Below are positions 1-64,000 of a DNA stretch of 64,000 bases, in pieces. Location: NCBI RefSeq assembly GCF_015351475.1, contig NZ_JADKPR010000002.1:248001-312000 (forward strand), written 5' to 3'. This DNA is from Flavobacterium sp. HJJ (GTDB lineage Bacteria; Bacteroidota; Bacteroidia; Flavobacteriales; Flavobacteriaceae). The translations under genes and the position numbers were made by a program. The notes beneath the pieces are model-generated. The model searched no databases. It was not told the DNA's origin and saw only the letters and a program-made list of their open reading frames with translations. Every line of letters begins with the position of its first letter. The stretch's first letter is position 1.

Positions 1-585
1 AATATCCCGAAGCATTAATCCAAATTGCCAGTCATTTTTTTCAAACTGAAGACCAAAGTCAAATCCAAATCCCCATGAAGTCGCAAAATCTCCAATTATT
101 CGCCGGATAATTTTAGCATTTACTCCATATTGAAATCCCGGAACCGGAAGTTTTACAGCATAGGAAAATGTAAAGCCATAATCTGCAGTAGAAAAAAGCG
201 AAATTCGGTTATAGTCAATATTGCCTTCATTGTCAATTAAATCGGTGGTGTTCATAATATCATCAACTCCAAAACGTATTAACGAAATTCCCCAGGCACT
301 GCGGTCGTCAATGGGACTGGCATAAGCAGCATAATCATATTTGGCAATATTAGCGAAATAATTAGAATGCATTAAAGAGATTTGATTGTCTTCAAGATGT
401 ATTAGTCCGGCAGGATTCCAATAACAGGAATTAACATCGGATGTAGAGGCAGTAACGGCATTTGACATTCCTAGAGCTTTAGCATCCACACCAATATTCA
501 TAAACTCATTCGAGTATTTTCGAACGGTTTGGGAATAGCTGCTATTTATTATGAATAGGAGTAAAAAAAGCTGTATTTTTTTCAA
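1..585 (-). CDS. PorV/PorQ family outer membrane protein (partial)
   Basis: Open from the window edge; only the N-terminal 195 codons are present. The protein opens with a signal peptide (KKIQLFLLLFIINSSYSQ) and then a segment with DAKALGMSNAV and YWNPAGL, the pattern of PorV/PorQ-type outer membrane barrels linked to the type IX secretion system (family knowledge; often annotated PorV2). I chose a TTG start at 585. An in-frame stop lies just upstream, the next ATG would remove the signal peptide, and a perfect -7 box on this strand lies at 635-628. The gene is divergent from pssA. The assignment to the family is firm; a direct role in type IX secretion is inference. Confidence 0.75.
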   Translation of the reverse strand, partial: MKKIQLFLLLFIINSSYSQTVRKYSNEFMNIGVDAKALGMSNAVTASTSDVNSCYWNPAGLIHLEDNQISLMHSNYFANIAKYDYAAYASPIDDRSAWGISLIRFGVDDIMNTTDLIDNEGNIDYNRISLFSTADYGFTFSYAVKLPVPGFQYGVNAKIIRRIIGDFATSWGFGFDFGLQFEKNDWQFGLMLRDI

Positions 586-627
586 CGGATCTTAATTTGT
601 CGGTTTAAAACCATTTTAATTATTTTC

Positions 628-635
628 CAAAAATA
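628..635 (-). promoter_or_regulatory. -7 promoter box of the PorV-like gene
   Basis: Minus-strand TATTTTTG, a perfect TAnnTTTG. It lies about 40 nt before the TTG start at 585. No clear TTTG -33 element was seen. Confidence 0.45.
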
Positions 636-741
636 AAGTTTTTTGATGATGTAACTGCTTCAATTCAATTAATTAATAATTTTTGTACAAAACAGTCTGA
701 AATCAATCACTAAAAACAAGGTGAGCTTTCACATATTGTAT

Positions 742-749
742 TAAATTTG
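742..749 (+). promoter_or_regulatory. -7 promoter box of pssA
   Basis: TAAATTTG matches TAnnTTTG and ends 28 nt before the pssA ATG. No good -33 TTTG was found. Confidence 0.45.
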
Positions 750-777
750 CCAAGCTTATAATTCAATTTTAATCACT

Positions 778-1500
778 ATGAATATCAAAAAACACATTCC
801 AAATACAATTACTTTACTGAATCTTTTTTGCGGTTGTATCGCTGTAGTATTTGTAAGCAGGGATCAGTTTGAGATGGCGTTCTTTTTTGTCTGCCTCGGA
901 ATTTTTCTGGATTTTTTTGATGGCTTTTTTGCCCGTCTGTTCAAAGTTTCCGGTCCATTAGGACTGCAGCTGGATTCTCTTGCTGACATGGTTACAAGCG
1001 GTGTTGTTCCTGGGTTTGTAATGTTCAAAATGATGCAGAGCAGTTCAGCTTATATGAATGAAGGATGGCTGCAGTTTTTTCCTTATTTAGGTTTTATTAT
1101 TACTTTGGGATCGTGTATGCGTTTGGCAAAATTCAATATTGACACGCGTCAGACGGATTCATTTATAGGACTGCCAACTCCGGCAAATGCCCTTTTCATA
1201 TTGAGCCTTTCATTGGTTAAAGAGTATTATGCAGCTGATTCATTGATGGTACTTGAAATTTTTACGGAGAAATGGTTTTTATTATTAATATCACTGTTTA
1301 GTGCCTATATTTTAAATGCCGAGATTCCTTTGTTTTCTTTAAAAATAAAAAAGTTTAATTTCAGGGATAATGCACTTCAGATTGTTTTCTTGGCAGTTTC
1401 TGTTTTATTGTTACTGTTTCTGCAATATTTAGGAGTTACATTAGTTATTGTTTTCTACGTTTTACTATCAGTGATTAATAACAAGTTTCAAAAGAAGTAA
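778..1500 (+). CDS. pssA: CDP-diacylglycerol--serine O-phosphatidyltransferase
   Basis: Integral membrane enzyme that joins CDP-diacylglycerol and serine to give phosphatidylserine, the precursor of phosphatidylethanolamine. The CDP-alcohol phosphotransferase signature is complete around residues 48-70: DG, then AR, then G and two aspartates in DSLAD. It begins with the PNTITLLNLFCG motif usual for bacterial PssA type II proteins, and several hydrophobic segments follow. 240 residues is normal for the family. The ATG is preceded by a -7 box. The GH25 gene follows 28 nt downstream on the same strand and may be co-transcribed. Confidence 0.93.
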   Translation: MNIKKHIPNTITLLNLFCGCIAVVFVSRDQFEMAFFFVCLGIFLDFFDGFFARLFKVSGPLGLQLDSLADMVTSGVVPGFVMFKMMQSSSAYMNEGWLQFFPYLGFIITLGSCMRLAKFNIDTRQTDSFIGLPTPANALFILSLSLVKEYYAADSLMVLEIFTEKWFLLLISLFSAYILNAEIPLFSLKIKKFNFRDNALQIVFLAVSVLLLLFLQYLGVTLVIVFYVLLSVINNKFQKK

Positions 1501-1528
1501 TTTTTTTAGATAAAAAAACAGCAGTGCT

Positions 1529-2338
1529 ATGCCAAGGCGTAAATCAAAAAAGAAAAAAGGAAAGTGGATTGATTTCTTTTTTATTGGGATAGTTGTTCTT
1601 ATTATTTTTTCAACAGCATATCATTACCGTTCTGGGCTGGCAAATTATCTGGGCTTTAGACCGCGTTATAAAAGTGAGGTAGATGTTTTTTCTGAGGCAA
1701 GAAATCTTAGGGTCTTAGAAAAAAATGATGGAAAAACAGTAGGAATTGATGTTTCAGAATATCAGGGAAAAATCCGTTGGTCTTATGTAGATACTATTGA
1801 AGAGAAATATCCATTACGCTACGTTTTTATACGTGCAACTGTCGGAAATGACAGAGTAGACCGTCAATTTGAAAGGAACTGGCTTGGAGCGAAAAAAAAT
1901 AAAATGATACGCGGTGCTTATCATTATTACCGTCCAAATGAAAATTCTCTTGAACAAGCTTCACTTTTTATAAAAACAGTAAAACTCAGGAAAGGTGATC
2001 TTCCTCCGGTTTTGGATATCGAAAAGCTGCCAAAAGAACAGTCTCTTGAACGGCTGAAAATTGGATTAAAGCGCTGGCTAAGTGCTGTAGAACAGCATTA
2101 TGGCGTACGTCCGATTATTTACACTGGAGAAAAATATTATGATGATTTTTTGAAAGAAGAATTTAGCGATTATTTGTTTTGGATAGCCAATTACAATTTT
2201 TATCGCGAAGAAATCGAAGATGATTGGCTCTTTTGGCAGTTTACAGAGAAAGCCAAAGTGCCTGGAATTGACCGTACTGTTGATGTTAACATTTATAATG
2301 GCGATTTGGAACAGCTGCAGTATATAACCGTAGAATGA
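1529..2338 (+). CDS. GH25 family lysozyme, membrane-anchored
   Basis: Predicted peptidoglycan muramidase of glycoside hydrolase family 25. The N-terminus is very basic (RRKSKKKKGK) and is followed by one hydrophobic helix at about residues 13-32, so the enzyme is probably tethered to the inner membrane and faces the periplasm. Family motifs are visible in order: GIDVSEYQG with the first catalytic aspartate (about residue 75), FIRAT, GAYHYYRP, the DIE motif with the catalytic Asp/Glu pair (about residues 163-165), and IIYTG. The C-terminal FWQFTEKAKVPGID also fits GH25. Its length of 269 residues is normal for a single-domain GH25 with an anchor. Confidence 0.88.
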   Translation: MPRRKSKKKKGKWIDFFFIGIVVLIIFSTAYHYRSGLANYLGFRPRYKSEVDVFSEARNLRVLEKNDGKTVGIDVSEYQGKIRWSYVDTIEEKYPLRYVFIRATVGNDRVDRQFERNWLGAKKNKMIRGAYHYYRPNENSLEQASLFIKTVKLRKGDLPPVLDIEKLPKEQSLERLKIGLKRWLSAVEQHYGVRPIIYTGEKYYDDFLKEEFSDYLFWIANYNFYREEIEDDWLFWQFTEKAKVPGIDRTVDVNIYNGDLEQLQYITVE

Positions 2339-2709
2339 TTTTTTATGTGAAAAAGGCCTGAAATTTGCAAAAACATTTAGCTTCAGCTGAAGGAAAATTG
2401 AATGTTTTTTTAAACCATTATCAAAAAATAAAACAATTTTAAAAGAGAGTATTCCTAATAGGATTTTTTATAAAGAGCTTCATTCAAGGGGTAGCCATTG
2501 CCTATAAATGAGTTTGGCTATTGGATATAATAATATATGACTGTCCGCAAATAATACCATGTGTTTTTTCGCCACTGATTACACAGATTCTTATAGATTT
2601 CATTACTATTTTTTAAAAAAATCTGTGTAAATCTTTTTAATCTGTCACTAATTCGATTTGTTTGGTATTAGTTAAGGATAGTAATGTAATAATGAATATT
2701 GGTAAAATT
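2339..2709. other. Intergenic region with an inverted repeat
   Basis: 371 bases between the convergent lysozyme and MFS genes. No plausible gene was seen. The distal part holds the inverted repeat listed at 2571-2655; the rest is AT-rich without a clear strong terminator. Confidence 0.6.
2571..2655. repeat. Intergenic inverted repeat, CACAGATT type
   Basis: GATTACACAGATT at 2577-2589 is answered by AATCTGTGTAAATC at 2620-2633, its reverse complement apart from one extra base. Flanking CACTGATT and TCACTAATTCG extend the imperfect symmetry. The same words recur at 32482-32612 and 40749-40834, so this looks like one copy of a dispersed family. Confidence 0.6.
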
Positions 2710-3975
2710 TTAGCTTTGCTGTTTTTCTTCGGTCATGTTTATCGTTTTTGGGTGTAAGCTGACCAGCTGTAAAACGATGGCGATCAACACTACAAAGAGC
2801 AGCAGAATGAATATTTGTTCCATACCGCCTTTGTCTGCAGCTTTCCCCAAAAATTCAGTAATAACCGCTCCGGCAGAAATCCCGACAAAGTTCATGATGC
2901 CGTATCCTGTGGCGCGATAACGAGGCGAAACAAATTGGCAGAGAATAGGCATGTTATTAGTGTCAAAAATTCCAAATCCAAGACCAAAAAGCATGCCGCC
3001 GGCTATAATAGCTTCGATGCTCTCACATTTGCCTAATAAAAAAAGGGCTGGAATTGTAAGGGCTAAACCTATCGTGCTAGTGTAGATTCTTCCTTTAAGA
3101 TTTCGGATTACCCATCTGTCAGAAACAAATCCGCCAAGCAGAACGCCTACAAATGAAGACATCGCTATGCTGACTGTTGCAATTGGGCCTGCAATAGACA
3201 TATCCAGATGCAGTTTTTCGGAAAACAAGGTGGGTAACCAGTTTTTGGCCGCCCATCCCGGAAGGCTTGGCGCTGAAAAATAAAAAAGCAAAACCCAAAA
3301 GGATATGTTTCCAAACAAAATACTCAAACCTCTGAACATTTGTTTTAATTCCATGCCTATCGTTAATTTTTGGGAGGCGTCAAAAGTGTAGGTTTTCTTT
3401 TCTTTAATAATAAAAATCAATAGAAAACTATAGATAATGCCAATAAGTCCTACAGAATGAAAGGTAAACTGCCAGGAAAATTTATTGGAAATAGTTGTTC
3501 CAAATCCGCCGAGTGCCTGCCCCAGATAAATTCCGGTAGTGTGAATGCCTATGGCAAAAGAGCGGGTGTTTTCCTGATGATAATCGGCAATCAATGATAA
3601 TGCGGCCGGAATATAAAAGGCTTCACTGAAGCCCATAATGGCACGCAAAACATATATTTGGTTAAAAGTTGTGGCATATCCCATTGTCATTGTCACTCCA
3701 GACCAGATAAAAAGACTGCAGACAATCATTTTTTTTCTATTGATTCTGTCGGCTATAATGCCGGAAACAGGACTCATTAAAGCATAAATCCAAAGGAAAA
3801 CAGCCATCAGCAGACCAAAGTTTTCGGCTTTTGCTAACTCTGGAATGTCAAGCATCATTGCGGGTTTCATAGTAGAAAGCATCTGCCTGTCCAGATAATT
3901 TAACAATGCTACAAACCATAATAAGCCAACTACTATCCATGGATAGGATTTTTTTTCACTCAATTTTGCAATCAT
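2710..3975 (-). CDS. MFS transporter
   Basis: Twelve-helix secondary carrier of the major facilitator superfamily, 421 residues. The helix 1 segment WFVALLNYLDRQ, the loop 2-3 motif GIIADRINRKK (about residues 73-83) and the helix 4-5 segment GFSEAFYIPAALSLIADY are typical of the anion/sugar-acid carrier branch (ACS and hexuronate-like). The substrate cannot be read from the sequence. It stands alone between the GH25 gene (convergent) and a small DUF5808-like gene on the same strand; no catabolic genes are next to it. Confidence 0.85.
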   Translation of the reverse strand: MIAKLSEKKSYPWIVVGLLWFVALLNYLDRQMLSTMKPAMMLDIPELAKAENFGLLMAVFLWIYALMSPVSGIIADRINRKKMIVCSLFIWSGVTMTMGYATTFNQIYVLRAIMGFSEAFYIPAALSLIADYHQENTRSFAIGIHTTGIYLGQALGGFGTTISNKFSWQFTFHSVGLIGIIYSFLLIFIIKEKKTYTFDASQKLTIGMELKQMFRGLSILFGNISFWVLLFYFSAPSLPGWAAKNWLPTLFSEKLHLDMSIAGPIATVSIAMSSFVGVLLGGFVSDRWVIRNLKGRIYTSTIGLALTIPALFLLGKCESIEAIIAGGMLFGLGFGIFDTNNMPILCQFVSPRYRATGYGIMNFVGISAGAVITEFLGKAADKGGMEQIFILLLFVVLIAIVLQLVSLHPKTINMTEEKQQS

Positions 3976-4105
3976 AGCAGCGTCAGTATAAAAGCGATAA
4001 TGTATGAATCCAAAAGAGAAGAAATGTTAATCATTGCTAGGCATTAAAGTATAAGAAATCGAACGGATAATGTTTTTTACTCTGGAAAATCAGCAGGATG
4101 CCGAA

Positions 4106-4369
4106 TTAAAGTCTGTTTAGAATAAAAAATAGGACAGTTGAAAAGAACAGTAAAAATAAAAGAGAGACCCATTTTGATTTTTTATTGGCAAAATTCAAGG
4201 CAGTTCCTTTCCATTCTGTTTTTTTTGGAACAAAAAGGCGTTCGTCTTCTTTGTTGTAGTAGAAAAGACCTTTCCATTTCCAGTTATTTGGATCATTTCT
4301 CCATCTGTCTGATGTTTCTTTATCGGGGTCATTATCTCTCCAATCGTCCTTTTTTGTATTTGAAATCAT
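4106..4369 (-). CDS. DUF5808-like small membrane protein
   Basis: 87 residues. The N-terminal half is polar and rich in D, K and W. The core (about residues 33-62: WKGLFYYNKED, RLFVPKK, ALNFANKKSKW) matches my memory of DUF5808, a short domain described by the pattern 'GLFYVNPDDPRLFVPK...LNFA'. One hydrophobic helix closes the protein (about residues 67-87), so it is probably a tail-anchored membrane protein. Function is unknown. It lies between lptB and the MFS gene on the same strand, about 100 nt from lptB. Confidence 0.65.
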   Translation of the reverse strand: MISNTKKDDWRDNDPDKETSDRWRNDPNNWKWKGLFYYNKEDERLFVPKKTEWKGTALNFANKKSKWVSLLFLLFFSTVLFFILNRL

Positions 4370-4466
4370 GCCAATATTTGTTTAGTGAAAATAAGATGAT
4401 ATGAATGAAAATCAGTGGTTTAATGATGTTTAAGGAACAGACTGTTCAAAAACTGACCGCTGATTA

Positions 4467-5207
4467 TTAAAATTCCAGCTTCTTTTTTCTTAATTCAAAG
4501 TTTTGGCCTAGATATACGCGGCGCACCATTTCGTCTTCAACTAGTTCTTCTGGAACACCTGCTTTTAGAATTCCCCCTTCAAACATTAGATAGGTTTTGT
4601 CGGTAATGGCTAGTGTTTCCTGTACGTTGTGATCGGTGATTAAGATTCCGATGTTCTTGTTTTTCAGCTGGGCGACAATTCTTTGAATATCTTCCACAGC
4701 AACCGGATCTACACCAGCAAAAGGTTCATCAAGTAAGATGAATTTTGGATCAGTGGCCAGACATCGGGCAATTTCGGTTCGGCGGCGTTCTCCTCCTGAA
4801 AGCAGATCCCCGCGGTTGGTACGAATGTGTTCCAGACTGAACTCAGCAATTAAACTTTCCATTTTGGCTATCTGCTCTTCTTTAGAAAGTTTAGTCAGCT
4901 GCAGTACGCTTAAAATATTATCTTCGATACTTAATTTTCTAAAAACAGAAGCTTCCTGTGCCAAGTAACCAATTCCCTGCTGAGCTCTTTTATACATTGG
5001 ATAATCGGTAATGTTTAGATCATTCAGGTAAATATTCCCAGAGTTGGGTTTTACCAAGCCTACGATCATATAAAAAGAAGTCGTTTTCCCGGCACCGTTT
5101 GGTCCCAAAAGGCCAACAATTTCACCTTGGTTTACTTCTACCGAAATACCTTTTACAACGCTTCTGCCTTTGTAGGTTTTTATTAAATTTTCTGCTCTTA
5201 GCTTCAT
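4467..5207 (-). CDS. lptB: LPS export ABC transporter ATP-binding protein LptB
   Basis: Cytoplasmic ATPase that powers the LptFG permease to extract lipopolysaccharide from the inner membrane. Walker A GPNGAGKTT (about residues 35-43), ABC signature LSGGERRR, Walker B FILLDEPFAGVDP and the switch histidine in ITDHNV are all intact. Length (246) and the YLAQEASVFRKLS Q-loop segment are those of LptB rather than a generic ABC ATPase. It is the last gene of a minus-strand series kdsD-tatC-AhpD-like-lptB, 135 nt after the AhpD-like gene. The Kdo and LPS export genes therefore sit together. Confidence 0.92.
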   Translation of the reverse strand: MKLRAENLIKTYKGRSVVKGISVEVNQGEIVGLLGPNGAGKTTSFYMIVGLVKPNSGNIYLNDLNITDYPMYKRAQQGIGYLAQEASVFRKLSIEDNILSVLQLTKLSKEEQIAKMESLIAEFSLEHIRTNRGDLLSGGERRRTEIARCLATDPKFILLDEPFAGVDPVAVEDIQRIVAQLKNKNIGILITDHNVQETLAITDKTYLMFEGGILKAGVPEELVEDEMVRRVYLGQNFELRKKKLEF

Positions 5208-5342
5208 TTTTAATTGGATAATGTGTCAATTGAAATTACCTGAATAATATAATAATTGTTGTCCTAAAGAGACAAAATAAGTAAAATTAATCAATCGGAT
5301 AAACAAATTAATATTTTGTAAAATTATCTAATTGACTATTTT

Positions 5343-5693
5343 TTAATTGCCCTGCTCTTCCAGTGCTTCCCAAAATTCGTAAGCTCTGCGCAAATGCGGT
5401 ACTACAATTGTGCCGCCTACTAGCGTTGCAATCCCCATAGCTTCCATCATTTCCTCTTTGGTAACACCTTCTTTATAGCTGGTTTCCAAATGGTATTTTA
5501 CGCAGTCATCACAGCGTAAAACAGCCGAGGCAACTAGTCCGAGCAGTTCTTTGGTTTTTACATCTAAGGCTCCGGGAGCGTAAGCATTGGTGTCAAGATT
5601 AAAAATACGCTTTACTATTTTATTATTGTCTGCCAATAATTTTTCGTTCATTTTAGAACGGTAGTCGTTAAATTCTTGTACAATATCAGACAT
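5343..5693 (-). CDS. Carboxymuconolactone decarboxylase family protein (AhpD-like)
   Basis: 116-residue all-helical protein of the CMD/AhpD fold. It has the redox pair CDDC followed by VKYHLE (about residues 60-69), the arrangement of peroxidase-type AhpD proteins, and the helix KEEMMEAMGIATLVGG. The cysteine pair argues for thiol-dependent peroxidase or reductase activity rather than decarboxylation. The start overlaps the end of tatC by 8 bases, so the two are translationally coupled. The substrate is unknown. Confidence 0.85.
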   Translation of the reverse strand: MSDIVQEFNDYRSKMNEKLLADNNKIVKRIFNLDTNAYAPGALDVKTKELLGLVASAVLRCDDCVKYHLETSYKEGVTKEEMMEAMGIATLVGGTIVVPHLRRAYEFWEALEEQGN

Positions 5694-6501
5694 TTGCTTT
5701 CTTTTTATTTAATACTACAATTTTTGATATCAAGATACTTACTTCATAAATAAGGAGCATCGGAATGGCAACAATTGTCTGGCTTACCACATCCGGCGGT
5801 GTTACAATTGCGGCAACAATCAAGATTATTACAACGGCATATTTCCAGTACTTTCTTAAAAATTCAGGGGTTACCAGATCTAATTTTGTCAGGAAATAAA
5901 TAATTATAGGAAGTTCAAAGAATAATCCGCTGGCCAGTATGCTGGTTTTTACCATGCCAATATAGGAGTCAAGCGTAAATTGATTTTTGACAACATCACT
6001 GATTGTAAATGTGGCCACAAAATTAACAGACATTGGAATTACTACATAATAACCAAATATCACACCCATAAAGAAAAGCAGGGAAGAGGTGAATATAAAT
6101 ACCCGAGCGTTTTTCTTTTCTTTTTCATACAAAGCAGGACTGATAAATTTCCAGATCTCCCATAAAATATATGGGAAACTTAAAATGAAACCTGCCAGAA
6201 TACACATCCATACGAAAATATTAACCTGACCTTCCATTTCTGTATTCTGAATGATAAAAGGCATTTCGGTTATACAAAGTCCTTCTGCAAACCCCAATGA
6301 ATGAGATAATTCACAGAAATAGCGATAAGTAAAAAACGTCGGTCTTGTTGGTCCAAATATAATGGTGTCAAACAAGTAATCGCTTATGAAATAAGTTACA
6401 AAAGCCATGATAATTACAGCAGTTGTACTTCTGACTAACAGCCATCTTAATTCTTCAAGATGGTCTAAAAAAGACATTTCGCCTAGATTTTTTTTTGCCA
6501 T
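5686..6501 (-). CDS. tatC: Sec-independent (Tat) protein translocase subunit TatC
   Basis: Six-helix inner membrane receptor of the twin-arginine translocase. The N-terminal MSFLDHLEELRW (about residues 9-20) is the TatC hallmark that binds the twin-arginine signal. The later segment LWEIWKFISPALYEKEKK and FELPIIIYFLTKLDLVTPE also fit. 271 residues is normal for Bacteroidota, with a longer first periplasmic loop (about residues 45-90). The ATG shares one base with the stop of kdsD, and the end overlaps the AhpD-like gene. No tatA is in the window. Confidence 0.93.
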   Translation of the reverse strand: MAKKNLGEMSFLDHLEELRWLLVRSTTAVIIMAFVTYFISDYLFDTIIFGPTRPTFFTYRYFCELSHSLGFAEGLCITEMPFIIQNTEMEGQVNIFVWMCILAGFILSFPYILWEIWKFISPALYEKEKKNARVFIFTSSLLFFMGVIFGYYVVIPMSVNFVATFTISDVVKNQFTLDSYIGMVKTSILASGLFFELPIIIYFLTKLDLVTPEFLRKYWKYAVVIILIVAAIVTPPDVVSQTIVAIPMLLIYEVSILISKIVVLNKKKANV

Positions 6502-7466
6502 TATACAATTCCTTCTTTTAAAATATCGTGTAAATGCAATACGCCTTTGTACTCTCCATTATCTACTACTATTAATTGAGTAATAGAGAAATCTTCCATT
6601 AAATTAAAAGCATCTACAACCATATCTGTCGATTTTATTGTTTTTGGGTTTTTGCTCATAATGTCTTTTGCTGTTAATTCGGCAATTGTGTCGCGGTCAT
6701 TTAACATTCTTCGGATATCTCCGTCGGTAATTATTCCTACTACTTTGTTGTTTTCTACTACAGCGGTTACACCAAGGCGTTTTTCTGAAATTTCGAAAAT
6801 TGCTTTTTTAATTGAGGTATCGGGAGTCACTTCGGGTTTTAAAGTGTGTTCCAGCATGTCTTTTACGCGAAGCAGTAATTTTTTTCCTAAAGCACCGCCA
6901 GGATGATATACAGCGAAATCTTCTGCTTTGAAATCTCTCATTTCCATTAAACAGACAACTATGGCATCTCCCATAACTAATTGTGCAGTTGTACTGTTAG
7001 TTGGTGCCAGATTCAAAGGGCAGGCTTCTCTGTCAACAGTAGTATTTAAAACATAATGAGAACCTTTGGCCAAAAAGGAAGTCATATTTCCGGTCATGCC
7101 AATGAGTTTATTCCCAAAACGGGTCAAAAGAGGAACTAGTGCTTTGATTTCTGGACTGTTACCGCTTTTGGATATACAGATAATAACATCGTCTTCTTGC
7201 AGCATTCCTAAATCGCCGTGTATGGCTTCAGAAGCATGTAAAAATAATGATGGAGTGCCGGTTGAGTTGAATGACGCTGTCATTTTTTGAGCAATAATGG
7301 CACTTTTGCCAATTCCTGTTACTATTAATCGTCCTTTGGAATTGTAGATACACTGTACCGCTTCCGCAAAAGTATCGTCAATGAAGTCAATTAATTTGGC
7401 TATAGACTGGCTTTCTGATTCAATTGTTTTCTTGGCGTTAGCCAGTATGTTTTCTTTTGTAATCAA
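6501..7466 (-). CDS. kdsD: Arabinose-5-phosphate isomerase (KpsF/GutQ/KdsD family)
   Basis: Converts ribulose-5-phosphate to arabinose-5-phosphate, the first committed step to Kdo for lipopolysaccharide. It has an N-terminal SIS domain (VTGIGKSAIIAQKM, CISKSGNSPE), then FAVYHPGGALGKKL, then two CBS domains. I place the start at TTG 7466 (ITKENILANAKK follows), giving 321 residues, the usual family length. The reading frame stays open to a GTG at 7541, but a perfect minus-strand -7 box at 7528-7521 would put that GTG outside the transcript. First gene of the series with tatC, AhpD-like and lptB. Confidence 0.9.
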   Translation of the reverse strand: MITKENILANAKKTIESESQSIAKLIDFIDDTFAEAVQCIYNSKGRLIVTGIGKSAIIAQKMTASFNSTGTPSLFLHASEAIHGDLGMLQEDDVIICISKSGNSPEIKALVPLLTRFGNKLIGMTGNMTSFLAKGSHYVLNTTVDREACPLNLAPTNSTTAQLVMGDAIVVCLMEMRDFKAEDFAVYHPGGALGKKLLLRVKDMLEHTLKPEVTPDTSIKKAIFEISEKRLGVTAVVENNKVVGIITDGDIRRMLNDRDTIAELTAKDIMSKNPKTIKSTDMVVDAFNLMEDFSITQLIVVDNGEYKGVLHLHDILKEGIV

Positions 7467-7482
7467 AACAGATAATTTAAAA

Positions 7483-7513
7483 TTTGTAAGTGTGAAAGAA
7501 AGTTGTATCTTTA
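7483..7513 (+). promoter_or_regulatory. Promoter of recQ
   Basis: TTTG at 7483-7486, 19 bases, then TATCTTTA at 7506-7513 (7 of 8 to TAnnTTTG). It ends 38 nt before the recQ ATG and overlaps the divergent kdsD promoter region. Confidence 0.5.
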
Positions 7514-7520
7514 TGTGCCG

Positions 7521-7528
7521 CAAATTTA
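7521..7528 (-). promoter_or_regulatory. -7 promoter box of kdsD
   Basis: Minus-strand TAAATTTG, a perfect match. It lies 55 nt before the TTG start at 7466 and downstream of the GTG at 7541, so it decides the kdsD start. Confidence 0.5.
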
Positions 7529-7551
7529 TATAAAATACCACATATTAAAGA

Positions 7552-9747
7552 ATGAATTCAAACGAAATTGACATAGACAAAGAATTAAAGAAGTATTTTG
7601 GCTTTAGCAAGTTCAAAGGCCTGCAGGAAAATGTTATTAAAAGTCTGCTCAATAAGCAGAATACATTTGTGATTATGCCGACAGGAGGAGGGAAATCACT
7701 CTGCTATCAATTACCCGCTTTAATTCAGGAAGGAACAGCTATTGTTGTTTCTCCTTTGATAGCATTAATGAAGAATCAGGTAGATGCTATCCGAAGCCTT
7801 TCTTCTGAAAATGGGATTGCCCATGTTTTAAATTCTTCACTTACAAAAACTGAAATCGCACAAGTTAAATCCGATATTAGTGCGGGGATAACAAAGCTGT
7901 TATATGTCGCTCCAGAATCTTTGACCAAAGAGGAGTATGTTGCGTTTCTTCAGACTGTTCCTATTTCATTTGTAGCTATTGATGAAGCACACTGTATTTC
8001 AGAGTGGGGACACGACTTTAGACCAGAATACCGCAATCTAAAAAATATTATCAAGCAGTTAGGTGAAGTTCCTATTATTGGTCTTACAGCTACGGCTACT
8101 CCAAAAGTACAGGAAGATATCTTGAAAAATCTGGAGATGGCAAATGCAAAAACTTTTAAGGCATCATTTAACAGAGCCAATCTGTTTTATGAAGTTCGTA
8201 CCAAAACCAAAAATATTGAATCGGATATTATTCGGTTTATAAAACAGCACAAAGGAAAATCGGGAATTATTTACTGTTTGAGCCGTAAAAAAGTAGAATC
8301 AATTGCCGAAGTGTTACAGGTAAACGGAATAAGCGCCGTTCCATATCATGCAGGACTTGACGCTAAAACACGCGCCAAACATCAGGATATGTTTTTGATG
8401 GAAGATGTAGAGGTTGTTGTTGCAACTATCGCATTTGGGATGGGAATCGATAAGCCAGATGTGCGTTTTGTGATTCATCACGATATTCCAAAATCTTTGG
8501 AAAGTTACTATCAGGAAACAGGAAGAGCTGGCCGTGATGGAGGTGAAGGTCACTGTCTTGCTTATTATTCATATAAAGACGTTGAAAAATTAGAGAAATT
8601 CCTGTCTGGAAAACCAGTTGCAGAACAGGAAATAGGATTTGCTTTGCTACATGAAGTAGTAGCTTATGCCGAAACTTCAATGTCAAGACGTAAATTCTTA
8701 CTGCATTACTTCGGAGAAGAATTTGACAGCGAAACCGGTGAAGGAGCTGATATGGATGATAATGTCCGCAATCCAAAAACAAAAGTGGAAGCCAAAGATG
8801 AAGTGCTTAAACTATTGGAAGTTGTCAAAAAAACCAAACATATTTACAAGTCAAAAGAAATTGTATTTACGCTGATAGGCCGTGTAAATGCGGTTATCAA
8901 TGCTCATAAAACAGATTCTCAATCCTTTTTTGGGTCGGGATCAAAACATGACGAGAAATTTTGGATGGCATTATTACGGCAGGTTCTTGTGGCAGGATTA
9001 TTGAAAAAAGATATTGAAAGTTACGGTATAATAGAGATAACCAAAGAAGGCCTGGCCTTTATGAAAAATCCGGAATCTTTCATGATGTCGGAAGACCATG
9101 AATACAGCGAGGCTGATGATGAAGCTATAGTAACGGCCTCAAAATCATCTGGAACTGCCGATGAATTGTTGATGTCGATGCTGCGAGAACTGCGTAAAAA
9201 AGTAGCTAAAAAATTAGGAGTTCCTCCATTTGTGGTTTTTCAGGATCCTTCCCTCGAAGATATGGCTTTGAAATATCCAATTTCTCAATCAGAATTGGTG
9301 AACATTCATGGTGTTGGCGAAGGAAAAGCTAAAAAATATGGTAAAGAATTCATCGAATTGATAAGCCGTTATGTAGAAGAAAACGACATTATTCGTCCCG
9401 ATGATTTGGTAGTAAAATCTACCGGAGTCAATTCTGTCAATAAATTATACATTATTCAAAATATCGACAGAAAGTTGTCCTTGACTGATATCGCTTCCGC
9501 AAAAGGACTAAAAATGGATGATCTGATCAAAGAAATGGAACAAATTGTTTATTCAGGAACTAAATTAAACATCAAATACTGGCTGGACGAAATGCTTGAT
9601 GACGATCAGCAGGAAGAAATCCATGACTACTTTATGGAATCAGAATCAGACAGCATCGAGAAAGCACTTAAAGAATTTGATGGAGACTACGATATAGATG
9701 AATTGCGCCTGATGCGTATAAAATTCATTAGCGAAGTAGCAAATTAG
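7552..9747 (+). CDS. recQ: ATP-dependent DNA helicase RecQ
   Basis: 3'-5' DNA helicase for recombination and replication repair, 731 residues. Walker A is MPTGGGKSLCYQLPA (about 43-57); the DEAH box is in AIDEAHCISEWGHDFRP; motif VI is YQETGRAGRDG. A C-terminal HRDC-like region follows (LGVPPFVVFQD onward, about 560-640) plus an acidic tail. Notable: the RecQ zinc-binding subdomain normally has four cysteines. Here the equivalent stretch reads SRRKFLLHYFGEEFD and then TGEGADMDDN, with S378, T395, G398 and M401 where cysteines are expected, so zinc cannot be bound in the usual way. The protein is otherwise intact and not a pseudogene. Confidence 0.95.
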   Translation: MNSNEIDIDKELKKYFGFSKFKGLQENVIKSLLNKQNTFVIMPTGGGKSLCYQLPALIQEGTAIVVSPLIALMKNQVDAIRSLSSENGIAHVLNSSLTKTEIAQVKSDISAGITKLLYVAPESLTKEEYVAFLQTVPISFVAIDEAHCISEWGHDFRPEYRNLKNIIKQLGEVPIIGLTATATPKVQEDILKNLEMANAKTFKASFNRANLFYEVRTKTKNIESDIIRFIKQHKGKSGIIYCLSRKKVESIAEVLQVNGISAVPYHAGLDAKTRAKHQDMFLMEDVEVVVATIAFGMGIDKPDVRFVIHHDIPKSLESYYQETGRAGRDGGEGHCLAYYSYKDVEKLEKFLSGKPVAEQEIGFALLHEVVAYAETSMSRRKFLLHYFGEEFDSETGEGADMDDNVRNPKTKVEAKDEVLKLLEVVKKTKHIYKSKEIVFTLIGRVNAVINAHKTDSQSFFGSGSKHDEKFWMALLRQVLVAGLLKKDIESYGIIEITKEGLAFMKNPESFMMSEDHEYSEADDEAIVTASKSSGTADELLMSMLRELRKKVAKKLGVPPFVVFQDPSLEDMALKYPISQSELVNIHGVGEGKAKKYGKEFIELISRYVEENDIIRPDDLVVKSTGVNSVNKLYIIQNIDRKLSLTDIASAKGLKMDDLIKEMEQIVYSGTKLNIKYWLDEMLDDDQQEEIHDYFMESESDSIEKALKEFDGDYDIDELRLMRIKFISEVAN

Positions 9748-9781
9748 TCTGCAGTTTTCAGCAGGCAGATTTTAGAAAAAT

Positions 9782-9810
9782 ATCCCGTTTCATAGAAATG
9801 GGATTTTTTA
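9782..9810 (+). terminator. Terminator after recQ
   Basis: ATCCCGTTTC and GAAATGGGAT form a stem with one mismatch, followed by a run of T. It lies 35 nt after the recQ stop. Confidence 0.7.
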
Positions 9811-9841
9811 TGTAAACTGAAGTCTGCGTTCTTTTATCTGA

Positions 9842-10078
9842 TTACTCATAAACCTCACCGCGATGCGGTTTCAATGCATCTCTTACCTGAATCATATTTT
9901 CTTCGGTTACAACCATAAAAGCGGTTGCATACATTTCATTTAAAATCTCAAATCCGGTGATGTTTATCGGTAATTTTTCGATAATGATATATTCTTTTAA
10001 GTGGATTTCGTGATGTTCAGCTGTTTTTGCCGAAGCTGGACCCCGAAAATCCCATATTAGTTTTATTTTTCTGGACAT
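9842..10078 (-). CDS. Conserved hypothetical protein, 78 residues
   Basis: Not recognised as a named family. It begins MSRKIKLIWDFRG and is a small soluble alpha/beta protein with no signal or membrane segment; His-rich AEHHEIHLKEY is notable. The reading frame stays open 45 bases further upstream, but that part is encoded by a low-complexity CAAAG-type stretch, so I chose the ATG at 10078. Convergent with recQ and divergent from the flavoprotein gene. It could be a small regulator, but nothing in the sequence shows this. Confidence 0.65.
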   Translation of the reverse strand: MSRKIKLIWDFRGPASAKTAEHHEIHLKEYIIIEKLPINITGFEILNEMYATAFMVVTEENMIQVRDALKPHRGEVYE

Positions 10079-10170
10079 TATTTTTAAGTGCAAGGTTTCA
10101 AAGTAACAAAGGTACAAAGTCATTTTGAAATCGATTTTAGATTAAATAATTAATTTCAGTTCCAAAATAG

Positions 10171-10178
10171 TATTTTTG
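10171..10178 (+). promoter_or_regulatory. -7 promoter box of the flavoprotein gene
   Basis: TATTTTTG, a perfect TAnnTTTG, 47 nt before the ATG at 10226. Confidence 0.45.
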
Positions 10179-10225
10179 CATCTTCTTTTCATAGCAAGAA
10201 AAGCTAATTGAATAAATACAATACA

Positions 10226-11788
10226 ATGCCAAGAGAACTTTTACTTCAGGTAACTCCAGAAATAGCTGCAAATGATTTGCTACTAAAAGATTATTTATCG
10301 AAACAGATTAAAGTTCCGACAAATGAAATACAGCATGTTGCCATTTTGAAACGCTCTATTGACGCACGTCAGAAAGCGATTAAAATCAATTTGAAAGTTT
10401 CGATTTATTTAAAAGGGGAATTATTTCAGGAAAACAAAATAGAATTACCGGATTATAAAAATGTTTCCAATGCGAAGGAAGTTATTGTAGTTGGAGCAGG
10501 ACCGGCAGGTCTTTTTGCTGCTTTGCAGTTAATTGAGTTAGGTCTGAAACCAATTGTTATCGAACGCGGAAAAGACGTTCGCGGACGCCGACGCGATTTG
10601 AAGGCAATCAATAGAGATCATATTGTCGATGAAGATTCTAATTACTGTTTTGGTGAAGGCGGAGCAGGAACTTATTCGGATGGGAAATTATATACTCGTT
10701 CTAAAAAGCGTGGAGATGTCAATAGAATATTAGAATTACTGGTCGCTTTTGGTGCCACGGGAGATATATTGGTAGATGCTCATCCGCATATTGGAACCAA
10801 TAAATTACCGCAGATTATACAGGATATCCGTGAAAAAATTATCGAATGCGGCGGACAGGTTTTATTCGAAACCCGTTTGACTGATATTTTGATAAAAAAT
10901 AATCAAGTACAGGGAATTGTAACTCAAAGAGGCGATACAATTTTAGCTAATAAATTGATTCTGGCGACAGGACATTCTGCCCGTGATATTTTTGAACTGC
11001 TGGATAAAAAGAAAGTATTAATTGAGGCTAAACCATTTGCATTAGGGGTAAGAGCCGAACATCCACAGTCATTGATTGACAGCATTCAGTACAGCTGCGA
11101 TTATCGAGGTGAACATTTGCCTCCAGCACCTTATTCTATAGTGAAACAGGTGAATGGTCGCGGAATGTATTCGTTTTGTATGTGTCCGGGAGGAGTAATC
11201 GCACCTTGTGCCACAAGTCCAGGCGAAGTAGTTACCAATGGCTGGTCACCGTCCAAAAGAGATCAGTCAACGGCCAATTCTGGAATTGTAATCGAATTGA
11301 AATTGGAAGATTTTAAGCCTTTTGCAAAATTCGGAGCTTTGGCAGGAATGGAATTTCAAAAAAGCATTGAGCAAAAAGCTTGGTATTTAGCTGGAGAAAC
11401 CCAAAAAGTTCCGGCACAGCGAATGGCCGATTTTATACAAAATAAAGTTTCTGCCAATATTCCTAAAACGTCTTACGTTCCAGGAACCACTTCGGTGGAA
11501 ATGGGACAGGTTTTCCCAGGATTTTTATCACAGATTCTGCGTGAAGGTTTTACTGAGTTCGGAAAATCAATGAGAGGTTATTTAACCAATGAAGCGATTT
11601 TACATGCGCCGGAAAGCAGAACTTCATCTCCAGTCCGCATCCCGAGAGACCCAATTTCATACGAACATTTGCAGATAAAAGGACTCTATCCTTGCGGCGA
11701 AGGAGCAGGTTATGCTGGAGGTATTATTTCTGCCGCGATTGACGGTGAAAAATGTGCTTTGAAAATTGCTGAGGTTTTGCAAAAATAA
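10226..11788 (+). CDS. FAD-dependent oxidoreductase (COG2509 type)
   Basis: Soluble flavoprotein of about 520 residues. A roughly 85-residue N-terminal domain precedes the FAD-binding Rossmann motif VVGAGPAGLFAALQL (about residues 89-103). RRRDLKAINRDHIVDEDSNYCFGEGGAGTYSDGKLYTR and a C-terminal PCGEGAGYAGGIISAAIDG FAD motif match the uncharacterised FAD-dependent dehydrogenases of COG2509. The reading frame is open from a TTG at 10208, but the ATG at 10226 (MPRELLLQV) aligns with the family start. The electron donor and substrate are unknown. No operon partners are evident. Confidence 0.85.
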   Translation: MPRELLLQVTPEIAANDLLLKDYLSKQIKVPTNEIQHVAILKRSIDARQKAIKINLKVSIYLKGELFQENKIELPDYKNVSNAKEVIVVGAGPAGLFAALQLIELGLKPIVIERGKDVRGRRRDLKAINRDHIVDEDSNYCFGEGGAGTYSDGKLYTRSKKRGDVNRILELLVAFGATGDILVDAHPHIGTNKLPQIIQDIREKIIECGGQVLFETRLTDILIKNNQVQGIVTQRGDTILANKLILATGHSARDIFELLDKKKVLIEAKPFALGVRAEHPQSLIDSIQYSCDYRGEHLPPAPYSIVKQVNGRGMYSFCMCPGGVIAPCATSPGEVVTNGWSPSKRDQSTANSGIVIELKLEDFKPFAKFGALAGMEFQKSIEQKAWYLAGETQKVPAQRMADFIQNKVSANIPKTSYVPGTTSVEMGQVFPGFLSQILREGFTEFGKSMRGYLTNEAILHAPESRTSSPVRIPRDPISYEHLQIKGLYPCGEGAGYAGGIISAAIDGEKCALKIAEVLQK

Positions 11789-11812
11789 TTTTTATATAGC
11801 AGAGGAATGGAG

Positions 11813-12298
11813 TCAATGATCATAACTTACCATTCTTGAAATTTTCCATTGACTGCCAACTTTTTTCCAAATAGCAAGAAATTTAAAAGTGCCTATTTCT
11901 TCTTTTCCGTTTTCCATGTGGCGAAATTGATGTGTGGCAGTTTCAATAGCTCCAAAATCCTTTATGGGATGTACTTCGAGACTGCCTTTGACTAAACTTC
12001 GGATGAGTTTGTTTTCGTTTTTAAACATTTTTTCAAAATTTGAAAAAACAGTTTCGTAGGAAATTAGGCCTCCATTGTCTTGATACCATTCCAGATCTTC
12101 GGTAAATAAAGGTTTGAATTTTGCCATGTCTTTGGCGTTAAATGCATCAAAAAGTTGTGTATCCATTGAAGCAATTTCGTTGTACAGCTCCTGTGAAGTC
12201 GGTGCTACTTTTTTTTCCTGAGCCAAAGTTAGATTTAGGCTTAGAATAAATAGAAATGAGAAGAAAAAGCTTTGGTATCTGTATATATTTTTATTCAT
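11813..12298 (-). CDS. Secreted NTF2-like (SnoaL/DUF4440-type) protein
   Basis: 161 residues with an N-terminal signal peptide (about 1-26, ending near LTLAQ). The rest has the cone-shaped NTF2 fold pattern: LYNEIASMDTQLFDAFNAKDMAKFKPLFTEDLEWYQDNGG, then a central sheet, ending with FLAIWKKVGSQWKISRMVSYDH. Such proteins bind small ligands or act as accessory enzymes; the ligand here is unknown. It lies tail-to-tail with the flavoprotein gene and downstream of mepB on the minus strand. Confidence 0.85.
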   Translation of the reverse strand: MNKNIYRYQSFFFSFLFILSLNLTLAQEKKVAPTSQELYNEIASMDTQLFDAFNAKDMAKFKPLFTEDLEWYQDNGGLISYETVFSNFEKMFKNENKLIRSLVKGSLEVHPIKDFGAIETATHQFRHMENGKEEIGTFKFLAIWKKVGSQWKISRMVSYDH

Positions 12299-12363
12299 GT
12301 TTTTTAGATTAATGACTTTATAAAGATAGGAAAAGAATATTTAGTTTTGTTAAAAGCTGTTTT

Positions 12364-12900
12364 TTAGTGTTTTATAAAAAATAGTGATTCAATTCGGTTT
12401 ACATCTATTGTTTGGGAATCTGGTAATTCTAAGAAATAATCCAATTGCCATTTCTGCGTTTTTTGTGCCTGTTTACTGGTTGTAATATCCCAAGGCGGAT
12501 AAACACGAATGGCACGTTTTCCTTCTTTTTTATCCGAAACAATTTCTTTGGTTATCAAAACTGATTTAGGAAAAATAAACAGTCCGAAATCATTGTCTTT
12601 ACGGACGCTGATAAAGAAGAAATCGATTGGATCGGCAGTGTCAAAAGGCTGAATTGGCTCCTGATTTATTCTTTTCCAGAGCGTAACAAACTGCCCGGTT
12701 TTAGCAGGTGTGATTTTAGCAGTTCGGAATAGAATATTTAAATTATTTAGAACAAAACGGCAGGCTCCATATTCAGTGCTTTCTGCTTCAAGAATAGGCT
12801 GCGTGATTTCGAAATCATAATTGTCAAAAAGTCTTTCTTTGATTAAAATTAAATCTTCGGGTATACTTTCTGATGCGGTCCAAGACTTTTGTGTAATCAT
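12364..12900 (-). CDS. MepB family protein
   Basis: 178 residues matching the MepB family: an N-terminal helix, EYGACRFVLNNLNILFRTAKITPAKTGQFVTLWKR, then FFISVRKDNDFGLFIFPKSVL and a closing IRVYPPWD. In staphylococci MepB is encoded next to the MepA multidrug pump, but its function is not known. Here no pump is adjacent. It lies downstream of msrA, with a terminator hairpin between. Confidence 0.82.
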   Translation of the reverse strand: MITQKSWTASESIPEDLILIKERLFDNYDFEITQPILEAESTEYGACRFVLNNLNILFRTAKITPAKTGQFVTLWKRINQEPIQPFDTADPIDFFFISVRKDNDFGLFIFPKSVLITKEIVSDKKEGKRAIRVYPPWDITTSKQAQKTQKWQLDYFLELPDSQTIDVNRIESLFFIKH

Positions 12901-12930
12901 TTGAAAATGAATTTGATGTTTTGATAAATA

Positions 12931-12960
12931 ATAAAGCCGAAAATGGATTTCGGCTTTGAG
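12931..12960 (-). terminator. Terminator after msrA
   Basis: AAAGCCGAAA (12933-12942) pairs perfectly with TTTCGGCTTT (12948-12957) around a 5-base loop, just past the msrA stop on the minus strand. Confidence 0.7.
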
Positions 12961-12970
12961 GAGTTTGAAA

Positions 12971-13603
12971 TTACTTTTTGGTTTTCAGCTTGTCTTTAAA
13001 GACTTTCTCAAATTTTTCAATTTTTGGCTGAATAACCATTTGACAATAAGGCTGATTTTTGTTATTGGCATAATAGTTTTGGTGATAATCTTCGGCTTTG
13101 TAAAATTTAGTAAAAGGCTCTATCGTAGTCACAATTGGATTTTGATAAACCTTTGCTTTGTTTAACTCAGCAATAATGGACTGTGCTTCATTTTTTTGTT
13201 CTTCATCATTATAAAAAATAACAGATCTGTACTGCGTTCCTCTGTCAGCACCTTGTCTGTTAAGGGTTGTAGGATCATGAACGGTAAAAAATACTTTGAA
13301 AATCTCATCAAGACTGGTCACATTTTTGTCAAAAGTAATCTGAACAACTTCGGCATGACCTGTCGTTCCCGAACAGACTTCTTCATAGCTTGGGTTTGTG
13401 ATTTTCCCTCCGGAGAATCCGGAAACGACTGTTTTTACACCTTTCAGATTTTCATAAACAGCTTCTACGCACCAGTAACAGCCGCCACCAAGAGTTATAG
13501 TTTCAAAATTAGATTGTGTCATTTTTTTAGTTTTAGTATTGTTTTGGGAAAATAATATTCCGGTAAATAATAAACAGAGTAAAATTAATGTTTTCGTTTT
13601 CAT
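12971..13603 (-). CDS. msrA: Peptide-methionine (S)-S-oxide reductase MsrA, exported
   Basis: Repairs methionine S-sulfoxide in proteins. The N-terminal 19 residues form a signal peptide, so it acts in the periplasm or outside. The catalytic motif GGGCYWC is at residues 39-45, with C42 the sulfoxide-reducing cysteine. GFSGGKITNPSYEEVCSGTTGHAEV and HDPTTLNRQGADRGTQYRS are standard MsrA segments. The C-terminal tail is basic. msrB lies 18 nt upstream on the same strand, so the pair forms one exported repair operon for both sulfoxide stereoisomers. Confidence 0.95.
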   Translation of the reverse strand: MKTKTLILLCLLFTGILFSQNNTKTKKMTQSNFETITLGGGCYWCVEAVYENLKGVKTVVSGFSGGKITNPSYEEVCSGTTGHAEVVQITFDKNVTSLDEIFKVFFTVHDPTTLNRQGADRGTQYRSVIFYNDEEQKNEAQSIIAELNKAKVYQNPIVTTIEPFTKFYKAEDYHQNYYANNKNQPYCQMVIQPKIEKFEKVFKDKLKTKK

Positions 13604-13621
13604 GAGAATCGTTTTTAAATT

Positions 13622-14173
13622 TTATTTAGCATCTGGTACAAAATCAAGTGCAATGGAATTCATGCAGTATCTTTTGCCGGTTGGAGCTGGCCCGTCATCA
13701 AATAAATGGCCAAGATGTCCGCCGCATCTGCCACAGAGGGCTTCTATTCGTTCCATGCCGATAGAATTATCTTCTCTAAATACAATGCTTTTTTTGTTTT
13801 CCTGTTCAAAAAAACTTGGCCATCCGCAGCTGCTCGAAAATTTTGCTCCAGATCGAAAAAGTGTATTACCGCAGGCTGCGCAGTAATAAGTTCCTTTTAC
13901 ATCGGTATTCCAATATTTGCCTGTAAAAGGTCTTTCAGTATCTGCTTTGCGGGAAACTAAATAAACGTCTTCCGGCAGAATTTTTTTCCATTCGGCATCT
14001 GTTAAATTCAGTTTTGTAGTATCGGTATGCGAATAATAGGGATTTTTAGCTTTGCTTGAATTGGTTTCAACGGATGTCATTTCCGAATTTTTCACTTCTT
14101 TATTCTGTCCGCAAGCTTCAAAAATAAACAGGGGAAGAAACAGTAAAATGCAAAAAAAAGATTTTGTTTTCAT
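13622..14173 (-). CDS. msrB: Peptide-methionine (R)-S-oxide reductase MsrB, lipoprotein
   Basis: Repairs methionine R-sulfoxide. A lipoprotein signal with lipobox ending FEAC-GQ (cysteine near residue 21) predicts a membrane-anchored, exported form. The SelR domain starts with LTDAEWKKILPEDVYLVSRK; zinc ligands are the CAAC and CGRC pairs, both intact. The catalytic C170 is in RYCMNSIALDF. First gene of the msrB-msrA pair, with its own -7 box at 14201-14194. Confidence 0.95.
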   Translation of the reverse strand: MKTKSFFCILLFLPLFIFEACGQNKEVKNSEMTSVETNSSKAKNPYYSHTDTTKLNLTDAEWKKILPEDVYLVSRKADTERPFTGKYWNTDVKGTYYCAACGNTLFRSGAKFSSSCGWPSFFEQENKKSIVFREDNSIGMERIEALCGRCGGHLGHLFDDGPAPTGKRYCMNSIALDFVPDAK

Positions 14174-14193
14174 AACGGCGATTTTTTATATAT

Positions 14194-14201
14194 CAAATGT
14201 A
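14194..14201 (-). promoter_or_regulatory. -7 promoter box of msrB
   Basis: Minus-strand TACATTTG, a perfect TAnnTTTG, 20 nt before the msrB ATG. Confidence 0.45.
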
Positions 14202-14463
14202 ATGGAAGAGCGGCAATAGAAATGTCGGTTATTTTACAATTTGATTCTATTTATATAATTTTTAACTATTTTGATATACGTTAAAAATGGTTTCTTGGTT
14301 TTAAAAAGAGTAGTTACCGGATACAGTACAGAAAAAAAGGGATATGAAATATGCAGAAAATTAACACTTAGATTTTTGTTTTGAAGAAGCTAATGACCAT
14401 GACGATAATAATTTCTGCAAAATACAAAAGAATCTTTAGGCCTTTATAAAGGTATCTTTTTTG

Positions 14464-14471
14464 TACTTTTG
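14464..14471 (+). promoter_or_regulatory. -7 promoter box of idi
   Basis: TACTTTTG, perfect TAnnTTTG, 17 nt before the idi ATG; it implies a very short leader. Confidence 0.45.
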
Positions 14472-14488
14472 TTTCATCAATACAGAAT

Positions 14489-15028
14489 ATGGAAGAAGAA
14501 AAAGTAATATTAGTAAATGAATTGGATGAGCAGATTGGCTTAATGCCAAAATTGGAGGCGCATGAAAAAGCTATTCTGCACCGTGCTTTTTCAGTTTTTA
14601 TTTTAAATAATAAAAATGAAATCATGCTGCAGCAAAGAGCTCATCAAAAGTATCATTCTCCTTTGTTGTGGACCAATACCTGCTGCAGTCATCAGCGGGA
14701 AGGTGAAACCAATATTCAGGCCGGTAACCGCAGATTGTATGAGGAAATGGGTTTTAATACCGAATTGAAAGAGCTTTTTCATTTTATTTATAAAGCACCT
14801 TTTGATAATGGTTTGACAGAACATGAACTCGATCATGTAATGATTGGTTATTATGACGGCGAACCTATGATAAATACTGAAGAAGTAGAAGACTGGAAAT
14901 GGATGAAAATTGAAGATATACAAAGCGATATGCTTTTGAATCCAGAAGTTTATACTGTTTGGTTTAAAATCATTTTTGAAGAATTCTATCATTTTTTAGA
15001 AGACCATTCGTTAGAAAACAGGAACTAA
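14489..15028 (+). CDS. idi: Isopentenyl-diphosphate delta-isomerase, type 1
   Basis: Interconverts isopentenyl and dimethylallyl diphosphate for isoprenoid synthesis. Nudix-fold type 1 enzyme of 179 residues: HRAFSVFILN, then LLWTNTCCSHQREGE with the catalytic cysteine and metal histidine, a Nudix-like NRRLYEEMGF helix, and HELDHVMIGYYDGEP. It is followed 33 nt later by queD on the same strand. Confidence 0.93.
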   Translation: MEEEKVILVNELDEQIGLMPKLEAHEKAILHRAFSVFILNNKNEIMLQQRAHQKYHSPLLWTNTCCSHQREGETNIQAGNRRLYEEMGFNTELKELFHFIYKAPFDNGLTEHELDHVMIGYYDGEPMINTEEVEDWKWMKIEDIQSDMLLNPEVYTVWFKIIFEEFYHFLEDHSLENRN

Positions 15029-15061
15029 TCTATTTTGCCGAAATTAAATTCTTAAACCTAC

Positions 15062-15472
15062 ATGAGAGTAACCATATCCAGAAAAGCCCATTTTAATGCT
15101 GCTCATCGTCTGTATCGAAAAGATTGGACTTTTGAACAAAACGATGCTGTTTTTGGCAAATGCAATAATCCTAATTTTCACGGACACAACTACGAATTAA
15201 TAGTGAGTGTTACCGGAGAGATTGATCAGGAAACGGGTTATGTCATGGATGTGAAATTCCTGACGGATATTATTAAGGAAGAAGTCGAGAATCAAATGGA
15301 TCATAAAAATCTGAATCTGGACGTGCCCGAATTTCAAGATTTGAATCCTACTGCTGAAAATATAGTAGTAGTGATTTGGAATAAAATACGAAAAAGAATA
15401 AAACTTGAACTTGATTTGGAAGTGGTTCTTTATGAAACGCCCCGTAATTTTGTAACTTATAAAGGAGAATAA
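15062..15472 (+). CDS. queD: 6-carboxytetrahydropterin synthase family protein
   Basis: 136-residue PTPS/QueD tunnelling-fold protein. Zinc histidines are in AHFNAAHRL and FHGHNY; the catalytic cysteine is in GKCNNPNFHGHNY; the pterin-anchoring glutamate is in YETPRNF. This pattern supports the QueD step of queuosine synthesis (7,8-dihydroneopterin triphosphate to 6-carboxytetrahydropterin), though a biopterin-type PTPS cannot be excluded. Its stop overlaps the peroxiredoxin start by one base (TAATG), so the genes are coupled. Confidence 0.88.
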   Translation: MRVTISRKAHFNAAHRLYRKDWTFEQNDAVFGKCNNPNFHGHNYELIVSVTGEIDQETGYVMDVKFLTDIIKEEVENQMDHKNLNLDVPEFQDLNPTAENIVVVIWNKIRKRIKLELDLEVVLYETPRNFVTYKGE

Positions 15473-15930
15473 TGGGACTGAAAGCAGGGGATAAAATTCC
15501 AAATTTCACAGTAAAAGACACGGATGGGAACGATTTTGATAGTCTTGACTTAATTGGTAAAAAGCCTTTGGTTATCTATTTTTATCCAAAAGACAATACG
15601 CCGGGCTGTACAGCTCAAGCCTGCAGTTTTAGAGATCAATATGAAGATTTCAAAGATCTTGGCGCTGAGGTAATAGGAATCAGCGGTGACAGTGTGGCTT
15701 CACATCAAAAATTCAGCAGTCAGTTCAAACTGCCTTTTATTCTTTTATCAGATGCTGACAAGAAAATTAGAACCCTTTTTGGAGTGCCTTCTAATTTGTT
15801 TGGTTTAATACCTGGCAGAGTTACTTATGTTGCTGATAAAACTGGTACAATAATTATGGTTTTTGATAGCATGAAAGCAAAAGATCATATCCCAAAAGCA
15901 CTTGATGCAATCAAAGAAATACAATTATAA
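15472..15930 (+). CDS. bcp: Thioredoxin-dependent peroxiredoxin (BCP/PrxQ type)
   Basis: Cytoplasmic thiol peroxidase, 152 residues. The peroxidatic motif YPKDNTPGCTAQACSFRD gives the first cysteine at about residue 44 and a second five residues later (CTAQAC), the alpha-helical resolving arrangement of BCP/PrxQ. GISGDSVASHQKFSSQF and the closing HIPKALDAIKEI match the family. Coupled to queD by the TAATG overlap. Confidence 0.93.
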   Translation: MGLKAGDKIPNFTVKDTDGNDFDSLDLIGKKPLVIYFYPKDNTPGCTAQACSFRDQYEDFKDLGAEVIGISGDSVASHQKFSSQFKLPFILLSDADKKIRTLFGVPSNLFGLIPGRVTYVADKTGTIIMVFDSMKAKDHIPKALDAIKEIQL

Positions 15931-15990
15931 AAGGACAAAATAATATTACCTTTTGAAAGTAAAAGTATAGAAATTTGTAAATAAAAAAAT

Positions 15991-16959
15991 ATGAGTTCAA
16001 AAATTTATCCATTACAGTTTGAAGCCATTCTTAAAGAAAGAATCTGGGGAGGCGAAAAGTTAAAAACTATTCTGAATAAGCCAATTACATCTAGTATTAC
16101 TGGAGAAAGCTGGGAACTGTCTACAGTGGAAGGTGATATTAGTGTTGTTGCAAATGGTGATTATAAAGGGAAATTATTGACCGAATTAATCAATGAATAT
16201 CCAAATGAAATTCTGGGAACTGCTGTTCATGAAAGATTTGGAAAACAATTTCCATTACTTTTCAAATATTTGGATGCCCGTGAAGATCTTTCTATTCAGG
16301 TGCATCCTAATGATGAATTAGCAAAAAAACGTCACAATTCTTTTGGTAAAACAGAAATGTGGTACGTTATGCAGGCTGATACTGATGCCAGAATCATTGT
16401 TGGATTTAAGAGTGATTCCAGCGCCAAGGAATATATGGATCATCTCAATGATAAAACACTGATTGATATATTAGATACTGTAAAAGCAAAACCAGGAGAT
16501 GTTTTTTTCTTAGAGACAGGGACGGTTCACGCTATTGGAGCAGGTCTGGTCATAGCCGAAATACAGCAGACCTCGGATATCACTTATCGTTTATATGATT
16601 TTGACAGGAAAGATGCTCAGGGAAATACCCGAGAACTTCACGTTGATTTGGCTTTGGATGCTATTAATTATAAAAAAGTCGATACTTATAAAGAATATGC
16701 CAAAGAAGTAAATATATCGAATACAGTAGTTGACTGCCCTTACTTTACAACTAATTTTATTCCGCTGGAAAATGAAAAGAATGTAGTTAATTCTGGGGCT
16801 TCTTTTGTTGTATATATGTGCGCAGAAGGTTCGTTTGAAATTGATTATGAAGGTGTGGCATATCAATATAAAAAAGGAGACACAATTCTTATTCCAGCAG
16901 CGATGAAGGATTATAATTTGAAGGGAAAAGCTTCAATTTTAGAAATTTATATTTCATAG
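15991..16959 (+). CDS. manA: Mannose-6-phosphate isomerase, class I
   Basis: Interconverts mannose-6-phosphate and fructose-6-phosphate, feeding GDP-mannose synthesis. 322 residues, the short Bacillus-type form. Zinc ligands are visible in SIQVHPND and, later, in KTEMWYVM; ETGTVHAIGAGLVIAEIQQ contains the second cupin ligand; YRLYDFDRK is typical. The C-terminal cupin-like strand region is complete. 60 nt follow the peroxiredoxin stop, and it may belong to the same transcript. Confidence 0.92.
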   Translation: MSSKIYPLQFEAILKERIWGGEKLKTILNKPITSSITGESWELSTVEGDISVVANGDYKGKLLTELINEYPNEILGTAVHERFGKQFPLLFKYLDAREDLSIQVHPNDELAKKRHNSFGKTEMWYVMQADTDARIIVGFKSDSSAKEYMDHLNDKTLIDILDTVKAKPGDVFFLETGTVHAIGAGLVIAEIQQTSDITYRLYDFDRKDAQGNTRELHVDLALDAINYKKVDTYKEYAKEVNISNTVVDCPYFTTNFIPLENEKNVVNSGASFVVYMCAEGSFEIDYEGVAYQYKKGDTILIPAAMKDYNLKGKASILEIYIS

Positions 16960-16981
16960 TTCGTAATAGAAAGATTATGTG

Positions 16982-16989
16982 TACTTTTG
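16982..16989 (+). promoter_or_regulatory. -7 promoter box of the 89-residue protein gene
   Basis: TACTTTTG, perfect, with TTCG (3 of 4 to TTTG) 18 bases upstream; 26 nt before the ATG at 17016. Confidence 0.45.
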
Positions 16990-17015
16990 CAGACGCAAAT
17001 TAAATAAAAAATAAA

Positions 17016-17285
17016 ATGGCAAACGTTAAGAATTTAAAGAAAGACATCAACTACGTTTTAGGTGATATTATTGAGGCAGTTTACTTGTTCGAAATTTCTA
17101 CAACAGGAAAACCAACAGATGAAACGAATGCATTGATTGACGAGGCTATTGTTGCTTTTGACAGTTTAATCACTAAAGTGAATGCTAAAAATGTTGAAAA
17201 CAAAAAAGCACACTTCAAACAAATAAATGTAGAATTGGAACAAACTGCTAATCAATTGATTGCTAAAATCAACGAATTGCAGTAA
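17016..17285 (+). CDS. Hypothetical helical protein, 89 residues
   Basis: No family recognised. The sequence begins MANVKNLKKDINYVLGDIIEAVYLFE and is predicted almost wholly helical: three amphipathic helices (about 6-30, 36-56, 62-88), no cysteine, no signal peptide. A three-helix bundle or coiled-coil dimer seems likely. It has its own good promoter and is followed by the tRNA-Thr promoter and genes. Codon and base use resemble the neighbours. Confidence 0.7.
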   Translation: MANVKNLKKDINYVLGDIIEAVYLFEISTTGKPTDETNALIDEAIVAFDSLITKVNAKNVENKKAHFKQINVELEQTANQLIAKINELQ

Positions 17286-17313
17286 AAAAAAGGGCAAAAA
17301 AGTTTGATTTTTT

Positions 17314-17344
17314 TTTGGAAAAACGAAATTCAGGCTTATCTTTG
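17314..17344 (+). promoter_or_regulatory. Promoter of the tRNA-Thr genes
   Basis: TTTG (17314-17317), 19 bases, TATCTTTG (17337-17344). Both boxes match the Bacteroidota sigma-A consensus exactly; 13 nt before the first tRNA. Confidence 0.65.
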
Positions 17345-17357
17345 CACCCGTAACGAG

Positions 17358-17431
17358 GCCGATGTAGCTCAGCTGGCTAGAGCAGCTGATTTGTAATCAG
17401 CAGGTCGTGGGTTCGAGTCCCTCTATCGGCT
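17358..17431 (+). tRNA. tRNA-Thr(TGT), copy 1
   Basis: 74 bases with a full cloverleaf: acceptor GCCGATG/TATCGGC (one G-U pair), D arm GCTC...GAGC, anticodon stem GCTGA/TCAGC with loop TTTGTAA giving anticodon TGT (codon ACA), T arm with GGTTCGAGTCC. The discriminator base is T, and CCA is not encoded. Confidence 0.97.
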
Positions 17432-17432
17432 C

Positions 17433-17466
17433 AAAAAACCATCTAGTTAAAAATAGATGGTTTTTT
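17433..17466 (+). terminator. Terminator after tRNA-Thr copy 1
   Basis: AAAACCATCTA and TAGATGGTTTT pair perfectly around an 8-base loop, ending in T6. Confidence 0.8.
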
Positions 17467-17506
17467 ATTTAAATTTTCGCATTACAAAAAAAAGCATATT
17501 GAATAG

Positions 17507-17580
17507 GCCGATGTAGCTCAGCTGGCTAGAGCAGCTGATTTGTAATCAGCAGGTCGTGGGTTCGAGTCCCTCTATCGGCT
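17507..17580 (+). tRNA. tRNA-Thr(TGT), copy 2
   Basis: Identical over all 74 bases to the copy starting at 17358, 149 bases downstream of it; same anticodon TGT and no encoded CCA. No good promoter is seen between the copies, so it may depend on read-through past the first hairpin or on processing. Confidence 0.97.
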
Positions 17581-17587
17581 CTTAATG

Positions 17588-17619
17588 AAAACCATCTAAC
17601 TTCTGTTAGGTGGTTTTTT
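17588..17619 (+). terminator. Terminator after tRNA-Thr copy 2
   Basis: AAAACCATCTAAC pairs with GTTAGGTGGTTTT (one G-U) around a short loop, then T-rich. Related in sequence to the hairpin after copy 1. Confidence 0.8.
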
Positions 17620-17704
17620 GTTTTTGACATGGATCAGTTTTAAATCAAAAGATTGGATAATCTGAAGATAAAAAGGGGATCAGGTTTAAAAGGATTTCAA
17701 TTAG

Positions 17705-18652
17705 TTAGCTTTTTGAGGTCTCTAGTTTATGATGTAAATAATCAGAATAGTATCCTGATAATATTAAGGCGATAACTGTTGTTAATCCAAAAAAAGGATT
17801 AATGTTGATCAGTGAATCTTCGGAGTTGACTACTACAAATGAACCATAGCCTAGGTATCCATATATTGACGATAAAAGAGCAAACATTGAGGCTAAGATT
17901 GATACTCCTCTAATTCTAAAGCGAAATGTAGCCCACAATAGTATTATAATGAATAGGTATTGATCACTTGAATGGTCAAAAGCAATTAGTACACAGACTA
18001 ATATTGTTGCTAATCCTAATGATATTGCTTCTAAAAGTGATGTCGAAATAATTTTTATGTGATGACGATAGAACCAGGATATTAAAAATGGGGTTATGAG
18101 TATTGTACCGATTAAATCACCTTTCCATAGAGTTGTCCAATTGGAAATGAAATGGTTTGGGGTACTCAATTCCCAAAACGAAATAGCTGAAACACATAAT
18201 AAAGAACAGATGCCGCAATATAAAATACTGACTCCTAAAAAGGCTATAACTGAAAATCCTGTTTTTAAAGGATATTCGCCTTTGTTGATTAAATTAATTA
18301 AGTAAGCACTAATAGCTACTCCAATTACTACTCCTGTCGCTACAGATGCTGATGAGAGTATAATTTCGAGTAATGATTTGTCCAGCATTTTGCAGACATC
18401 CCAAAATGAAAATATATTCGCAACAAATGACCCTGCCCAAACTCCAGCTATAGCTTTGCGTCCTATAATTAATACAGCAGCAAGCGCAAATCCAACATCT
18501 GGGAAAATTGGCGATAAATTGTCTGGGGAAACAGTTATTCTAAAGCTCAAAAAGGCAAGTACATTGAAAACAAATGCTACCAAAATAATTTTAAAAAACT
18601 GAGATTTTAAAAAAAATGGAGTGTAATAATCGTTTATATCTAACTTGTACAT
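17705..18652 (-). CDS. Stand-alone MASE1 domain membrane protein
   Basis: 315 residues, almost entirely membrane helices (eight or more, from about residue 20 to 305). Motifs of the MASE1 integral membrane sensor are visible: an N-terminal helix, then LSPIFPDVGFALAAVLIIGRKAIAGVWAGSFVANI, and later HFISNWTTLWKGDLIGTILITPFL. MASE1 is usually the N-terminal sensor of histidine kinases or GGDEF proteins; here the chain ends a dozen residues after the last helix (DYLHHKLETSKS) with no output domain and no kinase gene beside it. It is either an orphan sensor or a transporter-like MASE1 homologue. The gene ends 125 nt from the tRNA-Thr pair. Confidence 0.75.
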   Translation of the reverse strand: MYKLDINDYYTPFFLKSQFFKIILVAFVFNVLAFLSFRITVSPDNLSPIFPDVGFALAAVLIIGRKAIAGVWAGSFVANIFSFWDVCKMLDKSLLEIILSSASVATGVVIGVAISAYLINLINKGEYPLKTGFSVIAFLGVSILYCGICSLLCVSAISFWELSTPNHFISNWTTLWKGDLIGTILITPFLISWFYRHHIKIISTSLLEAISLGLATILVCVLIAFDHSSDQYLFIIILLWATFRFRIRGVSILASMFALLSSIYGYLGYGSFVVVNSEDSLININPFFGLTTVIALILSGYYSDYLHHKLETSKS

Positions 18653-18705
18653 AATGAGCTGTTTTTGTTGTTGTTCTTGTGCGAAAAGAATAAGGATTTG
18701 TCTAA

Positions 18706-18713
18706 CAAATTTA
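18706..18713 (-). promoter_or_regulatory. -7 promoter box of the MASE1 gene
   Basis: Minus-strand TAAATTTG, perfect TAnnTTTG, 53 nt before the ATG at 18652. Confidence 0.45.
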
Positions 18714-18824
18714 GTATTTAAATTTTAATTGTTAATTTTTTTGAAATTTAATTTTGTGGCAGATAAGTATTTTTTTTATCATTAGTTTGTAATTTTTTTT
18801 TGACCAAAATAGGAATAAATGGGC

Positions 18825-18859
18825 AAAAAAAGAGGCTGTTCAAAATCATGACAGCCTCT
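18825..18859 (-). terminator. Terminator after the 18881-19693 gene
   Basis: AGAGGCTGT (18831-18839) pairs perfectly with ACAGCCTCT (18851-18859); on the minus strand a T run follows. Confidence 0.75.
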
Positions 18860-18880
18860 GTGAAATCTTTTAAAATATTT

Positions 18881-19693
18881 TTACATCGTAAAAGGAAATA
18901 CTATTCCGTTTTGTGTGTAGGTTGCATTCTTGTCACAGTCACCATTGCCGTAGTCGATTGTACCGTTTAAAAGAAGACTTTCTACTTTAAGCTTTCCTTT
19001 TGATATATAATCACAATTGTAATTTTTAACTAATGATTCTAAAACAGTCAAAGTAATTTTTGCTCCATTCTGTTTGGTGACAGAATGCGTTCCTTCTATC
19101 ATTTCATAGGTATTGTCATCTAAAACAGCAGTTGAAACACCTGCTGTTTGTTTTATAGTATGAGTGCCGGAATTTAAATATACTTCTCCCTTCGTATCGG
19201 TAAATATTCCCCCTGTAATGGTTCTTGTCCATTGCGGGGTGTTTGGACTTACAGTTGTATTTTTGTATTCAATTTTTCCTTCGGCTTTGTTTCCGTTTAC
19301 ATAGTAGTCTACTCTTTCAATTGTCATAGTACTTCCAGTCTGAGTAATGTAATTTGAAAAAGTTACTTTTAATTTTCCTTTTCTTGTAATGCCGTTTGTT
19401 GTACATCCAGTTCCAAAATCAACATAAAATGTTTTAGGAAAAGTGGTTGTTACTGGATCCATAGTTACAGCAGCACATGAAGCAGTTAAGGATTTACCAG
19501 TTTGTTTTGTTGTTAATTTATCAAATGATATTTGATTTCCTGTTTTAATATCTAGTTCATTAACTAAATCAATAGAAGCAGAAGCTACTACAGAACTATT
19601 ATCTGTTGCTGCCAATGAGTCTTCTTTAGTACACGAAATAAATGATAGGAAAGTAACTGCAAAAGCAGAGAATAATAAGGTATTGTTTCTCAT
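18881..19693 (-). CDS. Hypothetical lipoprotein, 270 residues
   Basis: No named family recognised. Lipoprotein signal: MRNNTLLFSAF, hydrophobic core, lipobox FISC-TKE (cysteine near residue 21). The mature part is beta-rich with repeated short strands (FYVDFGTGCTTNGITRKGKLKVTFSNY; TRTITGGIFTDTKG; GKLKVESLLLNGTIDYGNGDCD), suggesting a beta-sandwich or barrel-like surface lipoprotein; four cysteines in the mature part could form disulfides. The reading frame extends to 19735, but a perfect -7 box at 19740-19733 overlaps that codon, so the ATG at 19693 is used. Confidence 0.75.
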   Translation of the reverse strand: MRNNTLLFSAFAVTFLSFISCTKEDSLAATDNSSVVASASIDLVNELDIKTGNQISFDKLTTKQTGKSLTASCAAVTMDPVTTTFPKTFYVDFGTGCTTNGITRKGKLKVTFSNYITQTGSTMTIERVDYYVNGNKAEGKIEYKNTTVSPNTPQWTRTITGGIFTDTKGEVYLNSGTHTIKQTAGVSTAVLDDNTYEMIEGTHSVTKQNGAKITLTVLESLVKNYNCDYISKGKLKVESLLLNGTIDYGNGDCDKNATYTQNGIVFPFTM

Positions 19694-19732
19694 AAAAATT
19701 TTGATTTTGGTTAAGTTTGTTATTTGGGTAGC

Positions 19733-19740
19733 CAAATTTA
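19733..19740 (-). promoter_or_regulatory. -7 promoter box of the 19693 lipoprotein gene
   Basis: Minus-strand TAAATTTG, perfect; it sets the 5' end below 19733 and so decides the start at 19693. Confidence 0.5.
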
Positions 19741-19876
19741 TTATTTTATATGAATTAATTATTATGAAAGGTGTTAAATTTTTAAATTATGGCTTTATCT
19801 GTGGATGTTAAATTGCTGATATGATAATTTTTATGTAAGATTTTGACTTGCAAACTATATTGAAATCGAAAAAATA

Positions 19877-21067
19877 TTAGTGGGTTTTAAAATAACTTGA
19901 AACATCTGGTAATTCTGCTAGATCAAGTTCCAATTCAGTTGTGCCATTATCTGCAAAAGCTCCAACAGTAAAAGAACCATAACTGTAAAAAGTAATTTCT
20001 GCAGATTGTTTTTCGACTTGCACGAGTTTGAAAGGCAGATTACCAAAGGTATTGTGAAGAGCAAATAATACGTATTCACCATTTTTTAATGGATTACTTT
20101 TAGGATTTGTGGAAACTATCTGTAAATTAATATGGTATAATCCTTTGTTTTCCTCGGTAACAGTTGCTTTTAATTCTCTTTCATTGTTTACTGCTTTTGA
20201 TTTCCATTGTCCTTTTTGAGGGTCGTCATGATTTAGGATTAGGCCTTTGTGCAGTTTTAATTTGGCTTCATCTATCATTTTGTCGACTTCGGATTTTATG
20301 TTTGCTCTGTCTTTTTTAATTTCATCTGCGCTGGTTATTTTTTTGACTGTCGTTTCAAACTCGGTACTTGATATCGATGGTTCATTGATTTTAGTTATTA
20401 AAGATTTTGTCAGCTGTTCTTTTTCTTGTATCAGATTTTGGCTTTGGATTATTTTTATCTCTTTCTGCTGTATTTCTTCTTTTACTTCATTGATTTTTTC
20501 ATTTGCTATTTCCAGTTCTTTCCGAATCAGATTGTCATCGGCATATTTGTATTTACTGGATAAAACGAGGCGCATATAGTTGTATCCAATGTATAAGCCT
20601 AAAAAACCAAAATAAATTACTATTCCGATGCTGTAAATATTTAGAAGCTGACCGTCATATTTGGATGAGGTTTTTACATATTCTCCCAGCGAAACCAGAT
20701 AACCTGGAATCTCTTTTAGATTGACTAGTCCAAGCCCGACAATTATTTTGGTTAACCAGTCTGAAATTTCAACTAAGCTGTTGTTTAGAGAATAATCACT
20801 TTCTTTTTCATTGTTTCGTTTGGGCATACCGAAGAGTGTTCCCGTGAAAAAAAAACTTAAAAAAGAGGCTATGCCAAGGATTATTCCAATAAAAAGAATT
20901 TTCCCTCCCATTTCTGGAATAGTAACCGGAAAACCAATTACAGGGACTAATCCTAAAAAAAGACCCATGTACAATGTCAGTAAGATTGAGGTTTCGGCTT
21001 CTTTTATTGTCTTTTTTTCTTTTTCTAATTCCGTTTCGTTTTGATTTTTGATTTCGTTACTTGCCAT
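19877..21067 (-). CDS. Membrane protein with coiled coil and C-terminal pYEATS domain
   Basis: 396 residues in four parts: a charged N-terminus; membrane helices at about 28-47 and 56-77; a segment SDWLTKIIVGLGLV (about 103-116) and another helix at about 142-165; a long charged coiled coil (about 172-225 and 250-275); and a beta-rich C-terminal domain (about 282-394). The last part (YHINLQIVSTNP, YVLFALHNTFG, SYGSFTVGAFADNGTTELELDLAELP) matches the prokaryotic YEATS (pYEATS) domain as I remember it. SDWLTKIIVGLGL resembles the 'YEATS-associated helix'. Such proteins are predicted, without experiment, to act in signalling or conflict systems. The gene stands alone; no effector gene is adjacent. 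Confidence 0.72.
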   Translation of the reverse strand: MASNEIKNQNETELEKEKKTIKEAETSILLTLYMGLFLGLVPVIGFPVTIPEMGGKILFIGIILGIASFLSFFFTGTLFGMPKRNNEKESDYSLNNSLVEISDWLTKIIVGLGLVNLKEIPGYLVSLGEYVKTSSKYDGQLLNIYSIGIVIYFGFLGLYIGYNYMRLVLSSKYKYADDNLIRKELEIANEKINEVKEEIQQKEIKIIQSQNLIQEKEQLTKSLITKINEPSISSTEFETTVKKITSADEIKKDRANIKSEVDKMIDEAKLKLHKGLILNHDDPQKGQWKSKAVNNERELKATVTEENKGLYHINLQIVSTNPKSNPLKNGEYVLFALHNTFGNLPFKLVQVEKQSAEITFYSYGSFTVGAFADNGTTELELDLAELPDVSSYFKTH

Positions 21068-21408
21068 ATCTGTTAGGTTTAAGTTAGGTTTAAATCAATC
21101 AGCATTAAAATTGGTTTATAAGCTTTTCAATACGTGTATATGTTTACTATTTCATTTTTGAATTGAGCTTTTGAAAATAAAAAAGTAATGCGGGGTATTT
21201 TAGAAAAATAAGATCGTTTTGTAATTCTTAAAATTAATCAAAAAAGCAACACGAAATTAGGTGTAGAATACTGTTTTTCAATAATATGGTTATTTGTTGT
21301 TTCTCTTTTGCTGAAAATCGGACAGATTATGAAATAAAAAACCCTGCAAATTTAACTTTGCAGGGTCAATTACTATTCATCACTAATTTCTAAGTGATGT
21401 GCATGAAG
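21068..21408. other. Intergenic region upstream of the pYEATS gene
   Basis: 341 AT-rich bases between two minus-strand genes; the htpG-side end holds the hairpin at 21334-21366. No other structure was recognised. Confidence 0.6.
21334..21366 (-). terminator. Terminator after htpG
   Basis: ACCCTGCAAA (21341-21350) pairs perfectly with TTTGCAGGGT (21357-21366); on the minus strand a T run follows. It sits 43 nt past the htpG stop. Confidence 0.85.
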
Positions 21409-23295
21409 TTATTTTATCAGTTCAAAACTTCTTTTTACGAAAGCGGTTAATGCTTCCCCTTTTAATAAATTTTGAGATAATTTAGCCAAATCAAGTGCTT
21501 GTTTAACCAAGTTTTCCTGAGCCGATTTATCGGAGTTATTCAATATACTTGTAGCTAAGTCAGAGTTAGTGTTCACAACCAAATTGTACATTTCCGGCAT
21601 GTTGCCCATTCCGAACATTCCGCCGCCGCCAGTTTGACTCATTTCTTTCATTCTACGCATGAATTCTGGCTGCGTGATAATGAATGGAGCTGCTTCACTG
21701 TCTAATGCTTCAAGCTGTACAGTGTAAGTTTGTTTAGGAACAATAGTTTCAAGAACCGTTTTTAAGTTTGCTTTTTCTTCATCAGATAATTTAGAAATAG
21801 CGTTTTCTTCTTTTTTGATCAAGTTATCAATATGATCAGAATCGACACGAACAAACTGCATACCGCTATTGTCTCCTTCAATTTTTTGGATTAAGTGTGA
21901 AATGATTGGTGAATCCAATAACAAAACTTCGTATCCTTTGTCTTTTGCGATTTCAATATAAGAGTGCTGTGCTTCTTTATTTCCAGCATATAAAACAACA
22001 AGTTTTCCGTCTTTATCGGTTTGTTTCTCTTTGATTTTCTCTTTTAATTCTTCAAGAGTAAAATAAGTGTCATCAACAGTTGGGTAAAGTACAAACGCTC
22101 CTGCTTTTTCGTAGAATTTATCTTCAGAAAGCATTCCGTATTCCAGAACAATTTTAATATCATTCCATTTTTGTTCGAAATCAGCTCTGTTTTCGTTGAA
22201 CAAAGATTTCAATTTATCAGCCACTTTACGGGTGATGTAGTTCGAGATTTTCTTAACTGCACCATCAGCCTGAAGTCCTGAACGTGAAACATTCAAAGGA
22301 ATATCCGGCGAATCAACAACACCGCGAAGCATCATAAGGAATTCAGGAACAATTCCTTCAACGTTATCCGTCACGAATACTTGGTTTTGGTACAATTGAA
22401 TTTTGTCTTTCTGGATCTGAAGATCTCCGCTTAATTTTGGAAAATATAAAATACCAGTCAGGTTAAAAGGATAATCTACGTTTAAGTGAATATGAAACAA
22501 TGGCTCTTCAAACTGCATTGGATACATTTCGCGGTAGAAATCTTTATAATCAGCATCAGATAAATCAGACGGCTGTTTAGTCCAGGCTGGATTTGGATTG
22601 TTTACAATATTATCAACTTCGATAGTTTCAGCAGTATAATCTTCTGGAGCATCTTCTGGTTTTGGAAGTGTTTCTTTTTTGGTTCCAAATTTAATCGGAA
22701 TAGGCATGAACTTATTGTATTTGCTCAATAAGCCAGAGATTTTAAATTCTTCCAGGAACTCAAGAGAATCTTCTGCAATATGTAAAATGATTTCAGTTCC
22801 TCTAGTCGTTTTGTCAGCTGGTTCTAATGTAAATTCCGGACTTCCGTCACATGTCCAGTGTGCCGCAGGTTCGTCTTTGTATGATTTTGTGATGATTTCT
22901 ACTTTCTCAGCAACCATAAAAGCTGAATAAAAACCAAGTCCAAAGTGACCAATAATACCAGAATCTTTAGCAGAGTCTTTGTATTTATCTAAAAATTCTT
23001 CAGCTCCCGAGAAAGCAACCTGATTGATGTATTTTTCTACTTCATCGGCAGTCATTCCTAAACCTTGATCGATGATGTGAAGTTTTTTGCCTTCTTTGTC
23101 AATTTTAACTTCAATAATTGGTGAACCATATTCAACATTAGTTTCTCCAATACTGATTAGATGTTTTAATTTTAAAGTTGCATCGGTTCCGTTAGAAATT
23201 AATTCACGCAGGAAAATTTCGTGATCACTGTATAGAAATTTCTTGATTAAAGGAAAGATGTTTTCAACCGAAACATTAATTTTACCTGTTGTCAT
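21409..23295 (-). CDS. htpG: Molecular chaperone HtpG (Hsp90)
   Basis: Cytoplasmic Hsp90 ATPase chaperone, 628 residues. It begins MTTGKINVSVENIFPLIKKFLYSDHEIFLRELISNGTDA; GHKL ATP-site motifs follow (IDQGLGMT, GHFGLGFYSAF, GTEIILH). The frame is open 78 bases further upstream, but those residues do not fit Hsp90, so the ATG at 23295 is used. A Met/Gly-rich stretch (about residues 570-590) lies in the C-terminal domain. Transcribed alone, with a strong terminator downstream. Confidence 0.96.
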   Translation of the reverse strand: MTTGKINVSVENIFPLIKKFLYSDHEIFLRELISNGTDATLKLKHLISIGETNVEYGSPIIEVKIDKEGKKLHIIDQGLGMTADEVEKYINQVAFSGAEEFLDKYKDSAKDSGIIGHFGLGFYSAFMVAEKVEIITKSYKDEPAAHWTCDGSPEFTLEPADKTTRGTEIILHIAEDSLEFLEEFKISGLLSKYNKFMPIPIKFGTKKETLPKPEDAPEDYTAETIEVDNIVNNPNPAWTKQPSDLSDADYKDFYREMYPMQFEEPLFHIHLNVDYPFNLTGILYFPKLSGDLQIQKDKIQLYQNQVFVTDNVEGIVPEFLMMLRGVVDSPDIPLNVSRSGLQADGAVKKISNYITRKVADKLKSLFNENRADFEQKWNDIKIVLEYGMLSEDKFYEKAGAFVLYPTVDDTYFTLEELKEKIKEKQTDKDGKLVVLYAGNKEAQHSYIEIAKDKGYEVLLLDSPIISHLIQKIEGDNSGMQFVRVDSDHIDNLIKKEENAISKLSDEEKANLKTVLETIVPKQTYTVQLEALDSEAAPFIITQPEFMRRMKEMSQTGGGGMFGMGNMPEMYNLVVNTNSDLATSILNNSDKSAQENLVKQALDLAKLSQNLLKGEALTAFVKRSFELIK

Positions 23296-23742
23296 ATTTT
23301 TATATTTTATTAATGGTTTTACAATCGGGAAAATTACTTTCAAATAGAATACCAATTGTTCTAATAATGACAAATTGTCGTAAGTGGGTTCTGTGAACTG
23401 CGGTGAAGCAATCCTGAAACAGTAAATAAATTGGATTTAAAGTACAGTTGTTAGGCAGTTTTGAAGATTTTTGAAAAGAAAAGTACATTTTAGCAGCGTT
23501 TTTTTGCCTCAAAAAGCTGCATTTGGACATGTCCAATAATTTCGATATTTATAAATAGATATCCGTCAAAATTCCTGTTTTATAACATTTTAACCGCAGA
23601 TTGTTTTTTTAATAAACAGCAGGCAGTTATAAAAATACCACCCTTCTGAAAATTATTGTAGCCAAATTATATAAATAAAAAAATAATTTTGAACGAAATT
23701 GATATGTATCTTTGTAGCTAAATTAATTTAAATTGAGAAAAA
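23296..23742. other. Divergent intergenic region htpG/lipocalin-like gene
   Basis: 447 bases. Apart from the -7 box at 23707-23714, no gene, repeat or recognised heat-shock operator was seen. Confidence 0.6.
23707..23714 (+). promoter_or_regulatory. -7 promoter box of the lipocalin-like gene
   Basis: TATCTTTG, perfect; TTTG lies at 23688-23691, a shorter gap (15) than usual. 28 nt before the ATG. Confidence 0.5.
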
Positions 23743-24261
23743 ATGAGAAAAATTCTTTTAATATGCGCTATGGCCATTATGGTCTTTGCTTGTAAGTCTG
23801 GATCTACAGCTCCGACAGCACCTGCAGCACCAGCACCAGTTTCTAATGCTCCAATGACAAAATTAGATAAGGCTTCTCAAGTTGGAATAAAAGGAGATTG
23901 GCAGATTGTAAGTGTAACTTATCCTGGATCTGATTATATTAAAGTAAATTCTTTTAATCTTGCCGATTCAAAATGTTTTATAGGAAGCACTTGGCATTTT
24001 ATTTCTAATAATAATAAAGGAACAATGACTTTGAATAGTCCAAATTGTACTGCTTTTACGTCGGCAATTACATGGTATATTAATAAGGAAGGACAATTTG
24101 TGCTAAAAATATTAGATGAAGGATTGAAATCTAAAAACGTAAAAACCGGTTTTGTTCTTGCTGTAAGAAATCAATCGGAAACTTCGTTTGAATTGGTTGA
24201 TAAAATAAACGTAGGAAGTAAGCCGACAGATGTTGTTTACTTATTTCAAAAAGCTAATTAA
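23743..24261 (+). CDS. Lipocalin-like domain lipoprotein
   Basis: 172 residues. Lipoprotein signal with lipobox VFAC-KS (cysteine 17), then a proline/alanine-rich linker (residues 20-38), then a small beta-barrel: IKGDWQIVSVTYPG, KCFIGSTWHF, GTMTLNSPNC, ITWYINKEGQFVLKI, TGFVLAVRNQSETSFELVDKI. The GDWQIVSV start is the usual opening of Bacteroidota lipocalin-like domains. Probably a periplasmic or surface ligand-binding lipoprotein. The OmpA-family gene starts 11 nt downstream, so the two form an operon. Confidence 0.8.
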   Translation: MRKILLICAMAIMVFACKSGSTAPTAPAAPAPVSNAPMTKLDKASQVGIKGDWQIVSVTYPGSDYIKVNSFNLADSKCFIGSTWHFISNNNKGTMTLNSPNCTAFTSAITWYINKEGQFVLKILDEGLKSKNVKTGFVLAVRNQSETSFELVDKINVGSKPTDVVYLFQKAN

Positions 24262-24272
24262 ATATAGGAAAA

Positions 24273-24956
24273 ATGAGAAAAATATCGATTATAGGACTAA
24301 GCAGTTTGTTTATGTTAAGCATTCTTTTTACTGGATGTGATTCAGTAAAGAATGCCAATAATACTCAAAAAGGAGCAGGAATAGGAGCCGTTGCCGGCGG
24401 AGTTATCGGGGCAATTATTGGAAACAATACCAAGCTAGGAACTGCTGCAGGTGCTGCGATTGGTGCTGCTGTAGGCGGCGGAACCGGAGCCTTGATTGGA
24501 AACAGTATGGATAAACAAGCCCGTGAAATAGATCAGGCTCTGCCTGGAGCAGAAGTGGAAAGAGTAGGAGAAGGAATTCACTTGACTTTAAACGAGAACG
24601 CTGTTCGTTTTGATGTAAATAAAGCGACTTTGACAGCTCAAGCCAAAGCGAATCTGGATAAATTAGTTCCAGTATTCAATTCGTATGCAGATACCAACAT
24701 TGAAATTTTTGGTTATACGGATAATACGGGTAAACCAGAGTACAATCTGACACTTTCACAAAAAAGAGCCGAATCTGTAAAAACGTATTTGATTTCAAAA
24801 GGATTGGCGGCAAGCCGTTTCAAAACATCCGGTTATGGAATAGCTGACCCAATTGCAACGAATGATACAAAAGAGGGACAAAGCCAAAACCGCCGTGTAG
24901 AATTTGCAATTACTGCAAATGCTAAAATGATTGAAGACGCTAAAAAGAAACAATAA
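24273..24956 (+). CDS. OmpA family lipoprotein with glycine zipper
   Basis: 227 residues. Lipobox FTGC-DS (cysteine 22), then a glycine-zipper segment (about 33-78: GAGIGAVAGGVIGAIIG and GAAIGAAVGGGTGALIG), then an OmpA C-terminal peptidoglycan-binding domain (about 115-218) with IEIFGYTDNTG, NLTLSQKRAESV, FKTSGYG and QNRRVEFAI. It likely ties the outer membrane to peptidoglycan. In an operon with the lipocalin-like gene and followed by a terminator. Confidence 0.92.
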   Translation: MRKISIIGLSSLFMLSILFTGCDSVKNANNTQKGAGIGAVAGGVIGAIIGNNTKLGTAAGAAIGAAVGGGTGALIGNSMDKQAREIDQALPGAEVERVGEGIHLTLNENAVRFDVNKATLTAQAKANLDKLVPVFNSYADTNIEIFGYTDNTGKPEYNLTLSQKRAESVKTYLISKGLAASRFKTSGYGIADPIATNDTKEGQSQNRRVEFAITANAKMIEDAKKKQ

Positions 24957-24980
24957 AGGTTAGCCTCAATGATATTTGAA

Positions 24981-25014
24981 AAAAACTGCTTTATCATAAA
25001 AGCAGTTTTTTTTT
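24981..25014 (+). terminator. Terminator after the OmpA-family gene
   Basis: AAAACTGCTTT and AAAAGCAGTTTT pair around a 4-5 base loop and run into T8. Confidence 0.8.
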
Positions 25015-25057
25015 GGATTAAATTCAATTATCAACATATTTTTTTTAGTAAAGAAAC

Positions 25058-25065
25058 TATCTTTG
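25058..25065 (+). promoter_or_regulatory. -7 promoter box of the ABC ATPase gene
   Basis: TATCTTTG, perfect TAnnTTTG, 25 nt before the ATG at 25091. Confidence 0.45.
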
Positions 25066-25090
25066 TTTTCTTAAATTTTAATGCTGTAGA

Positions 25091-26035
25091 ATGCTTCAAG
25101 TTCAAAATATTTCATTCGGCTACACCGAGAAAATCATAATTCAAAATGTAGACTTCACTGTTGCTAAAGGGCAGAATATATCAATTCTTGGTGAGAGCGG
25201 CTGTGGAAAAAGTACGCTTTTAAAACTGCTTTATGGTATGTATGATTTAAATCATGGACGCATTTTGTATAATGATACAGAGATCCGGGGGCCAAAATAT
25301 AATTTGATTCCAGGAATGCCATTTATGAAATATCTGGCGCAGGATTTTGATTTGATGCCTTACGAAACTGTAGCCGAAAATGTAGGCAAGTTTCTTTCTA
25401 ATGGTTTTATGCCTTTAAAGAAACTGCGTATTCAAGAACTGCTGGAAATGGTCGAAATGACTGAATTTGCAAATGTAAAAGCGAAATTATTGAGCGGAGG
25501 ACAGCAGCAGCGAGTGGCCTTGGCTAGAGTTTTGGCTTTAGAGCCAGAAGTTTTACTGTTAGATGAACCGTTCAGCCATATTGATAATTTTAGAAAAAAC
25601 GCACTTCGAAGAAACCTTTTTGCTTATTTAAAGAAAAAAGAAATCACTTGTTTTATAGCGACTCACGATAGTGTTGATGCTCTTTCTTTCTCGGACGAGA
25701 CCATTGTTTTGTATCAGGGAAGAATTATGGAAAAAGGACCTTCAGCCGATGTCTATAAATATCCTTTGAATAAATATGTTGCTTCCCTTTTTGGTGAAGT
25801 TAATGAATTAAAATTATCTCAGTTAATGCCGATTGAAGGAGAAGACGAGGTCGTTTTATTGTATCCGCATCAGTTAAAAGCAGATCCTGCTGGAACTATA
25901 AAAGCAATAGTAAAAGAATCTTTTTTTAAAGGAAGCCGTTTTTTAATAAAAGCTGTTTTCGACAGAAGAGTTATCTTTTTTGAGCATGAAACTGCTTTAG
26001 AATTCAATCAGGAGGTGATATTAAAAATCATTTAA
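25091..26035 (+). CDS. ABC transporter ATP-binding protein (lone)
   Basis: 314 residues. Walker A GESGCGKST (about 35-43), signature LSGGQQQRVALARVL, Walker B LLLDEPFSHID and ATHDSVDAL are intact. A roughly 80-residue C-terminal extension (LYPHQLKADPAGTIKAIVKESFFKGSRFLIKA) resembles the TOBE domain of importer ATPases of the sulfate/iron/polyamine type. No permease or binding protein is adjacent, so the transported substrate and partners are unknown; it may serve a permease elsewhere. Confidence 0.85.
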   Translation: MLQVQNISFGYTEKIIIQNVDFTVAKGQNISILGESGCGKSTLLKLLYGMYDLNHGRILYNDTEIRGPKYNLIPGMPFMKYLAQDFDLMPYETVAENVGKFLSNGFMPLKKLRIQELLEMVEMTEFANVKAKLLSGGQQQRVALARVLALEPEVLLLDEPFSHIDNFRKNALRRNLFAYLKKKEITCFIATHDSVDALSFSDETIVLYQGRIMEKGPSADVYKYPLNKYVASLFGEVNELKLSQLMPIEGEDEVVLLYPHQLKADPAGTIKAIVKESFFKGSRFLIKAVFDRRVIFFEHETALEFNQEVILKII

Positions 26036-26170
26036 GAAAAGACTATTAGCAGCATAAAGAAAAATAAATGCTGAATAAAACTGGAAATATCTAAAAAAAT
26101 ACGATATTGTATTCTGATTTTTTAAAGGATGTTTGAATTTTACGTCTTGATTTTAATAAAAAGATAAACT

Positions 26171-27178
26171 ATGTACCATTCAAAAATAACGGGATTGGGA
26201 TATTATGTCCCAGATAATGTAGTGACTAATGATGATTTGTCCAAAATCATTGATACCAATGACGAATGGATTCAGGAAAGAACAGGGATTCAGGAGAGAA
26301 GACATATCATCAGAGGTGAGGATACTACTACTTCAATGGGTGTGAAAGCGGCCAAAATTGCGATAGAGCGTTCAGGTGTTGCTGCATCTGATATTGATTT
26401 TGTAGTATTTGCAACACTGAGTCCCGATTATTATTTTCCAGGACCAGGAGTTTTGGTACAGCGGGATCTAGGATTGAGAACAGTTGGAGCATTGGATGTT
26501 AGAAATCAATGTTCGGGTTTTGTTTACGCACTTTCTGTAGCCGACCAATACATTAAAACGGGAATGTATAAAAATATTCTGGTAATTGGTTCCGAAGTTC
26601 ATTCTACTGGATTGGATATGACAACACGAGGCAGAGGAGTTTCGGTGATTTTTGGAGATGGAGCAGGAGCTGCTGTTTTGAGCAGAGAAGAAGATCTGTC
26701 GAAAGGTATTTTGTCAACACACCTGCATTCAGAAGGAATTCATGCTGAGGAATTAGCTTTGACTGCACCGGGAATGGGAGCGCGATGGGTTACCGATATT
26801 ATTGCCGACAATAATCCAGATGACGAAAGTTATTTTCCTTATATGAACGGACAGTTTGTATTTAAAAATGCAGTGGTTCGTTTTGCTGAAGTTATCAATG
26901 AAGGTTTGGAAGCCAATAATCTGCAGGTTTCGGATATTGATATGCTGATTCCGCATCAGGCAAATTTGAGAATTTCGCAGTTTATACAAAAGAAATTCGG
27001 GCTAGAAGATGATCAGGTGTTCAATAATATTCAAAAATATGGAAATACTACTGCTGCTTCTATTCCGATTGCCTTGACCGAAGCTTGGGAGAAAGGAAAA
27101 ATAAAATCCGGCGATACCATAGTTTTAGCAGCTTTCGGAAGCGGATTTACATGGGCGAGCGCAATTATAAAATGGTAA
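26171..27178 (+). CDS. 3-oxoacyl-ACP synthase III family protein
   Basis: KAS III-type thiolase-fold condensing enzyme, 335 residues. Catalytic cysteine C114 in DVRNQCSGFVYA; histidine in LIPHQANLRI; asparagine in YGNTTAASIP; closing GSGFTWASAIIKW. These support initiation of fatty acid synthesis (acetyl-CoA plus malonyl-ACP). It differs from the best-known FabH by a longer loop (about residues 205-230). No other fab gene is adjacent, so it may be a second KAS III, and the acyl preference is not readable. Confidence 0.88.
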   Translation: MYHSKITGLGYYVPDNVVTNDDLSKIIDTNDEWIQERTGIQERRHIIRGEDTTTSMGVKAAKIAIERSGVAASDIDFVVFATLSPDYYFPGPGVLVQRDLGLRTVGALDVRNQCSGFVYALSVADQYIKTGMYKNILVIGSEVHSTGLDMTTRGRGVSVIFGDGAGAAVLSREEDLSKGILSTHLHSEGIHAEELALTAPGMGARWVTDIIADNNPDDESYFPYMNGQFVFKNAVVRFAEVINEGLEANNLQVSDIDMLIPHQANLRISQFIQKKFGLEDDQVFNNIQKYGNTTAASIPIALTEAWEKGKIKSGDTIVLAAFGSGFTWASAIIKW

Positions 27179-27204
27179 TATAAAACTTTGTGATAATTAA
27201 ATTT

Positions 27205-27240
27205 AAAAAAACTTGAAGGCTGTACTTCAAGTTTTTTTTT
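27205..27240 (+). terminator. Terminator after the KAS III gene
   Basis: AAACTTGAAG pairs with CTTCAAGTTT around a 6-base loop, followed by a run of T. It lies directly before cutC. Confidence 0.85.
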
Positions 27241-27253
27241 AAGATTTTTTGAA

Positions 27254-27928
27254 ATGAAAAACAGCTTACTTGAAATCGCGTGTTTTAATTTACAATCTGC
27301 AGTTATTGCCCAGCAAAATGGGGCAGATAGAATAGAATTATGTGCCAACATGAAGGAAGGAGGTACTACTCCTGATTTTGAAACTGCACGTAAAGTCCGA
27401 AGCGAATTGCATATTATGATGTATGTAATGATTCGGCCTCGGGGAGGAAATTTTGTATATACTAATGAAGAATTCAGTAAAATGAAGAATGACATTGAGC
27501 AGTTTAAAAGTATAGGAGCCGATGGGTTTGTGTTTGGAATTTTGAATAACGATGGAACTGTAAACGTTGAACAGAACAAGCAGCTAGTTGCTTTGGCAAG
27601 TCCATTTCCATGCACTTTTCATCGCGCTTTTGATGTGGTTCCGTCGGTTTATGATTCGTTAGAAATAGTTATTAACTGCGGTTTCAAAACCATATTAACC
27701 TCGGGACAAGCAGCAAATGTTTTGGAAGGAATTGAGGTATTATCGGTATTGGCAGAAAAAGCAAAAAACAGAATTGTAATAATGCCAGGCGGAGGATTTC
27801 GCTCCTTAAATAGTAAGATGATAATGAGAAAAACAAATGCTCTTTTTTATCACTCTTCTGCAATTACTGATTCAGGCGAAACAGCAGATGCTGATGAAAT
27901 AAAAGCATTGAAACAGAGTTTACACTAA
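27254..27928 (+). CDS. cutC: Copper homeostasis protein CutC family
   Basis: 224-residue TIM-barrel protein. Family motifs: LEIACFNLQSAVIAQQNGADRIELCANM at the N-terminus, GGTTPDF, VMIRPRGGNF, CTFHRAFD, TILTSGQA and MPGGGFR. CutC was linked to copper tolerance in E. coli, but its biochemical role is disputed. Starts 14 nt after a terminator hairpin, so it should have its own promoter, though none is evident. Confidence 0.92.
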   Translation: MKNSLLEIACFNLQSAVIAQQNGADRIELCANMKEGGTTPDFETARKVRSELHIMMYVMIRPRGGNFVYTNEEFSKMKNDIEQFKSIGADGFVFGILNNDGTVNVEQNKQLVALASPFPCTFHRAFDVVPSVYDSLEIVINCGFKTILTSGQAANVLEGIEVLSVLAEKAKNRIVIMPGGGFRSLNSKMIMRKTNALFYHSSAITDSGETADADEIKALKQSLH

Positions 27929-27940
27929 ATGTAAAAGCAT

Positions 27941-27980
27941 AAGAAACCCCAGAGTTGGCATTCTCTGGGGTTTCTTCTTT
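27941..27980. terminator. Bidirectional terminator between cutC and the TonB-dependent receptor
   Basis: AGAAACCCCAGA (27942-27953) pairs perfectly with TCTGGGGTTTCT (27963-27974); T-rich on both sides. Serves the convergent genes. Confidence 0.88.
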
Positions 27981-28010
27981 TGTAACCAATTCTAATATTA
28001 AAACTAATTT

Positions 28011-30347
28011 TTAGAAACCGCCGCTTCCTTGGGTTTCGTTTTTATCTCTTTCTTTTCTTTGAACTGCTTTGTTTTTTCCAGCTCCAAAACGGTAGTTGAA
28101 ACCAATGTAGGCCGTTTGGCTTTCCCAATGGAATTCTCCGGTTTGTAATTTTGGTTTTGTAGCATCGAAGGCAAAATGCATACTGTCAAATAAATCACTT
28201 ACTCGGGCGGTTATAGTTCCAGTGCCTTTAAGGATGGTAAGACTTGAACCTGCATCGATTCTCCACATTGGTTTTCTTAGGAACTGTAGTCCCAAATCCT
28301 CGCCTCGATACATTCCTGTCAATTGGAAGCGCAGATTTTTTGACGCTTTGAAAGTGTTGCTTATGCGGGAGTTTATAGTGGTCACATCTACTTCTACATA
28401 ATCGGTTTCCACGTATCCTTTGGTTTTTTTGTTGTATAAATCAAAACTGATGTTGGCAGTGTACCATTTTGTGAAATCCAGATTTCCTGAAAGCTCCACT
28501 CCATAAGCGTTGTTGTCGCCTAAATTGGCATACGACAAAATTTGTCTTTCGGGATCAGTAGGGTTTTCATTAAGGGTTCTTGTAATTTCGTCATTAATCT
28601 GACGGTAAAAAACGCCCGAAGTGATAGAACCTATTTTAGTTTTTCGTGTGTAATTCAATTCTACCGAGTTAGTAAATTGAGGAAATAATTCAGGATTTCC
28701 TTCAGAGTCTATCAAAGGCGTACTCCATTCACGAATAGGATTCACTTGATCAATGCTCGGTCTGTCCACACGTTTTGAAACACTGAAATTGAAGGAATTA
28801 TTTTCGGTAGGTGTGTAGGTCACAAAACCAGAAGGATAAACAGTGAACAAATCATCATTAAATGTTCCGTCGGCTTGATTTACTTTTTGGAAAAGTGCAT
28901 CGGCAGTGTATTTTTCAAAACGGGCTCCCACTTGGGCATTCCATTTTTTCCATTGTTTAGCAATGGTAGTGTAGGCTGAATAAATTTTTCTTTCGTAATT
29001 GAAATCAGAATTATAAGCGTCATTCAGCAGAAAATTATTTTTTGTGTTTTCAAGACGGGTTTCCAATCCGGCTTCCAGTTTGATAGTTTCTGTCAAAGGA
29101 TTTACGTAATCCAGATTCAGTAAAATATTCTCGCCTTTATTGGTTATATCATTCAATGCAGCTGGATTGGTGAATGAACTGTTTTCTTCATTGTCATTAT
29201 TGCTGTAATTGGCTTCAAATTCAAGGGTATGTCCCTCTTTTTTGAAGCTTTTCTTATAATCGAAATTATAGGTTTGGGTATAATTATCATTTTTGCTGTT
29301 AAATATCTGATTAATATTAGCAGCCGGGTTGTTATAAATTACATTTACATTTGATTTTCCTGTTTCATTATTGATGTTTTGTGTTGTGTAAACAGAAATT
29401 GTATTGGTTTCATTCAAATAAAAATCAAAACCTACTTTGGCCAAGTGTGAAGTACCGTTATTTAAAAAATCAAAGTTTTGTGTATTTTCTTCGTTTGGCT
29501 CCAGCGTTTCTATTTTTCCATGATTATGGTGTTTTCCGGTTGTTAAACCATAATTTCCATAAAGATTGAATTTTCCGTTACGGTAATTCATGTCAAAAGA
29601 GGAATTGGTTTTTGGAGTTTCACCAAAGGTTATGCCGCTGTTTACGCTTCCGTTAAAACCAATTTTAGCATTTTTGTTTAATACTATATTGATAATGCCG
29701 CTCATTCCCTCCGGATTGTATTTGGCCGAAGGATTGGTAATCAATTCAATTTGTTTAATTGAAGCTGCCGGAATCTGCTGTAATAGCTGAGAAGCACTAA
29801 CAGTTGATGGTTTGCCATCCACAAATACTCGAACGTTTGAATTTCCTCTAAGGCTCACCGCATTGGTCTGCGGATCTACGCTTACCGAAGGAATATTGTT
29901 CAGAATTTCGGAAGCTGTTGCTCCTGCACTCAGCAAATCCTTGCCTACGTTAATTACTTTTCGATCTGTTTTTTGTTCAATCATCGAATGTTCTTTGACG
30001 ATATCAACCGACTGCAGTTCTGTGGCTTCCTCTTCCAAAAGGATTTCGATCGAGGAATTCTTTTTTACGGAATTTAATTCAATAGACGTGGCGTATTTTT
30101 TATATCCAATAAATTCTACTTCCAGTGTAAACTTTTTTAGTTCTAAATTTTTAATGGAAAAAGCTCCGTTTTCGTCAGCTACAATTCCGGTAATTATTTT
30201 TCCGGCATCTTTTATTACTATCGAAGCGTATTGAACCGGCTGGTTTGTTGCTTTGTTTTTTACTTTACCCGAAAGGACTCCTGGGTTTTCTGCTTTTGTA
30301 ATTCCCACGAAACTCAATAGGAAAAACACTAAAAGTTTAATTTTCAT
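28011..30347 (-). CDS. TonB-dependent receptor with N-terminal carboxypeptidase-like domain
   Basis: 778 residues. Signal peptide (1-19, ending GITKA), then a carboxypeptidase-regulatory-like beta-sandwich (about 24-100: GVLSGKVKNKATNQPVQYASIVIKDAG), a plug domain (about 125-215: SEILNNIPSVSVD, GNSNVRVFVDGKPST) and a beta-barrel of the OMP_b-brl_3 type to the C-terminus. The start at 30347 was chosen because the 31 upstream residues are polar and would bury the signal. It stands alone, and the imported ligand is unknown. The C-terminus carries a short charged extension (RKERDKNETQGSGGF), which is unusual because barrels normally end in an aromatic strand. Confidence 0.88.
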   Translation of the reverse strand: MKIKLLVFFLLSFVGITKAENPGVLSGKVKNKATNQPVQYASIVIKDAGKIITGIVADENGAFSIKNLELKKFTLEVEFIGYKKYATSIELNSVKKNSSIEILLEEEATELQSVDIVKEHSMIEQKTDRKVINVGKDLLSAGATASEILNNIPSVSVDPQTNAVSLRGNSNVRVFVDGKPSTVSASQLLQQIPAASIKQIELITNPSAKYNPEGMSGIINIVLNKNAKIGFNGSVNSGITFGETPKTNSSFDMNYRNGKFNLYGNYGLTTGKHHNHGKIETLEPNEENTQNFDFLNNGTSHLAKVGFDFYLNETNTISVYTTQNINNETGKSNVNVIYNNPAANINQIFNSKNDNYTQTYNFDYKKSFKKEGHTLEFEANYSNNDNEENSSFTNPAALNDITNKGENILLNLDYVNPLTETIKLEAGLETRLENTKNNFLLNDAYNSDFNYERKIYSAYTTIAKQWKKWNAQVGARFEKYTADALFQKVNQADGTFNDDLFTVYPSGFVTYTPTENNSFNFSVSKRVDRPSIDQVNPIREWSTPLIDSEGNPELFPQFTNSVELNYTRKTKIGSITSGVFYRQINDEITRTLNENPTDPERQILSYANLGDNNAYGVELSGNLDFTKWYTANISFDLYNKKTKGYVETDYVEVDVTTINSRISNTFKASKNLRFQLTGMYRGEDLGLQFLRKPMWRIDAGSSLTILKGTGTITARVSDLFDSMHFAFDATKPKLQTGEFHWESQTAYIGFNYRFGAGKNKAVQRKERDKNETQGSGGF

Positions 30348-30670
30348 AATTGTTTTTTTGATTGATGATTTTGATTGATGATTGCAAATAAGACTGTTTT
30401 GTCTTTGTTTTGTAACAATATTTTTGAAAAAAAAATACATCTTTGTTTCGATTCGTATTGATAAACTTTGATTATTAAAGGTTTGGCATCTGATTTTTTT
30501 TCTTGAAATAGCATGTTTTTGAATTGTTTTAGACTTTTTTCACCTGCTATTGGATACTATTTTACAGTAACGTTTTTAAAAAGGCAGTCTCAAACAGAAT
30601 GTAGTTATTCACTTTCGCTATTTGGCGAATAAGCCTTATATTTGCACACTTAAAAAAAAATAATCATAAG
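30348..30670. other. Divergent intergenic region receptor/argS
   Basis: 323 bases, AT-rich, with the argS -7 box at 30637-30644 and several direct copies of TTGATTGATGATT near the receptor start (30358-30382). No gene seen. Confidence 0.55.
30637..30644 (+). promoter_or_regulatory. -7 promoter box of argS
   Basis: TATATTTG, perfect TAnnTTTG, 26 nt before the argS ATG. Confidence 0.5.
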
Positions 30671-32449
30671 ATGTCATTATCCAATATTCTTACCCCATCG
30701 ATAGAAAAAGCAATTCAGACTTTGTTTGACGTAACCATTGATAAAATTGAGTTTCAAGCTACCCGCAAAGAATTTGAAGGCGATATAACGATGGTGATTT
30801 TTCCATTATTGAAAGTGGTAAAAAGTAATCCTGTAGAATTAGGAAACAAAATTGGAAACTATTTAGTAGAAAATGTTTCAGAAGTAGCTCGTTTTAACGT
30901 GGTTTCAGGATTTTTAAATATTGTGATTGCAGACAGTTATTATCTGAATTTCTTTAATGGAATCAGAAGTTCTGATAAATTCGGTTTTGTAATGCCTTCG
31001 GCAGATGATAAGGCAGTGATGGTGGAATATTCTTCGCCAAACACTAATAAACCGCTGCATTTAGGACACGTTCGTAATAATTTGTTAGGATATTCAGTTG
31101 CCGAAATTATCAAAGCTTCGGGCAAGAAAGTTTATAAAACTCAAATCATCAACGATAGAGGAATTCATATCTGCAAATCAATGCTGGCTTGGCAGAAATT
31201 TGGTAACGAAGAAACTCCCGAATCGACAGGTTTGAAAGGCGATAAACTGGTTGGAAATTATTATGTGGCTTTTGATAAAGCATACAAAGAAGAAATAAAC
31301 CAATTAATTTCACAAGGAAAAACTGAAGACGAGGCCAAAAAACAAGCGCCAATCATTCTTGAAGCACAACAGATGCTTTTGGATTGGGAAGCTGGAAAAC
31401 CAGAAGTTATCGAACTTTGGAAAAAGATGAACCAATGGGTTTATGACGGTTTTGGAACAACTTACAAAAACTTAGGAGTTGATTTTGACAGCTATTATTA
31501 TGAAAGCAACACCTATTTATTGGGGAAAGATGTCGTTCAAGTAGGATTAGACAAAGGGATTTTTGAAAAAGACCCAGACGGTTCGGTTTGGATTGATTTG
31601 ACTGATGAAGGTTTGGATCGTAAAATTGTGTTGCGTTCTGATGGAACCGCGGTTTATATGACGCAGGATATTGGAACTGCGATTCAGCGTGTAAAAGATA
31701 TGCCGGATGTTGGCGGAATGGTTTACACTGTAGGAAACGAGCAGGATTATCACTTTAAAGTATTGTTTTTGATTCTTAAAAAATTAGGTTTTGACTGGGC
31801 TTCCAATCTTTTCCATTTATCATATGGAATGGTGGATCTGCCTTCCGGAAAAATGAAATCGAGAGAAGGAACCGTTGTAGATGCCGATGATTTAATGAAT
31901 GAAATGACCAGCACTGCCCAAAAAATTTCTGAAGATTTAGGGAAATTAGACGGTTATTCTGATGAGGAAAAAGCAAAACTATTCAATACAATAGGTCTTG
32001 GAGCACTTAAATATTATATTTTGAAAGTGGATCCAAAGAAAAGAATCCTTTTTAATCCAGAAGAATCGGTTGATTTTGCTGGAAATACAGGACCTTTCAT
32101 TCAGTATACTTATGCCAGAATTCAATCCATTTTAAGAAAAGCCGATTTTGATTTGAATGCAGTATCAGGCGTTGCAGAGGTACACGAAAAGGAAAAAGAA
32201 CTGATAAAACAGCTTGAGTTGTTTCCAGAAGTGATTCAGAACGCGGCCAATAATCACAGCCCGGCTTTGATTGCCAATTATACTTATGACTTAGTACGTG
32301 AGTACAATTCTTTTTACCAGGCTGTTTCTATACTTGGGGAAACTGATTTAGCTAAAAAAACATTCAGAGTACAGCTGTCCAAAAAAGTAGCAGATGTTAT
32401 TGCTGATTCTTTTAGTTTACTTGGCATAAATGTTCCGGAGAGAATGTAA
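30671..32449 (+). CDS. argS: Arginine--tRNA ligase
   Basis: Class I aminoacyl-tRNA synthetase charging tRNA-Arg, 592 residues. N-terminal additional domain, then the HIGH motif as HLGH (SSPNTNKPLHLGHVRNN), the KMSK region as GKMKSREGTVV, and a helical DALR anticodon-binding domain ending LLGINVPERM. Start supported by the -7 box 26 nt upstream. Monocistronic. Confidence 0.96.
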   Translation: MSLSNILTPSIEKAIQTLFDVTIDKIEFQATRKEFEGDITMVIFPLLKVVKSNPVELGNKIGNYLVENVSEVARFNVVSGFLNIVIADSYYLNFFNGIRSSDKFGFVMPSADDKAVMVEYSSPNTNKPLHLGHVRNNLLGYSVAEIIKASGKKVYKTQIINDRGIHICKSMLAWQKFGNEETPESTGLKGDKLVGNYYVAFDKAYKEEINQLISQGKTEDEAKKQAPIILEAQQMLLDWEAGKPEVIELWKKMNQWVYDGFGTTYKNLGVDFDSYYYESNTYLLGKDVVQVGLDKGIFEKDPDGSVWIDLTDEGLDRKIVLRSDGTAVYMTQDIGTAIQRVKDMPDVGGMVYTVGNEQDYHFKVLFLILKKLGFDWASNLFHLSYGMVDLPSGKMKSREGTVVDADDLMNEMTSTAQKISEDLGKLDGYSDEEKAKLFNTIGLGALKYYILKVDPKKRILFNPEESVDFAGNTGPFIQYTYARIQSILRKADFDLNAVSGVAEVHEKEKELIKQLELFPEVIQNAANNHSPALIANYTYDLVREYNSFYQAVSILGETDLAKKTFRVQLSKKVADVIADSFSLLGINVPERM

Positions 32450-32481
32450 ATTATCACGGCATTTGCATTTAAAAAAAGATA

Positions 32482-32612
32482 AACACGAATTTCACCAATT
32501 AACACTAATTCTTATCAAAATTGAAATCAAATTTTATAACTTTTACAGTTTCGAATATTTTGTGTAATTAAACAGCAATCTTAATTCGTGCAAATTAGTG
32601 TAATTCGTGTCA
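32482..32612. repeat. Intergenic inverted repeat, CACGAATT type
   Basis: ACACGAATTTCACCAATTAACACTAATT at 32483-32510 is answered by TTAATTCGTG and TTAGTGTAATTCGTGT at 32581-32610, the approximate reverse complement. The same words occur at 40749-40765. It lies between argS and the end of the PUL. Confidence 0.6.
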
Positions 32613-32645
32613 GAAACTTTTAAAAGCGAATGCCGTGGTAAATTA

Positions 32646-32680
32646 TAAAATTCCTGATTATTTAGTATTCAGGAATTTAA
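32646..32680 (-). terminator. Hairpin at the end of the PUL
   Basis: AAATTCCTGA (32648-32657) pairs perfectly with TCAGGAATTT (32669-32678). The hairpin overlaps the stop codon of the last PUL gene; the T run behind it is weak. Confidence 0.5.
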
Positions 32681-33638
32681 AACTGCTGCTTTCGGCTTTT
32701 ATTAAATCTCCGTCAAAGTAAATATCAATAATGCCAGCCTTTCTGGGGGAAACTTCCGATTGGCTGAAATGGGTGTGTAAAACGTAATGCATTTTGTTGT
32801 TTTTGTCCCAAAACACATCACCGTGGCCAATTCCGTTTTGATTAGTATTTTTTCTGCTGATAATTGGGCTGTCTTTTGATTTTTCCCAAGGGCCCAGCGG
32901 ACTTTTGCTGGTTGCATAACCTACCGCATAATCTGGGTTTCTGAAATCATTGGCAGAATACAGCATATAGTACAAACCATTGTGTTTTATAACAGTTGGA
33001 CCTTCTGTAACGGGCCAGCTGGCATTTTGTGTGTTTTCCCAAGGCAAAGTACCCGAAATACATTCGGTGAGTGTTTCTGGTTTTATACTTTGAAGATCAT
33101 CATTAATTTCGGCAACAAAAATTCGGTTTCCATTTGTTAAGCGGACATGGTACAGGTATTTTTTTCCATCTTCATCAATAAAAATGAAAGGGTCAATCTG
33201 ATTTCCGGTTTTGATGATCGGTTCTTTAGAGTCATTTTTAAAAGGGCCTAAAGGATTGTCACTGCTTGCAACCGCAATATTTTCATTGGCAGTATAAATC
33301 ATATAGAATTTGTTTTTATACTGAAGAATCTGTGGAGCCCAGAAACCTTTGTCTCCAAAAGCTTCTCCTTTTTTCAAAGCAAGACCATTTTGGGCTCCTG
33401 CTGGACCTTTCCAATCGTTTAAATCAGATGAAGTGTAAACTTGAAATCCTTCTCCGTTTGGGAAGTTTCCGCTTGTAGTTCCGTATAAATAATACAATCC
33501 GTTATTGTAAAAAATCGTCGGATCGGCCAGAAAAATGGTAGTAGTTGGTTTGGTTTCTACTGGTTTGTCAGAATTCTTTTCTTGTGAGCAGGCTGCGAAA
33601 ATTGACAGCAGACTTATTATAGATAGCGTTTTTTTCAT
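32658..33638 (-). CDS. GH43 family glycoside hydrolase, lipoprotein
   Basis: 326 residues, last gene of the PUL. Lipobox FAAC-SQ (cysteine 17) predicts outer membrane anchoring. Five-bladed propeller typical of GH43: catalytic base D39 in LADPTIFY, pKa-modulating D149 in NQIDPFIF, general acid E212 in VTEGPTV, and the FWAPQI and YAVGYATSKSPLGPW blade motifs. Probable arabinofuranosidase or related exo-acting enzyme. The subfamily and linkage cannot be read by eye. 62 nt after the epimerase gene. Confidence 0.88.
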   Translation of the reverse strand: MKKTLSIISLLSIFAACSQEKNSDKPVETKPTTTIFLADPTIFYNNGLYYLYGTTSGNFPNGEGFQVYTSSDLNDWKGPAGAQNGLALKKGEAFGDKGFWAPQILQYKNKFYMIYTANENIAVASSDNPLGPFKNDSKEPIIKTGNQIDPFIFIDEDGKKYLYHVRLTNGNRIFVAEINDDLQSIKPETLTECISGTLPWENTQNASWPVTEGPTVIKHNGLYYMLYSANDFRNPDYAVGYATSKSPLGPWEKSKDSPIISRKNTNQNGIGHGDVFWDKNNKMHYVLHTHFSQSEVSPRKAGIIDIYFDGDLIKAESSSFKFLNTK

Positions 33639-33700
33639 GTTTTATTGGTTTGGGTTTTAGCTTGTCATTCCTATGGAAGAGTAATGACTGACTTTTGTTT

Positions 33701-34858
33701 TTACTTCACAGAAAATTGATAATAGGAAACGGTATGATATTTTTGCCCCGGTTTTAAAACAATAGGAGCAAATTTTGGCTGATTTGGTGCGTCAGGGAAA
33801 TGCTGTGTTTCAAGAGCAAATGCTGTTCTGAAATCATCTTTTGAGCCCGATTTGAAAGTGTTTTTTGACTGCATGAAGTTGCCACTGTAAAATTGCAGTC
33901 CAGGTTCTTCTGTATAAATATCCAGAGTGATTCCTGATTGATCACCAGAAATTGTTGCCGCGTGATTCAGCCCGTTTTTCTTTGTTCCGTTTAAAACATA
34001 ATTATGATCGTATCCTTTCCCAAATAACAACTGCTCGTCTTTTGTCTCAATTCGTTCTCCAATAGTGTGTTTTGAAGTAAAATCAAATGGAGTATTTTTT
34101 ACCGGTTTTAATTCACCGCTTGGAATCAGGCCTTCGTCAACCGGTGTAAATTCATTGGCATAAATCTGTAATTCGTGGTTTAAAATAGTTCCGCTTCCTT
34201 CTCCGTTCAAATTAAAAAAGGCGTGATTGGTCAAATTAACAATTGTGGTTTTGTCGGTTGCCGCTTCGTATTCCATTTTAACTGAATTATCATCTGTAAG
34301 CGTGTAGGTTACTTTTACAGATAAATTCCCGGGAAAACCCTGCTCTCCATCAGGTGAAACATAAGTGAAAACCAATGTTTTTTCATCTGTTTTTACTGCA
34401 TCCCAGACAACATCCTGAAAACCTTTTACACCGCCGTGCAGCGCATTTTCTCCATTGTTTAGCGGAACCTGATATTGTTTTCCTTCCAATGTGAATCTGC
34501 CTTTTGCAATTCTGTTTCCGACTCTTCCGATAGTAGCTCCAAAATAAGGCTCTGTTGAGTTTTTGAAACCTTTTGCGCTGTTCATTCCAACAACCACATC
34601 GGTTTGTTTTCCATTTTTATCGGCAACCCAAAGTCCAATTAATCTTCCGCCATAATTAGTAAAGGCGGCTTTGATACCCTTATTTTCAATCCAGTATAAA
34701 TTGACTTTATTACCATCGATTATAGTGTCAAAATTTTTGGTTTCTAAAACTGGTTTTACTGAGTCAACTTTGATTGCGGTATTCTCTTTTTTATTGTCTT
34801 TACAGTTAAACTGAAAAAGTGCCAGCAAAACGACAGCTGCGATTTGAATATTTTTCAT
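33701..34858 (-). CDS. Aldose 1-epimerase (galactose mutarotase), lipoprotein
   Basis: 385 residues. Lipobox FQFNC-KD (cysteine 19), so it is exported and membrane-bound rather than cytoplasmic like E. coli GalM. Galactose mutarotase fold: GRLIGLWV, ATIGRVGNRIAKG, LHGG (substrate histidine), VNLTNHAFFNLNG, and the catalytic glutamate region in ALETQHFPDAPNQP. It interconverts alpha and beta anomers of the sugar released by the PUL enzymes. Placed between two GH43 genes. Confidence 0.92.
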   Translation of the reverse strand: MKNIQIAAVVLLALFQFNCKDNKKENTAIKVDSVKPVLETKNFDTIIDGNKVNLYWIENKGIKAAFTNYGGRLIGLWVADKNGKQTDVVVGMNSAKGFKNSTEPYFGATIGRVGNRIAKGRFTLEGKQYQVPLNNGENALHGGVKGFQDVVWDAVKTDEKTLVFTYVSPDGEQGFPGNLSVKVTYTLTDDNSVKMEYEAATDKTTIVNLTNHAFFNLNGEGSGTILNHELQIYANEFTPVDEGLIPSGELKPVKNTPFDFTSKHTIGERIETKDEQLLFGKGYDHNYVLNGTKKNGLNHAATISGDQSGITLDIYTEEPGLQFYSGNFMQSKNTFKSGSKDDFRTAFALETQHFPDAPNQPKFAPIVLKPGQKYHTVSYYQFSVK

Positions 34859-34916
34859 TTTTTTATCATTGTGAGGAATGAAGTAATCTCATTCTCTGGT
34901 TTAAAAATTTTTCTAA

Positions 34917-35945
34917 TTATTTAGATGGAATTGCCAATTTTGTTTCTTCGCTTACTGGTTCTCCCAAAACCGGAAATCCATTAGAATCCCAGTTAATTTT
35001 CTGCATTCTGGGCGATCTTTTGTTACCACATCCTTCTCCAGGGTTTGAATTGGCGTGGTACAAAATCCAGTCTTCTTTCCCATCAGGAGATTTAAAAAAT
35101 GAATTATGTCCCGGAGCATACACTTTATTTTTATCTGATTGTTTAAAAATAGGTTCTGCCGATTTTTTCCAGGCCGAAGCATCTAATAAATTATCTCCTC
35201 CGTTAAAACTCAGTAATCCCAAAGAATAAAAATCTGTCCAGCATCCACTGGCCGAAAATACGATGAAAATTTTATCATTTTTTGACAAAAACTGAGGCCC
35301 TTCATTCACATTTACCTGCGGAGGATTCACATCATCATGCAGTGCGCCATGCGTTTCCCAATCGTTTAAAGGTGAAGAAATTTTTACACGGTCACCGTCA
35401 ATTTCAAGCGGATTCTTCATTTTGGCGATATAAATATTCTGCTGTCCGTTTGTATCGCCTTCCCAGCCAGCCCAGATTATATACAGCTGGTTTTTATGTT
35501 CAAATATGTTTCCGTCAATGGCCCATTTGTCAGTTTTGGCAGCGATTTTTCCTTTAAATTCAAATTTTCCTTTAAATGGATCAGACGATTTATTTTCCAA
35601 AACATACATTCTGTGCTTGTTGTTGTCTCCGTTGTCAGCAGCAAAATAACAGTACCATTTTCCATTGATAATATGAAATTCCGGTGCCCAGATTTCTGCC
35701 GAATAATCAGTGTTTTTTGGCGGTGTCCAAATTACTTTGCTTTCGGCATTTTTTATATCGGATAAATCTTTTGTTTTCCATAGAACCAAACGGTTTCCAA
35801 GTGTATTGGTGTAATAATAATATCCTTTATAATAGGTGCTGTAAGGATCTGCGCCTGATGGCAGAATTGGATTTGTGAATGTTTTCTGCTGGGAATATCC
35901 AACAGATATAATTGCTAAAAGAAGGAAGATTGCTGTTTTTTTCAT
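34917..35945 (-). CDS. GH43 family arabinofuranosidase-like hydrolase, secreted
   Basis: 342 residues with a Sec signal peptide (about 1-19) and no lipobox. GH43 triad: D33 in PSGADPYS, D144 in WAIDGNIF, E215 in VNEGPQFL. The opening FTNPILPSGADPYSTYYKG and the block IWAPEFHIINGKWYCYFAA resemble exo-alpha-1,5-L-arabinofuranosidases of subfamily GH43_26 (from memory). This is the main reason to suspect an arabinan-type substrate. Starts 12 nt after the GH2 stop. Confidence 0.88.
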   Translation of the reverse strand: MKKTAIFLLLAIISVGYSQQKTFTNPILPSGADPYSTYYKGYYYYTNTLGNRLVLWKTKDLSDIKNAESKVIWTPPKNTDYSAEIWAPEFHIINGKWYCYFAADNGDNNKHRMYVLENKSSDPFKGKFEFKGKIAAKTDKWAIDGNIFEHKNQLYIIWAGWEGDTNGQQNIYIAKMKNPLEIDGDRVKISSPLNDWETHGALHDDVNPPQVNVNEGPQFLSKNDKIFIVFSASGCWTDFYSLGLLSFNGGDNLLDASAWKKSAEPIFKQSDKNKVYAPGHNSFFKSPDGKEDWILYHANSNPGEGCGNKRSPRMQKINWDSNGFPVLGEPVSEETKLAIPSK

Positions 35946-35957
35946 CTCAGTTGTATT

Positions 35958-37778
35958 TTATTTATTCGACTGATTCAGGGTATTTATGACTTCGGTATTT
36001 ATTTTGTTTACGGCTTTGAAATCCATTTTATCCACTTTTCTGTCGTAGGTCATAAAACCGTTTACTTCGCCTTCAACATCTGTGGTTTGGGTGTAAACCG
36101 CGGCTGAAAATCCGGTTTTTACATAGTTTTTCAGAATTTTGGCATACTTGATATATTCAGCAGTTACTTCGGCTTCGTTTTTAAATTTAATGTAGCCCCA
36201 GTTGTCGTTTGCTCTCCATAAATGTCCTTCAAGCGGCAGACCGATTCCTCCGTATTCTCCTAAAACAGTAACTCTTCGGGCATCGTATAAATACATTTCC
36301 GGGCCAGGATAATTATGCAGATCCAAAATGTCTCCAGTTTGAAAATGATTTCCTCCACTTGATGAATTTGTCAATCGGCTAGGGTCGTGATTTTTTGTCC
36401 ACTCAGTAATTTCAACGGTTTTGAATTGTCCCCAGGCTTCGTTAAACGGAACCCAAACAACAATACTAGGGTAGGAGTACAAGTGATCCATAATTTCACG
36501 CCATTCTTTTCTGTAGATTTCCTCCGATTTTGCCGAACGCTGTAATTCTGTTCCTTCGAAATATTTTCTGTTTTGCCAAATGGGCTGATCGTCACCGCTC
36601 GGCATATCCTGCCAGACCAAAATTCCCAGCTGATCGCAGTAGGTATACCAGCGTTCCGGTTCAACTTTTACGTGTTTGCGAATCATATTAAAACCTAATT
36701 CTTTGGTTTTAACAATGTCGTATTTTAAAGCTTCGTCTGTGGGTGCAGTGTACAGTCCGTCAGGCCACCAGCCTTGATCTAATGGGCCAAACTGGAAATA
36801 ATCTTTGTTGTTCAGCTGCATTCTCATAATGCCGTTTTCATCTCTTTTGGATGAAATTTTTCGCATTGCAAAATAACTTTTCACCTCATCAACGACTTTG
36901 TTTTTACTAATTAAACGAATTTTAGTCTGATACAAAAACGGATTTTCCGGAGACCATAATTTTGGAGAATTTATGACAATATCATTGTTCTCGCCAACAA
37001 CCGCTTTTTCTTTGGCAATTTCTTTTCCGTTGTCTAAAACAGAAATTTCAACTAAATCTCCAGCTTCTGCTCTGTTTACATCTGCTTTAATGCTGATGGT
37101 GTTTTGATCTATATTCGGCGTTGTTCTTAATGCTGAAATATTTTTGGCATTTACAGGTTCTATCCAAACCGTCTGCCAGATTCCCGTTACTGGTGTGTAC
37201 CAGATTCCTTCTGGATTTTTGACCTGTTTTCCTCTTGGCTGAGGTCCGTCATTTGAAGGATCCCAGACTTTTACAACCAGTTTTTGACTGCTTCCTTTTT
37301 TGATAAAAGGTGTAATATCAAATGAAAACGGAGTGTATCCGCCTGTATGCGAACCTACTTTTATGTCATTAATAAAAACTTCTGTTTTCCAATCAACAGC
37401 ACCAAAATGCAAAAGGATATTTTTACCGTTCCAGTCAGATTCAATCGAAAAAGCAGTTTCGTACCAAAGCTCATTTTTAGCTCCCACCTCTTTCATTACG
37501 CCAGATAAGCTTGATTCCGCAGCAAACGGAACCAAAATCTGCCCGTCATATTTTGAAGGCACTTTTTTTCCAAATTCCTGAATGGCATAATTCCATAAAC
37601 CATTCAGATTCTTCCATTGGCTGCGCTCCATAATCGGGCGGGGATATTCAGGCAACGGTTTTTTTTGGTCAACCTGCTCGGCCCATTTTGTCTTGATTTT
37701 ATCTCCCTGCGGTTTCCATTGCGCATTTGCTGTAAATAGGGAGAACAAGGCTAAAAAAAGGATGCTTTTTCTTTTCAT
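35958..37778 (-). CDS. GH2 family glycoside hydrolase, secreted
   Basis: 606 residues from the ATG at 37778; the signal peptide (ending TANAQ) begins there, so the upstream in-frame codons are not used. GH2 order: sugar-binding domain (about 45-205), immunoglobulin-like domain (about 210-305), TIM barrel (about 320-606). Acid/base E447 is in PFNEAWGQF and nucleophile E508 in VLGEYGG. GH2 includes beta-galactosidases, glucuronidases and arabinopyranosidases. The substrate here is not readable; galactose or glucuronic acid caps on an arabinogalactan are possible. Confidence 0.9.
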   Translation of the reverse strand: MKRKSILFLALFSLFTANAQWKPQGDKIKTKWAEQVDQKKPLPEYPRPIMERSQWKNLNGLWNYAIQEFGKKVPSKYDGQILVPFAAESSLSGVMKEVGAKNELWYETAFSIESDWNGKNILLHFGAVDWKTEVFINDIKVGSHTGGYTPFSFDITPFIKKGSSQKLVVKVWDPSNDGPQPRGKQVKNPEGIWYTPVTGIWQTVWIEPVNAKNISALRTTPNIDQNTISIKADVNRAEAGDLVEISVLDNGKEIAKEKAVVGENNDIVINSPKLWSPENPFLYQTKIRLISKNKVVDEVKSYFAMRKISSKRDENGIMRMQLNNKDYFQFGPLDQGWWPDGLYTAPTDEALKYDIVKTKELGFNMIRKHVKVEPERWYTYCDQLGILVWQDMPSGDDQPIWQNRKYFEGTELQRSAKSEEIYRKEWREIMDHLYSYPSIVVWVPFNEAWGQFKTVEITEWTKNHDPSRLTNSSSGGNHFQTGDILDLHNYPGPEMYLYDARRVTVLGEYGGIGLPLEGHLWRANDNWGYIKFKNEAEVTAEYIKYAKILKNYVKTGFSAAVYTQTTDVEGEVNGFMTYDRKVDKMDFKAVNKINTEVINTLNQSNK

Positions 37779-37913
37779 GCTGTATATTTTTTGGGCAGTC
37801 ATTTAATGTGATGCCGTTATGTTTTTTTTTAAATCAAAATGAATTACCAGACTTATATTCGCATAAGCCTGGTAATTGCTAATCAAACTCAACTAACCAA
37901 TTTTTATGTTTTT

Positions 37914-39665
37914 TTAATTCAATTTTAGTGTCAGCCACGTATTAGGTTTATCACCGATACTGCCCGAAATGCTTTCTATATAATTTGCTGCGCCTTTTTC
38001 CCGAAGTTCTGCGCTATAGCCTATTCTTGTTTGTTTTGAAGGGATTCCTCCTAATAATTCCCACGGTATTTTAGTTTCTATCTGATAACCACTGGCTGTT
38101 TTAACTGTCGTTGCTGTAATACCTTGTACATTTTCTAATTTCTTCCATTTACTGTTTTCTCCTTCAGAGATTGAGAAAGCTGTGGTCTGTCCGAATTCTA
38201 ATTTAAATATTGATTTTCCAGGAGCTGTTAAGCTTCTGTTTTTAGGATCCAGATATAAATTAAAACCATCACTGTCTGTCAATGAATTTGAATTTATGAT
38301 TTGGCTGTCTTTTGCTTTTGCAAAAACATATAAAAATGATGCATCGTAAGTAAAATTAGCTTCTAATTGTGCTGCGCCTTTTTGTCCTATAAAAACAGGA
38401 CTTTCTTTTTTCCAAACCGCTTCATTACTTTGTCCGTCTATTGCTGCCGTTTCGTTCTCTGCTCCAATTTCAGGCAGAACATGTCCTTTTATCATCCAAA
38501 CCTGCGAATTACTGCCAAATTGATTGGTGGTAGTTAAGGCTATAACCGTGTCATCATCAAGAACAGCAATACTGTTCCATAAGGCTGATTTTCCGTCGGA
38601 TACTAGAAAAGGAGTTGACTTTCTGTTAAAATTCCTGGCATCGTTAGTGCCTATGACAACTTTCATATCAGCGTTGTCAATACTGTTTGTCAATCTATTA
38701 TCGGTTCCCTGATAAGACATTAAAACTTCACCAGTGCTTAATTGAGCTAAATAAGGAGCTCCGCCGTAAATAGCATTATTCAGTTCTTCTTTTAAGGCAT
38801 AATTACGGTTTGGACTGTTTCCGGTAATAGTTTGCTGCCAGTTATCGGAAATTGTATTTCGAATGATGTAAGGCTTAAACTGATTGTTAACACCATTATC
38901 TTCTATCGAAAAAACTATTTCTGTTTGATTTTTCAGCAGAATAGGAGAGGGCATTCCGTCCCTGCTTCCTGCTCGGAAACTTGCAATAGCAGGGGTTACC
39001 GACCATGTTAAACCATTATCCGAAGATCGTAATAATGAAATATTTTGTTCGTTAGAACTTCTGTATACATTTTCATTCGAAAAAAACAATTGAATTTCGC
39101 CACTTGGAATTTGAATAGCCGAAGGTTCCCAGCAGCCGTTTTCAAATTTGGAATCGGCTTCATAAATAACCTGATTTCCGTTCCATGTTAATCCGCCGTC
39201 AGTGCTTTTAATGGTATTTATCGAAAATTTTTCTCCCGAATTATTTGCACCAATCGGTCTTGGATTAAAGCATATTAAAATTGAATTATCTTTCAATTGT
39301 AAAATATCAGGCGTTGTCATATTTACGGTTGCTGTTCCTGAAACGGCTTTAATGGGCGAACTCCAGGTTTTGCCTAAATCATCACTGATTTTTACCAAAA
39401 TTGCTCCTCCAGATTCATAGGTACATATTAATTTCTTGCTGTTTAATTGTATCAATCTGGCATAACCATTGTAATCTGAACTGTTTTTATCTGAAATTTG
39501 CGTCAGAGAACTATAATCCCAAGCTATTCTAACACCTTCTACCGCAGGACTTGACGCAATTTGTTCTACCGTCGGTTCTTCCTTGACTGTATCATTTGAT
39601 GCATCACTGCACGACAGCATTGGAATCAATAATAACGCTAGTAATAGATTGTTTTTGTTTGTCAT
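37914..39665 (-). CDS. BNR-repeat (sialidase-fold) lipoprotein with CBM9-like domain
   Basis: 583 residues. Lipobox MLSC-SD (cysteine 19). Residues about 45-400 form a sialidase-type propeller with Asp-box motifs SDDLGKTW, STDGGLTW and SSDNGLTW. Residues about 405-583 (AAIDGQSNEAVWKK, DASFLYVFAKAKDS, KIPWELLGG) form a CBM9-like carbohydrate-binding domain. Automatic annotation would say exo-alpha-sialidase, but nothing else here handles sialic acid. The same fold is used by GH93 exo-arabinanases; E180 in CWEPSAIQ and E255 in FSIEDNG are candidate catalytic acids. One base separates its start from the stop of the upstream GH43-like gene. Confidence 0.78.
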   Translation of the reverse strand: MTNKNNLLLALLLIPMLSCSDASNDTVKEEPTVEQIASSPAVEGVRIAWDYSSLTQISDKNSSDYNGYARLIQLNSKKLICTYESGGAILVKISDDLGKTWSSPIKAVSGTATVNMTTPDILQLKDNSILICFNPRPIGANNSGEKFSINTIKSTDGGLTWNGNQVIYEADSKFENGCWEPSAIQIPSGEIQLFFSNENVYRSSNEQNISLLRSSDNGLTWSVTPAIASFRAGSRDGMPSPILLKNQTEIVFSIEDNGVNNQFKPYIIRNTISDNWQQTITGNSPNRNYALKEELNNAIYGGAPYLAQLSTGEVLMSYQGTDNRLTNSIDNADMKVVIGTNDARNFNRKSTPFLVSDGKSALWNSIAVLDDDTVIALTTTNQFGSNSQVWMIKGHVLPEIGAENETAAIDGQSNEAVWKKESPVFIGQKGAAQLEANFTYDASFLYVFAKAKDSQIINSNSLTDSDGFNLYLDPKNRSLTAPGKSIFKLEFGQTTAFSISEGENSKWKKLENVQGITATTVKTASGYQIETKIPWELLGGIPSKQTRIGYSAELREKGAANYIESISGSIGDKPNTWLTLKLN

Positions 39666-39666
39666 C

Positions 39667-40719
39667 TTATTTTTTTGAATTTAAGTTTTTGGTCAAGCCA
39701 AATTTTTTCACCAAAGCGTCATATTCATTTCGTGAAATTGTAATCATACAGCCGTGGCGCACTTTTTCAGGGAGACTGTATTTGTCCCAATTGGAGAAAA
39801 AGGTGTAACCTGAAGCTTGAAACCAAGGTCCGTTTAGGTTATCTGCAATTGATAATCCGTATGAAACACCAGGATATTGTTCGTAATACATGTACCAAAT
39901 TTTATCATCAGGAGAAGGAATCAGCATTGGGGCCTCTCTAAAGTTTGGACTGATTGATTGCTGGGGCAAAGAATAAGGTCCTAATAATGATTTTGATTTG
40001 GCAATTCTAATCGTTTTTCCGGTTGTCCAGTATAAGGTTGGGTACTTTTCATCTTTGATTACTGCGTAGTAGGAATCGCCGATTTTACGAATGAATACAT
40101 CGATGGTTCCCATATCCCAATCGAATAGACGGTTTGGAGTTCCTTCGAAGGTTTTTAAATCTTTGGATAAAACATATAAAGTTCGTTGGCTCGCCCAATA
40201 GCGTTCCCCATCTTCCTTAGTTCCTTCAAGATGTGGAGTGTGCCACGTCATGATGAATTTTTCAGAATCTTTGTCGTAATACAGTTTTGGGGCGCCAATT
40301 CTTTGTAAAGCATTTGAATAACCAGGCGTACTTTTTAAATCAGGAGTGTAATCGGAATGTTTTTTCCAGGTAATCAAATCGTCCGAAACCCAAATGTTTA
40401 TGCTTTTGGCATCATCACCTGTGTTTCCTGCGATATAGTATTTTCCATCGGGTCCTTTGCAGATGTCGGGATGACCTTTGTATTCTTCAAAAACACGTTT
40501 TCCATCATTCAGGTTTTCCCAATGCAAACCGTCAAGACTCACAGAATAATATAATCTGCCGTAATCATTGTGTGTCATGTGTGCAAAAAGATAGGCCTCG
40601 TTTTTAGGTTTTTCGTTTCCTTTCACCTGCCCGGGAGGATCCGGCTGTTGTGCATTTGCAGAAAATCCTATCAGAATTACTGCTAAAAAAAAGAGTTGTT
40701 TTATTGTGTTTTTTTTCAT
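39667..40719 (-). CDS. GH43-like five-bladed propeller hydrolase, secreted
   Basis: 350 residues. Signal peptide ending SANAQ (about residue 24). Clan GH-F/J-like triad: D85 in KGHPDICKG, D207 in GTIDVFI and E262 in FREAPMLI, with propeller repeats such as YYSVSLDGLHW and NIWVSDDLITWKK. Distant from the other two GH43 proteins here; an unclassified GH43 or a related furanosidase is possible. It starts after a stem-loop at 40769-40834 and is tightly linked to the BNR gene. Confidence 0.75.
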   Translation of the reverse strand: MKKNTIKQLFFLAVILIGFSANAQQPDPPGQVKGNEKPKNEAYLFAHMTHNDYGRLYYSVSLDGLHWENLNDGKRVFEEYKGHPDICKGPDGKYYIAGNTGDDAKSINIWVSDDLITWKKHSDYTPDLKSTPGYSNALQRIGAPKLYYDKDSEKFIMTWHTPHLEGTKEDGERYWASQRTLYVLSKDLKTFEGTPNRLFDWDMGTIDVFIRKIGDSYYAVIKDEKYPTLYWTTGKTIRIAKSKSLLGPYSLPQQSISPNFREAPMLIPSPDDKIWYMYYEQYPGVSYGLSIADNLNGPWFQASGYTFFSNWDKYSLPEKVRHGCMITISRNEYDALVKKFGLTKNLNSKK

Positions 40720-40748
40720 GTTGCTAAAAGTTTTGGAAGTTTTCTCGC

Positions 40749-40834
40749 CACGAATTCCACTAATTGTTTTTTGCCACAGATTACACGGATTAAAATGATT
40801 TAATCTTTTTTTAATCTTTTAATCTGTGGCAAAA
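40749..40834. repeat. Inverted repeat/hairpin inside the PUL
   Basis: TTTTGCCACAGATTA (40769-40783) and TAATCTGTGGCAAAA (40820-40834) are perfect 15-base inverted arms; CACGAATTCCACTAATT (40749-40765) precedes them. It joins the words of the repeats at 2571 and 32482. Placed between the GH5-like and GH43-like genes, it could also act on mRNA stability or read-through. Confidence 0.7.
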
Positions 40835-40865
40835 TAATTTTCTAATTATCAAATTGACACATTAT

Positions 40866-42038
40866 CTAATTCTTCTTATTTGCTTCCGAAGTCATTTTTT
40901 TGATCAAATCGGTTTCGGCTTGAATGTATGGTGTTCCGTCAGTATGCAGTACTTCGTGAAACCAAAGTTTTGGTTCAGCAGTATATGTTTTTGTCCAGCT
41001 GTCCCAAGCGTATTTTGTCTGAGTTTTTCCGTCAACAAATCCCCAGTTAATCATACCGACATTGTATTTTCTGGCAATTGGAAGGAATCCTTCGAAAGTG
41101 CTTCCGTTTGGTCTCGCCATATATTCTGAACACAATAATGGTTTTCCGTAACGCTGTAATTGTTTGATCACTTTTTCGAAATCCTGCGGTGTGTTGTAGT
41201 TATGGAATGAAACAATATCCGATTGTTCGATCTGCATTTTGTGCATTGGTGCCATTTTTGTTTCGTCGCTCCAGTCACCAACCCAAACACCTGAAGTCAG
41301 AGGCTGAGACGGATTGCTTTCTCTTGCCCACGCAAAAACATCTTTTAAAAGAGGAAGGATCAAATCGGCTTTGTTTTTAATTTCAACTTTTTCATAAGAT
41401 GGTCCCGTCATATTATCCGGTTCGTTCCAAACGTCCCAGCCTAAAATACGTTTGTCGTCTTTAAATTTTGCAACCGTTTCTTTTACATATTTCTCTAATC
41501 GAGGATATTGTGTTTTGTCCTGAAGCGCTTTTTGTCCCGGACTCTGAACCCAGCCTGAGTTGTGTGTGTGTGGTTTTGGATCACGCTGTTTCCCTAAAGC
41601 AGGAAACGGATCCCAGCAGGAATCAAATAAAACAAAAAGCGTTTTGATATGGTGTTTATCTGCAATTTCTAAAAAAGTGTTCATGCGTTTGTAAAGACCT
41701 TCTGCATCTTGCTGGTGTAATAAATCGTGTAGATAGACACGCATTACATTCATGCCAAGGCCTTCTGCCCAGCCTAATTCCTGATCAATTCTTTTTGGAT
41801 CAAAAGTGGCTGACTGCCACATCTCTAACTGATTTATAGCTGTGCTAGGAGAATAATTTGAGCCTACTAACCAAGGCTGTTCTGCATACCATTTATTAGC
41901 TTGATCCTTGGTCCAGATTTCTCTTTTTTCGATAGATGCTGTTTCATTTTTATTTTCTTCAGAATTATTTTTTTTGTTGCAGCTAAGCAATGCCAGTCCT
42001 GCTAACATAAATGTCAGATACAATTTTACTTTCTTCAT
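40866..42038 (-). CDS. GH5-like (clan GH-A) glycoside hydrolase, lipoprotein
   Basis: 390 residues from the ATG at 42038 (in-frame ATGs at 42044 and 42062 are alternatives). Lipobox LLSC-NK (cysteine 20). TIM barrel with acid/base E206 in DVWNEPD and nucleophile E305 in LLCSEYMARP, the clan GH-A pattern. Also seen: NVMRVYLHDLLH and FVLFDSCWDPFP. Often labelled 1,4-beta-xylanase or cellulase-family in databases, but the true specificity is unknown. Follows susD by 83 nt. Confidence 0.82.
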   Translation of the reverse strand: MKKVKLYLTFMLAGLALLSCNKKNNSEENKNETASIEKREIWTKDQANKWYAEQPWLVGSNYSPSTAINQLEMWQSATFDPKRIDQELGWAEGLGMNVMRVYLHDLLHQQDAEGLYKRMNTFLEIADKHHIKTLFVLFDSCWDPFPALGKQRDPKPHTHNSGWVQSPGQKALQDKTQYPRLEKYVKETVAKFKDDKRILGWDVWNEPDNMTGPSYEKVEIKNKADLILPLLKDVFAWARESNPSQPLTSGVWVGDWSDETKMAPMHKMQIEQSDIVSFHNYNTPQDFEKVIKQLQRYGKPLLCSEYMARPNGSTFEGFLPIARKYNVGMINWGFVDGKTQTKYAWDSWTKTYTAEPKLWFHEVLHTDGTPYIQAETDLIKKMTSEANKKN

Positions 42039-42121
42039 TGTCATTTTTGTTATTTTGAACAATTGTTCTTTATGATAAGGGAATCAGATAAGTGGCATCT
42101 GATTCCCTTAAAAAAATAATT

Positions 42122-43648
42122 TTAATATTCAGGGTGTTGTTTTAAGTTTGGGTTGTTTTCTACCTCAACTTGTGGAATTGGCAATCTTTGATTTTTACCA
42201 ACTACGAAGTTTTTGAAATCAGGGTCACGAAGTGCAATTTTGTCAACAGAAGCTTGAGTATTCAAATCTCCCCAGCGTTTTAAATCTTCCCAGCGAACAC
42301 TTTCTCCGGCTAATTCTAAAACTCTTTCTATTTTCAAGCGCTCTAAAAATTTATCATGATCGTTTCCGATTTCAGGATGAGCAGATGCCAGTGTATTCAT
42401 GTTTACACGTGCTCTAACCATATCTACATATTGATATGCTTGTGCTGTATTTCCAGTTTCATTTAAAACTTCGGCATAACGCAATAAGATATCAGCATAA
42501 CGGATTAGTCTGTAGTTTACCTGACTGTAATAATCTTCATTGTTTCTGTAATAATCTCGGGCACCTTTTCTGAACCAGGCTTCGTTGTTGTTCCATTCCC
42601 AGTTTTTACCGTAAGTTTTATCTCCAAAATCAGCTTCTAACTCTGGATAAAACAAAGTATATCTCAATCTGACATCCAGGTTTCCAGTTTTGTTTTTCTC
42701 TTGTTTGAAGGCATTTACTAACCAAAAACGAGCCTGACCATCTGACCATCCAATACTTCTTGGTGCAAAAAATTGAGCACGGTTGCTTGAAACGGCAGCA
42801 CTTTGACTTTCGTCAGTTCCGCCTTTTCTTTGATCTCCAAACTGAATTTCAAAAACAGATTCGCTGTTGTTTTCATTTGCATCTGTAAAGTTGTCTCTGT
42901 AGTTTGAAACCAAACTGTACTTTGCACCAGCTCCGGAAATTAAATATTCCAAAGCCGATTTTGCTTCAGGCCATTTGTGTTGCTGCATGTATAATTTTGC
43001 TAAAAATGCTTTTGCTGCACCTTTATCAGGTCTTCCTGTTTGATCTGAAGCCCAATCTGCAGGCAAATCAGCGAAAGCCTCATTTAAATCTTTTTCAACC
43101 TGAGCCCATACTTCGGTCACATTTTTTTGTTCCGGAAGGTCATTTGGCTGTGAAGGAGTCAAAACGATTGGAATATTTTCCCAAAGAATAGAAGCATAGT
43201 AGTAGTGCAGGGCTCTTAAAAACTTGGCTTCGGCTAAAATTCTCTTTTTGTTTTCTTCATTTTGAAAAGGAATGTTTGGAACATTTGCTAAAACCTGATT
43301 ACATCTGAAAATAGCTTTATAAGTATCTCTCCAAGTAACCACGTTTCCTTCCCAGAAATTGTAATTGATGTAATTAAATCTGGTCCAGTCTGCAAGTTCA
43401 ATCCACGGGCTGTTGCTGTAACCTTCATCAGAGGTTAAATCCAGACGGAAGTAAATCCATCTTGCCCATAATCCATCTTTATAAAACATGGCATAAATGG
43501 AGTTTACTCCTGCCTGTGCATCACTTTCGGTTTTCCAATATTGTTCTGTTGTCAGAGCATTTGGATTGTCAAGATCTAATTCTTTTTCACATGAAGCGGT
43601 GAAGAAAAGACCCGTAAAAACTGCTATTATTAATACTATTTTTTTCAT
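42122..43648 (-). CDS. susD: SusD/RagB family glycan-binding lipoprotein
   Basis: 508 residues. Lipobox TASC-EK (cysteine 20). Typical opening LDLDNPNALTTEQYWKTESDAQAGVNSIY, TPR-like helices around LRALHYYYASILWENIPIVLTP, and a C-terminal block RYADILLRYAEVLNETG ... RLKIERVLELAGESVRWEDLKRWG. It captures oligosaccharide at the surface and forms a lidded complex with the SusC barrel encoded 18 nt upstream. No family member is needed elsewhere to complete the pair. Confidence 0.96.
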   Translation of the reverse strand: MKKIVLIIAVFTGLFFTASCEKELDLDNPNALTTEQYWKTESDAQAGVNSIYAMFYKDGLWARWIYFRLDLTSDEGYSNSPWIELADWTRFNYINYNFWEGNVVTWRDTYKAIFRCNQVLANVPNIPFQNEENKKRILAEAKFLRALHYYYASILWENIPIVLTPSQPNDLPEQKNVTEVWAQVEKDLNEAFADLPADWASDQTGRPDKGAAKAFLAKLYMQQHKWPEAKSALEYLISGAGAKYSLVSNYRDNFTDANENNSESVFEIQFGDQRKGGTDESQSAAVSSNRAQFFAPRSIGWSDGQARFWLVNAFKQEKNKTGNLDVRLRYTLFYPELEADFGDKTYGKNWEWNNNEAWFRKGARDYYRNNEDYYSQVNYRLIRYADILLRYAEVLNETGNTAQAYQYVDMVRARVNMNTLASAHPEIGNDHDKFLERLKIERVLELAGESVRWEDLKRWGDLNTQASVDKIALRDPDFKNFVVGKNQRLPIPQVEVENNPNLKQHPEY

Positions 43649-43666
43649 TACGCGATTTTTTAAAAA

Positions 43667-46600
43667 TTAGAAGCTAAATTCAACACCAAATGAATACGTC
43701 TGTAAATTTGGGAAAGCCCCATTGTCAACACCTCTTTCAAAAATGTTACCGTTACTGAACTCAGGATCTAATCCTTTGTATTTAGTAATTGTAATTATAT
43801 TTTGTGCAGATAATGTCAATCTAGCTCTTGTAATTCCAGATTTTGCCAAAACACTGCTTGGAAGATTATATCCAAACCCAATATATTTTAGACGGATAAA
43901 ATCACCGTTTTCTAAAAATCTGTCGCTGTCTCCTCTTGAGTTCAAAGTTGTTCCTTTTACAATTCTTGGGAAATCAGTATTTGGATTTTCAGGAGTCCAA
44001 GGCTGGATTCCTCTTCTGTAGTTACTGTCATCATCAAAACGGTCTACAACACTTCTGAATCCGTTATAAACAGTTGCACCGTGAGAAGCAATCCAGTTCA
44101 TAGAGAAATCAAATCCTTTGTATTCTGCTCCTGCATTGAATCCCATTTCAAATTTCGGCCAAGGACTTCCAACGATGTCTTTGTCTTCGTTTGTAATTTC
44201 TCCGTCACCATTTACATCTTTAAAACGGATATCTCCCGGCTGTGCATTTGGCATAATTACTTTTCCTCCAGCATTTTTGTAACTGTCAATTTCCTGTTGA
44301 TTCTGGAACAAGCCATCTGTTTGTAAAACATACCACATACCTACTGGATTTCCGGCACGGGTGATAGTATTTCCCTGAATGCTTTCGTTTTGTCCGTTTC
44401 CTAATGAAACCAGTTTGTTGTTTACTTTTGTAAAGTTGACTGATGCATTGAATGAAAAATCATTGATTTTTTTGCTATATGCCAATTCTAATTCGAAACC
44501 TTTATTTTCAACAGTTGCAGCATTTGAAATTGGATTTCCGCCATCATTACCTGTTGTGAATAAAATTGGGAAACCAAATAATACATCTTCTGTACGGGCA
44601 ATAAAGTAATCTCCTGTAAAACGTAAATCGTTCTTGAAGACACCTAAATCAACACCCACATTGGTTTGTTTTAATTTTTCCCAGCGCAATTGCGAATTTG
44701 CCAGTCTTACCTGAGCAGCAGATGGATACAATGTTTGTCCGTCTCCCAGAACGATAGCTCCATTAGTATTGATGAAACCTTGATATTCGTAGTTTCCAAT
44801 ATTTCCAGAACCTAATTCTCCATAACTTACTCTGGCTTTTAAATCGCTGATAAGTTCTGATTTAAAGAAAGGTTCGTTGCTGACTCTCCATCCTGCGGAT
44901 ACGGAAGGAAAATTACCCCATTTGTTTTCATTGCTGAATTTTGAAGAACCATCACGTCTGAAAACAGCGTTGAACAAATAACGGTTGTCATAATTGTATT
45001 CTAATCTCCCTAGGTAAGAAGTCAAAGCAGCTTCATTTCTAAATCCGCCGACTTCCGGTGAATTTCCTAAATCCAAAACATCAAAATACTCGCCTGTACT
45101 TGGGTTTACCAAAAGATTCCTCTTTGTTCCATTAATCTGATTGTAATTATCTTTTTGGAATGTTTGCCCAACTAAAGCCGTAATACTGTGTTTTCCGAAA
45201 TCCTTTTTGAAGTTTAAAGTATTTTCATAAAGCAATGTTTCAGATCTTCCTTTGTTTTGGTTGATGAAAGACTGCTCATAAGGCTGATTTAATGTCCAGT
45301 TTCCTAATTTTCTCATGAAATTATAGCTGTCAAAGCTGGTTTCATATCCAAAATTGAAACGGTATTTCAGCCATGATGCCAATTTTAATTCAGACCAGAT
45401 ATTTCCTCTGATTCTGAAATTTTCGTTTGTCGCATTAGCAAAATCAGCAAGAGCCAGCGGGTTTGTACCAAATGTATTGGCAACACCTTGTTTACCGTAA
45501 CCATATCCTCCAGGATTGCTTGCATCGTGAACTGGAATTGTAGGTAGTAATCTGTACACATCAATAATTGGAGCTCCAGACATTTCATCTGTTTTTGCGT
45601 TGCTGATGGCTAAGTTTTCTCCAATGCTGAAAATTCCTTTTGTTCCGCTTGAATTTACCCTGAATGAGATTCTGTCGAAATCAGTTCCTTTAACTGTTCC
45701 TTCATTCCCGAAGTAATTTCCTGACATGAAAAATGATGAGTTCTCATTTCCTCCAGAAAAACTTGCATTATAATCCTGAATCATACCCGTTTTGAAAACT
45801 TCGTTCTGCCAGTCTGTGTTTACTGCCATATTTAAGTTTTGTCTTGGTATTCCGGCATTATCATAAGCCATGTTGTTGTATTTTGCAAATTCTTCAGTTC
45901 CCATTAAATCATAACGAGGCATTGTAGTAAAACTGGTTTTTGCTGAAACTTCAATCTTAAGCGGTCCTTTTTTACCTTTTTTAGTAGTAATGATAATTAC
46001 CCCGTTTGCAGCTCTGGAACCATAAATAGCAGCTGCCGACGCATCTTTCAAAACCTGAATGCTTTCTATATCATTAGGATTAAAATCTCTGTTTGCTGTA
46101 GTTACTAAACCATCAATTACATACAGTGGATTGGAACTCTGAAGATTTTTCAGACCGCGAATTTCAATATTAGCTTCCTGACCCGGACGTCCGCCGCCAC
46201 GAACCTTAACGCCGGGAACCGTACCTTGAAGTCCCTCTGCAACTGTTGTAATTTGGCGTTTTTGAATTTCTGTAGTTTTTACCAGTGAAACAGCTCCAGT
46301 AAGGTCTTTTTTGTGCTGTGAACCGTATCCGACAATTACTATTTCATCGAGTTTTGTAGTAGCTTCACCTAAAGTTACATTAATAGTAGTTTGGTTATTA
46401 ATACTGATTTCTGTTGTTTTAAATCCCTGTGAGCTAAAAACTAAAGTCTGGTTTGAGCCTGCTGTGATTTTATAACTTCCGTCAAAATCAGTTACTGTGC
46501 CGTTTTTTGTGTCTTTGATTTTTACATTGGCAAATGGAATCGATTCTCCGTTTGCAGCGGTAACTTTACCCGTAATGGCAGTTTGCTGCTGGGCATACGT

Positions 46601-46675
46601 TTGCTGTAATAATAAACTAAAGAAAAACAAGAGGTAATATCTCTGCTTTAAAATTTGAGTGAACTTTGTTTTCAT
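43667..46675 (-). CDS. susC: SusC/RagA family TonB-linked outer membrane transporter
   Basis: 1002 residues. Signal peptide (about 1-28, ending TYAQQ), carboxypeptidase-regulatory-like domain (about 32-105: ITGKVTAANGESIPFANVKI), the SusC linker LDEIVIVGYGSQHKKDLTGAV, plug (about 120-230: GLQGTVPGVKV, IEIRGLKNLQSSNPLYVIDG) and a 22-strand barrel ending in an aromatic residue (SFGVEFSF). Imports oligosaccharides into the periplasm using TonB energy. First gene of the PUL transcript, divergent from the hybrid regulator. Confidence 0.96.
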   Translation of the reverse strand: MKTKFTQILKQRYYLLFFFSLLLQQTYAQQQTAITGKVTAANGESIPFANVKIKDTKNGTVTDFDGSYKITAGSNQTLVFSSQGFKTTEISINNQTTINVTLGEATTKLDEIVIVGYGSQHKKDLTGAVSLVKTTEIQKRQITTVAEGLQGTVPGVKVRGGGRPGQEANIEIRGLKNLQSSNPLYVIDGLVTTANRDFNPNDIESIQVLKDASAAAIYGSRAANGVIIITTKKGKKGPLKIEVSAKTSFTTMPRYDLMGTEEFAKYNNMAYDNAGIPRQNLNMAVNTDWQNEVFKTGMIQDYNASFSGGNENSSFFMSGNYFGNEGTVKGTDFDRISFRVNSSGTKGIFSIGENLAISNAKTDEMSGAPIIDVYRLLPTIPVHDASNPGGYGYGKQGVANTFGTNPLALADFANATNENFRIRGNIWSELKLASWLKYRFNFGYETSFDSYNFMRKLGNWTLNQPYEQSFINQNKGRSETLLYENTLNFKKDFGKHSITALVGQTFQKDNYNQINGTKRNLLVNPSTGEYFDVLDLGNSPEVGGFRNEAALTSYLGRLEYNYDNRYLFNAVFRRDGSSKFSNENKWGNFPSVSAGWRVSNEPFFKSELISDLKARVSYGELGSGNIGNYEYQGFINTNGAIVLGDGQTLYPSAAQVRLANSQLRWEKLKQTNVGVDLGVFKNDLRFTGDYFIARTEDVLFGFPILFTTGNDGGNPISNAATVENKGFELELAYSKKINDFSFNASVNFTKVNNKLVSLGNGQNESIQGNTITRAGNPVGMWYVLQTDGLFQNQQEIDSYKNAGGKVIMPNAQPGDIRFKDVNGDGEITNEDKDIVGSPWPKFEMGFNAGAEYKGFDFSMNWIASHGATVYNGFRSVVDRFDDDSNYRRGIQPWTPENPNTDFPRIVKGTTLNSRGDSDRFLENGDFIRLKYIGFGYNLPSSVLAKSGITRARLTLSAQNIITITKYKGLDPEFSNGNIFERGVDNGAFPNLQTYSFGVEFSF

Positions 46676-47065
46676 TGATTTTTCATTTTAGATAGTTTTC
46701 AATTTTTGGTTGGTTTTACAATAAATAATTAAAATTTTAATCATCTCTGATTCGGGCAGAAAAATAATTGACTCTGCTCGTAAAGAATAATGTGTTCATT
46801 TTGGTTTAAAATTATATTTGATGTTTTTTTTCAAATTAAATTTTACAGATAGTATATTTTTTAAGCCTAAAAATTATCGATATCATTTATTTGAAAATTC
46901 AAAGTAGGTGATTTTAATTCAAAATAAAATGCTTCATTTGTGTCAATATTTATCTCAAATGGTTCAAATTGTATAAAAAAGACCAGAAAAATAAGGGCTT
47001 GCAACATTTGGTAGAATATTGACACGATTTGATTAGATCTATTTTTATTATAAAAAAATATAACG
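46676..47065. other. Divergent control region susC/hybrid regulator
   Basis: 390 bases. No perfect TAnnTTTG box was found on either strand, which is in keeping with activator-dependent PUL promoters. The inverted repeat at 46940-47025 is the only strong structure. Confidence 0.6.
46940..47025. promoter_or_regulatory. Candidate operator pair upstream of the hybrid regulator
   Basis: GTGTCAATATT (46940-46950) and AATATTGACAC (47015-47025) are perfect 11-base inverted copies about 64 bases apart, 40-126 bases before the regulator ATG. They may be binding half-sites for the regulator's AraC domain; this is inference. Confidence 0.4.
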
Positions 47066-50000
47066 ATGCGTAAATTCTTTCTTTTTACATTTTTATTCTT
47101 TTTTTCGATAAATTTTATCGAGGGTCAGGAATATTATTTTAAACATTTTCAGGTTGAAGAAGGACTTTCTAATAACACTGTTTTAGCTTCAGCACAAGAC
47201 GAAGACGGTTTTATGTGGTTTGGCACAAAAGACGGTCTGAACCGATTTGACGGATACCGTTTTAAGACTTATAGAAGCCAGTCTGACCCGATTCACAGTC
47301 TGGGAAGCAATTATATTCAGTCAATTCACGCTTATAAAGGAGTGATTTGGGTAGGAACAGATAAAGGTTTGTACCAATACAATAAGAAGACCGATAAGTT
47401 TATGGTTTTGAACGAAGCTATAAATGACAGGATAAATGATATCAATCACGATAAAAAAGGGAATATCTGGTTTGTATCCGGCAGTATTCTTTATAAATAT
47501 TCGACTTTGAGCAAGGAGACCAAAACCTTTAATCCAAATAAATATTTTGTGACGACCTCTATTTCAAGAGATGAAAATGGTGAAATATGGGCTTCATCAT
47601 TAAATAAATTATATCATTACTCTGAAGAAAGCCTTTCATTTGAAAATGTTGCTATAAATCCGCCGGCTAATAAAGCCAGTTTTAGGATTACATCTATTTA
47701 TGCTTTTAATAAAAATACAATTTTAATTGGAACGCAGGATCATGGCGTATTGGTATATGATTTAAAAAGCAAAACCACATCGTCACTGCAATTTGCCGGA
47801 AAAGATCCGGTTTTTGTTCGTCAGTTTAAAAAACGTGGCAACGATGAGGTTTGGATTGCAAGTGAATCGGGTGTTTATGTTTATGATTTTAAAACTAAAA
47901 GAAACATCAATCTTAGAAAAAATTATAACGATCCTTATGCTATTTCAGATAATGCTTCCTATTCGATCACGATCGATAAAGAAAACGGAGTCTGGATTGG
48001 AACCTACTTTGGCGGTATCAACTATCATCAAAAACAATATACCCAATTTAAAAAGTATTTCCCTCAGAAAGGTCAAAACTCGATAAGCGGGAGCGCAGTC
48101 AGAGAAATTCACAAAGACGATCAGGGCGATCTCTGGATTGGTACCGAGGATTCGGGCTTGAACCGTTTTAACCCGAGGACGCAGACTTTTACTTCCTATT
48201 TACCGAACGGGAGCAAAAGTGGCATTTCGTATTATAACATTCACGCTTTAATGCCCAGAAAAGATAAGATTTGGGTGGGGACTTTTGAGCATGGTCTCGA
48301 TATTCTGGACCGAAAATCGGGAAATGTAATCAAACATTATAGTGCCAATGATCCTTCGACCGGTTTGCGAAGCAATTTTATTTTTTCATTTAGCGAATTG
48401 CAGAACAAAGATCTCATTGTAATTACTACGATGGGGCTTTACCGTTACAATGAACAAAAGGATTATTTTGATATTTTGAAGACATTTCCGGAAACGGTTC
48501 ATTATACTACTTTCAAGGTTGACAGTGAAGGGAATTACTGGGCAGGAAGTTACAGGGATGGGTTGTTTTTTTATAATCCAAAAACGAGAAAAAAAGAAGT
48601 ATTTATCTCTGATTATAAAAATCCAAATAGCATCAGCAATAATTCTATCAACTATATTTTTGAAGACAGTTCGAAAAATTTATGGATTGCGACTGAAAAT
48701 GAATTGAATTTATTTGATAAGAAAACCCGAAGCTTTAAAAAGTTTACAACCAAAAATGGCCTTCCGAGTAATGTTGTTTATTCGATTTTGGAAGAGGCCA
48801 ATAAAAATCTGTGGCTGACCACTTCTAAAGGGCTGGTGCAATTCAGTCCGGATCATAAAAGCATCAAAATTTATACTACTGCAAATGGCTTGTTAAGCGA
48901 TCAGTTTAATTATGCATCAGCTTTTAAGGATTTAAACGGCGATATGTATTTTGGGAATCTAAACGGAATGATCAGTTTTAATCCAAAGAATTTCACTAAA
49001 AATAAATATACGCCTTCTATTTTCATTACCAATCTTCAAATTAATAATAAAGATGTCGATCCAAATGAAAATGATTCTCCTATAAAAGAGTCGGTTTCGC
49101 ATATTGATGAATTAGAACTTGATAATAATCAGTCGTCATTTAATATTGAATTTGCGTCGCTCAATTATACTGCGCCCGAACTTACAGAATATTGGTATCA
49201 GCTTGAAAACGTAAACAAAGACTGGGTTTATCTTGAGCGAAACAATAAAGTCTTTTTTACGGAACTGGCTCCGGGTAATTATGTTTTTAAAGTAAAATCA
49301 TTAAACAGTTTTGGGGTTTGGAGCAAAGAGATAAAATTAAAAATCAGGATTCTGCCTCCATTTTGGGCGAGTTCGTATGCTTATTTTTTCTATCTTTTAT
49401 TGATTTTAGGATCGTTTTACTATATCATCCGTTATTCGCAAAACCTGACTCAGATCAAAAATAACCGCAAGATCAAGCATTTGAATGACGAAAAAGAAAA
49501 AGAAATTTATCAGGCTAAAATTGATTTTTTTACCAATGTTGCGCACGAGATCAGAACGCCTTTAACACTTATAAAAGGACCGTTGGAAAAACTTTTGGCA
49601 ATGGATTATCAGTCTGCCGAAGTTCCTCAGAACCTTTCTATAATGAAGAAAAATACTTCCAGATTACTAAAACTGGTGAATGAATTATTGGATTTCAGAA
49701 AATCTGAAATTGGGGGATTGAAACTTACTTTCGTAGAAGCCAATATTTCTTCACTAGTTAGAAATCTGCATTTAAGGTTTACGCCGCTTATTGAAGAAAG
49801 AGGAATTGACTTTGAACTGGCATTAGGCGAGAGAGACATTTTTGCTTTTGTTGATAAAGAAGCTTTCAAAAAAATCCTTAGTAATTTAATAAACAATGCT
49901 ATAAAATATTCTAAAGATAAGGTTTCAATAACGCTTTTCAGAGATGAAAAAAAACTGACTCTGATCGTTAAAAATGATGGAAATCTGATTCCGTTTCAGC

Positions 50001-51016
50001 TCAAAGACAAAATCTTTGAACCCTTTTTCAGAGTTGATAATACTGATAATTCGTCTGGAACAGGAATCGGTCTTTCGCTGGCACATTCGCTGGCACAACT
50101 GCATAATGGAAATCTGCAGTTGCTTGCCAATGTTAAATGGAATGTTTTTGAGCTTACTGTTCCATTGCATCAGGAAGAAGAATTTATGCTTTACACTGAT
50201 TCAGAAAAGGAACCGAGCCAGTCTGAGTCTGAAATAGCCGAGTCCGAGACAAAACTCGAAAAACCTCAAATTTTAGTGGTTGAAGACAATCTGGATCTTT
50301 TAAATTTTATTACTGCCGAAATGGTTTCAAATTATACTGTTTTGAAAGCTGAGAATGGTGAAGACGCATTGAAAATCATTCATAACGAAAATATTCAGCT
50401 CGTTATAAGCGATGTTTCAATGCCTGTTATGGACGGAATTACAATGTGCAAAGAGATTAAGACAAATTTAGAAACCAGTCATATTCCAGTTATTCTGCTA
50501 ACGGCCAAAAACTCGCTTAAATCACAGATAGACGGCTTGGAAGTTGGTGCCGACGCTTATATAGCCAAACCTTTTTCGACGGATTATTTAAAAGTTCAGG
50601 TTAATAATCTGATTGAAAACAGAAGGCAGATTATGAATTATTACGCAAGTTCGCCTCTTTCGCACATCAAGAGCATTGCGCATAATAAGACTGACGAAAA
50701 ATTCCTGAAAAAACTCGATGAAGAAATCCTTAAAAACATAGTCGATCCTGATTTAAGTGTAGAATCTCTGGCAGAAATAATGAACATGAGCCGTTCAACT
50801 CTGTATAGAAAAATTAAAGACATTTCAAATCTGAGTCCGAACGAGCTGATTAATATTGTACGTTTAAAAAGAGCCGCAGAACTGCTTTTGAACGGAAATT
50901 ACAAAATGTATGAAATTGCCGAAATGGTAGGCTATAGATCACAGACGAGTTTCGGCAGAAATTTTCAAAAACATTTTTCGATGTCGCCATCTGATTATAT
51001 CGCGATGAATAAATAA
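47066..51016 (+). CDS. Hybrid two-component system sensor/regulator of the PUL
   Basis: 1316 residues in one chain. Signal sequence, then a periplasmic double beta-propeller of Reg_prop repeats (about 25-670: DGFMWFGTKDGLNRFDGY, GVWIGTYFGG, KNLWIATE), a Y_Y_Y domain (about 690-760), one membrane helix (about 770-790), histidine kinase with H827 in AHEIRTPLTLIKG, an ATPase domain (NLINNAIKYSKD, GTGIGLSLAHSL), a receiver with D1116 in VISDVSMPVMDG, and an AraC-type DNA-binding domain (about 1215-1316). It senses an oligosaccharide in the periplasm and activates the divergent susC operon. Confidence 0.96.
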   Translation: MRKFFLFTFLFFFSINFIEGQEYYFKHFQVEEGLSNNTVLASAQDEDGFMWFGTKDGLNRFDGYRFKTYRSQSDPIHSLGSNYIQSIHAYKGVIWVGTDKGLYQYNKKTDKFMVLNEAINDRINDINHDKKGNIWFVSGSILYKYSTLSKETKTFNPNKYFVTTSISRDENGEIWASSLNKLYHYSEESLSFENVAINPPANKASFRITSIYAFNKNTILIGTQDHGVLVYDLKSKTTSSLQFAGKDPVFVRQFKKRGNDEVWIASESGVYVYDFKTKRNINLRKNYNDPYAISDNASYSITIDKENGVWIGTYFGGINYHQKQYTQFKKYFPQKGQNSISGSAVREIHKDDQGDLWIGTEDSGLNRFNPRTQTFTSYLPNGSKSGISYYNIHALMPRKDKIWVGTFEHGLDILDRKSGNVIKHYSANDPSTGLRSNFIFSFSELQNKDLIVITTMGLYRYNEQKDYFDILKTFPETVHYTTFKVDSEGNYWAGSYRDGLFFYNPKTRKKEVFISDYKNPNSISNNSINYIFEDSSKNLWIATENELNLFDKKTRSFKKFTTKNGLPSNVVYSILEEANKNLWLTTSKGLVQFSPDHKSIKIYTTANGLLSDQFNYASAFKDLNGDMYFGNLNGMISFNPKNFTKNKYTPSIFITNLQINNKDVDPNENDSPIKESVSHIDELELDNNQSSFNIEFASLNYTAPELTEYWYQLENVNKDWVYLERNNKVFFTELAPGNYVFKVKSLNSFGVWSKEIKLKIRILPPFWASSYAYFFYLLLILGSFYYIIRYSQNLTQIKNNRKIKHLNDEKEKEIYQAKIDFFTNVAHEIRTPLTLIKGPLEKLLAMDYQSAEVPQNLSIMKKNTSRLLKLVNELLDFRKSEIGGLKLTFVEANISSLVRNLHLRFTPLIEERGIDFELALGERDIFAFVDKEAFKKILSNLINNAIKYSKDKVSITLFRDEKKLTLIVKNDGNLIPFQLKDKIFEPFFRVDNTDNSSGTGIGLSLAHSLAQLHNGNLQLLANVKWNVFELTVPLHQEEEFMLYTDSEKEPSQSESEIAESETKLEKPQILVVEDNLDLLNFITAEMVSNYTVLKAENGEDALKIIHNENIQLVISDVSMPVMDGITMCKEIKTNLETSHIPVILLTAKNSLKSQIDGLEVGADAYIAKPFSTDYLKVQVNNLIENRRQIMNYYASSPLSHIKSIAHNKTDEKFLKKLDEEILKNIVDPDLSVESLAEIMNMSRSTLYRKIKDISNLSPNELINIVRLKRAAELLLNGNYKMYEIAEMVGYRSQTSFGRNFQKHFSMSPSDYIAMNK

Positions 51017-51037
51017 GGAGTAAAAATTTTGCATTAT

Positions 51038-51077
51038 AAAAAAACCGTCCAGTTTTATTAAATGGGACGGTTTTTTT
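51038..51077. terminator. Terminator after the hybrid regulator
   Basis: AAAACCGTCC and GGACGGTTTT pair around a 14-base loop, with T7 on the plus strand and T runs on the minus strand. Serves the convergent pair. Confidence 0.85.
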
Positions 51078-51102
51078 ATATGTGCTGTTTCTATATGTGT
51101 TA

Positions 51103-51447
51103 TCAATTTGAAATAATCAGATAATTGATTTCAACCGGTTTCAGTATTTTGTCTTCGCTGACACAATCGACCAAAAAGCGCAGTTCTTCCAGTTCTTTTC
51201 TGTTGAGCAGAATAATAAAATTAGACTGCAGAGTAGGAATTGGAATTTTCTTTTCATAAATGGAATTTTTATATTCCCTTTCCCAATAATCAATGTCAAT
51301 CTGATCGATATAATTGGCAAAACTAGTCATTTCAATGCCGCTCAAGTCAAAGGTAAGATTATTGAACAGCAGCTGATACATATCTCTATGCTGACAAAAG
51401 AGCAAAATGCCATTTGAAGTCCGGTTTAATACTTTTAGATTGCACAT
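51103..51447 (-). CDS. Conserved hypothetical protein (DUF6686-like)
   Basis: 114 residues, cytoplasmic, no signal or membrane segment. Begins MCNLKVLNRTSNGILLFCQH, then MYQLLFNNLTFDLS and a C-terminal part IPIPTLQSNFIILLNRKELEELRFL. The pattern resembles DUF6686, a Bacteroidota-only family of unknown function, but I rely on memory for that name. A helix/strand regulator-like fold is possible. Convergent with the hybrid regulator. Confidence 0.6.
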   Translation of the reverse strand: MCNLKVLNRTSNGILLFCQHRDMYQLLFNNLTFDLSGIEMTSFANYIDQIDIDYWEREYKNSIYEKKIPIPTLQSNFIILLNRKELEELRFLVDCVSEDKILKPVEINYLIISN

Positions 51448-51564
51448 AAGTGTGGTTCTTTGAATTATTATTTTTATTCAGTCCTTAGCTTTTAGTCCTT
51501 AGTTGTACAGCATAGAAAGAATCCGTTTTTGTGAAATTTCGAATCTAGACTTAGAAGCTAATCA

Positions 51565-52476
51565 CTATTTAATGACAAATGAATCAATGATTGCATCAAC
51601 TTCTGCTTGCGTTGCAGTTGGTTTTAAATCAAATAAAAGAGAGAAAAGTGATTTCTTGTTTACTTTATTCTGCAGCGATAAATCTTTATTGCTGCCATAA
51701 ACTTTCTCCCATTTGCTTCTCACTTTTGCCCAGACTTCCTTATTGTTTTTCCACCAGTTTTGTGCCAATAGACATTTGCTGTCTTCCACTTTAGTATAAA
51801 CATCAAATCCTTTTTCTTCGGCCAATAGATAATCTTTTCCGCTTTCGTCCCTTACTAGTTTTTGATTATCCTGCTCGTGATTCCAGCCGGTAGGGGTGAT
51901 TTCGTGAATGTTTCTTCTTTTTAGAACGTTGTAATCGTTTCTTTTAGTGTGTTCTCTTCTTGGCAGCGGTGCATCAGCGGTGTTTAGCCAATAGTTTTTC
52001 CCGTCAATATGTGCCCAGCTTGAAGAGCCTTCGTATCTCGGACTGTCATCCACCTGATATACTTTTTGTGACCATTGTCCTTTTACGTTTTTGGCTGTCA
52101 ATTTGTTAAACTTCCACGTATTGTCTTTGTAAAAAGAATATAAATCGGTGTTTTCATAAAGCCAGTCCTGTCTCCAGTGCTTTACAATGTCGTTTTCTCC
52201 CTTCCCAACAATTAACAAATGCTGTAATACTATTTTGCTGGGTTTGTCCTCCAGTAATTCTATCCATTCAAGTGCAGATTCATGTTTTGTTTCTGATGGT
52301 TTGTAGCTGGCAGAATCTTTTGGATACTTGAAAGTTTCAGTGAAGTTGAATTTTACTTCATAGCAGCCACACATTGACTTGATGGCTTTTATGTCTTCTT
52401 TTTTAGCGTCTTGACTGAATCCAATAAGGCTTGTAATAGTCATTAATACAGTTAGATAAGTCTTTTTTGTGTTCAT
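51565..52476 (-). CDS. DUF6607 family secreted protein
   Basis: 303 residues with a signal peptide (about 1-21, ending GFSQ). Family pattern: IKSMCGCYEVKFNFTETF, then KHWRQDWLYEN, WSQKVYQVDDSPRYEG, ADAPLPRREHTKRNDYNVLKRRN and TPTGWNHEQDNQKL. Rich in W, H and Y, which would suit haem or metal contact, but this is inference. It is divergent from the haem receptor gene with both -7 boxes in a 107-base gap, so co-regulation is likely. Confidence 0.82.
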   Translation of the reverse strand: MNTKKTYLTVLMTITSLIGFSQDAKKEDIKAIKSMCGCYEVKFNFTETFKYPKDSASYKPSETKHESALEWIELLEDKPSKIVLQHLLIVGKGENDIVKHWRQDWLYENTDLYSFYKDNTWKFNKLTAKNVKGQWSQKVYQVDDSPRYEGSSSWAHIDGKNYWLNTADAPLPRREHTKRNDYNVLKRRNIHEITPTGWNHEQDNQKLVRDESGKDYLLAEEKGFDVYTKVEDSKCLLAQNWWKNNKEVWAKVRSKWEKVYGSNKDLSLQNKVNKKSLFSLLFDLKPTATQAEVDAIIDSFVIK

Positions 52477-52507
52477 AATTGGGTTTTTATTTTTAAAAAT
52501 TTTTTGA

Positions 52508-52515
52508 CAAATATA
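52508..52515 (-). promoter_or_regulatory. -7 promoter box of the DUF6607 gene
   Basis: Minus-strand TATATTTG, perfect, 31 nt before the ATG at 52476. Confidence 0.5.
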
Positions 52516-52519
52516 TTAA

Positions 52520-52539
52520 ATTTATTTAGAATAAATAAA
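52520..52539. promoter_or_regulatory. Candidate iron/haem operator between divergent promoters
   Basis: ATTTATT-TAG-AATAAAT (52520-52536) is a perfect 7-base palindrome with a 3-base spacer, placed exactly between the minus -7 box (52508-52515) and the plus -7 box (52548-52555). A repressor bound here would block both. AT-richness makes chance symmetry possible. Confidence 0.35.
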
Positions 52540-52547
52540 AATAACTA

Positions 52548-52555
52548 TATATTTG
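52548..52555 (+). promoter_or_regulatory. -7 promoter box of the haem receptor gene
   Basis: TATATTTG, perfect, 28 nt before the ATG at 52584. Confidence 0.5.
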
Positions 52556-52583
52556 CAATGCTTATTAAGATTAAATAAAAATA

Positions 52584-54650
52584 ATGAAACATAGAATTAC
52601 TTTCTTTTCTGCTCTCCTTTTTTATCAGATTTCTTTCGCCCAGCAAAAGAAAAAAGATAGTATTCAAACTAATGAATTGTTAGAGGTAATGGTGGTTACA
52701 GGAACAAGAACAGAGAGAGTTCTTTCGTCATTGCCGTTACCGATGACCATAATTACTTCGGCAGAAATTGCTAAAACTGGCGTAACGAGATTGAATGAAA
52801 TTTTAAATGAGCAGACAGGAATTATCCTGATTCCGGACGAAAGTGGTTTTGAGGGTATTCAGATGCAGGGTTTAGATTCGGCTTACACGATGGTTTTAAT
52901 TGACGGCGTCCCTTTGGTAGGAAGAAGTGCTGGAATTCTGGATTTGTCAAGAGTTTCTGTTGGAAATATCGAAAGAATTGAGATTGTAAAAGGAGCTTCA
53001 TCTGCTTTGTACGGTTCCGAAGCCATGGGCGGAGTGATTAATGTCATTACAAAAAAGCCGAAGAAAGATATGTTTTCGGGCAGTCTTTCTTATCGATATG
53101 CTTCTTTTAATACTAATGATGCTAATGCAAATCTTCTTTGGAAAAAGAAGAAGTTTTCGGCTAATTTGTTTGCTAATTTCTATTCCTCTGACGGATACGA
53201 TTTAGATAAAAGTACGCCTTTAAAAAATCTCGAAAATTTTTACAATTATACCATTCAGCCCAAGCTTTACTATGATTTTTCAGAAAATCTAAAGCTGATT
53301 GTGAGCAATCGTTTCTATAATCAGAAAATGGATAACGTTGCCATAATTGATGCTGAAAATTACAAAGGAGACGCAGCAGAAAACGAATGGAATTCCCAAG
53401 TAAAATTGGAACACAAATGGAATTCAAAACTCTATTCAGAATATGAATTATATGCCACTAATTATAAAAATGATTCGTTTTTGAATGATGAAAACGATGT
53501 TCTTTATGATAAAACCTACTATAATCAATGGCTTTTTCGACCAGAAGCCAGAACAACTTTGGCAATAAATAATGACAAGCTTACTGCTGGAATAGGACTG
53601 AATTATGAAACTTTGGACAGAACTTATTTTAGTAAAAATGTAGAATTCACTTCTGAATATGTTTTTGTGCAATACGATTGGAATCCAAGCGAAAAATGGA
53701 ATATTCTTGCGGGATTTAGATATGATAATCACAGTGAATATGCCTCGCAGTTAAGTCCAAAATTAGCCGTAAATTATAAAATCAATACTGATTTTTCTGT
53801 AAAAGGATCTGTTGGTTACGGTTACAAAGCGCCTGATTTCCGCCAGCTGTATTTTGATTTTTCTAATCCGTCGGTTGGTTATACGGTTTTGGGCTATAAT
53901 GTTGCTGAAGATCGTTTGAATCAATTGGATGCTGAAGGCCAAATTTTGAAAAGAGTAGAAGGGATCAGTTTTAATACTCCATTGGAAGCCGAAAGTGCCG
54001 TGAATGTCAATTTTGGAACTTTTTACAAAAGAAACAAACTGAAAGTTGATGCAAACGCATTTTACAATTCGATAAGTAATTTGATTGATACGAGAGTGGT
54101 GGCTCAAAAAAACAATAGCCAGAACGTTTTTAGTTATTTCAATGTCAGCGAAGTTTTTACTTATGGATTAGAATTTAATTCGGCCTATAATTTTACCAAT
54201 GAATTTTCTGCATCATTTGGTTATCAATATTTGACTGCGAAAGACAAATCGGTTGTCGATAATTTTGAGAATTATCAATACATCAGAAATGCTGAACTGC
54301 AAACCATTAAAATTAATAAATCGGATTATTTCGGTTTGTACAATCGTTCGAAACATACTGCCAATATTAAAATGGCATACACGATTCCGAAAATAAAAAC
54401 AGATGTCAATCTGCGTGTTTTTTACCGAAGCAGATACGGTTTGTATGATACTAATGGAAATCAGATTCTGGACAAACACGACACTTTTGTAGATGATTAT
54501 TTTACAGCTAATTTATCTGTTTCAAAATACATAACAGACAAAATACTATTTCAGGCTGGTGCCAATAATTTACTTAATTATACCGATCCAAGTCAGATTC
54601 CAAACCTTTCCGGAAGACAGCTTTTTGCACGAATTCAATACAATTTTTAA
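52584..54650 (+). CDS. TonB-dependent receptor, HmuR-like
   Basis: 688 residues. Signal peptide (1-19, ending ISFAQ), TonB-box region LLEVMVVTGTRTERVLSSLP, plug (about 45-155: GITRLNEIL-type segment, VLIDGVPLVGRSAG, IERIEIVKGASSALYGSEAMGGVINVIT) and a long barrel ending FARIQYNF. No carboxypeptidase-like domain precedes the plug, unlike SusC. The HmuY gene 26 nt downstream indicates haem uptake. Start supported by the -7 box. Confidence 0.9.
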   Translation: MKHRITFFSALLFYQISFAQQKKKDSIQTNELLEVMVVTGTRTERVLSSLPLPMTIITSAEIAKTGVTRLNEILNEQTGIILIPDESGFEGIQMQGLDSAYTMVLIDGVPLVGRSAGILDLSRVSVGNIERIEIVKGASSALYGSEAMGGVINVITKKPKKDMFSGSLSYRYASFNTNDANANLLWKKKKFSANLFANFYSSDGYDLDKSTPLKNLENFYNYTIQPKLYYDFSENLKLIVSNRFYNQKMDNVAIIDAENYKGDAAENEWNSQVKLEHKWNSKLYSEYELYATNYKNDSFLNDENDVLYDKTYYNQWLFRPEARTTLAINNDKLTAGIGLNYETLDRTYFSKNVEFTSEYVFVQYDWNPSEKWNILAGFRYDNHSEYASQLSPKLAVNYKINTDFSVKGSVGYGYKAPDFRQLYFDFSNPSVGYTVLGYNVAEDRLNQLDAEGQILKRVEGISFNTPLEAESAVNVNFGTFYKRNKLKVDANAFYNSISNLIDTRVVAQKNNSQNVFSYFNVSEVFTYGLEFNSAYNFTNEFSASFGYQYLTAKDKSVVDNFENYQYIRNAELQTIKINKSDYFGLYNRSKHTANIKMAYTIPKIKTDVNLRVFYRSRYGLYDTNGNQILDKHDTFVDDYFTANLSVSKYITDKILFQAGANNLLNYTDPSQIPNLSGRQLFARIQYNF

Positions 54651-54676
54651 TTAACCCTTATTTAAACACTTTTACA

Positions 54677-55300
54677 ATGAAAACAAATTTTTTAAAACTT
54701 TCGATTTTAGCCTTGACACTTTTTATCGCATCGTGCAGTAATGATGATAATGATCCAATACCTGCTGTAGTAACTCAAAAATTTTCTAATCTTTATGCAC
54801 CGCAGACAGGTGGACAAGCAGTACCAGCGGGTGGCGAATTTACAAAATTCAGTTTTTCTGAAAACAAAGTTGTAGCCAATGATAATTGGGATATTGCTTT
54901 CCGAGGAACGACTATAATCGTAAATGGAGGAGCTAAATACAATGCCGCAGATGCAGGTGAACCAGCGAGAACAGGATCAGGATTAGTAAGTTCTGTTTCT
55001 GGAACATTTGCTAGTGTAACTACTTTTCCAGTGGCAACTAGTTTTAAAGCAGATGCAACTTCAGTTTATGCAATTCCTACAGGAAGCGGAAATGGTTGGT
55101 ATTCGTATAATTCAACAACACACATTATTTCGGCTATTGCAGGAAAAGTATTTGTGGTAAAAACGCATGATGGCAAGTATGCAAAATTCGAAATCTTAAG
55201 TTATTATAAAGATGCGCCTGTAACACCAGATGCTACATCTGTGTCGCCTTATTATACTTTTAATTTTGCTTATCAGGCAAATAGTACAACGACATTTTAA
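54677..55300 (+). CDS. hmuY: HmuY family haem-binding lipoprotein
   Basis: 207 residues. Lipobox IASC-SN (cysteine 20). HmuY fold signature: KFSFSENKVVANDNWDIAFRGTTIIVNGG, WYSYNSTTHIISAIAGKVFVVKTHDGKYAKFEILSYYKDAP and a closing YYTFNFAYQ. Described HmuY proteins capture haem at the cell surface and pass it to the HmuR receptor encoded upstream. I did not assign the haem ligands; one His (in KTHDGK) and one Met are possible. Confidence 0.88.
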   Translation: MKTNFLKLSILALTLFIASCSNDDNDPIPAVVTQKFSNLYAPQTGGQAVPAGGEFTKFSFSENKVVANDNWDIAFRGTTIIVNGGAKYNAADAGEPARTGSGLVSSVSGTFASVTTFPVATSFKADATSVYAIPTGSGNGWYSYNSTTHIISAIAGKVFVVKTHDGKYAKFEILSYYKDAPVTPDATSVSPYYTFNFAYQANSTTTF

Positions 55301-55414
55301 TTAGATAAGCAAATTAGTTAGTTTTGTTTTTTTTGAAGAAGAGAGCAGTGCAAATGGGCAGCCCTTTTTTTGACATACTAATAACGGAATTTTGAATCTT
55401 TTTATGTAAAAAAT

Positions 55415-55455
55415 TAAGGAGAGACCGTCTCAAACTACAGACCGTCTCTCCTCTG
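55415..55455. terminator. Hairpin between hmuY and the PepSY-like gene
   Basis: GGAGAGAC (55418-55425) pairs with GTCTCTCC (55444-55451), extended by further pairs after one mismatch. Lies between convergent genes; on the minus strand a T-rich stretch follows. Confidence 0.6.
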
Positions 55456-55509
55456 GTTAACTAATGGTTAGTTGATTTTTTTTTTTGGTTTTTTGAGCTA
55501 CAGCGATTT

Positions 55510-56055
55510 TTAATTCATTGCTAATCCTTCTGATTTGCTTATTTTAGTAATCTCGCCTATTGAACTCACTAATATATTTTGAGTTTTGTTATTTTTTTTA
55601 AGTTTCAAAAGGTATGCTTTTTTCAATATTTGCCCTTTTTCTTGTGAATATACAAACTTACTTTGGGTAACTGTCCATTCAGGATAGGCAAGATAAACTG
55701 TTTTCATAAGTTCTCTCGGCAATTCCACATTTACATATTTTTCGGAAACAGACATTAATATTCCTTTTTCATTGTAAGTAGCTGTTAAAGATCCCTTTTT
55801 GCTTTCTAAAGTCACTAAATAGCTGTCAAAATCTTTGTAGCCATCATCCACTTTATACGAAAGAAATTCGTTTTGGGTATTTCTGACAACTGCATCAGGA
55901 TTGTTGTCTGGGATGTATTTAGTAAAATCATTTTTTGATGATACTACTACTTCAGGCAGCTCTTCAATTTTTGTTTCTTTATTTACTTTTTTTTCTTGTG
56001 AATAAGATACAGTAAATAAGCTTACACATAAAGCGAAGGTGATAATTGTTCTCAT
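55510..56055 (-). CDS. Secreted PepSY-like protein
   Basis: 181 residues with a signal peptide (about 1-19, ending SYSQ). Two related beta-alpha units are visible: DSYLVTLESKKGSLTATYNEKGILMSV with VNVELPRELMKTVYLAYPEWTV, and KKAYLLKLKKNNKTQNILVSSIGEI. This pattern resembles PepSY-like (BLIP-type) secreted domains. In related genomes such proteins are, in my memory, sometimes mislabelled as nicotinate-nucleotide adenylyltransferase; no nucleotide-binding motif is present here. Function unknown. Confidence 0.75.
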   Translation of the reverse strand: MRTIITFALCVSLFTVSYSQEKKVNKETKIEELPEVVVSSKNDFTKYIPDNNPDAVVRNTQNEFLSYKVDDGYKDFDSYLVTLESKKGSLTATYNEKGILMSVSEKYVNVELPRELMKTVYLAYPEWTVTQSKFVYSQEKGQILKKAYLLKLKKNNKTQNILVSSIGEITKISKSEGLAMN

Positions 56056-56691
56056 AATTTTTTTTATTTTTTATGTTATATTTTTGTGTTTTTTATGTTT
56101 TTTTGTTAGGATAAAAGTATAAACTATTTTTCAATCGACAAAATATTTTGTTATTAAATTTATAAAAAAAATGTGTTTTTTTTATAAATATCAAAATATA
56201 TAACGTTTTTTATGTTTTTAAATTAAATTATATTTAGTATTTTAACAAAAGTTATTATTTTAAAACTGCTCTTTCTGCAAACGGCTAATTAAACGAAAAC
56301 GTTTGAATTAAATTGATGCTAAAAGTGTAAAAAATCCGACAAAATTATCCATTTATAGATTGCGGAAAGAAGTAGAATAGAAAATCTTAAAATGATATTT
56401 ATAGTTTGGATTTTTAATTCATTTGGGTACTGATAAGGAATCAAAATTTGTTTTTTGTATAGTTGAAATACAATTTTTTTACGGTTCATTTTGGCAGTTT
56501 TCTGCAGGTTTGTGAAATTCCTGCTGAAAATTGTAAAGGTGTTTCTTGAACGACAAATTTTATTTCAAAATAATAAGCAGATGGCTTTTTTGCTTTAATT
56601 TTCAAAACAATTGATTTTTTATTTTCTAATACTATTTAAACTTCAATATCAAATCATTAAATTTGCGCCTTAATTTAAGAGAAACACCATT
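56056..56691. other. Long AT-rich intergenic region before ffh
   Basis: 636 bases between the divergent PepSY-like and ffh genes. The first 200 bases are extremely AT-rich with repeated TTTTTTATGTT words. Contains AAACGAAAACGTTT (56292-56305), a short inverted repeat, and the ffh -7 box. No credible reading frame, tRNA or small RNA gene was seen. Confidence 0.55.
56658..56665 (+). promoter_or_regulatory. -7 promoter box of ffh
   Basis: TAAATTTG, perfect TAnnTTTG, 26 nt before the ffh ATG. Confidence 0.45.
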
Positions 56692-58053
56692 ATGTTCGAT
56701 AATTTAAGCGATAAACTAGACAAAGCCTTTCATATATTAAAAGGACACGGGAAAATCACTGAGGTAAACGTTGCAGAAACTTTGAAAGAAGTTCGCCGTG
56801 CTTTACTTGATGCCGATGTTAACTTTAAAATTGCCAAAGATTTTACAACCAAAGTAAAAGAAAAAGCAATTGGTCAGGATGTATTAACGACATTACAGCC
56901 CGGGCAATTATTGGTAAAGCTTGTTAAAGATGAGCTTACTGAACTGATGGGCGGTGATGTTGCTGGTGTTAATCTTCAGGGAAATCCATCGATTATATTA
57001 ATGTCAGGTTTGCAGGGATCTGGAAAAACTACTTTCTCTGGAAAATTGGCAAATTATCTTCAGACAAAAAAGAATAAAAAACCGCTTTTGGTTGCTTGTG
57101 ATATCTATCGTCCGGCGGCGATTCAGCAGTTGTATGTTGTGGGAGATTCGATAGGAGTTGAGGTTTACTCTGAACCAGAAAATAAAAATCCGGTTGAGAT
57201 TGCACAAAATGCAATCAAACATGCCAAAGCTAATGGATTCAATGTTGTAATTGTCGATACAGCAGGGCGTTTGGCTGTCGATAAGGAAATGATGGATGAA
57301 ATTGAGAAAGTTCACAAAGCAATCCAGCCACAGGAAACTTTATTCGTTGTGGATTCTATGACAGGTCAGGATGCTGTGAATACTGCAAAAGCATTCAACG
57401 ATATCTTAAATTTTGACGGGGTTATCTTAACTAAATTAGATGGTGATACCCGCGGAGGAGCTGCGATTTCGATTAAATCAGTAGTGAACAAACCAATTAA
57501 GTTTGTTGGTACAGGCGAAAAAATGGATGCGATTGATGTTTTCTATCCAAATCGTATGGCAGAGCGTATCCTTGGTATGGGTGACGTTGTGTCTTTGGTA
57601 GAGAGAGCTCAAGAACAATATGACGAAGAAGAAGCTAGAAAAATCCAAAAGAAAATTGCTAAAAACGAATTTGGTTTTGACGATTTTCTTTCACAGATTC
57701 AGCAGGTTAAGAAAATGGGTAATATGAAAGACTTGGTAGGAATGATACCGGGAGCTTCAAAAGCAATGAAAGATATCGAAATTGAAGATGATGCTTTCAA
57801 ACATATTGAAGCGATTATCCATTCGATGACACCGATTGAAAGAAGCAAGCCTGCCGTAATTGATGCCAAAAGAAAAATTAGGATTGCCAAAGGTTCCGGG
57901 ACAAAAGTGGAACAGGTGAATCAATTGATGAAACAGTTTGAGCAAATGAGCAAAATGATGAAGATGATGCAGGGGCCGGGAGGAAAAAACTTGATGAAAA
58001 TGATGGGCGGAATGAAAGGCGGAATGCCTGGAGGTATGCCAGGAATGAGATAA
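56692..58053 (+). CDS. ffh: Signal recognition particle protein Ffh
   Basis: GTPase that delivers nascent membrane proteins to FtsY and the Sec translocon, 453 residues. N domain (1-85), G domain with GLQGSGKTTFSGKLA (about 104-118), DTAGRLAVD, TKLDGDTRGGAA, and a methionine-rich M domain (about 330-453) ending in a Met/Gly tail (MMGGMKGGMPGGMPGMR) that binds signal peptides and 4.5S RNA. The 4.5S RNA gene is not in the window. Followed by a strong terminator. Confidence 0.97.
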   Translation: MFDNLSDKLDKAFHILKGHGKITEVNVAETLKEVRRALLDADVNFKIAKDFTTKVKEKAIGQDVLTTLQPGQLLVKLVKDELTELMGGDVAGVNLQGNPSIILMSGLQGSGKTTFSGKLANYLQTKKNKKPLLVACDIYRPAAIQQLYVVGDSIGVEVYSEPENKNPVEIAQNAIKHAKANGFNVVIVDTAGRLAVDKEMMDEIEKVHKAIQPQETLFVVDSMTGQDAVNTAKAFNDILNFDGVILTKLDGDTRGGAAISIKSVVNKPIKFVGTGEKMDAIDVFYPNRMAERILGMGDVVSLVERAQEQYDEEEARKIQKKIAKNEFGFDDFLSQIQQVKKMGNMKDLVGMIPGASKAMKDIEIEDDAFKHIEAIIHSMTPIERSKPAVIDAKRKIRIAKGSGTKVEQVNQLMKQFEQMSKMMKMMQGPGGKNLMKMMGGMKGGMPGGMPGMR

Positions 58054-58060
58054 TAAACAT

Positions 58061-58105
58061 AGTTTCAAGTTTCAGGCTGTTGGTGCTGAAACTTGAAACT
58101 TTTTT
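58061..58105 (+). terminator. Terminator after ffh
   Basis: AGTTTCAAGTTTCAG (58061-58075) pairs perfectly with CTGAAACTTGAAACT (58086-58100), then T5. Unusually long perfect stem; its arms are also internally repetitive (TTTCAAGTTTCA). Confidence 0.88.
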
Positions 58106-58159
58106 AATTTAAATAAACAAGCTTTTTAGACAATACACAACAAACAATAAACAGTAAAA

Positions 58160-59044
58160 ATGCAGCTACTCGACGGGAAAAAAACATCGGAAGACATTAA
58201 AAATGAAATCGCAGCCAAAGTAAAAACAATGAAAGATAATGGGGAAAAAGTACCTCATTTGGCAGCAGTTATTGTGGGAACAGACGGAGCAAGCTTAACG
58301 TATGTGGGAAGCAAAGTGCGTTCCTGCGAACAAATTGGTTTCGAATCTACTTTAGTAAGCCTGCCAGCCGATATCACCGAAGAAGCTCTTCTTGCTAAGA
58401 TTAAGGAATTAAACGAAGATGATAATCTTGATGGCTACATCGTTCAGTTACCGCTTCCAAAGCATATTGACGAGCAAAAAATCCTGATGGCTATTGATCC
58501 TGACAAAGATGTGGATGGTTTTCACCCTGCCAATTTTGGAAAAATGGCTTTGGATATGGAAACGTTTTTGCCGGCAACTCCATTTGGAATAATGGAATTA
58601 TTGGAGCGTTATAAGGTAGAAACAGCTGGAAAACATACCGTAGTTATCGGGCGCAGCCATATTGTGGGCCGGCCAATGAGTATTTTGATGAGCCGTAAGG
58701 GAAATCCTGGTGATTCAACGGTTACTTTGACGCACAGCAGAACTAAAAACTTGGAAGAGTACACCAAAAATGCTGATATTATTATTACGGCTTTAGGAGT
58801 GCCTGAGTTTTTAAAGGCTGATATGGTAAAAGAGGGCGTAGTAGTAATTGATGTGGGAATTACCCGTGTTGAAGACGCTTCAAATCCAAAAGGATATAAA
58901 ATTACAGGTGACGTTGATTTTGACGGCGTAAGCAAAAAGTCATCTTTCATCACTCCCGTTCCAGGCGGTGTTGGGCCAATGACAATTGCAATGCTGTTAA
59001 AAAACACATTATTGGCAAGAGAAATCAGAAGCAGAAATAAATAA
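58160..59044 (+). CDS. folD: Methylenetetrahydrofolate dehydrogenase/cyclohydrolase FolD
   Basis: Bifunctional enzyme of one-carbon metabolism, 294 residues. Motifs: [16 protein letters not shown] with the catalytic tyrosine and lysine (about 53-58), [28 protein letters not shown], and the NADP site [14 protein letters not shown], ending [14 protein letters not shown]. Monocistronic, 106 nt after the ffh stop. Confidence 0.96.
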
Positions 59045-59070
59045 AATTGTTTTAGACAATTTATCCGTAT

Positions 59071-59100
59071 AACCTCAAATGAAAGTTTGAGGTTTTTTTT
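59071..59100 (+). terminator. Terminator after folD
   Basis: AACCTCAAA pairs perfectly with TTTGAGGTT around a 6-base loop, then T6. Confidence 0.85.
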
Positions 59101-59155
59101 GCTTAAGACTTTATTAAATATCCATTCCTTCCTGATGTTTTTAAAATATAAAGGA

Positions 59156-59163
59156 TATTTTTG
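59156..59163 (+). promoter_or_regulatory. -7 promoter box of corA
   Basis: TATTTTTG, perfect. It lies 110 nt before the corA ATG, so a leader of about 100 nt is implied; it includes a 15-codon frame starting at 59175. Confidence 0.4.
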
Positions 59164-59273
59164 CAAAACTTAAAATGAACAGCTCAATGGACGATTATTA
59201 TTCGGAAATATTGAAAGAATAAAGCACTTGAAAAACTTTCAAGATGCTATAACTTAACCTATGGAATTTTGAA

Positions 59274-60200
59274 ATGAAGGCTTTTTACAAAAACAATAAC
59301 GGATTAATCGAGTCTAAAGAGTGGACTCCAAACTGCTGGATAAATATTGAATGTCCAACAGAAGACGAAAAAAAATACCTCTTAGAAGAATTACAAATCC
59401 CTGAAGAATTCTACAATGATATCGAAGATATTGATGAAAGACCCCGTATAGAAGTAGAGAATGGCTGGACTTTGATTATTATTAGGATTCCAGTAAGTAC
59501 AGATAATGTAAAACTGCCTTTTAACACAATTCCTGTTGGTGTTATTTTTAAGGAAGAAATTTGTGTTACCATTAGTTTTCATAAAACGGAAATGCTGACG
59601 GATTTTGTAATCTACACTCAGCGGAAAAATAAAGACATCAAAGATAATTTTGATTTGGTTTTAAAACTGCTCTTATCATCAAGCGTTTGGTATTTGAAAT
59701 ACTTGAAACAGGTTAATCAAAAGATAAAATTGGCCGAAGATAATTTGGAAGAATCTATCAAAAATGAAGAATTACAAGCCTTGCTGCAAATAGAAAAATG
59801 TTTGGTTTTTTTTATGACTTCCTTGAAAGGCAATGATATATTACTCCATCGAATCAAGAATGTTAAATCCCAAAGAGATTCTTATGACCCTGAATTGTTG
59901 GAAGATGTAGAGATTGAGTTGCGTCAAGCGCAAGAAACAACTAATATTTATAGCGACATTTTAACAGGAATGATGGATGCTTACGCCTCGGTTATTTCTA
60001 ATAATTTGAATGCGATTATGAAACAGATGACTTCTATCTCCATTATTTTGATGATTCCTACAGTAATTGCCAGTTTGTATGGGATGAATGTGCCAAATAA
60101 CTTAGAAAACAATAATTACGGTATGCCAATTATTATACTTGTTTCAGTTTTGCTTTCTATGTTTGGTGTTTTTTTATTTAAAAGAAGAAGATGGTTTTGA
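59274..60200 (+). CDS. corA: CorA family magnesium transporter
   Basis: 308 residues. Large cytoplasmic N-terminal domain (1-245) with a long helical stalk (about 140-245), then two membrane helices (about 246-270 and 282-303) separated by the selectivity motif YGMNVP (about 269-274). The C-terminus is basic (KRRRWF), as in CorA pentamers. Transports Mg2+ and possibly Co2+ or Ni2+. The long leader upstream could carry control elements, but no M-box riboswitch is recognisable. Confidence 0.93.
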   Translation: MKAFYKNNNGLIESKEWTPNCWINIECPTEDEKKYLLEELQIPEEFYNDIEDIDERPRIEVENGWTLIIIRIPVSTDNVKLPFNTIPVGVIFKEEICVTISFHKTEMLTDFVIYTQRKNKDIKDNFDLVLKLLLSSSVWYLKYLKQVNQKIKLAEDNLEESIKNEELQALLQIEKCLVFFMTSLKGNDILLHRIKNVKSQRDSYDPELLEDVEIELRQAQETTNIYSDILTGMMDAYASVISNNLNAIMKQMTSISIILMIPTVIASLYGMNVPNNLENNNYGMPIIILVSVLLSMFGVFLFKRRRWF

Positions 60201-60207
60201 TACAAAG

Positions 60208-60245
60208 AAAAAGCCGTTTCAATCAATTGAAACGGCTTTTTTAGT
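60208..60245. terminator. Bidirectional terminator corA/rluF
   Basis: AAAGCCGTTTCAAT (60210-60223) pairs perfectly with ATTGAAACGGCTTT (60226-60239), T runs on both strands. Ends directly at the rluF stop. Confidence 0.88.
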
Positions 60246-61058
60246 TTAATAATCTCTTCTCTTCTTAAATCGGGGATCATCCTTTTTGATGAATTCAGTT
60301 CTTCTTTTTTGAGGTTCTGGTTTTGGCAAACTTGCTTCCTCTGTTTTGCTGGAAGGTTCGATTAATTGGTTAAGTTCTTTTATTTCGGCATCGGTTAAAT
60401 CGCGGTAGCGTCCTATTGGAATGTCCAGTGAAATATTGATAATTCTGATGCGTTTCAGAGCGGTAACTTCGTAGCCTAAATATTCGCACATTCTTCGGAT
60501 CTGGCGGTTTAAACCTTGCGTCAGAATGATTTTGAAGATGTATTTACTAATTTGCTCTACTTTACATTTTCGGGTTACAGTGTCTAAAATAGGTACGCCA
60601 TTGCCCATTCGCTCAATGAAACGGTCGGTTATGGGCTTGTTCACCGTTACGGTATATTCTTTTTCGTGATTGTTGCGTGCCCGCAGTATTTTATTAACGA
60701 TATCGCCATCATTGGTCATGAAAATTAATCCTTCACTGGCTTTGTCTAAACGGCCGATTGGAAAAATGCGTTTTGGATAATTGATGTAATCCACAATATT
60801 ATTGCGGACTTCCAGATTGGTGGTGCATTCTATTCCTACTGGTTTGTAGAAAGCAAGATATATAGGTTTTTCGGTTTTCTCACGGATTAGTTTTCCGTCT
60901 ATACGCACTTCGTCATCTGGCGAGACTTTCGTTCCTAGTTCCGGTACTGCTCCATTGATGGTTACCCGGCCTTCTTCTATGAATTTATCGGCTTCACGGC
61001 GGGAACAGTAGCCTGTTTCGGCAATGAATTTATTGAGACGTTTTAGATTTTCTTCCAT
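60246..61058 (-). CDS. rluF: 23S rRNA pseudouridine synthase RluF-like
   Basis: 270 residues. S4 RNA-binding domain (about 5-60: [32 protein letters not shown]), then the RsuA/RluB-type catalytic domain with the aspartate in [19 protein letters not shown] tail of about 35 residues rich in K, R, E and P follows. The sequence best fits RluF (U2604 of 23S rRNA), but RluB/RluE-like specificity cannot be excluded. A perfect -7 box ends only 4 bases before the ATG, so the mRNA may be leaderless. Confidence 0.88.
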
Positions 61059-61062
61059 AGTG

Positions 61063-61070
61063 CAAAAATA
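61063..61070 (-). promoter_or_regulatory. -7 promoter box of rluF
   Basis: Minus-strand TATTTTTG, perfect, separated from the ATG at 61058 by four bases (CACT). Confidence 0.4.
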
Positions 61071-61080
61071 GTCAAAATTT

Positions 61081-61160
61081 AGACTTCTTGGATTTTTAGA
61101 TTTTTAGATTGCTTTTTTTTGATAGTTATGCAGTTTGCTAATCTAAAAATCTAAAAGTCT
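61081..61160. repeat. Inverted repeat, TTTTTAGATT type
   Basis: AGACTT, a 10-base insert, then AGATTTTTAGATT on the left; AATCTAAAAATCTAAAAGTCT (61140-61160) on the right is its reverse complement apart from the insert. Lies between rluF and the hydrolase; the right arm runs into the hydrolase stop codon. Confidence 0.6.
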
Positions 61161-62010
61161 ATTTTTCAAATAAAAACTGATAGATTTCCTTATATAGTTT
61201 ATCGTCGTGCATGGAATGGCCTAAATCTTTGGTAGTGATGAATTTTCCTTTTTTCCAGCCGCTGGCTATTTTTTGTCCTTCAGAAAACGCAACTACTGTA
61301 TCGGTGGTATCGTGGGCGATGATTCCGTCAATTTGGATATGTTTGGCAAATGTCTCTCCTGAGAAATCTTCCAGTCTGAAATTGAAATTTTCCAGATATC
61401 GTTTTTCTAAAAGTGCAAACATTTTGCGGTTGAGACTCAGCATTTCAATATAATTAGTGATGAGTGTTTTTAAATCGGAAGGTGCGCCGAGAATCACCAT
61501 TTTTTTGATACTGGTTTCTGGATGCAGATACTGATGATAGACACAGGCCGAACCGCCGATGGAGTGCCCGATAATGATGCTAGGACTGTATTTCTTTACA
61601 GCTTTATTGATGAATTCGACATAGCGGGGTACGTTGAATTCTTTGCCGCTGCTTTGTCCGTGTGCAGGGGCGTCTATTGCGATGATGGTGCTTCCTGATT
61701 TTTGGAGATAGGGAAGGGTTTTCTCCCAGCGGGCCGAATTGCTTTCCCAGCCGTGAACTAAAAGAATTTTGGTGTCATTTCCTTCCCAGGTATAGGTTTG
61801 GAAATAGTTTTCGTCATGCTGGAATTTTTCTTTTATGGTGCCCTGAAGGATTTCTGGGAGCTGGTTTTCCTGAATTTTACCTACTCTGGGGTTGGTAAAA
61901 AGTTTATACGATAGGTTCAGCGCATTTTTTGGATGCACAAAACTCAATAAATTAATGTATTGCCCAACAGATTTGACAAATAGAAACTGAATGCTTTTTT
62001 TTAGGCTCAA
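61159..62010 (-). CDS. Alpha/beta hydrolase
   Basis: 283 residues. Oxyanion-site HGWESNSARW (about 84-93), nucleophile elbow GHSIGG (serine about residue 148), acid in HDTTDTVV and histidine in LGHSMHDD complete a Ser-Asp-His triad. A hydrophobic N-terminal helix region (about 5-30) may associate with the membrane. The start is a TTG at 62010: no ATG occurs upstream in frame, and the next is far inside. A terminator hairpin (62022-62051) lies just upstream, so transcription may rely on read-through. Substrate unknown. Confidence 0.82.
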   Translation of the reverse strand: MSLKKSIQFLFVKSVGQYINLLSFVHPKNALNLSYKLFTNPRVGKIQENQLPEILQGTIKEKFQHDENYFQTYTWEGNDTKILLVHGWESNSARWEKTLPYLQKSGSTIIAIDAPAHGQSSGKEFNVPRYVEFINKAVKKYSPSIIIGHSIGGSACVYHQYLHPETSIKKMVILGAPSDLKTLITNYIEMLSLNRKMFALLEKRYLENFNFRLEDFSGETFAKHIQIDGIIAHDTTDTVVAFSEGQKIASGWKKGKFITTKDLGHSMHDDKLYKEIYQFLFEK

Positions 62011-62021
62011 AATAATGTAGT

Positions 62022-62051
62022 ATAAAAAAAGTCCCGATTTAATCGGGACTT
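62022..62051 (-). terminator. Terminator after the zinc-ribbon-family gene
   Basis: AAGTCCCGATT and AATCGGGACTT form a perfect stem around one central base; on the minus strand T7 follows. Confidence 0.88.
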
Positions 62052-62060
62052 AGTTGTTTT

Positions 62061-62840
62061 TTAGAATGTAGCAAATAATTGCTCCATTTTCTCTCTTTCT
62101 TCTTGAGCCAGAATGGTGTCGACTAAAATTCTTCCAGAGTGCTCATCGATTAGGATTTTCTTTCTGGCTGCAATTTCAACCTGTGTCTGTGGCGGAATCG
62201 TGAAGAATGATCCAGCTGATGCTCCTCTTTCGATAGAAACAACTGCAAGTCCGTTACGAACACTGCTTCTGATTCTTTTGTAAGCTGCCAAAAGACGCTC
62301 TTCGATTAATGCTTCAAATTCTGCTGATTTTTCAGTCAGGAATGCCTCTTCTTTTTGAGTTTCGGACATGATAGCATCTAATTCTGATTTTTTATGTTTT
62401 AAATGAGATGATTTAGAATCTAATTTTTCTTTAGAAGAACTAATTGCCTCTTTTTTGTGCTCAATAGAAGCTTTCATTTCTTTAATTTGCTTTTCTGCTA
62501 ATTGAATTTCTAATTCCTGAAACTCAACTTCTTTTGTCAAAGAATTGAATTCTCTATTGTTGCGAACGTTTTCTTGCTGCTTAGTGTATTTTTTGACAGC
62601 TTCTTTGTGCTCATCAATTGCATTTATTTTCTGCTTGATAAGGTTCTCGATTACCTCAAGTTCTCCTTTCAATTTCTCTGAACGAGTGCTTAAACCAGCA
62701 ACTTCATCTTCAAGATCTTCAACTTCTAAAGGAAGCTCTCCTCTAACGTTTCTGATTTCGTCAATTCTAGAGTCAATTAACTGTAAATCGTAAATTGCTC
62801 TTAACTTGTCCTCAACACTTAATTCTTTCGTATTCGCCAT
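62061..62840 (-). CDS. C4-type zinc ribbon family protein lacking the cysteines
   Basis: 259 residues: a long antiparallel coiled coil (about 35-185) and a C-terminal ribbon region. The family (COG1579, DUF164) normally ends in a ribbon with two CxxC pairs, in the contexts ERGACGGC and CEHCGRIL. Here the same positions read ERGASAGS and DEHSGRIL: S208, S211, D232 and S235 replace all four cysteines, while surrounding residues (IPPQ, RKKI, GRILVD) are conserved. Zinc binding is therefore lost. It is co-transcribed with the Nif3-like gene (3-base gap). Confidence 0.88.
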   Translation of the reverse strand: MANTKELSVEDKLRAIYDLQLIDSRIDEIRNVRGELPLEVEDLEDEVAGLSTRSEKLKGELEVIENLIKQKINAIDEHKEAVKKYTKQQENVRNNREFNSLTKEVEFQELEIQLAEKQIKEMKASIEHKKEAISSSKEKLDSKSSHLKHKKSELDAIMSETQKEEAFLTEKSAEFEALIEERLLAAYKRIRSSVRNGLAVVSIERGASAGSFFTIPPQTQVEIAARKKILIDEHSGRILVDTILAQEEREKMEQLFATF

Positions 62841-62843
62841 ATT

Positions 62844-63941
62844 CTATAAGTACTTAACTGGATTTGTATTTTCTTCCGATAAAATGATTGCAAAATTAGG
62901 GATTTTTTTTCTAAGATAATCAACAATATACTCTTTTGTATAGCGTTCGCTTTCAAAATGTCCGATATCAGCCAATAAAAGCTTGTTTTCGGCTTCGTAA
63001 TATTGATGATATTTTAAATCAGATGTCAGATAAGCGTCAGCTCCGGCCTGAATTGCATTTTTGATGGCAAAACTTCCAGAACCGCCCAAGACGGCTACTT
63101 TTTTAATTTTTTTGCCTGTAAATGCTGAGTGGCGGATTCCGACGGCCTGCATTTTGTCTTTGGCGTATGCTAAGAAATCTATCTCGTCCATTTCTTCCTC
63201 AAGCTCGCCAATCATTCCTAAACCAATATGGTTAAAGGTGTTTTTCATATTGTAGATTTCGGTGGCAACTTCTTCGTAAATATGGTTTTCTCTTAGGGCT
63301 TTTATGATTTTGGACTCCAGATGTTTGGCGTAAACCACTTCGATTTTAACCTCGGTTCCTCTTGATAATACGCCTTTTTCTCCAATGGTTGGTTCACTTT
63401 TTTCGTTACCCTGATACGTAAAAGTTCCTTCAGAGTTGAAACTGCATTTGTCATAATTCCCAATGCTTCCTGCACCTGCATCAAACAAAGCGTTGCGGAC
63501 TTTCTCGGCATTGTCTCGGATGGTGTAAGTAACCAGTTTTCGGATATGATTTTGTTTTGGGATTAAAATCTGGGTTTTTATGAGTCCCAGAGTATCGCAG
63601 AATATTTTATTTACTCCTTCAGGATGATTGTCCAGTGCGGTATGAACAGCATAAATGGCGATATCATTTTTGATGGCTTTGAGCAGGGCGCGCTCTACAT
63701 AATTTTGTCCTGTTATTTTTTTTATTCCATTGAATAAAATAGGGTGGAAACAAACCACCAGATTACATTTTTTGGCAATGGCTTCGTCGATTACATTCTC
63801 CAAAGCATCATGGCAGACCAAAATTCCGGTTGCCGTTGTATTTTCGTCCCCAATTATTAAACCTACGTTGTCAAAATCTTCGGCATAAGCCAATGGAGCC
63901 ATTTCTTCAAGAACAGAAAGGATTTCTTTTATTGTACTCAT
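62844..63941 (-). CDS. Nif3-like dinuclear metal centre protein
   Basis: 365 residues, the long form with an inserted PII-like domain (about 125-230). Metal-site motifs: MAPLAYAEDFDNVGLIIGD, VCFHPILF, AVHTALDNHPEGVN, and at the C-terminus LLADIGHFESER. Members are hexameric with a two-metal site; the family has been proposed to include GTP cyclohydrolase 1 type 2 activity and others, but the role is not settled. The neighbouring zinc-ribbon-family gene is a common partner in this phylum. Confidence 0.9.
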   Translation of the reverse strand: MSTIKEILSVLEEMAPLAYAEDFDNVGLIIGDENTTATGILVCHDALENVIDEAIAKKCNLVVCFHPILFNGIKKITGQNYVERALLKAIKNDIAIYAVHTALDNHPEGVNKIFCDTLGLIKTQILIPKQNHIRKLVTYTIRDNAEKVRNALFDAGAGSIGNYDKCSFNSEGTFTYQGNEKSEPTIGEKGVLSRGTEVKIEVVYAKHLESKIIKALRENHIYEEVATEIYNMKNTFNHIGLGMIGELEEEMDEIDFLAYAKDKMQAVGIRHSAFTGKKIKKVAVLGGSGSFAIKNAIQAGADAYLTSDLKYHQYYEAENKLLLADIGHFESERYTKEYIVDYLRKKIPNFAIILSEENTNPVKYL

Positions 63942-64000
63942 TTTTTAATCTTTTCAGGGTATTTGTTAGCGGTAATTTTTATAAACCAATAACGTAAATT
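63938..64000 (-). CDS. Possible 3' end of an upstream gene (partial)
   Basis: A frame enters from the window edge, encodes LRYWFIKITANKYPEKIKK and stops at TGA 63938, overlapping the Nif3 ATG by four bases (ATGA). Such an overlap suggests translational coupling with a gene outside the window. Only about 20 codons are visible, so no family can be named. Confidence 0.35.
   Translation of the reverse strand, partial: NLRYWFIKITANKYPEKIKK

Follow-up and report, generated by a model that had tools for sequence, protein, structure and literature searches.

A DUF6607 gene divergent from a TonB-dependent receptor and HmuY in Flavobacterium sp. HJJ is assigned to the RhuH haemophore family

Introduction

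A gene for a DUF6607 protein lies back to back with genes for a TonB-dependent receptor and an HmuY-family protein in the window, the 64-kb stretch of Flavobacterium sp. HJJ DNA analysed here, and the arrangement raises the question of what such a protein does beside a haem-uptake pair. An initial annotation regarded it as a secreted protein of unknown function, a possible new component of haem uptake or haem sensing, which shares one regulated promoter region with a haem receptor and HmuY.

Results

The DUF6607 protein is a predicted RhuH-type haemophore

Pfam searches confirmed the three divergently arranged genes where the annotation had placed them, and the sequence gives exactly the intergenic length that it reported (Table 1). 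Comparison of the DUF6607 protein with PDB entry 8xjc, the crystal structure of RhuH from Riemerella anatipestifer, returned a phmmer E-value of 3.3e-96 over residues 14-303. Its AF2 model (pLDDT 89.9, pTM 0.85) superposed on 8xjc with TM-scores of 0.83/0.90 and, in a structural alignment of 274 residues at 53% identity, with Z 35.0 and rmsd 2.3; the protein thus combines full-length homology to RhuH with the 8xjc fold. RhuH was published in 2025 as a secreted haemophore that binds haem and, as recombinant protein, takes it from haemoglobin; homologues from R. columbina, F. columnare and F. soli also extract haem (PMC11967795). Deletion of rhuH impaired growth and haem use, a defect relieved by complementation, and left virulence in ducklings unaffected (PMC11967795). 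Homology and modelled structure hence support membership of the window protein in the RhuH haemophore family. The annotation was right to propose a role in haem uptake, yet the component is already in print and not new, and "unknown function" no longer holds for a family that contains an experimentally characterized member.

Table 1. Features of the divergent locus (positions in the window)
Feature	Position	Strand	Details
DUF6686 protein, 114 aa	51103..51447	-	PF20391, E 3.8e-39
DUF6607 protein, predicted RhuH-type haemophore	51565..52476	-	303 aa; PF20311, E 2.7e-98
Divergent promoter region	52477..52583		107 bases, exact from sequence
-7 box TATATTTG towards DUF6607	52508..52515	-	motif in 77 of 79 gaps
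Fur-like operator ATTTAGAATAAATAAAAAT	52524..52542		flanked by the -7 boxes; agrees with the Fur box at 15 of 18 scored positions
-7 box TATATTTG towards receptor	52548..52555	+	motif in 78 of 79 gaps
Second Fur-like site, weak	52564..52582		just ahead of receptor ATG; 13 of 18; region partly kept in relatives
TonB-dependent receptor, HmuR/RhuR/HfpR type by context	52584..54650	+	PF00593, E 1.6e-34; PF07715, E 2.9e-22
HmuY-family protein	54677..55300	+	PF14064, E 1.7e-12, 48.2 bits (cut-off 27)

Alignment with the 8xjc sequence makes His100 the predicted haem-iron ligand, equivalent to RhuH His96, whereas Arg147, Tyr148, Arg174, Arg187 and Gln202 would contact the propionates by homology with RhuH Arg143, Tyr144, Arg170, Arg183 and Gln198. 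In RhuH, iron coordination was deduced from an AlphaFold3 model rather than from a holo crystal, and mutation supported the role of the histidine (PMC11967795). All six residues, the histidine and the five propionate contacts of the model, are shared by each of the 110 proteins compared, a set that omits two of the 35 members of our genome sample described below (G088, and G270, which is cut by a contig end). Ten tryptophan columns are invariant in an alignment of 35 DUF6607 proteins. The richness of the protein in Trp, His and Tyr was judged by eye.

The label "haem receptor" stood in part. Pfam domains identify a TonB-dependent receptor, but its score against the haem receptor model TIGR01785, 149.8 bits, falls under the curated cut-off of 316.85, so that haem specificity rests on HmuY and genomic context. 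A DUF2490 match on the receptor was weak, below its own cut-off, and was disregarded. The HmuY-family protein is probably a lipoprotein, as judged from a lipobox recognized by eye.

Barrel relatives, downstream genes and the destination of the haemophore

The barrel core of the DUF6607 model (residues 22-233 at most) aligns with nitrobindin and CpeS-type phycobiliprotein lyases at Z 8.7-10.4 and 3-6% identity; RhuH has a helical C-terminal part in addition. The same comparison gave Z 6.3-7.0 for fatty-acid-binding proteins, 9.9 for two spirocyclases and 9.0 for a designed barrel, and Pfam returned no nitrobindin or CpeS match for the protein. A suspected resemblance to CpeT/CpcT bilin lyases was discarded: Pfam searches with 21 members gave no such match even at E-values of up to 10, under filters that drop most weak matches, and the 50 structure matches listed include CpeS, nitrobindin and CRL and no CpeT/CpcT entry.

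On the DUF6607 side, a DUF6686 gene extends the unit on the same strand, 117 bases downstream. Genes of this family occur within 5 kb of DUF6607 in 16 of the best 80 of 563 loci, and of the 43 places at which DUF6686 occurs in 395 genomes, at least 14 are no more than 5 kb away from a listed HmuY, a count to which unlisted weak HmuY matches could add. No signal peptide was seen on DUF6686 by eye. For its model (pLDDT 81.0, pTM 0.68) the top-ranking matches were Pur-alpha and DUF155 entries with Z 7.4, a value that the comparison tool classes as common; a Foldseek search gave no match at E <= 0.001. A conserved CxxC motif was considered and dropped because it is not invariant.

In 21 of the best 80 of 563 loci, genes for an ankyrin protein, a DUF2271 protein and a PepSY-flavodoxin-reductase come after the RhuH gene on its strand; Polaribacter sp. 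DS7-9 is one species with this cassette. An extracytosolic electron-transfer module of the DUF2271/PepSY type is implicated in iron reduction (PMC8238504). This cassette suggests another destination for the protein, namely that DUF6607 serves chiefly as a periplasmic haem carrier or reservoir between the receptor and a reductase or the inner membrane, its release in vesicles being incidental. All that is visible on the protein, a signal peptide recognized by eye and no sorting domain matched in a Pfam search, would suit such a carrier. We nevertheless consider it unlikely: R. anatipestifer RhuH was located in the medium and in outer-membrane vesicles and was absent from whole-cell extracts, recombinant RhuH removes haem from haemoglobin (PMC11967795), and the window lacks the cassette beside DUF6607, the copy of this genome lying on another contig.

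We consider a broader proposal rather doubtful. RhuH might be a tetrapyrrole barrel of the nitrobindin/bilin-lyase type turned haemophore, which in many Flavobacteriaceae other than Flavobacterium would head an operon that also encodes a secreted ankyrin protein, a DUF2271 protein carrying flavin, a PepSY-flavodoxin-NAD reductase and at times DUF6686. Haem capture could then be coupled to electron transfer along a flavin chain, by which haem or haem iron would be reduced outside the cytoplasm, with DUF6686 as a further part of haem use.

A conserved divergent promoter carries a Fur-like operator

As the annotation described, the gap holds one -7 box (TAnnTTTG) on each strand. Among 79 gaps between divergent DUF6607 and receptor genes, one of them that of the window, 77 contained the motif in both directions, as against 1.1% of mononucleotide shuffles, so the boxes exceed chance expectation and a fortuitous promoter was rejected. 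Of the 79 gaps, 42 measure 102-106 bases.

Predicted Fur sites were scored at 18 positions against the published Fur box of R. anatipestifer (PMC5609570). The operator between the boxes is the top site of the window; when the gap was shuffled 5000 times, 33 of the shuffled sequences reached its score of 15. A Fur-like box is kept among the divergent DUF6607-receptor gaps. The weaker second site is one of 17 in the window that score 13. Genome-wide, an identical 19-mer recurs at two further places, within a TonB/PepSY cluster. Allowing up to three mismatches gave 39 sites, and a reversed control gave 24; single sites are therefore weak evidence, and more than half of those at this level may be due to chance. 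Five sites have at most two mismatches: four precede iron- or haem-related genes, for glutamyl-tRNA reductase, a peroxidase, a pyridine-nucleotide oxidoreductase and a class-V aminotransferase that looks like SufS, and one of the five falls inside a reading frame. Conservation of a Fur-like box between both promoters supports the suggestion of one regulated unit, and divergence from the receptor genes across a predicted Fur-like box reproduces the layout of the RhuH family.

Divergent genes over a common promoter are also seen in some regulator-target pairs, and the arrangement could be taken to mean that DUF6607 is a haem sensor regulating the receptor. We hold this to be highly improbable, since Pfam found no DNA-binding or membrane domain in the protein, Fur accounts for control in Riemerella, and the complemented deletion phenotype concerns haem use (PMC11967795). 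The sensing half of the original proposal is thus left unsupported: the RhuH data fit a haem scavenger, and we found no pointer to signalling.

DUF6607 is linked to HmuY across the phylum

Among 395 sampled genomes of the phylum, 35 encode DUF6607, of which 15 belong to the window's genus, 10 to other orders of the class and 5 to other classes. In 29 of these 35 genomes an HmuY gene is found no more than 5 kb from DUF6607, on the opposite strand in 22 and on the same strand in 7, a linkage that spans several families and another class of the phylum. The neighbourhood survey that the annotation had called for therefore places most DUF6607 genes near haem genes. Of the 35 genomes with DUF6607, 33 have HmuY, compared with 99 of the 360 without it (Fisher p 3e-15, kinship ignored). 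For the six DUF6607 genes with no HmuY found within 5 kb, one locus is cut by a contig end, three adjoin a TonB receptor or plug-domain protein, and profile searches of the remaining two, from one genus, likewise found no TonB receptor nearby. One of these two adjoins a heavy-metal-associated protein.

The upstream neighbour of DUF6607 is a divergent TonB receptor in 74 of the best 80 of 563 loci, and F. johnsoniae has the layout seen in the window. The 80 loci are mostly Flavobacteriaceae and hence document close synteny, the breadth being taken from the 395-genome sample; HmuY, receptor, DUF6686 and DUF6607 were called in them with profiles grown from the window's proteins, which missed one plug-domain receptor. 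That the linkage reflects chance or lineage and that DUF6607 has another cargo, as the two single-genus exceptions, the disregard of kinship and the share of the window's genus might suggest, is very hard to reconcile with its persistence across gene orders, orientations, families and another class, and with haem contacts that never vary in the proteins compared.

Discussion

We conclude that this locus is very probably an iron-starvation haem-scavenging unit, controlled by Fur from one operator. When iron is low, Fur would leave the single operator between the two divergent promoters, and two transcripts would follow, one for the RhuH-type haemophore and the other for the TonB receptor and HmuY. 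The haemophore would be exported via its signal peptide, as in Riemerella, where it exits in outer-membrane vesicles, and would strip haem from haemoproteins, holding the iron by the single histidine and the propionates by the Arg/Tyr/Gln cluster inside the beta-barrel. Haem would then pass to surface HmuY or straight to the TonB receptor, in an order that we infer.

Haem binding, haem extraction, the role of the histidine, Fur control and the growth defect were established experimentally in relatives. For the window, the gene set, ligand conservation, fold, operator and genomic linkage were read at the level of sequence. By analogy, its organism would use the haemophore unit in the same way. 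DUF6607, which Pfam still catalogues as of unknown function, can accordingly be given the name of a haemophore family, whose range in a phylum-wide sample includes other orders and classes, beyond the Flavobacteriales stressed by PMC11967795. The proposed coupling of haem capture to flavin-based reduction of iron is open to test, and DUF6686 emerges as an unstudied neighbour.

The closest known system is RhuH with RhuR-RhuA of R. anatipestifer (PMC11967795). RhuH is homologous over 290 residues to the window protein, with the same haem-contact residues, and its gene likewise diverges from those for a receptor and a haem-binding protein across a Fur-controlled bidirectional promoter with a Fur box. 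That promoter measures 122 bases, compared with 107 in the window, and the distances from its operator to the start codons on either side are 25 and 78 bases, compared with 47 and 41. The partner is RhuA in Riemerella and a recognizable HmuY in the window, where DUF6686 follows. HfpR-HfpY of Flavobacterium psychrophilum also combines a TonB receptor with an HmuY-like protein, co-transcribed when iron is scarce, but a DoxX gene separates the two, unlike in the window, and the portion of PMC9331221 used here mentions no RhuH/DUF6607 partner. HmuY-HmuR of Porphyromonas gingivalis, the HmuY of which shares 7.69% identity with RhuH (PMC11967795), again joins an HmuY-family protein to a TonB receptor, as in the window, whereas its transcript, as related in that portion of PMC9331221, is longer and includes genes for CobN/magnesium-chelatase-like and membrane proteins.

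DUF6607 is the family of the published haemophore RhuH

Searched against solved structures, DUF6607 gave one strong match by both methods, the entry 8xjc ('haemophore'; E 5.9e-119 in the profile search and E 3.3e-96 in the single-sequence search), which is RhuH of Riemerella anatipestifer (PMC11967795). As reported there, iron-limited R. anatipestifer needs RhuH to grow normally when supplied with duck haemoglobin or haemin. The protein leaves the cell in outer-membrane vesicles, forms a 1:1 complex with haemin (Kd 3.44e-11 M, Soret band at 407 nm) and takes haem off haemoglobin. Affinity falls by about six orders of magnitude when His96 is replaced, homologues from R. columbina, F. columnare and F. 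soli also strip haem, and rhuH deletion leaves duckling virulence unchanged (PMC11967795). The initial annotation, which proposed DUF6607 as a new component of haem uptake or sensing, was right in its main part, haem uptake, but this function is already published. In NCBIfam, neither DUF6607 nor DUF6686 had a match at E ≤ 0.1, and neither name occurred in the literature searched.

In a phmmer alignment, the RhuH haem contacts His96, Arg143, Tyr144, Arg170, Arg183 and Gln198 correspond to His100, Arg147, Tyr148, Arg174, Arg187 and Gln202 of the window protein, and all six are identical in 110/110 distinct homologues (the window's included). A second histidine, His86, in the motif QHLL, is likewise identical in all 110; in the RhuH model, iron has only one protein ligand (PMC11967795). 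An AlphaFold2 model of the window protein, drawing on 34 relatives (mean pLDDT 89.9, pTM 0.85), superposed on 8xjc over 274 residues (Z 35.0, rmsd 2.3).

The structure of RhuH was termed unique by its authors, and a word search of the text of PMC11967795 for nitrobindin, lipocalin, calycin and phycobili- returned no occurrence. The model barrel aligned with 4tq2, a CpeS bilin lyase (Z 10.4, rmsd 3.6, 145 aligned), Ycf58 (3bdr, Z 10.2), nitrobindins (Z 9.9 to 8.7), Rv2717c (2fr2, Z 9.3) and the CRL protein (6lix, Z 9.3), with fatty-acid-binding proteins scoring lower (Z 6.3-7.0). The first five families bind tetrapyrroles, which the entry titles state in part. Because two spirocyclases (Z 9.9) and a designed barrel (Z 9.0) score similarly, common ancestry with the tetrapyrrole barrels is not established; Pfam gave no sequence support for the relationship.

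Linkage to haem genes across the phylum

The named loci nearest to the window's are from Flavobacterium, which fits a Flavobacteriaceae-like genome. Among 395 genomes drawn evenly from the phylum, DUF6607 occurred in 35, HmuY in 132 and DUF6686 in 41. Of the 35 carriers, 15 share the window's genus, counting its own genome; 5 more fall in the same family, 10 come from different orders within the class, and 5 belong to different classes. Had most DUF6607 genes lain away from haem genes, the association in the window would have been put down to chance; HmuY was found within 5 kb in 29/35, on the opposite strand in 22 and on the same strand in 7. As to the six genomes without linked HmuY, the locus is cut by a contig end in G270, a TonB receptor lies within 1.2 kb in G138 and G246, and in G355 DUF6607 has as its divergent neighbour a protein carrying a TonB plug domain. 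Within the stretches fetched from G375 and G359, of one genus, profiles detected neither HmuY nor a TonB receptor near the gene. A heavy-metal-associated protein adjoins DUF6607 in G359 (locus L003, by Pfam) and, by eye, similarly in G375 (L002), which carries HmuY, a TonB receptor and DUF6686 at a separate locus, L112.

HmuY was present in 33/35 DUF6607-positive versus 99/360 negative genomes (Fisher p 3e-15, kinship ignored). Among the best 80 of 563 named loci, 76 have HmuY and 78 a TonB receptor within 5 kb, and in 74 the gene immediately upstream is a divergent receptor; two of the four loci lacking HmuY (L085 and L100) end at a contig edge. These counts make DUF6607 a haem-locus family in the main.

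One putative Fur-like operator between two promoters

The initial annotation had the coordinates, gap length and both -7 boxes correct.

Features of the haem unit in the window
Feature	Position	Strand	Remark
DUF6686	51103-51447	-	leftmost gene of unit
DUF6607	51565-52476	-	
Divergent gap between DUF6607 and receptor			107 bases
Central block, Fur-like	52524-52542		15/18 scored positions match R. anatipestifer Fur box
TonB-dependent receptor	52584-54650	+	
HmuY	54677-55300	+	

The region next to the unit (32658-51016) resembles, by eye, a polysaccharide-use locus, with glycosidase-like and SusC/SusD-like genes; at its end stands a hybrid two-component regulator (47066-51016; domains by Pfam).

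The comparison covered 79 divergent gaps, the window's among them: 77 carry both -7 boxes and 42 span 102-106 bases. Alignment of 70 gaps of similar length revealed the third, central block. The R. anatipestifer Fur box was reported with gel shifts, the hmuR promoter among them (PMC5609570). The window's block is the top-scoring Fur-like site of the 64 kb, and its score was reached by 33/5000 dinucleotide shuffles of its gap; the best score per gap averaged 14.6 across all 79, versus 11.8 in shuffles. A single site carries little weight, as the window's own genome holds 39 sites at ≤3 mismatches versus 24 for the reversed control. Five sites have ≤2 mismatches, one within a reading frame and four preceding genes for glutamyl-tRNA reductase, a catalase-peroxidase-size peroxidase, a pyridine-nucleotide oxidoreductase and a class-V aminotransferase (SufS-like by eye). 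The genome's best site (17/18; L143:3278-3296, contig 25) separates the glutamyl-tRNA reductase gene from a divergent reading frame, which suggests that haem synthesis may be under iron control. A single putative operator between two promoters explains the earlier impression of one regulated unit.

A PepSY-reductase cassette and DUF6686

In 21 of the best 80 of 563 loci, the genes that come after DUF6607 on its strand encode an ankyrin-repeat protein, DUF2271 and a PepSY-flavodoxin-NAD reductase (domains assigned by Pfam on locus L106), with DUF6686 next in 6 of the 21; the full cassette appeared in 1/18 phylum loci fetched at length, and a distant lineage has a flavodoxin after DUF6607 in three loci. 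The cassette spans L106:8901-13089 and, in the window's genome, L141:10393-14791 (contig 26); its ankyrin protein is secreted. This contig-26 copy, which is not next to DUF6607, is accompanied by an ApbE gene, its DUF2271 carries the flavinylation motif, and it stands under an identical Fur-like operator: the same 19-mer recurs at two further genome places, both in this cluster, where TonB receptors and PepSY proteins accompany the ApbE gene.

DUF2271 is described as a substrate for flavinylation by ApbE, and clusters with PepSY have been proposed to be iron reductases (PMC8238504, PMC12004947). The flavinylation motif [S/T]GA[S/T] occurs in 15/23 DUF2271 proteins from cassette loci and, in the control, in 17/190 ORFs of 140-200 aa including those 23, thus in 2/167 others; with 8/23 lacking it, flavinylation is not uniformly supported. 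RhuH haem capture is possibly coupled to flavin-based iron reduction.

DUF6686, small and by eye without signal peptide, recurs by HmuY or DUF6607 across the phylum. Counted against the listed HmuY places of the 395 genomes, 14/43 of its places lie within 5 kb of HmuY; its predicted fold had no usable match among known structures.

In R. anatipestifer, too, rhuH and rhuR-rhuA are divergent, sharing a 122-base stretch that holds a Fur box (PMC11967795). A word search of that paper for PepSY, flavodoxin and ankyrin returned no occurrence. In the literature searched, RhuH and haemophore came up together in one paper. What remains of interest is the naming of the Pfam family, its wider distribution and a possible link to flavin-based iron reduction; the genomic partners of DUF6607, the recurrence of DUF6686 beside HmuY or DUF6607 and the possible nitrobindin/bilin-lyase fold likeness add to the published picture of RhuH.
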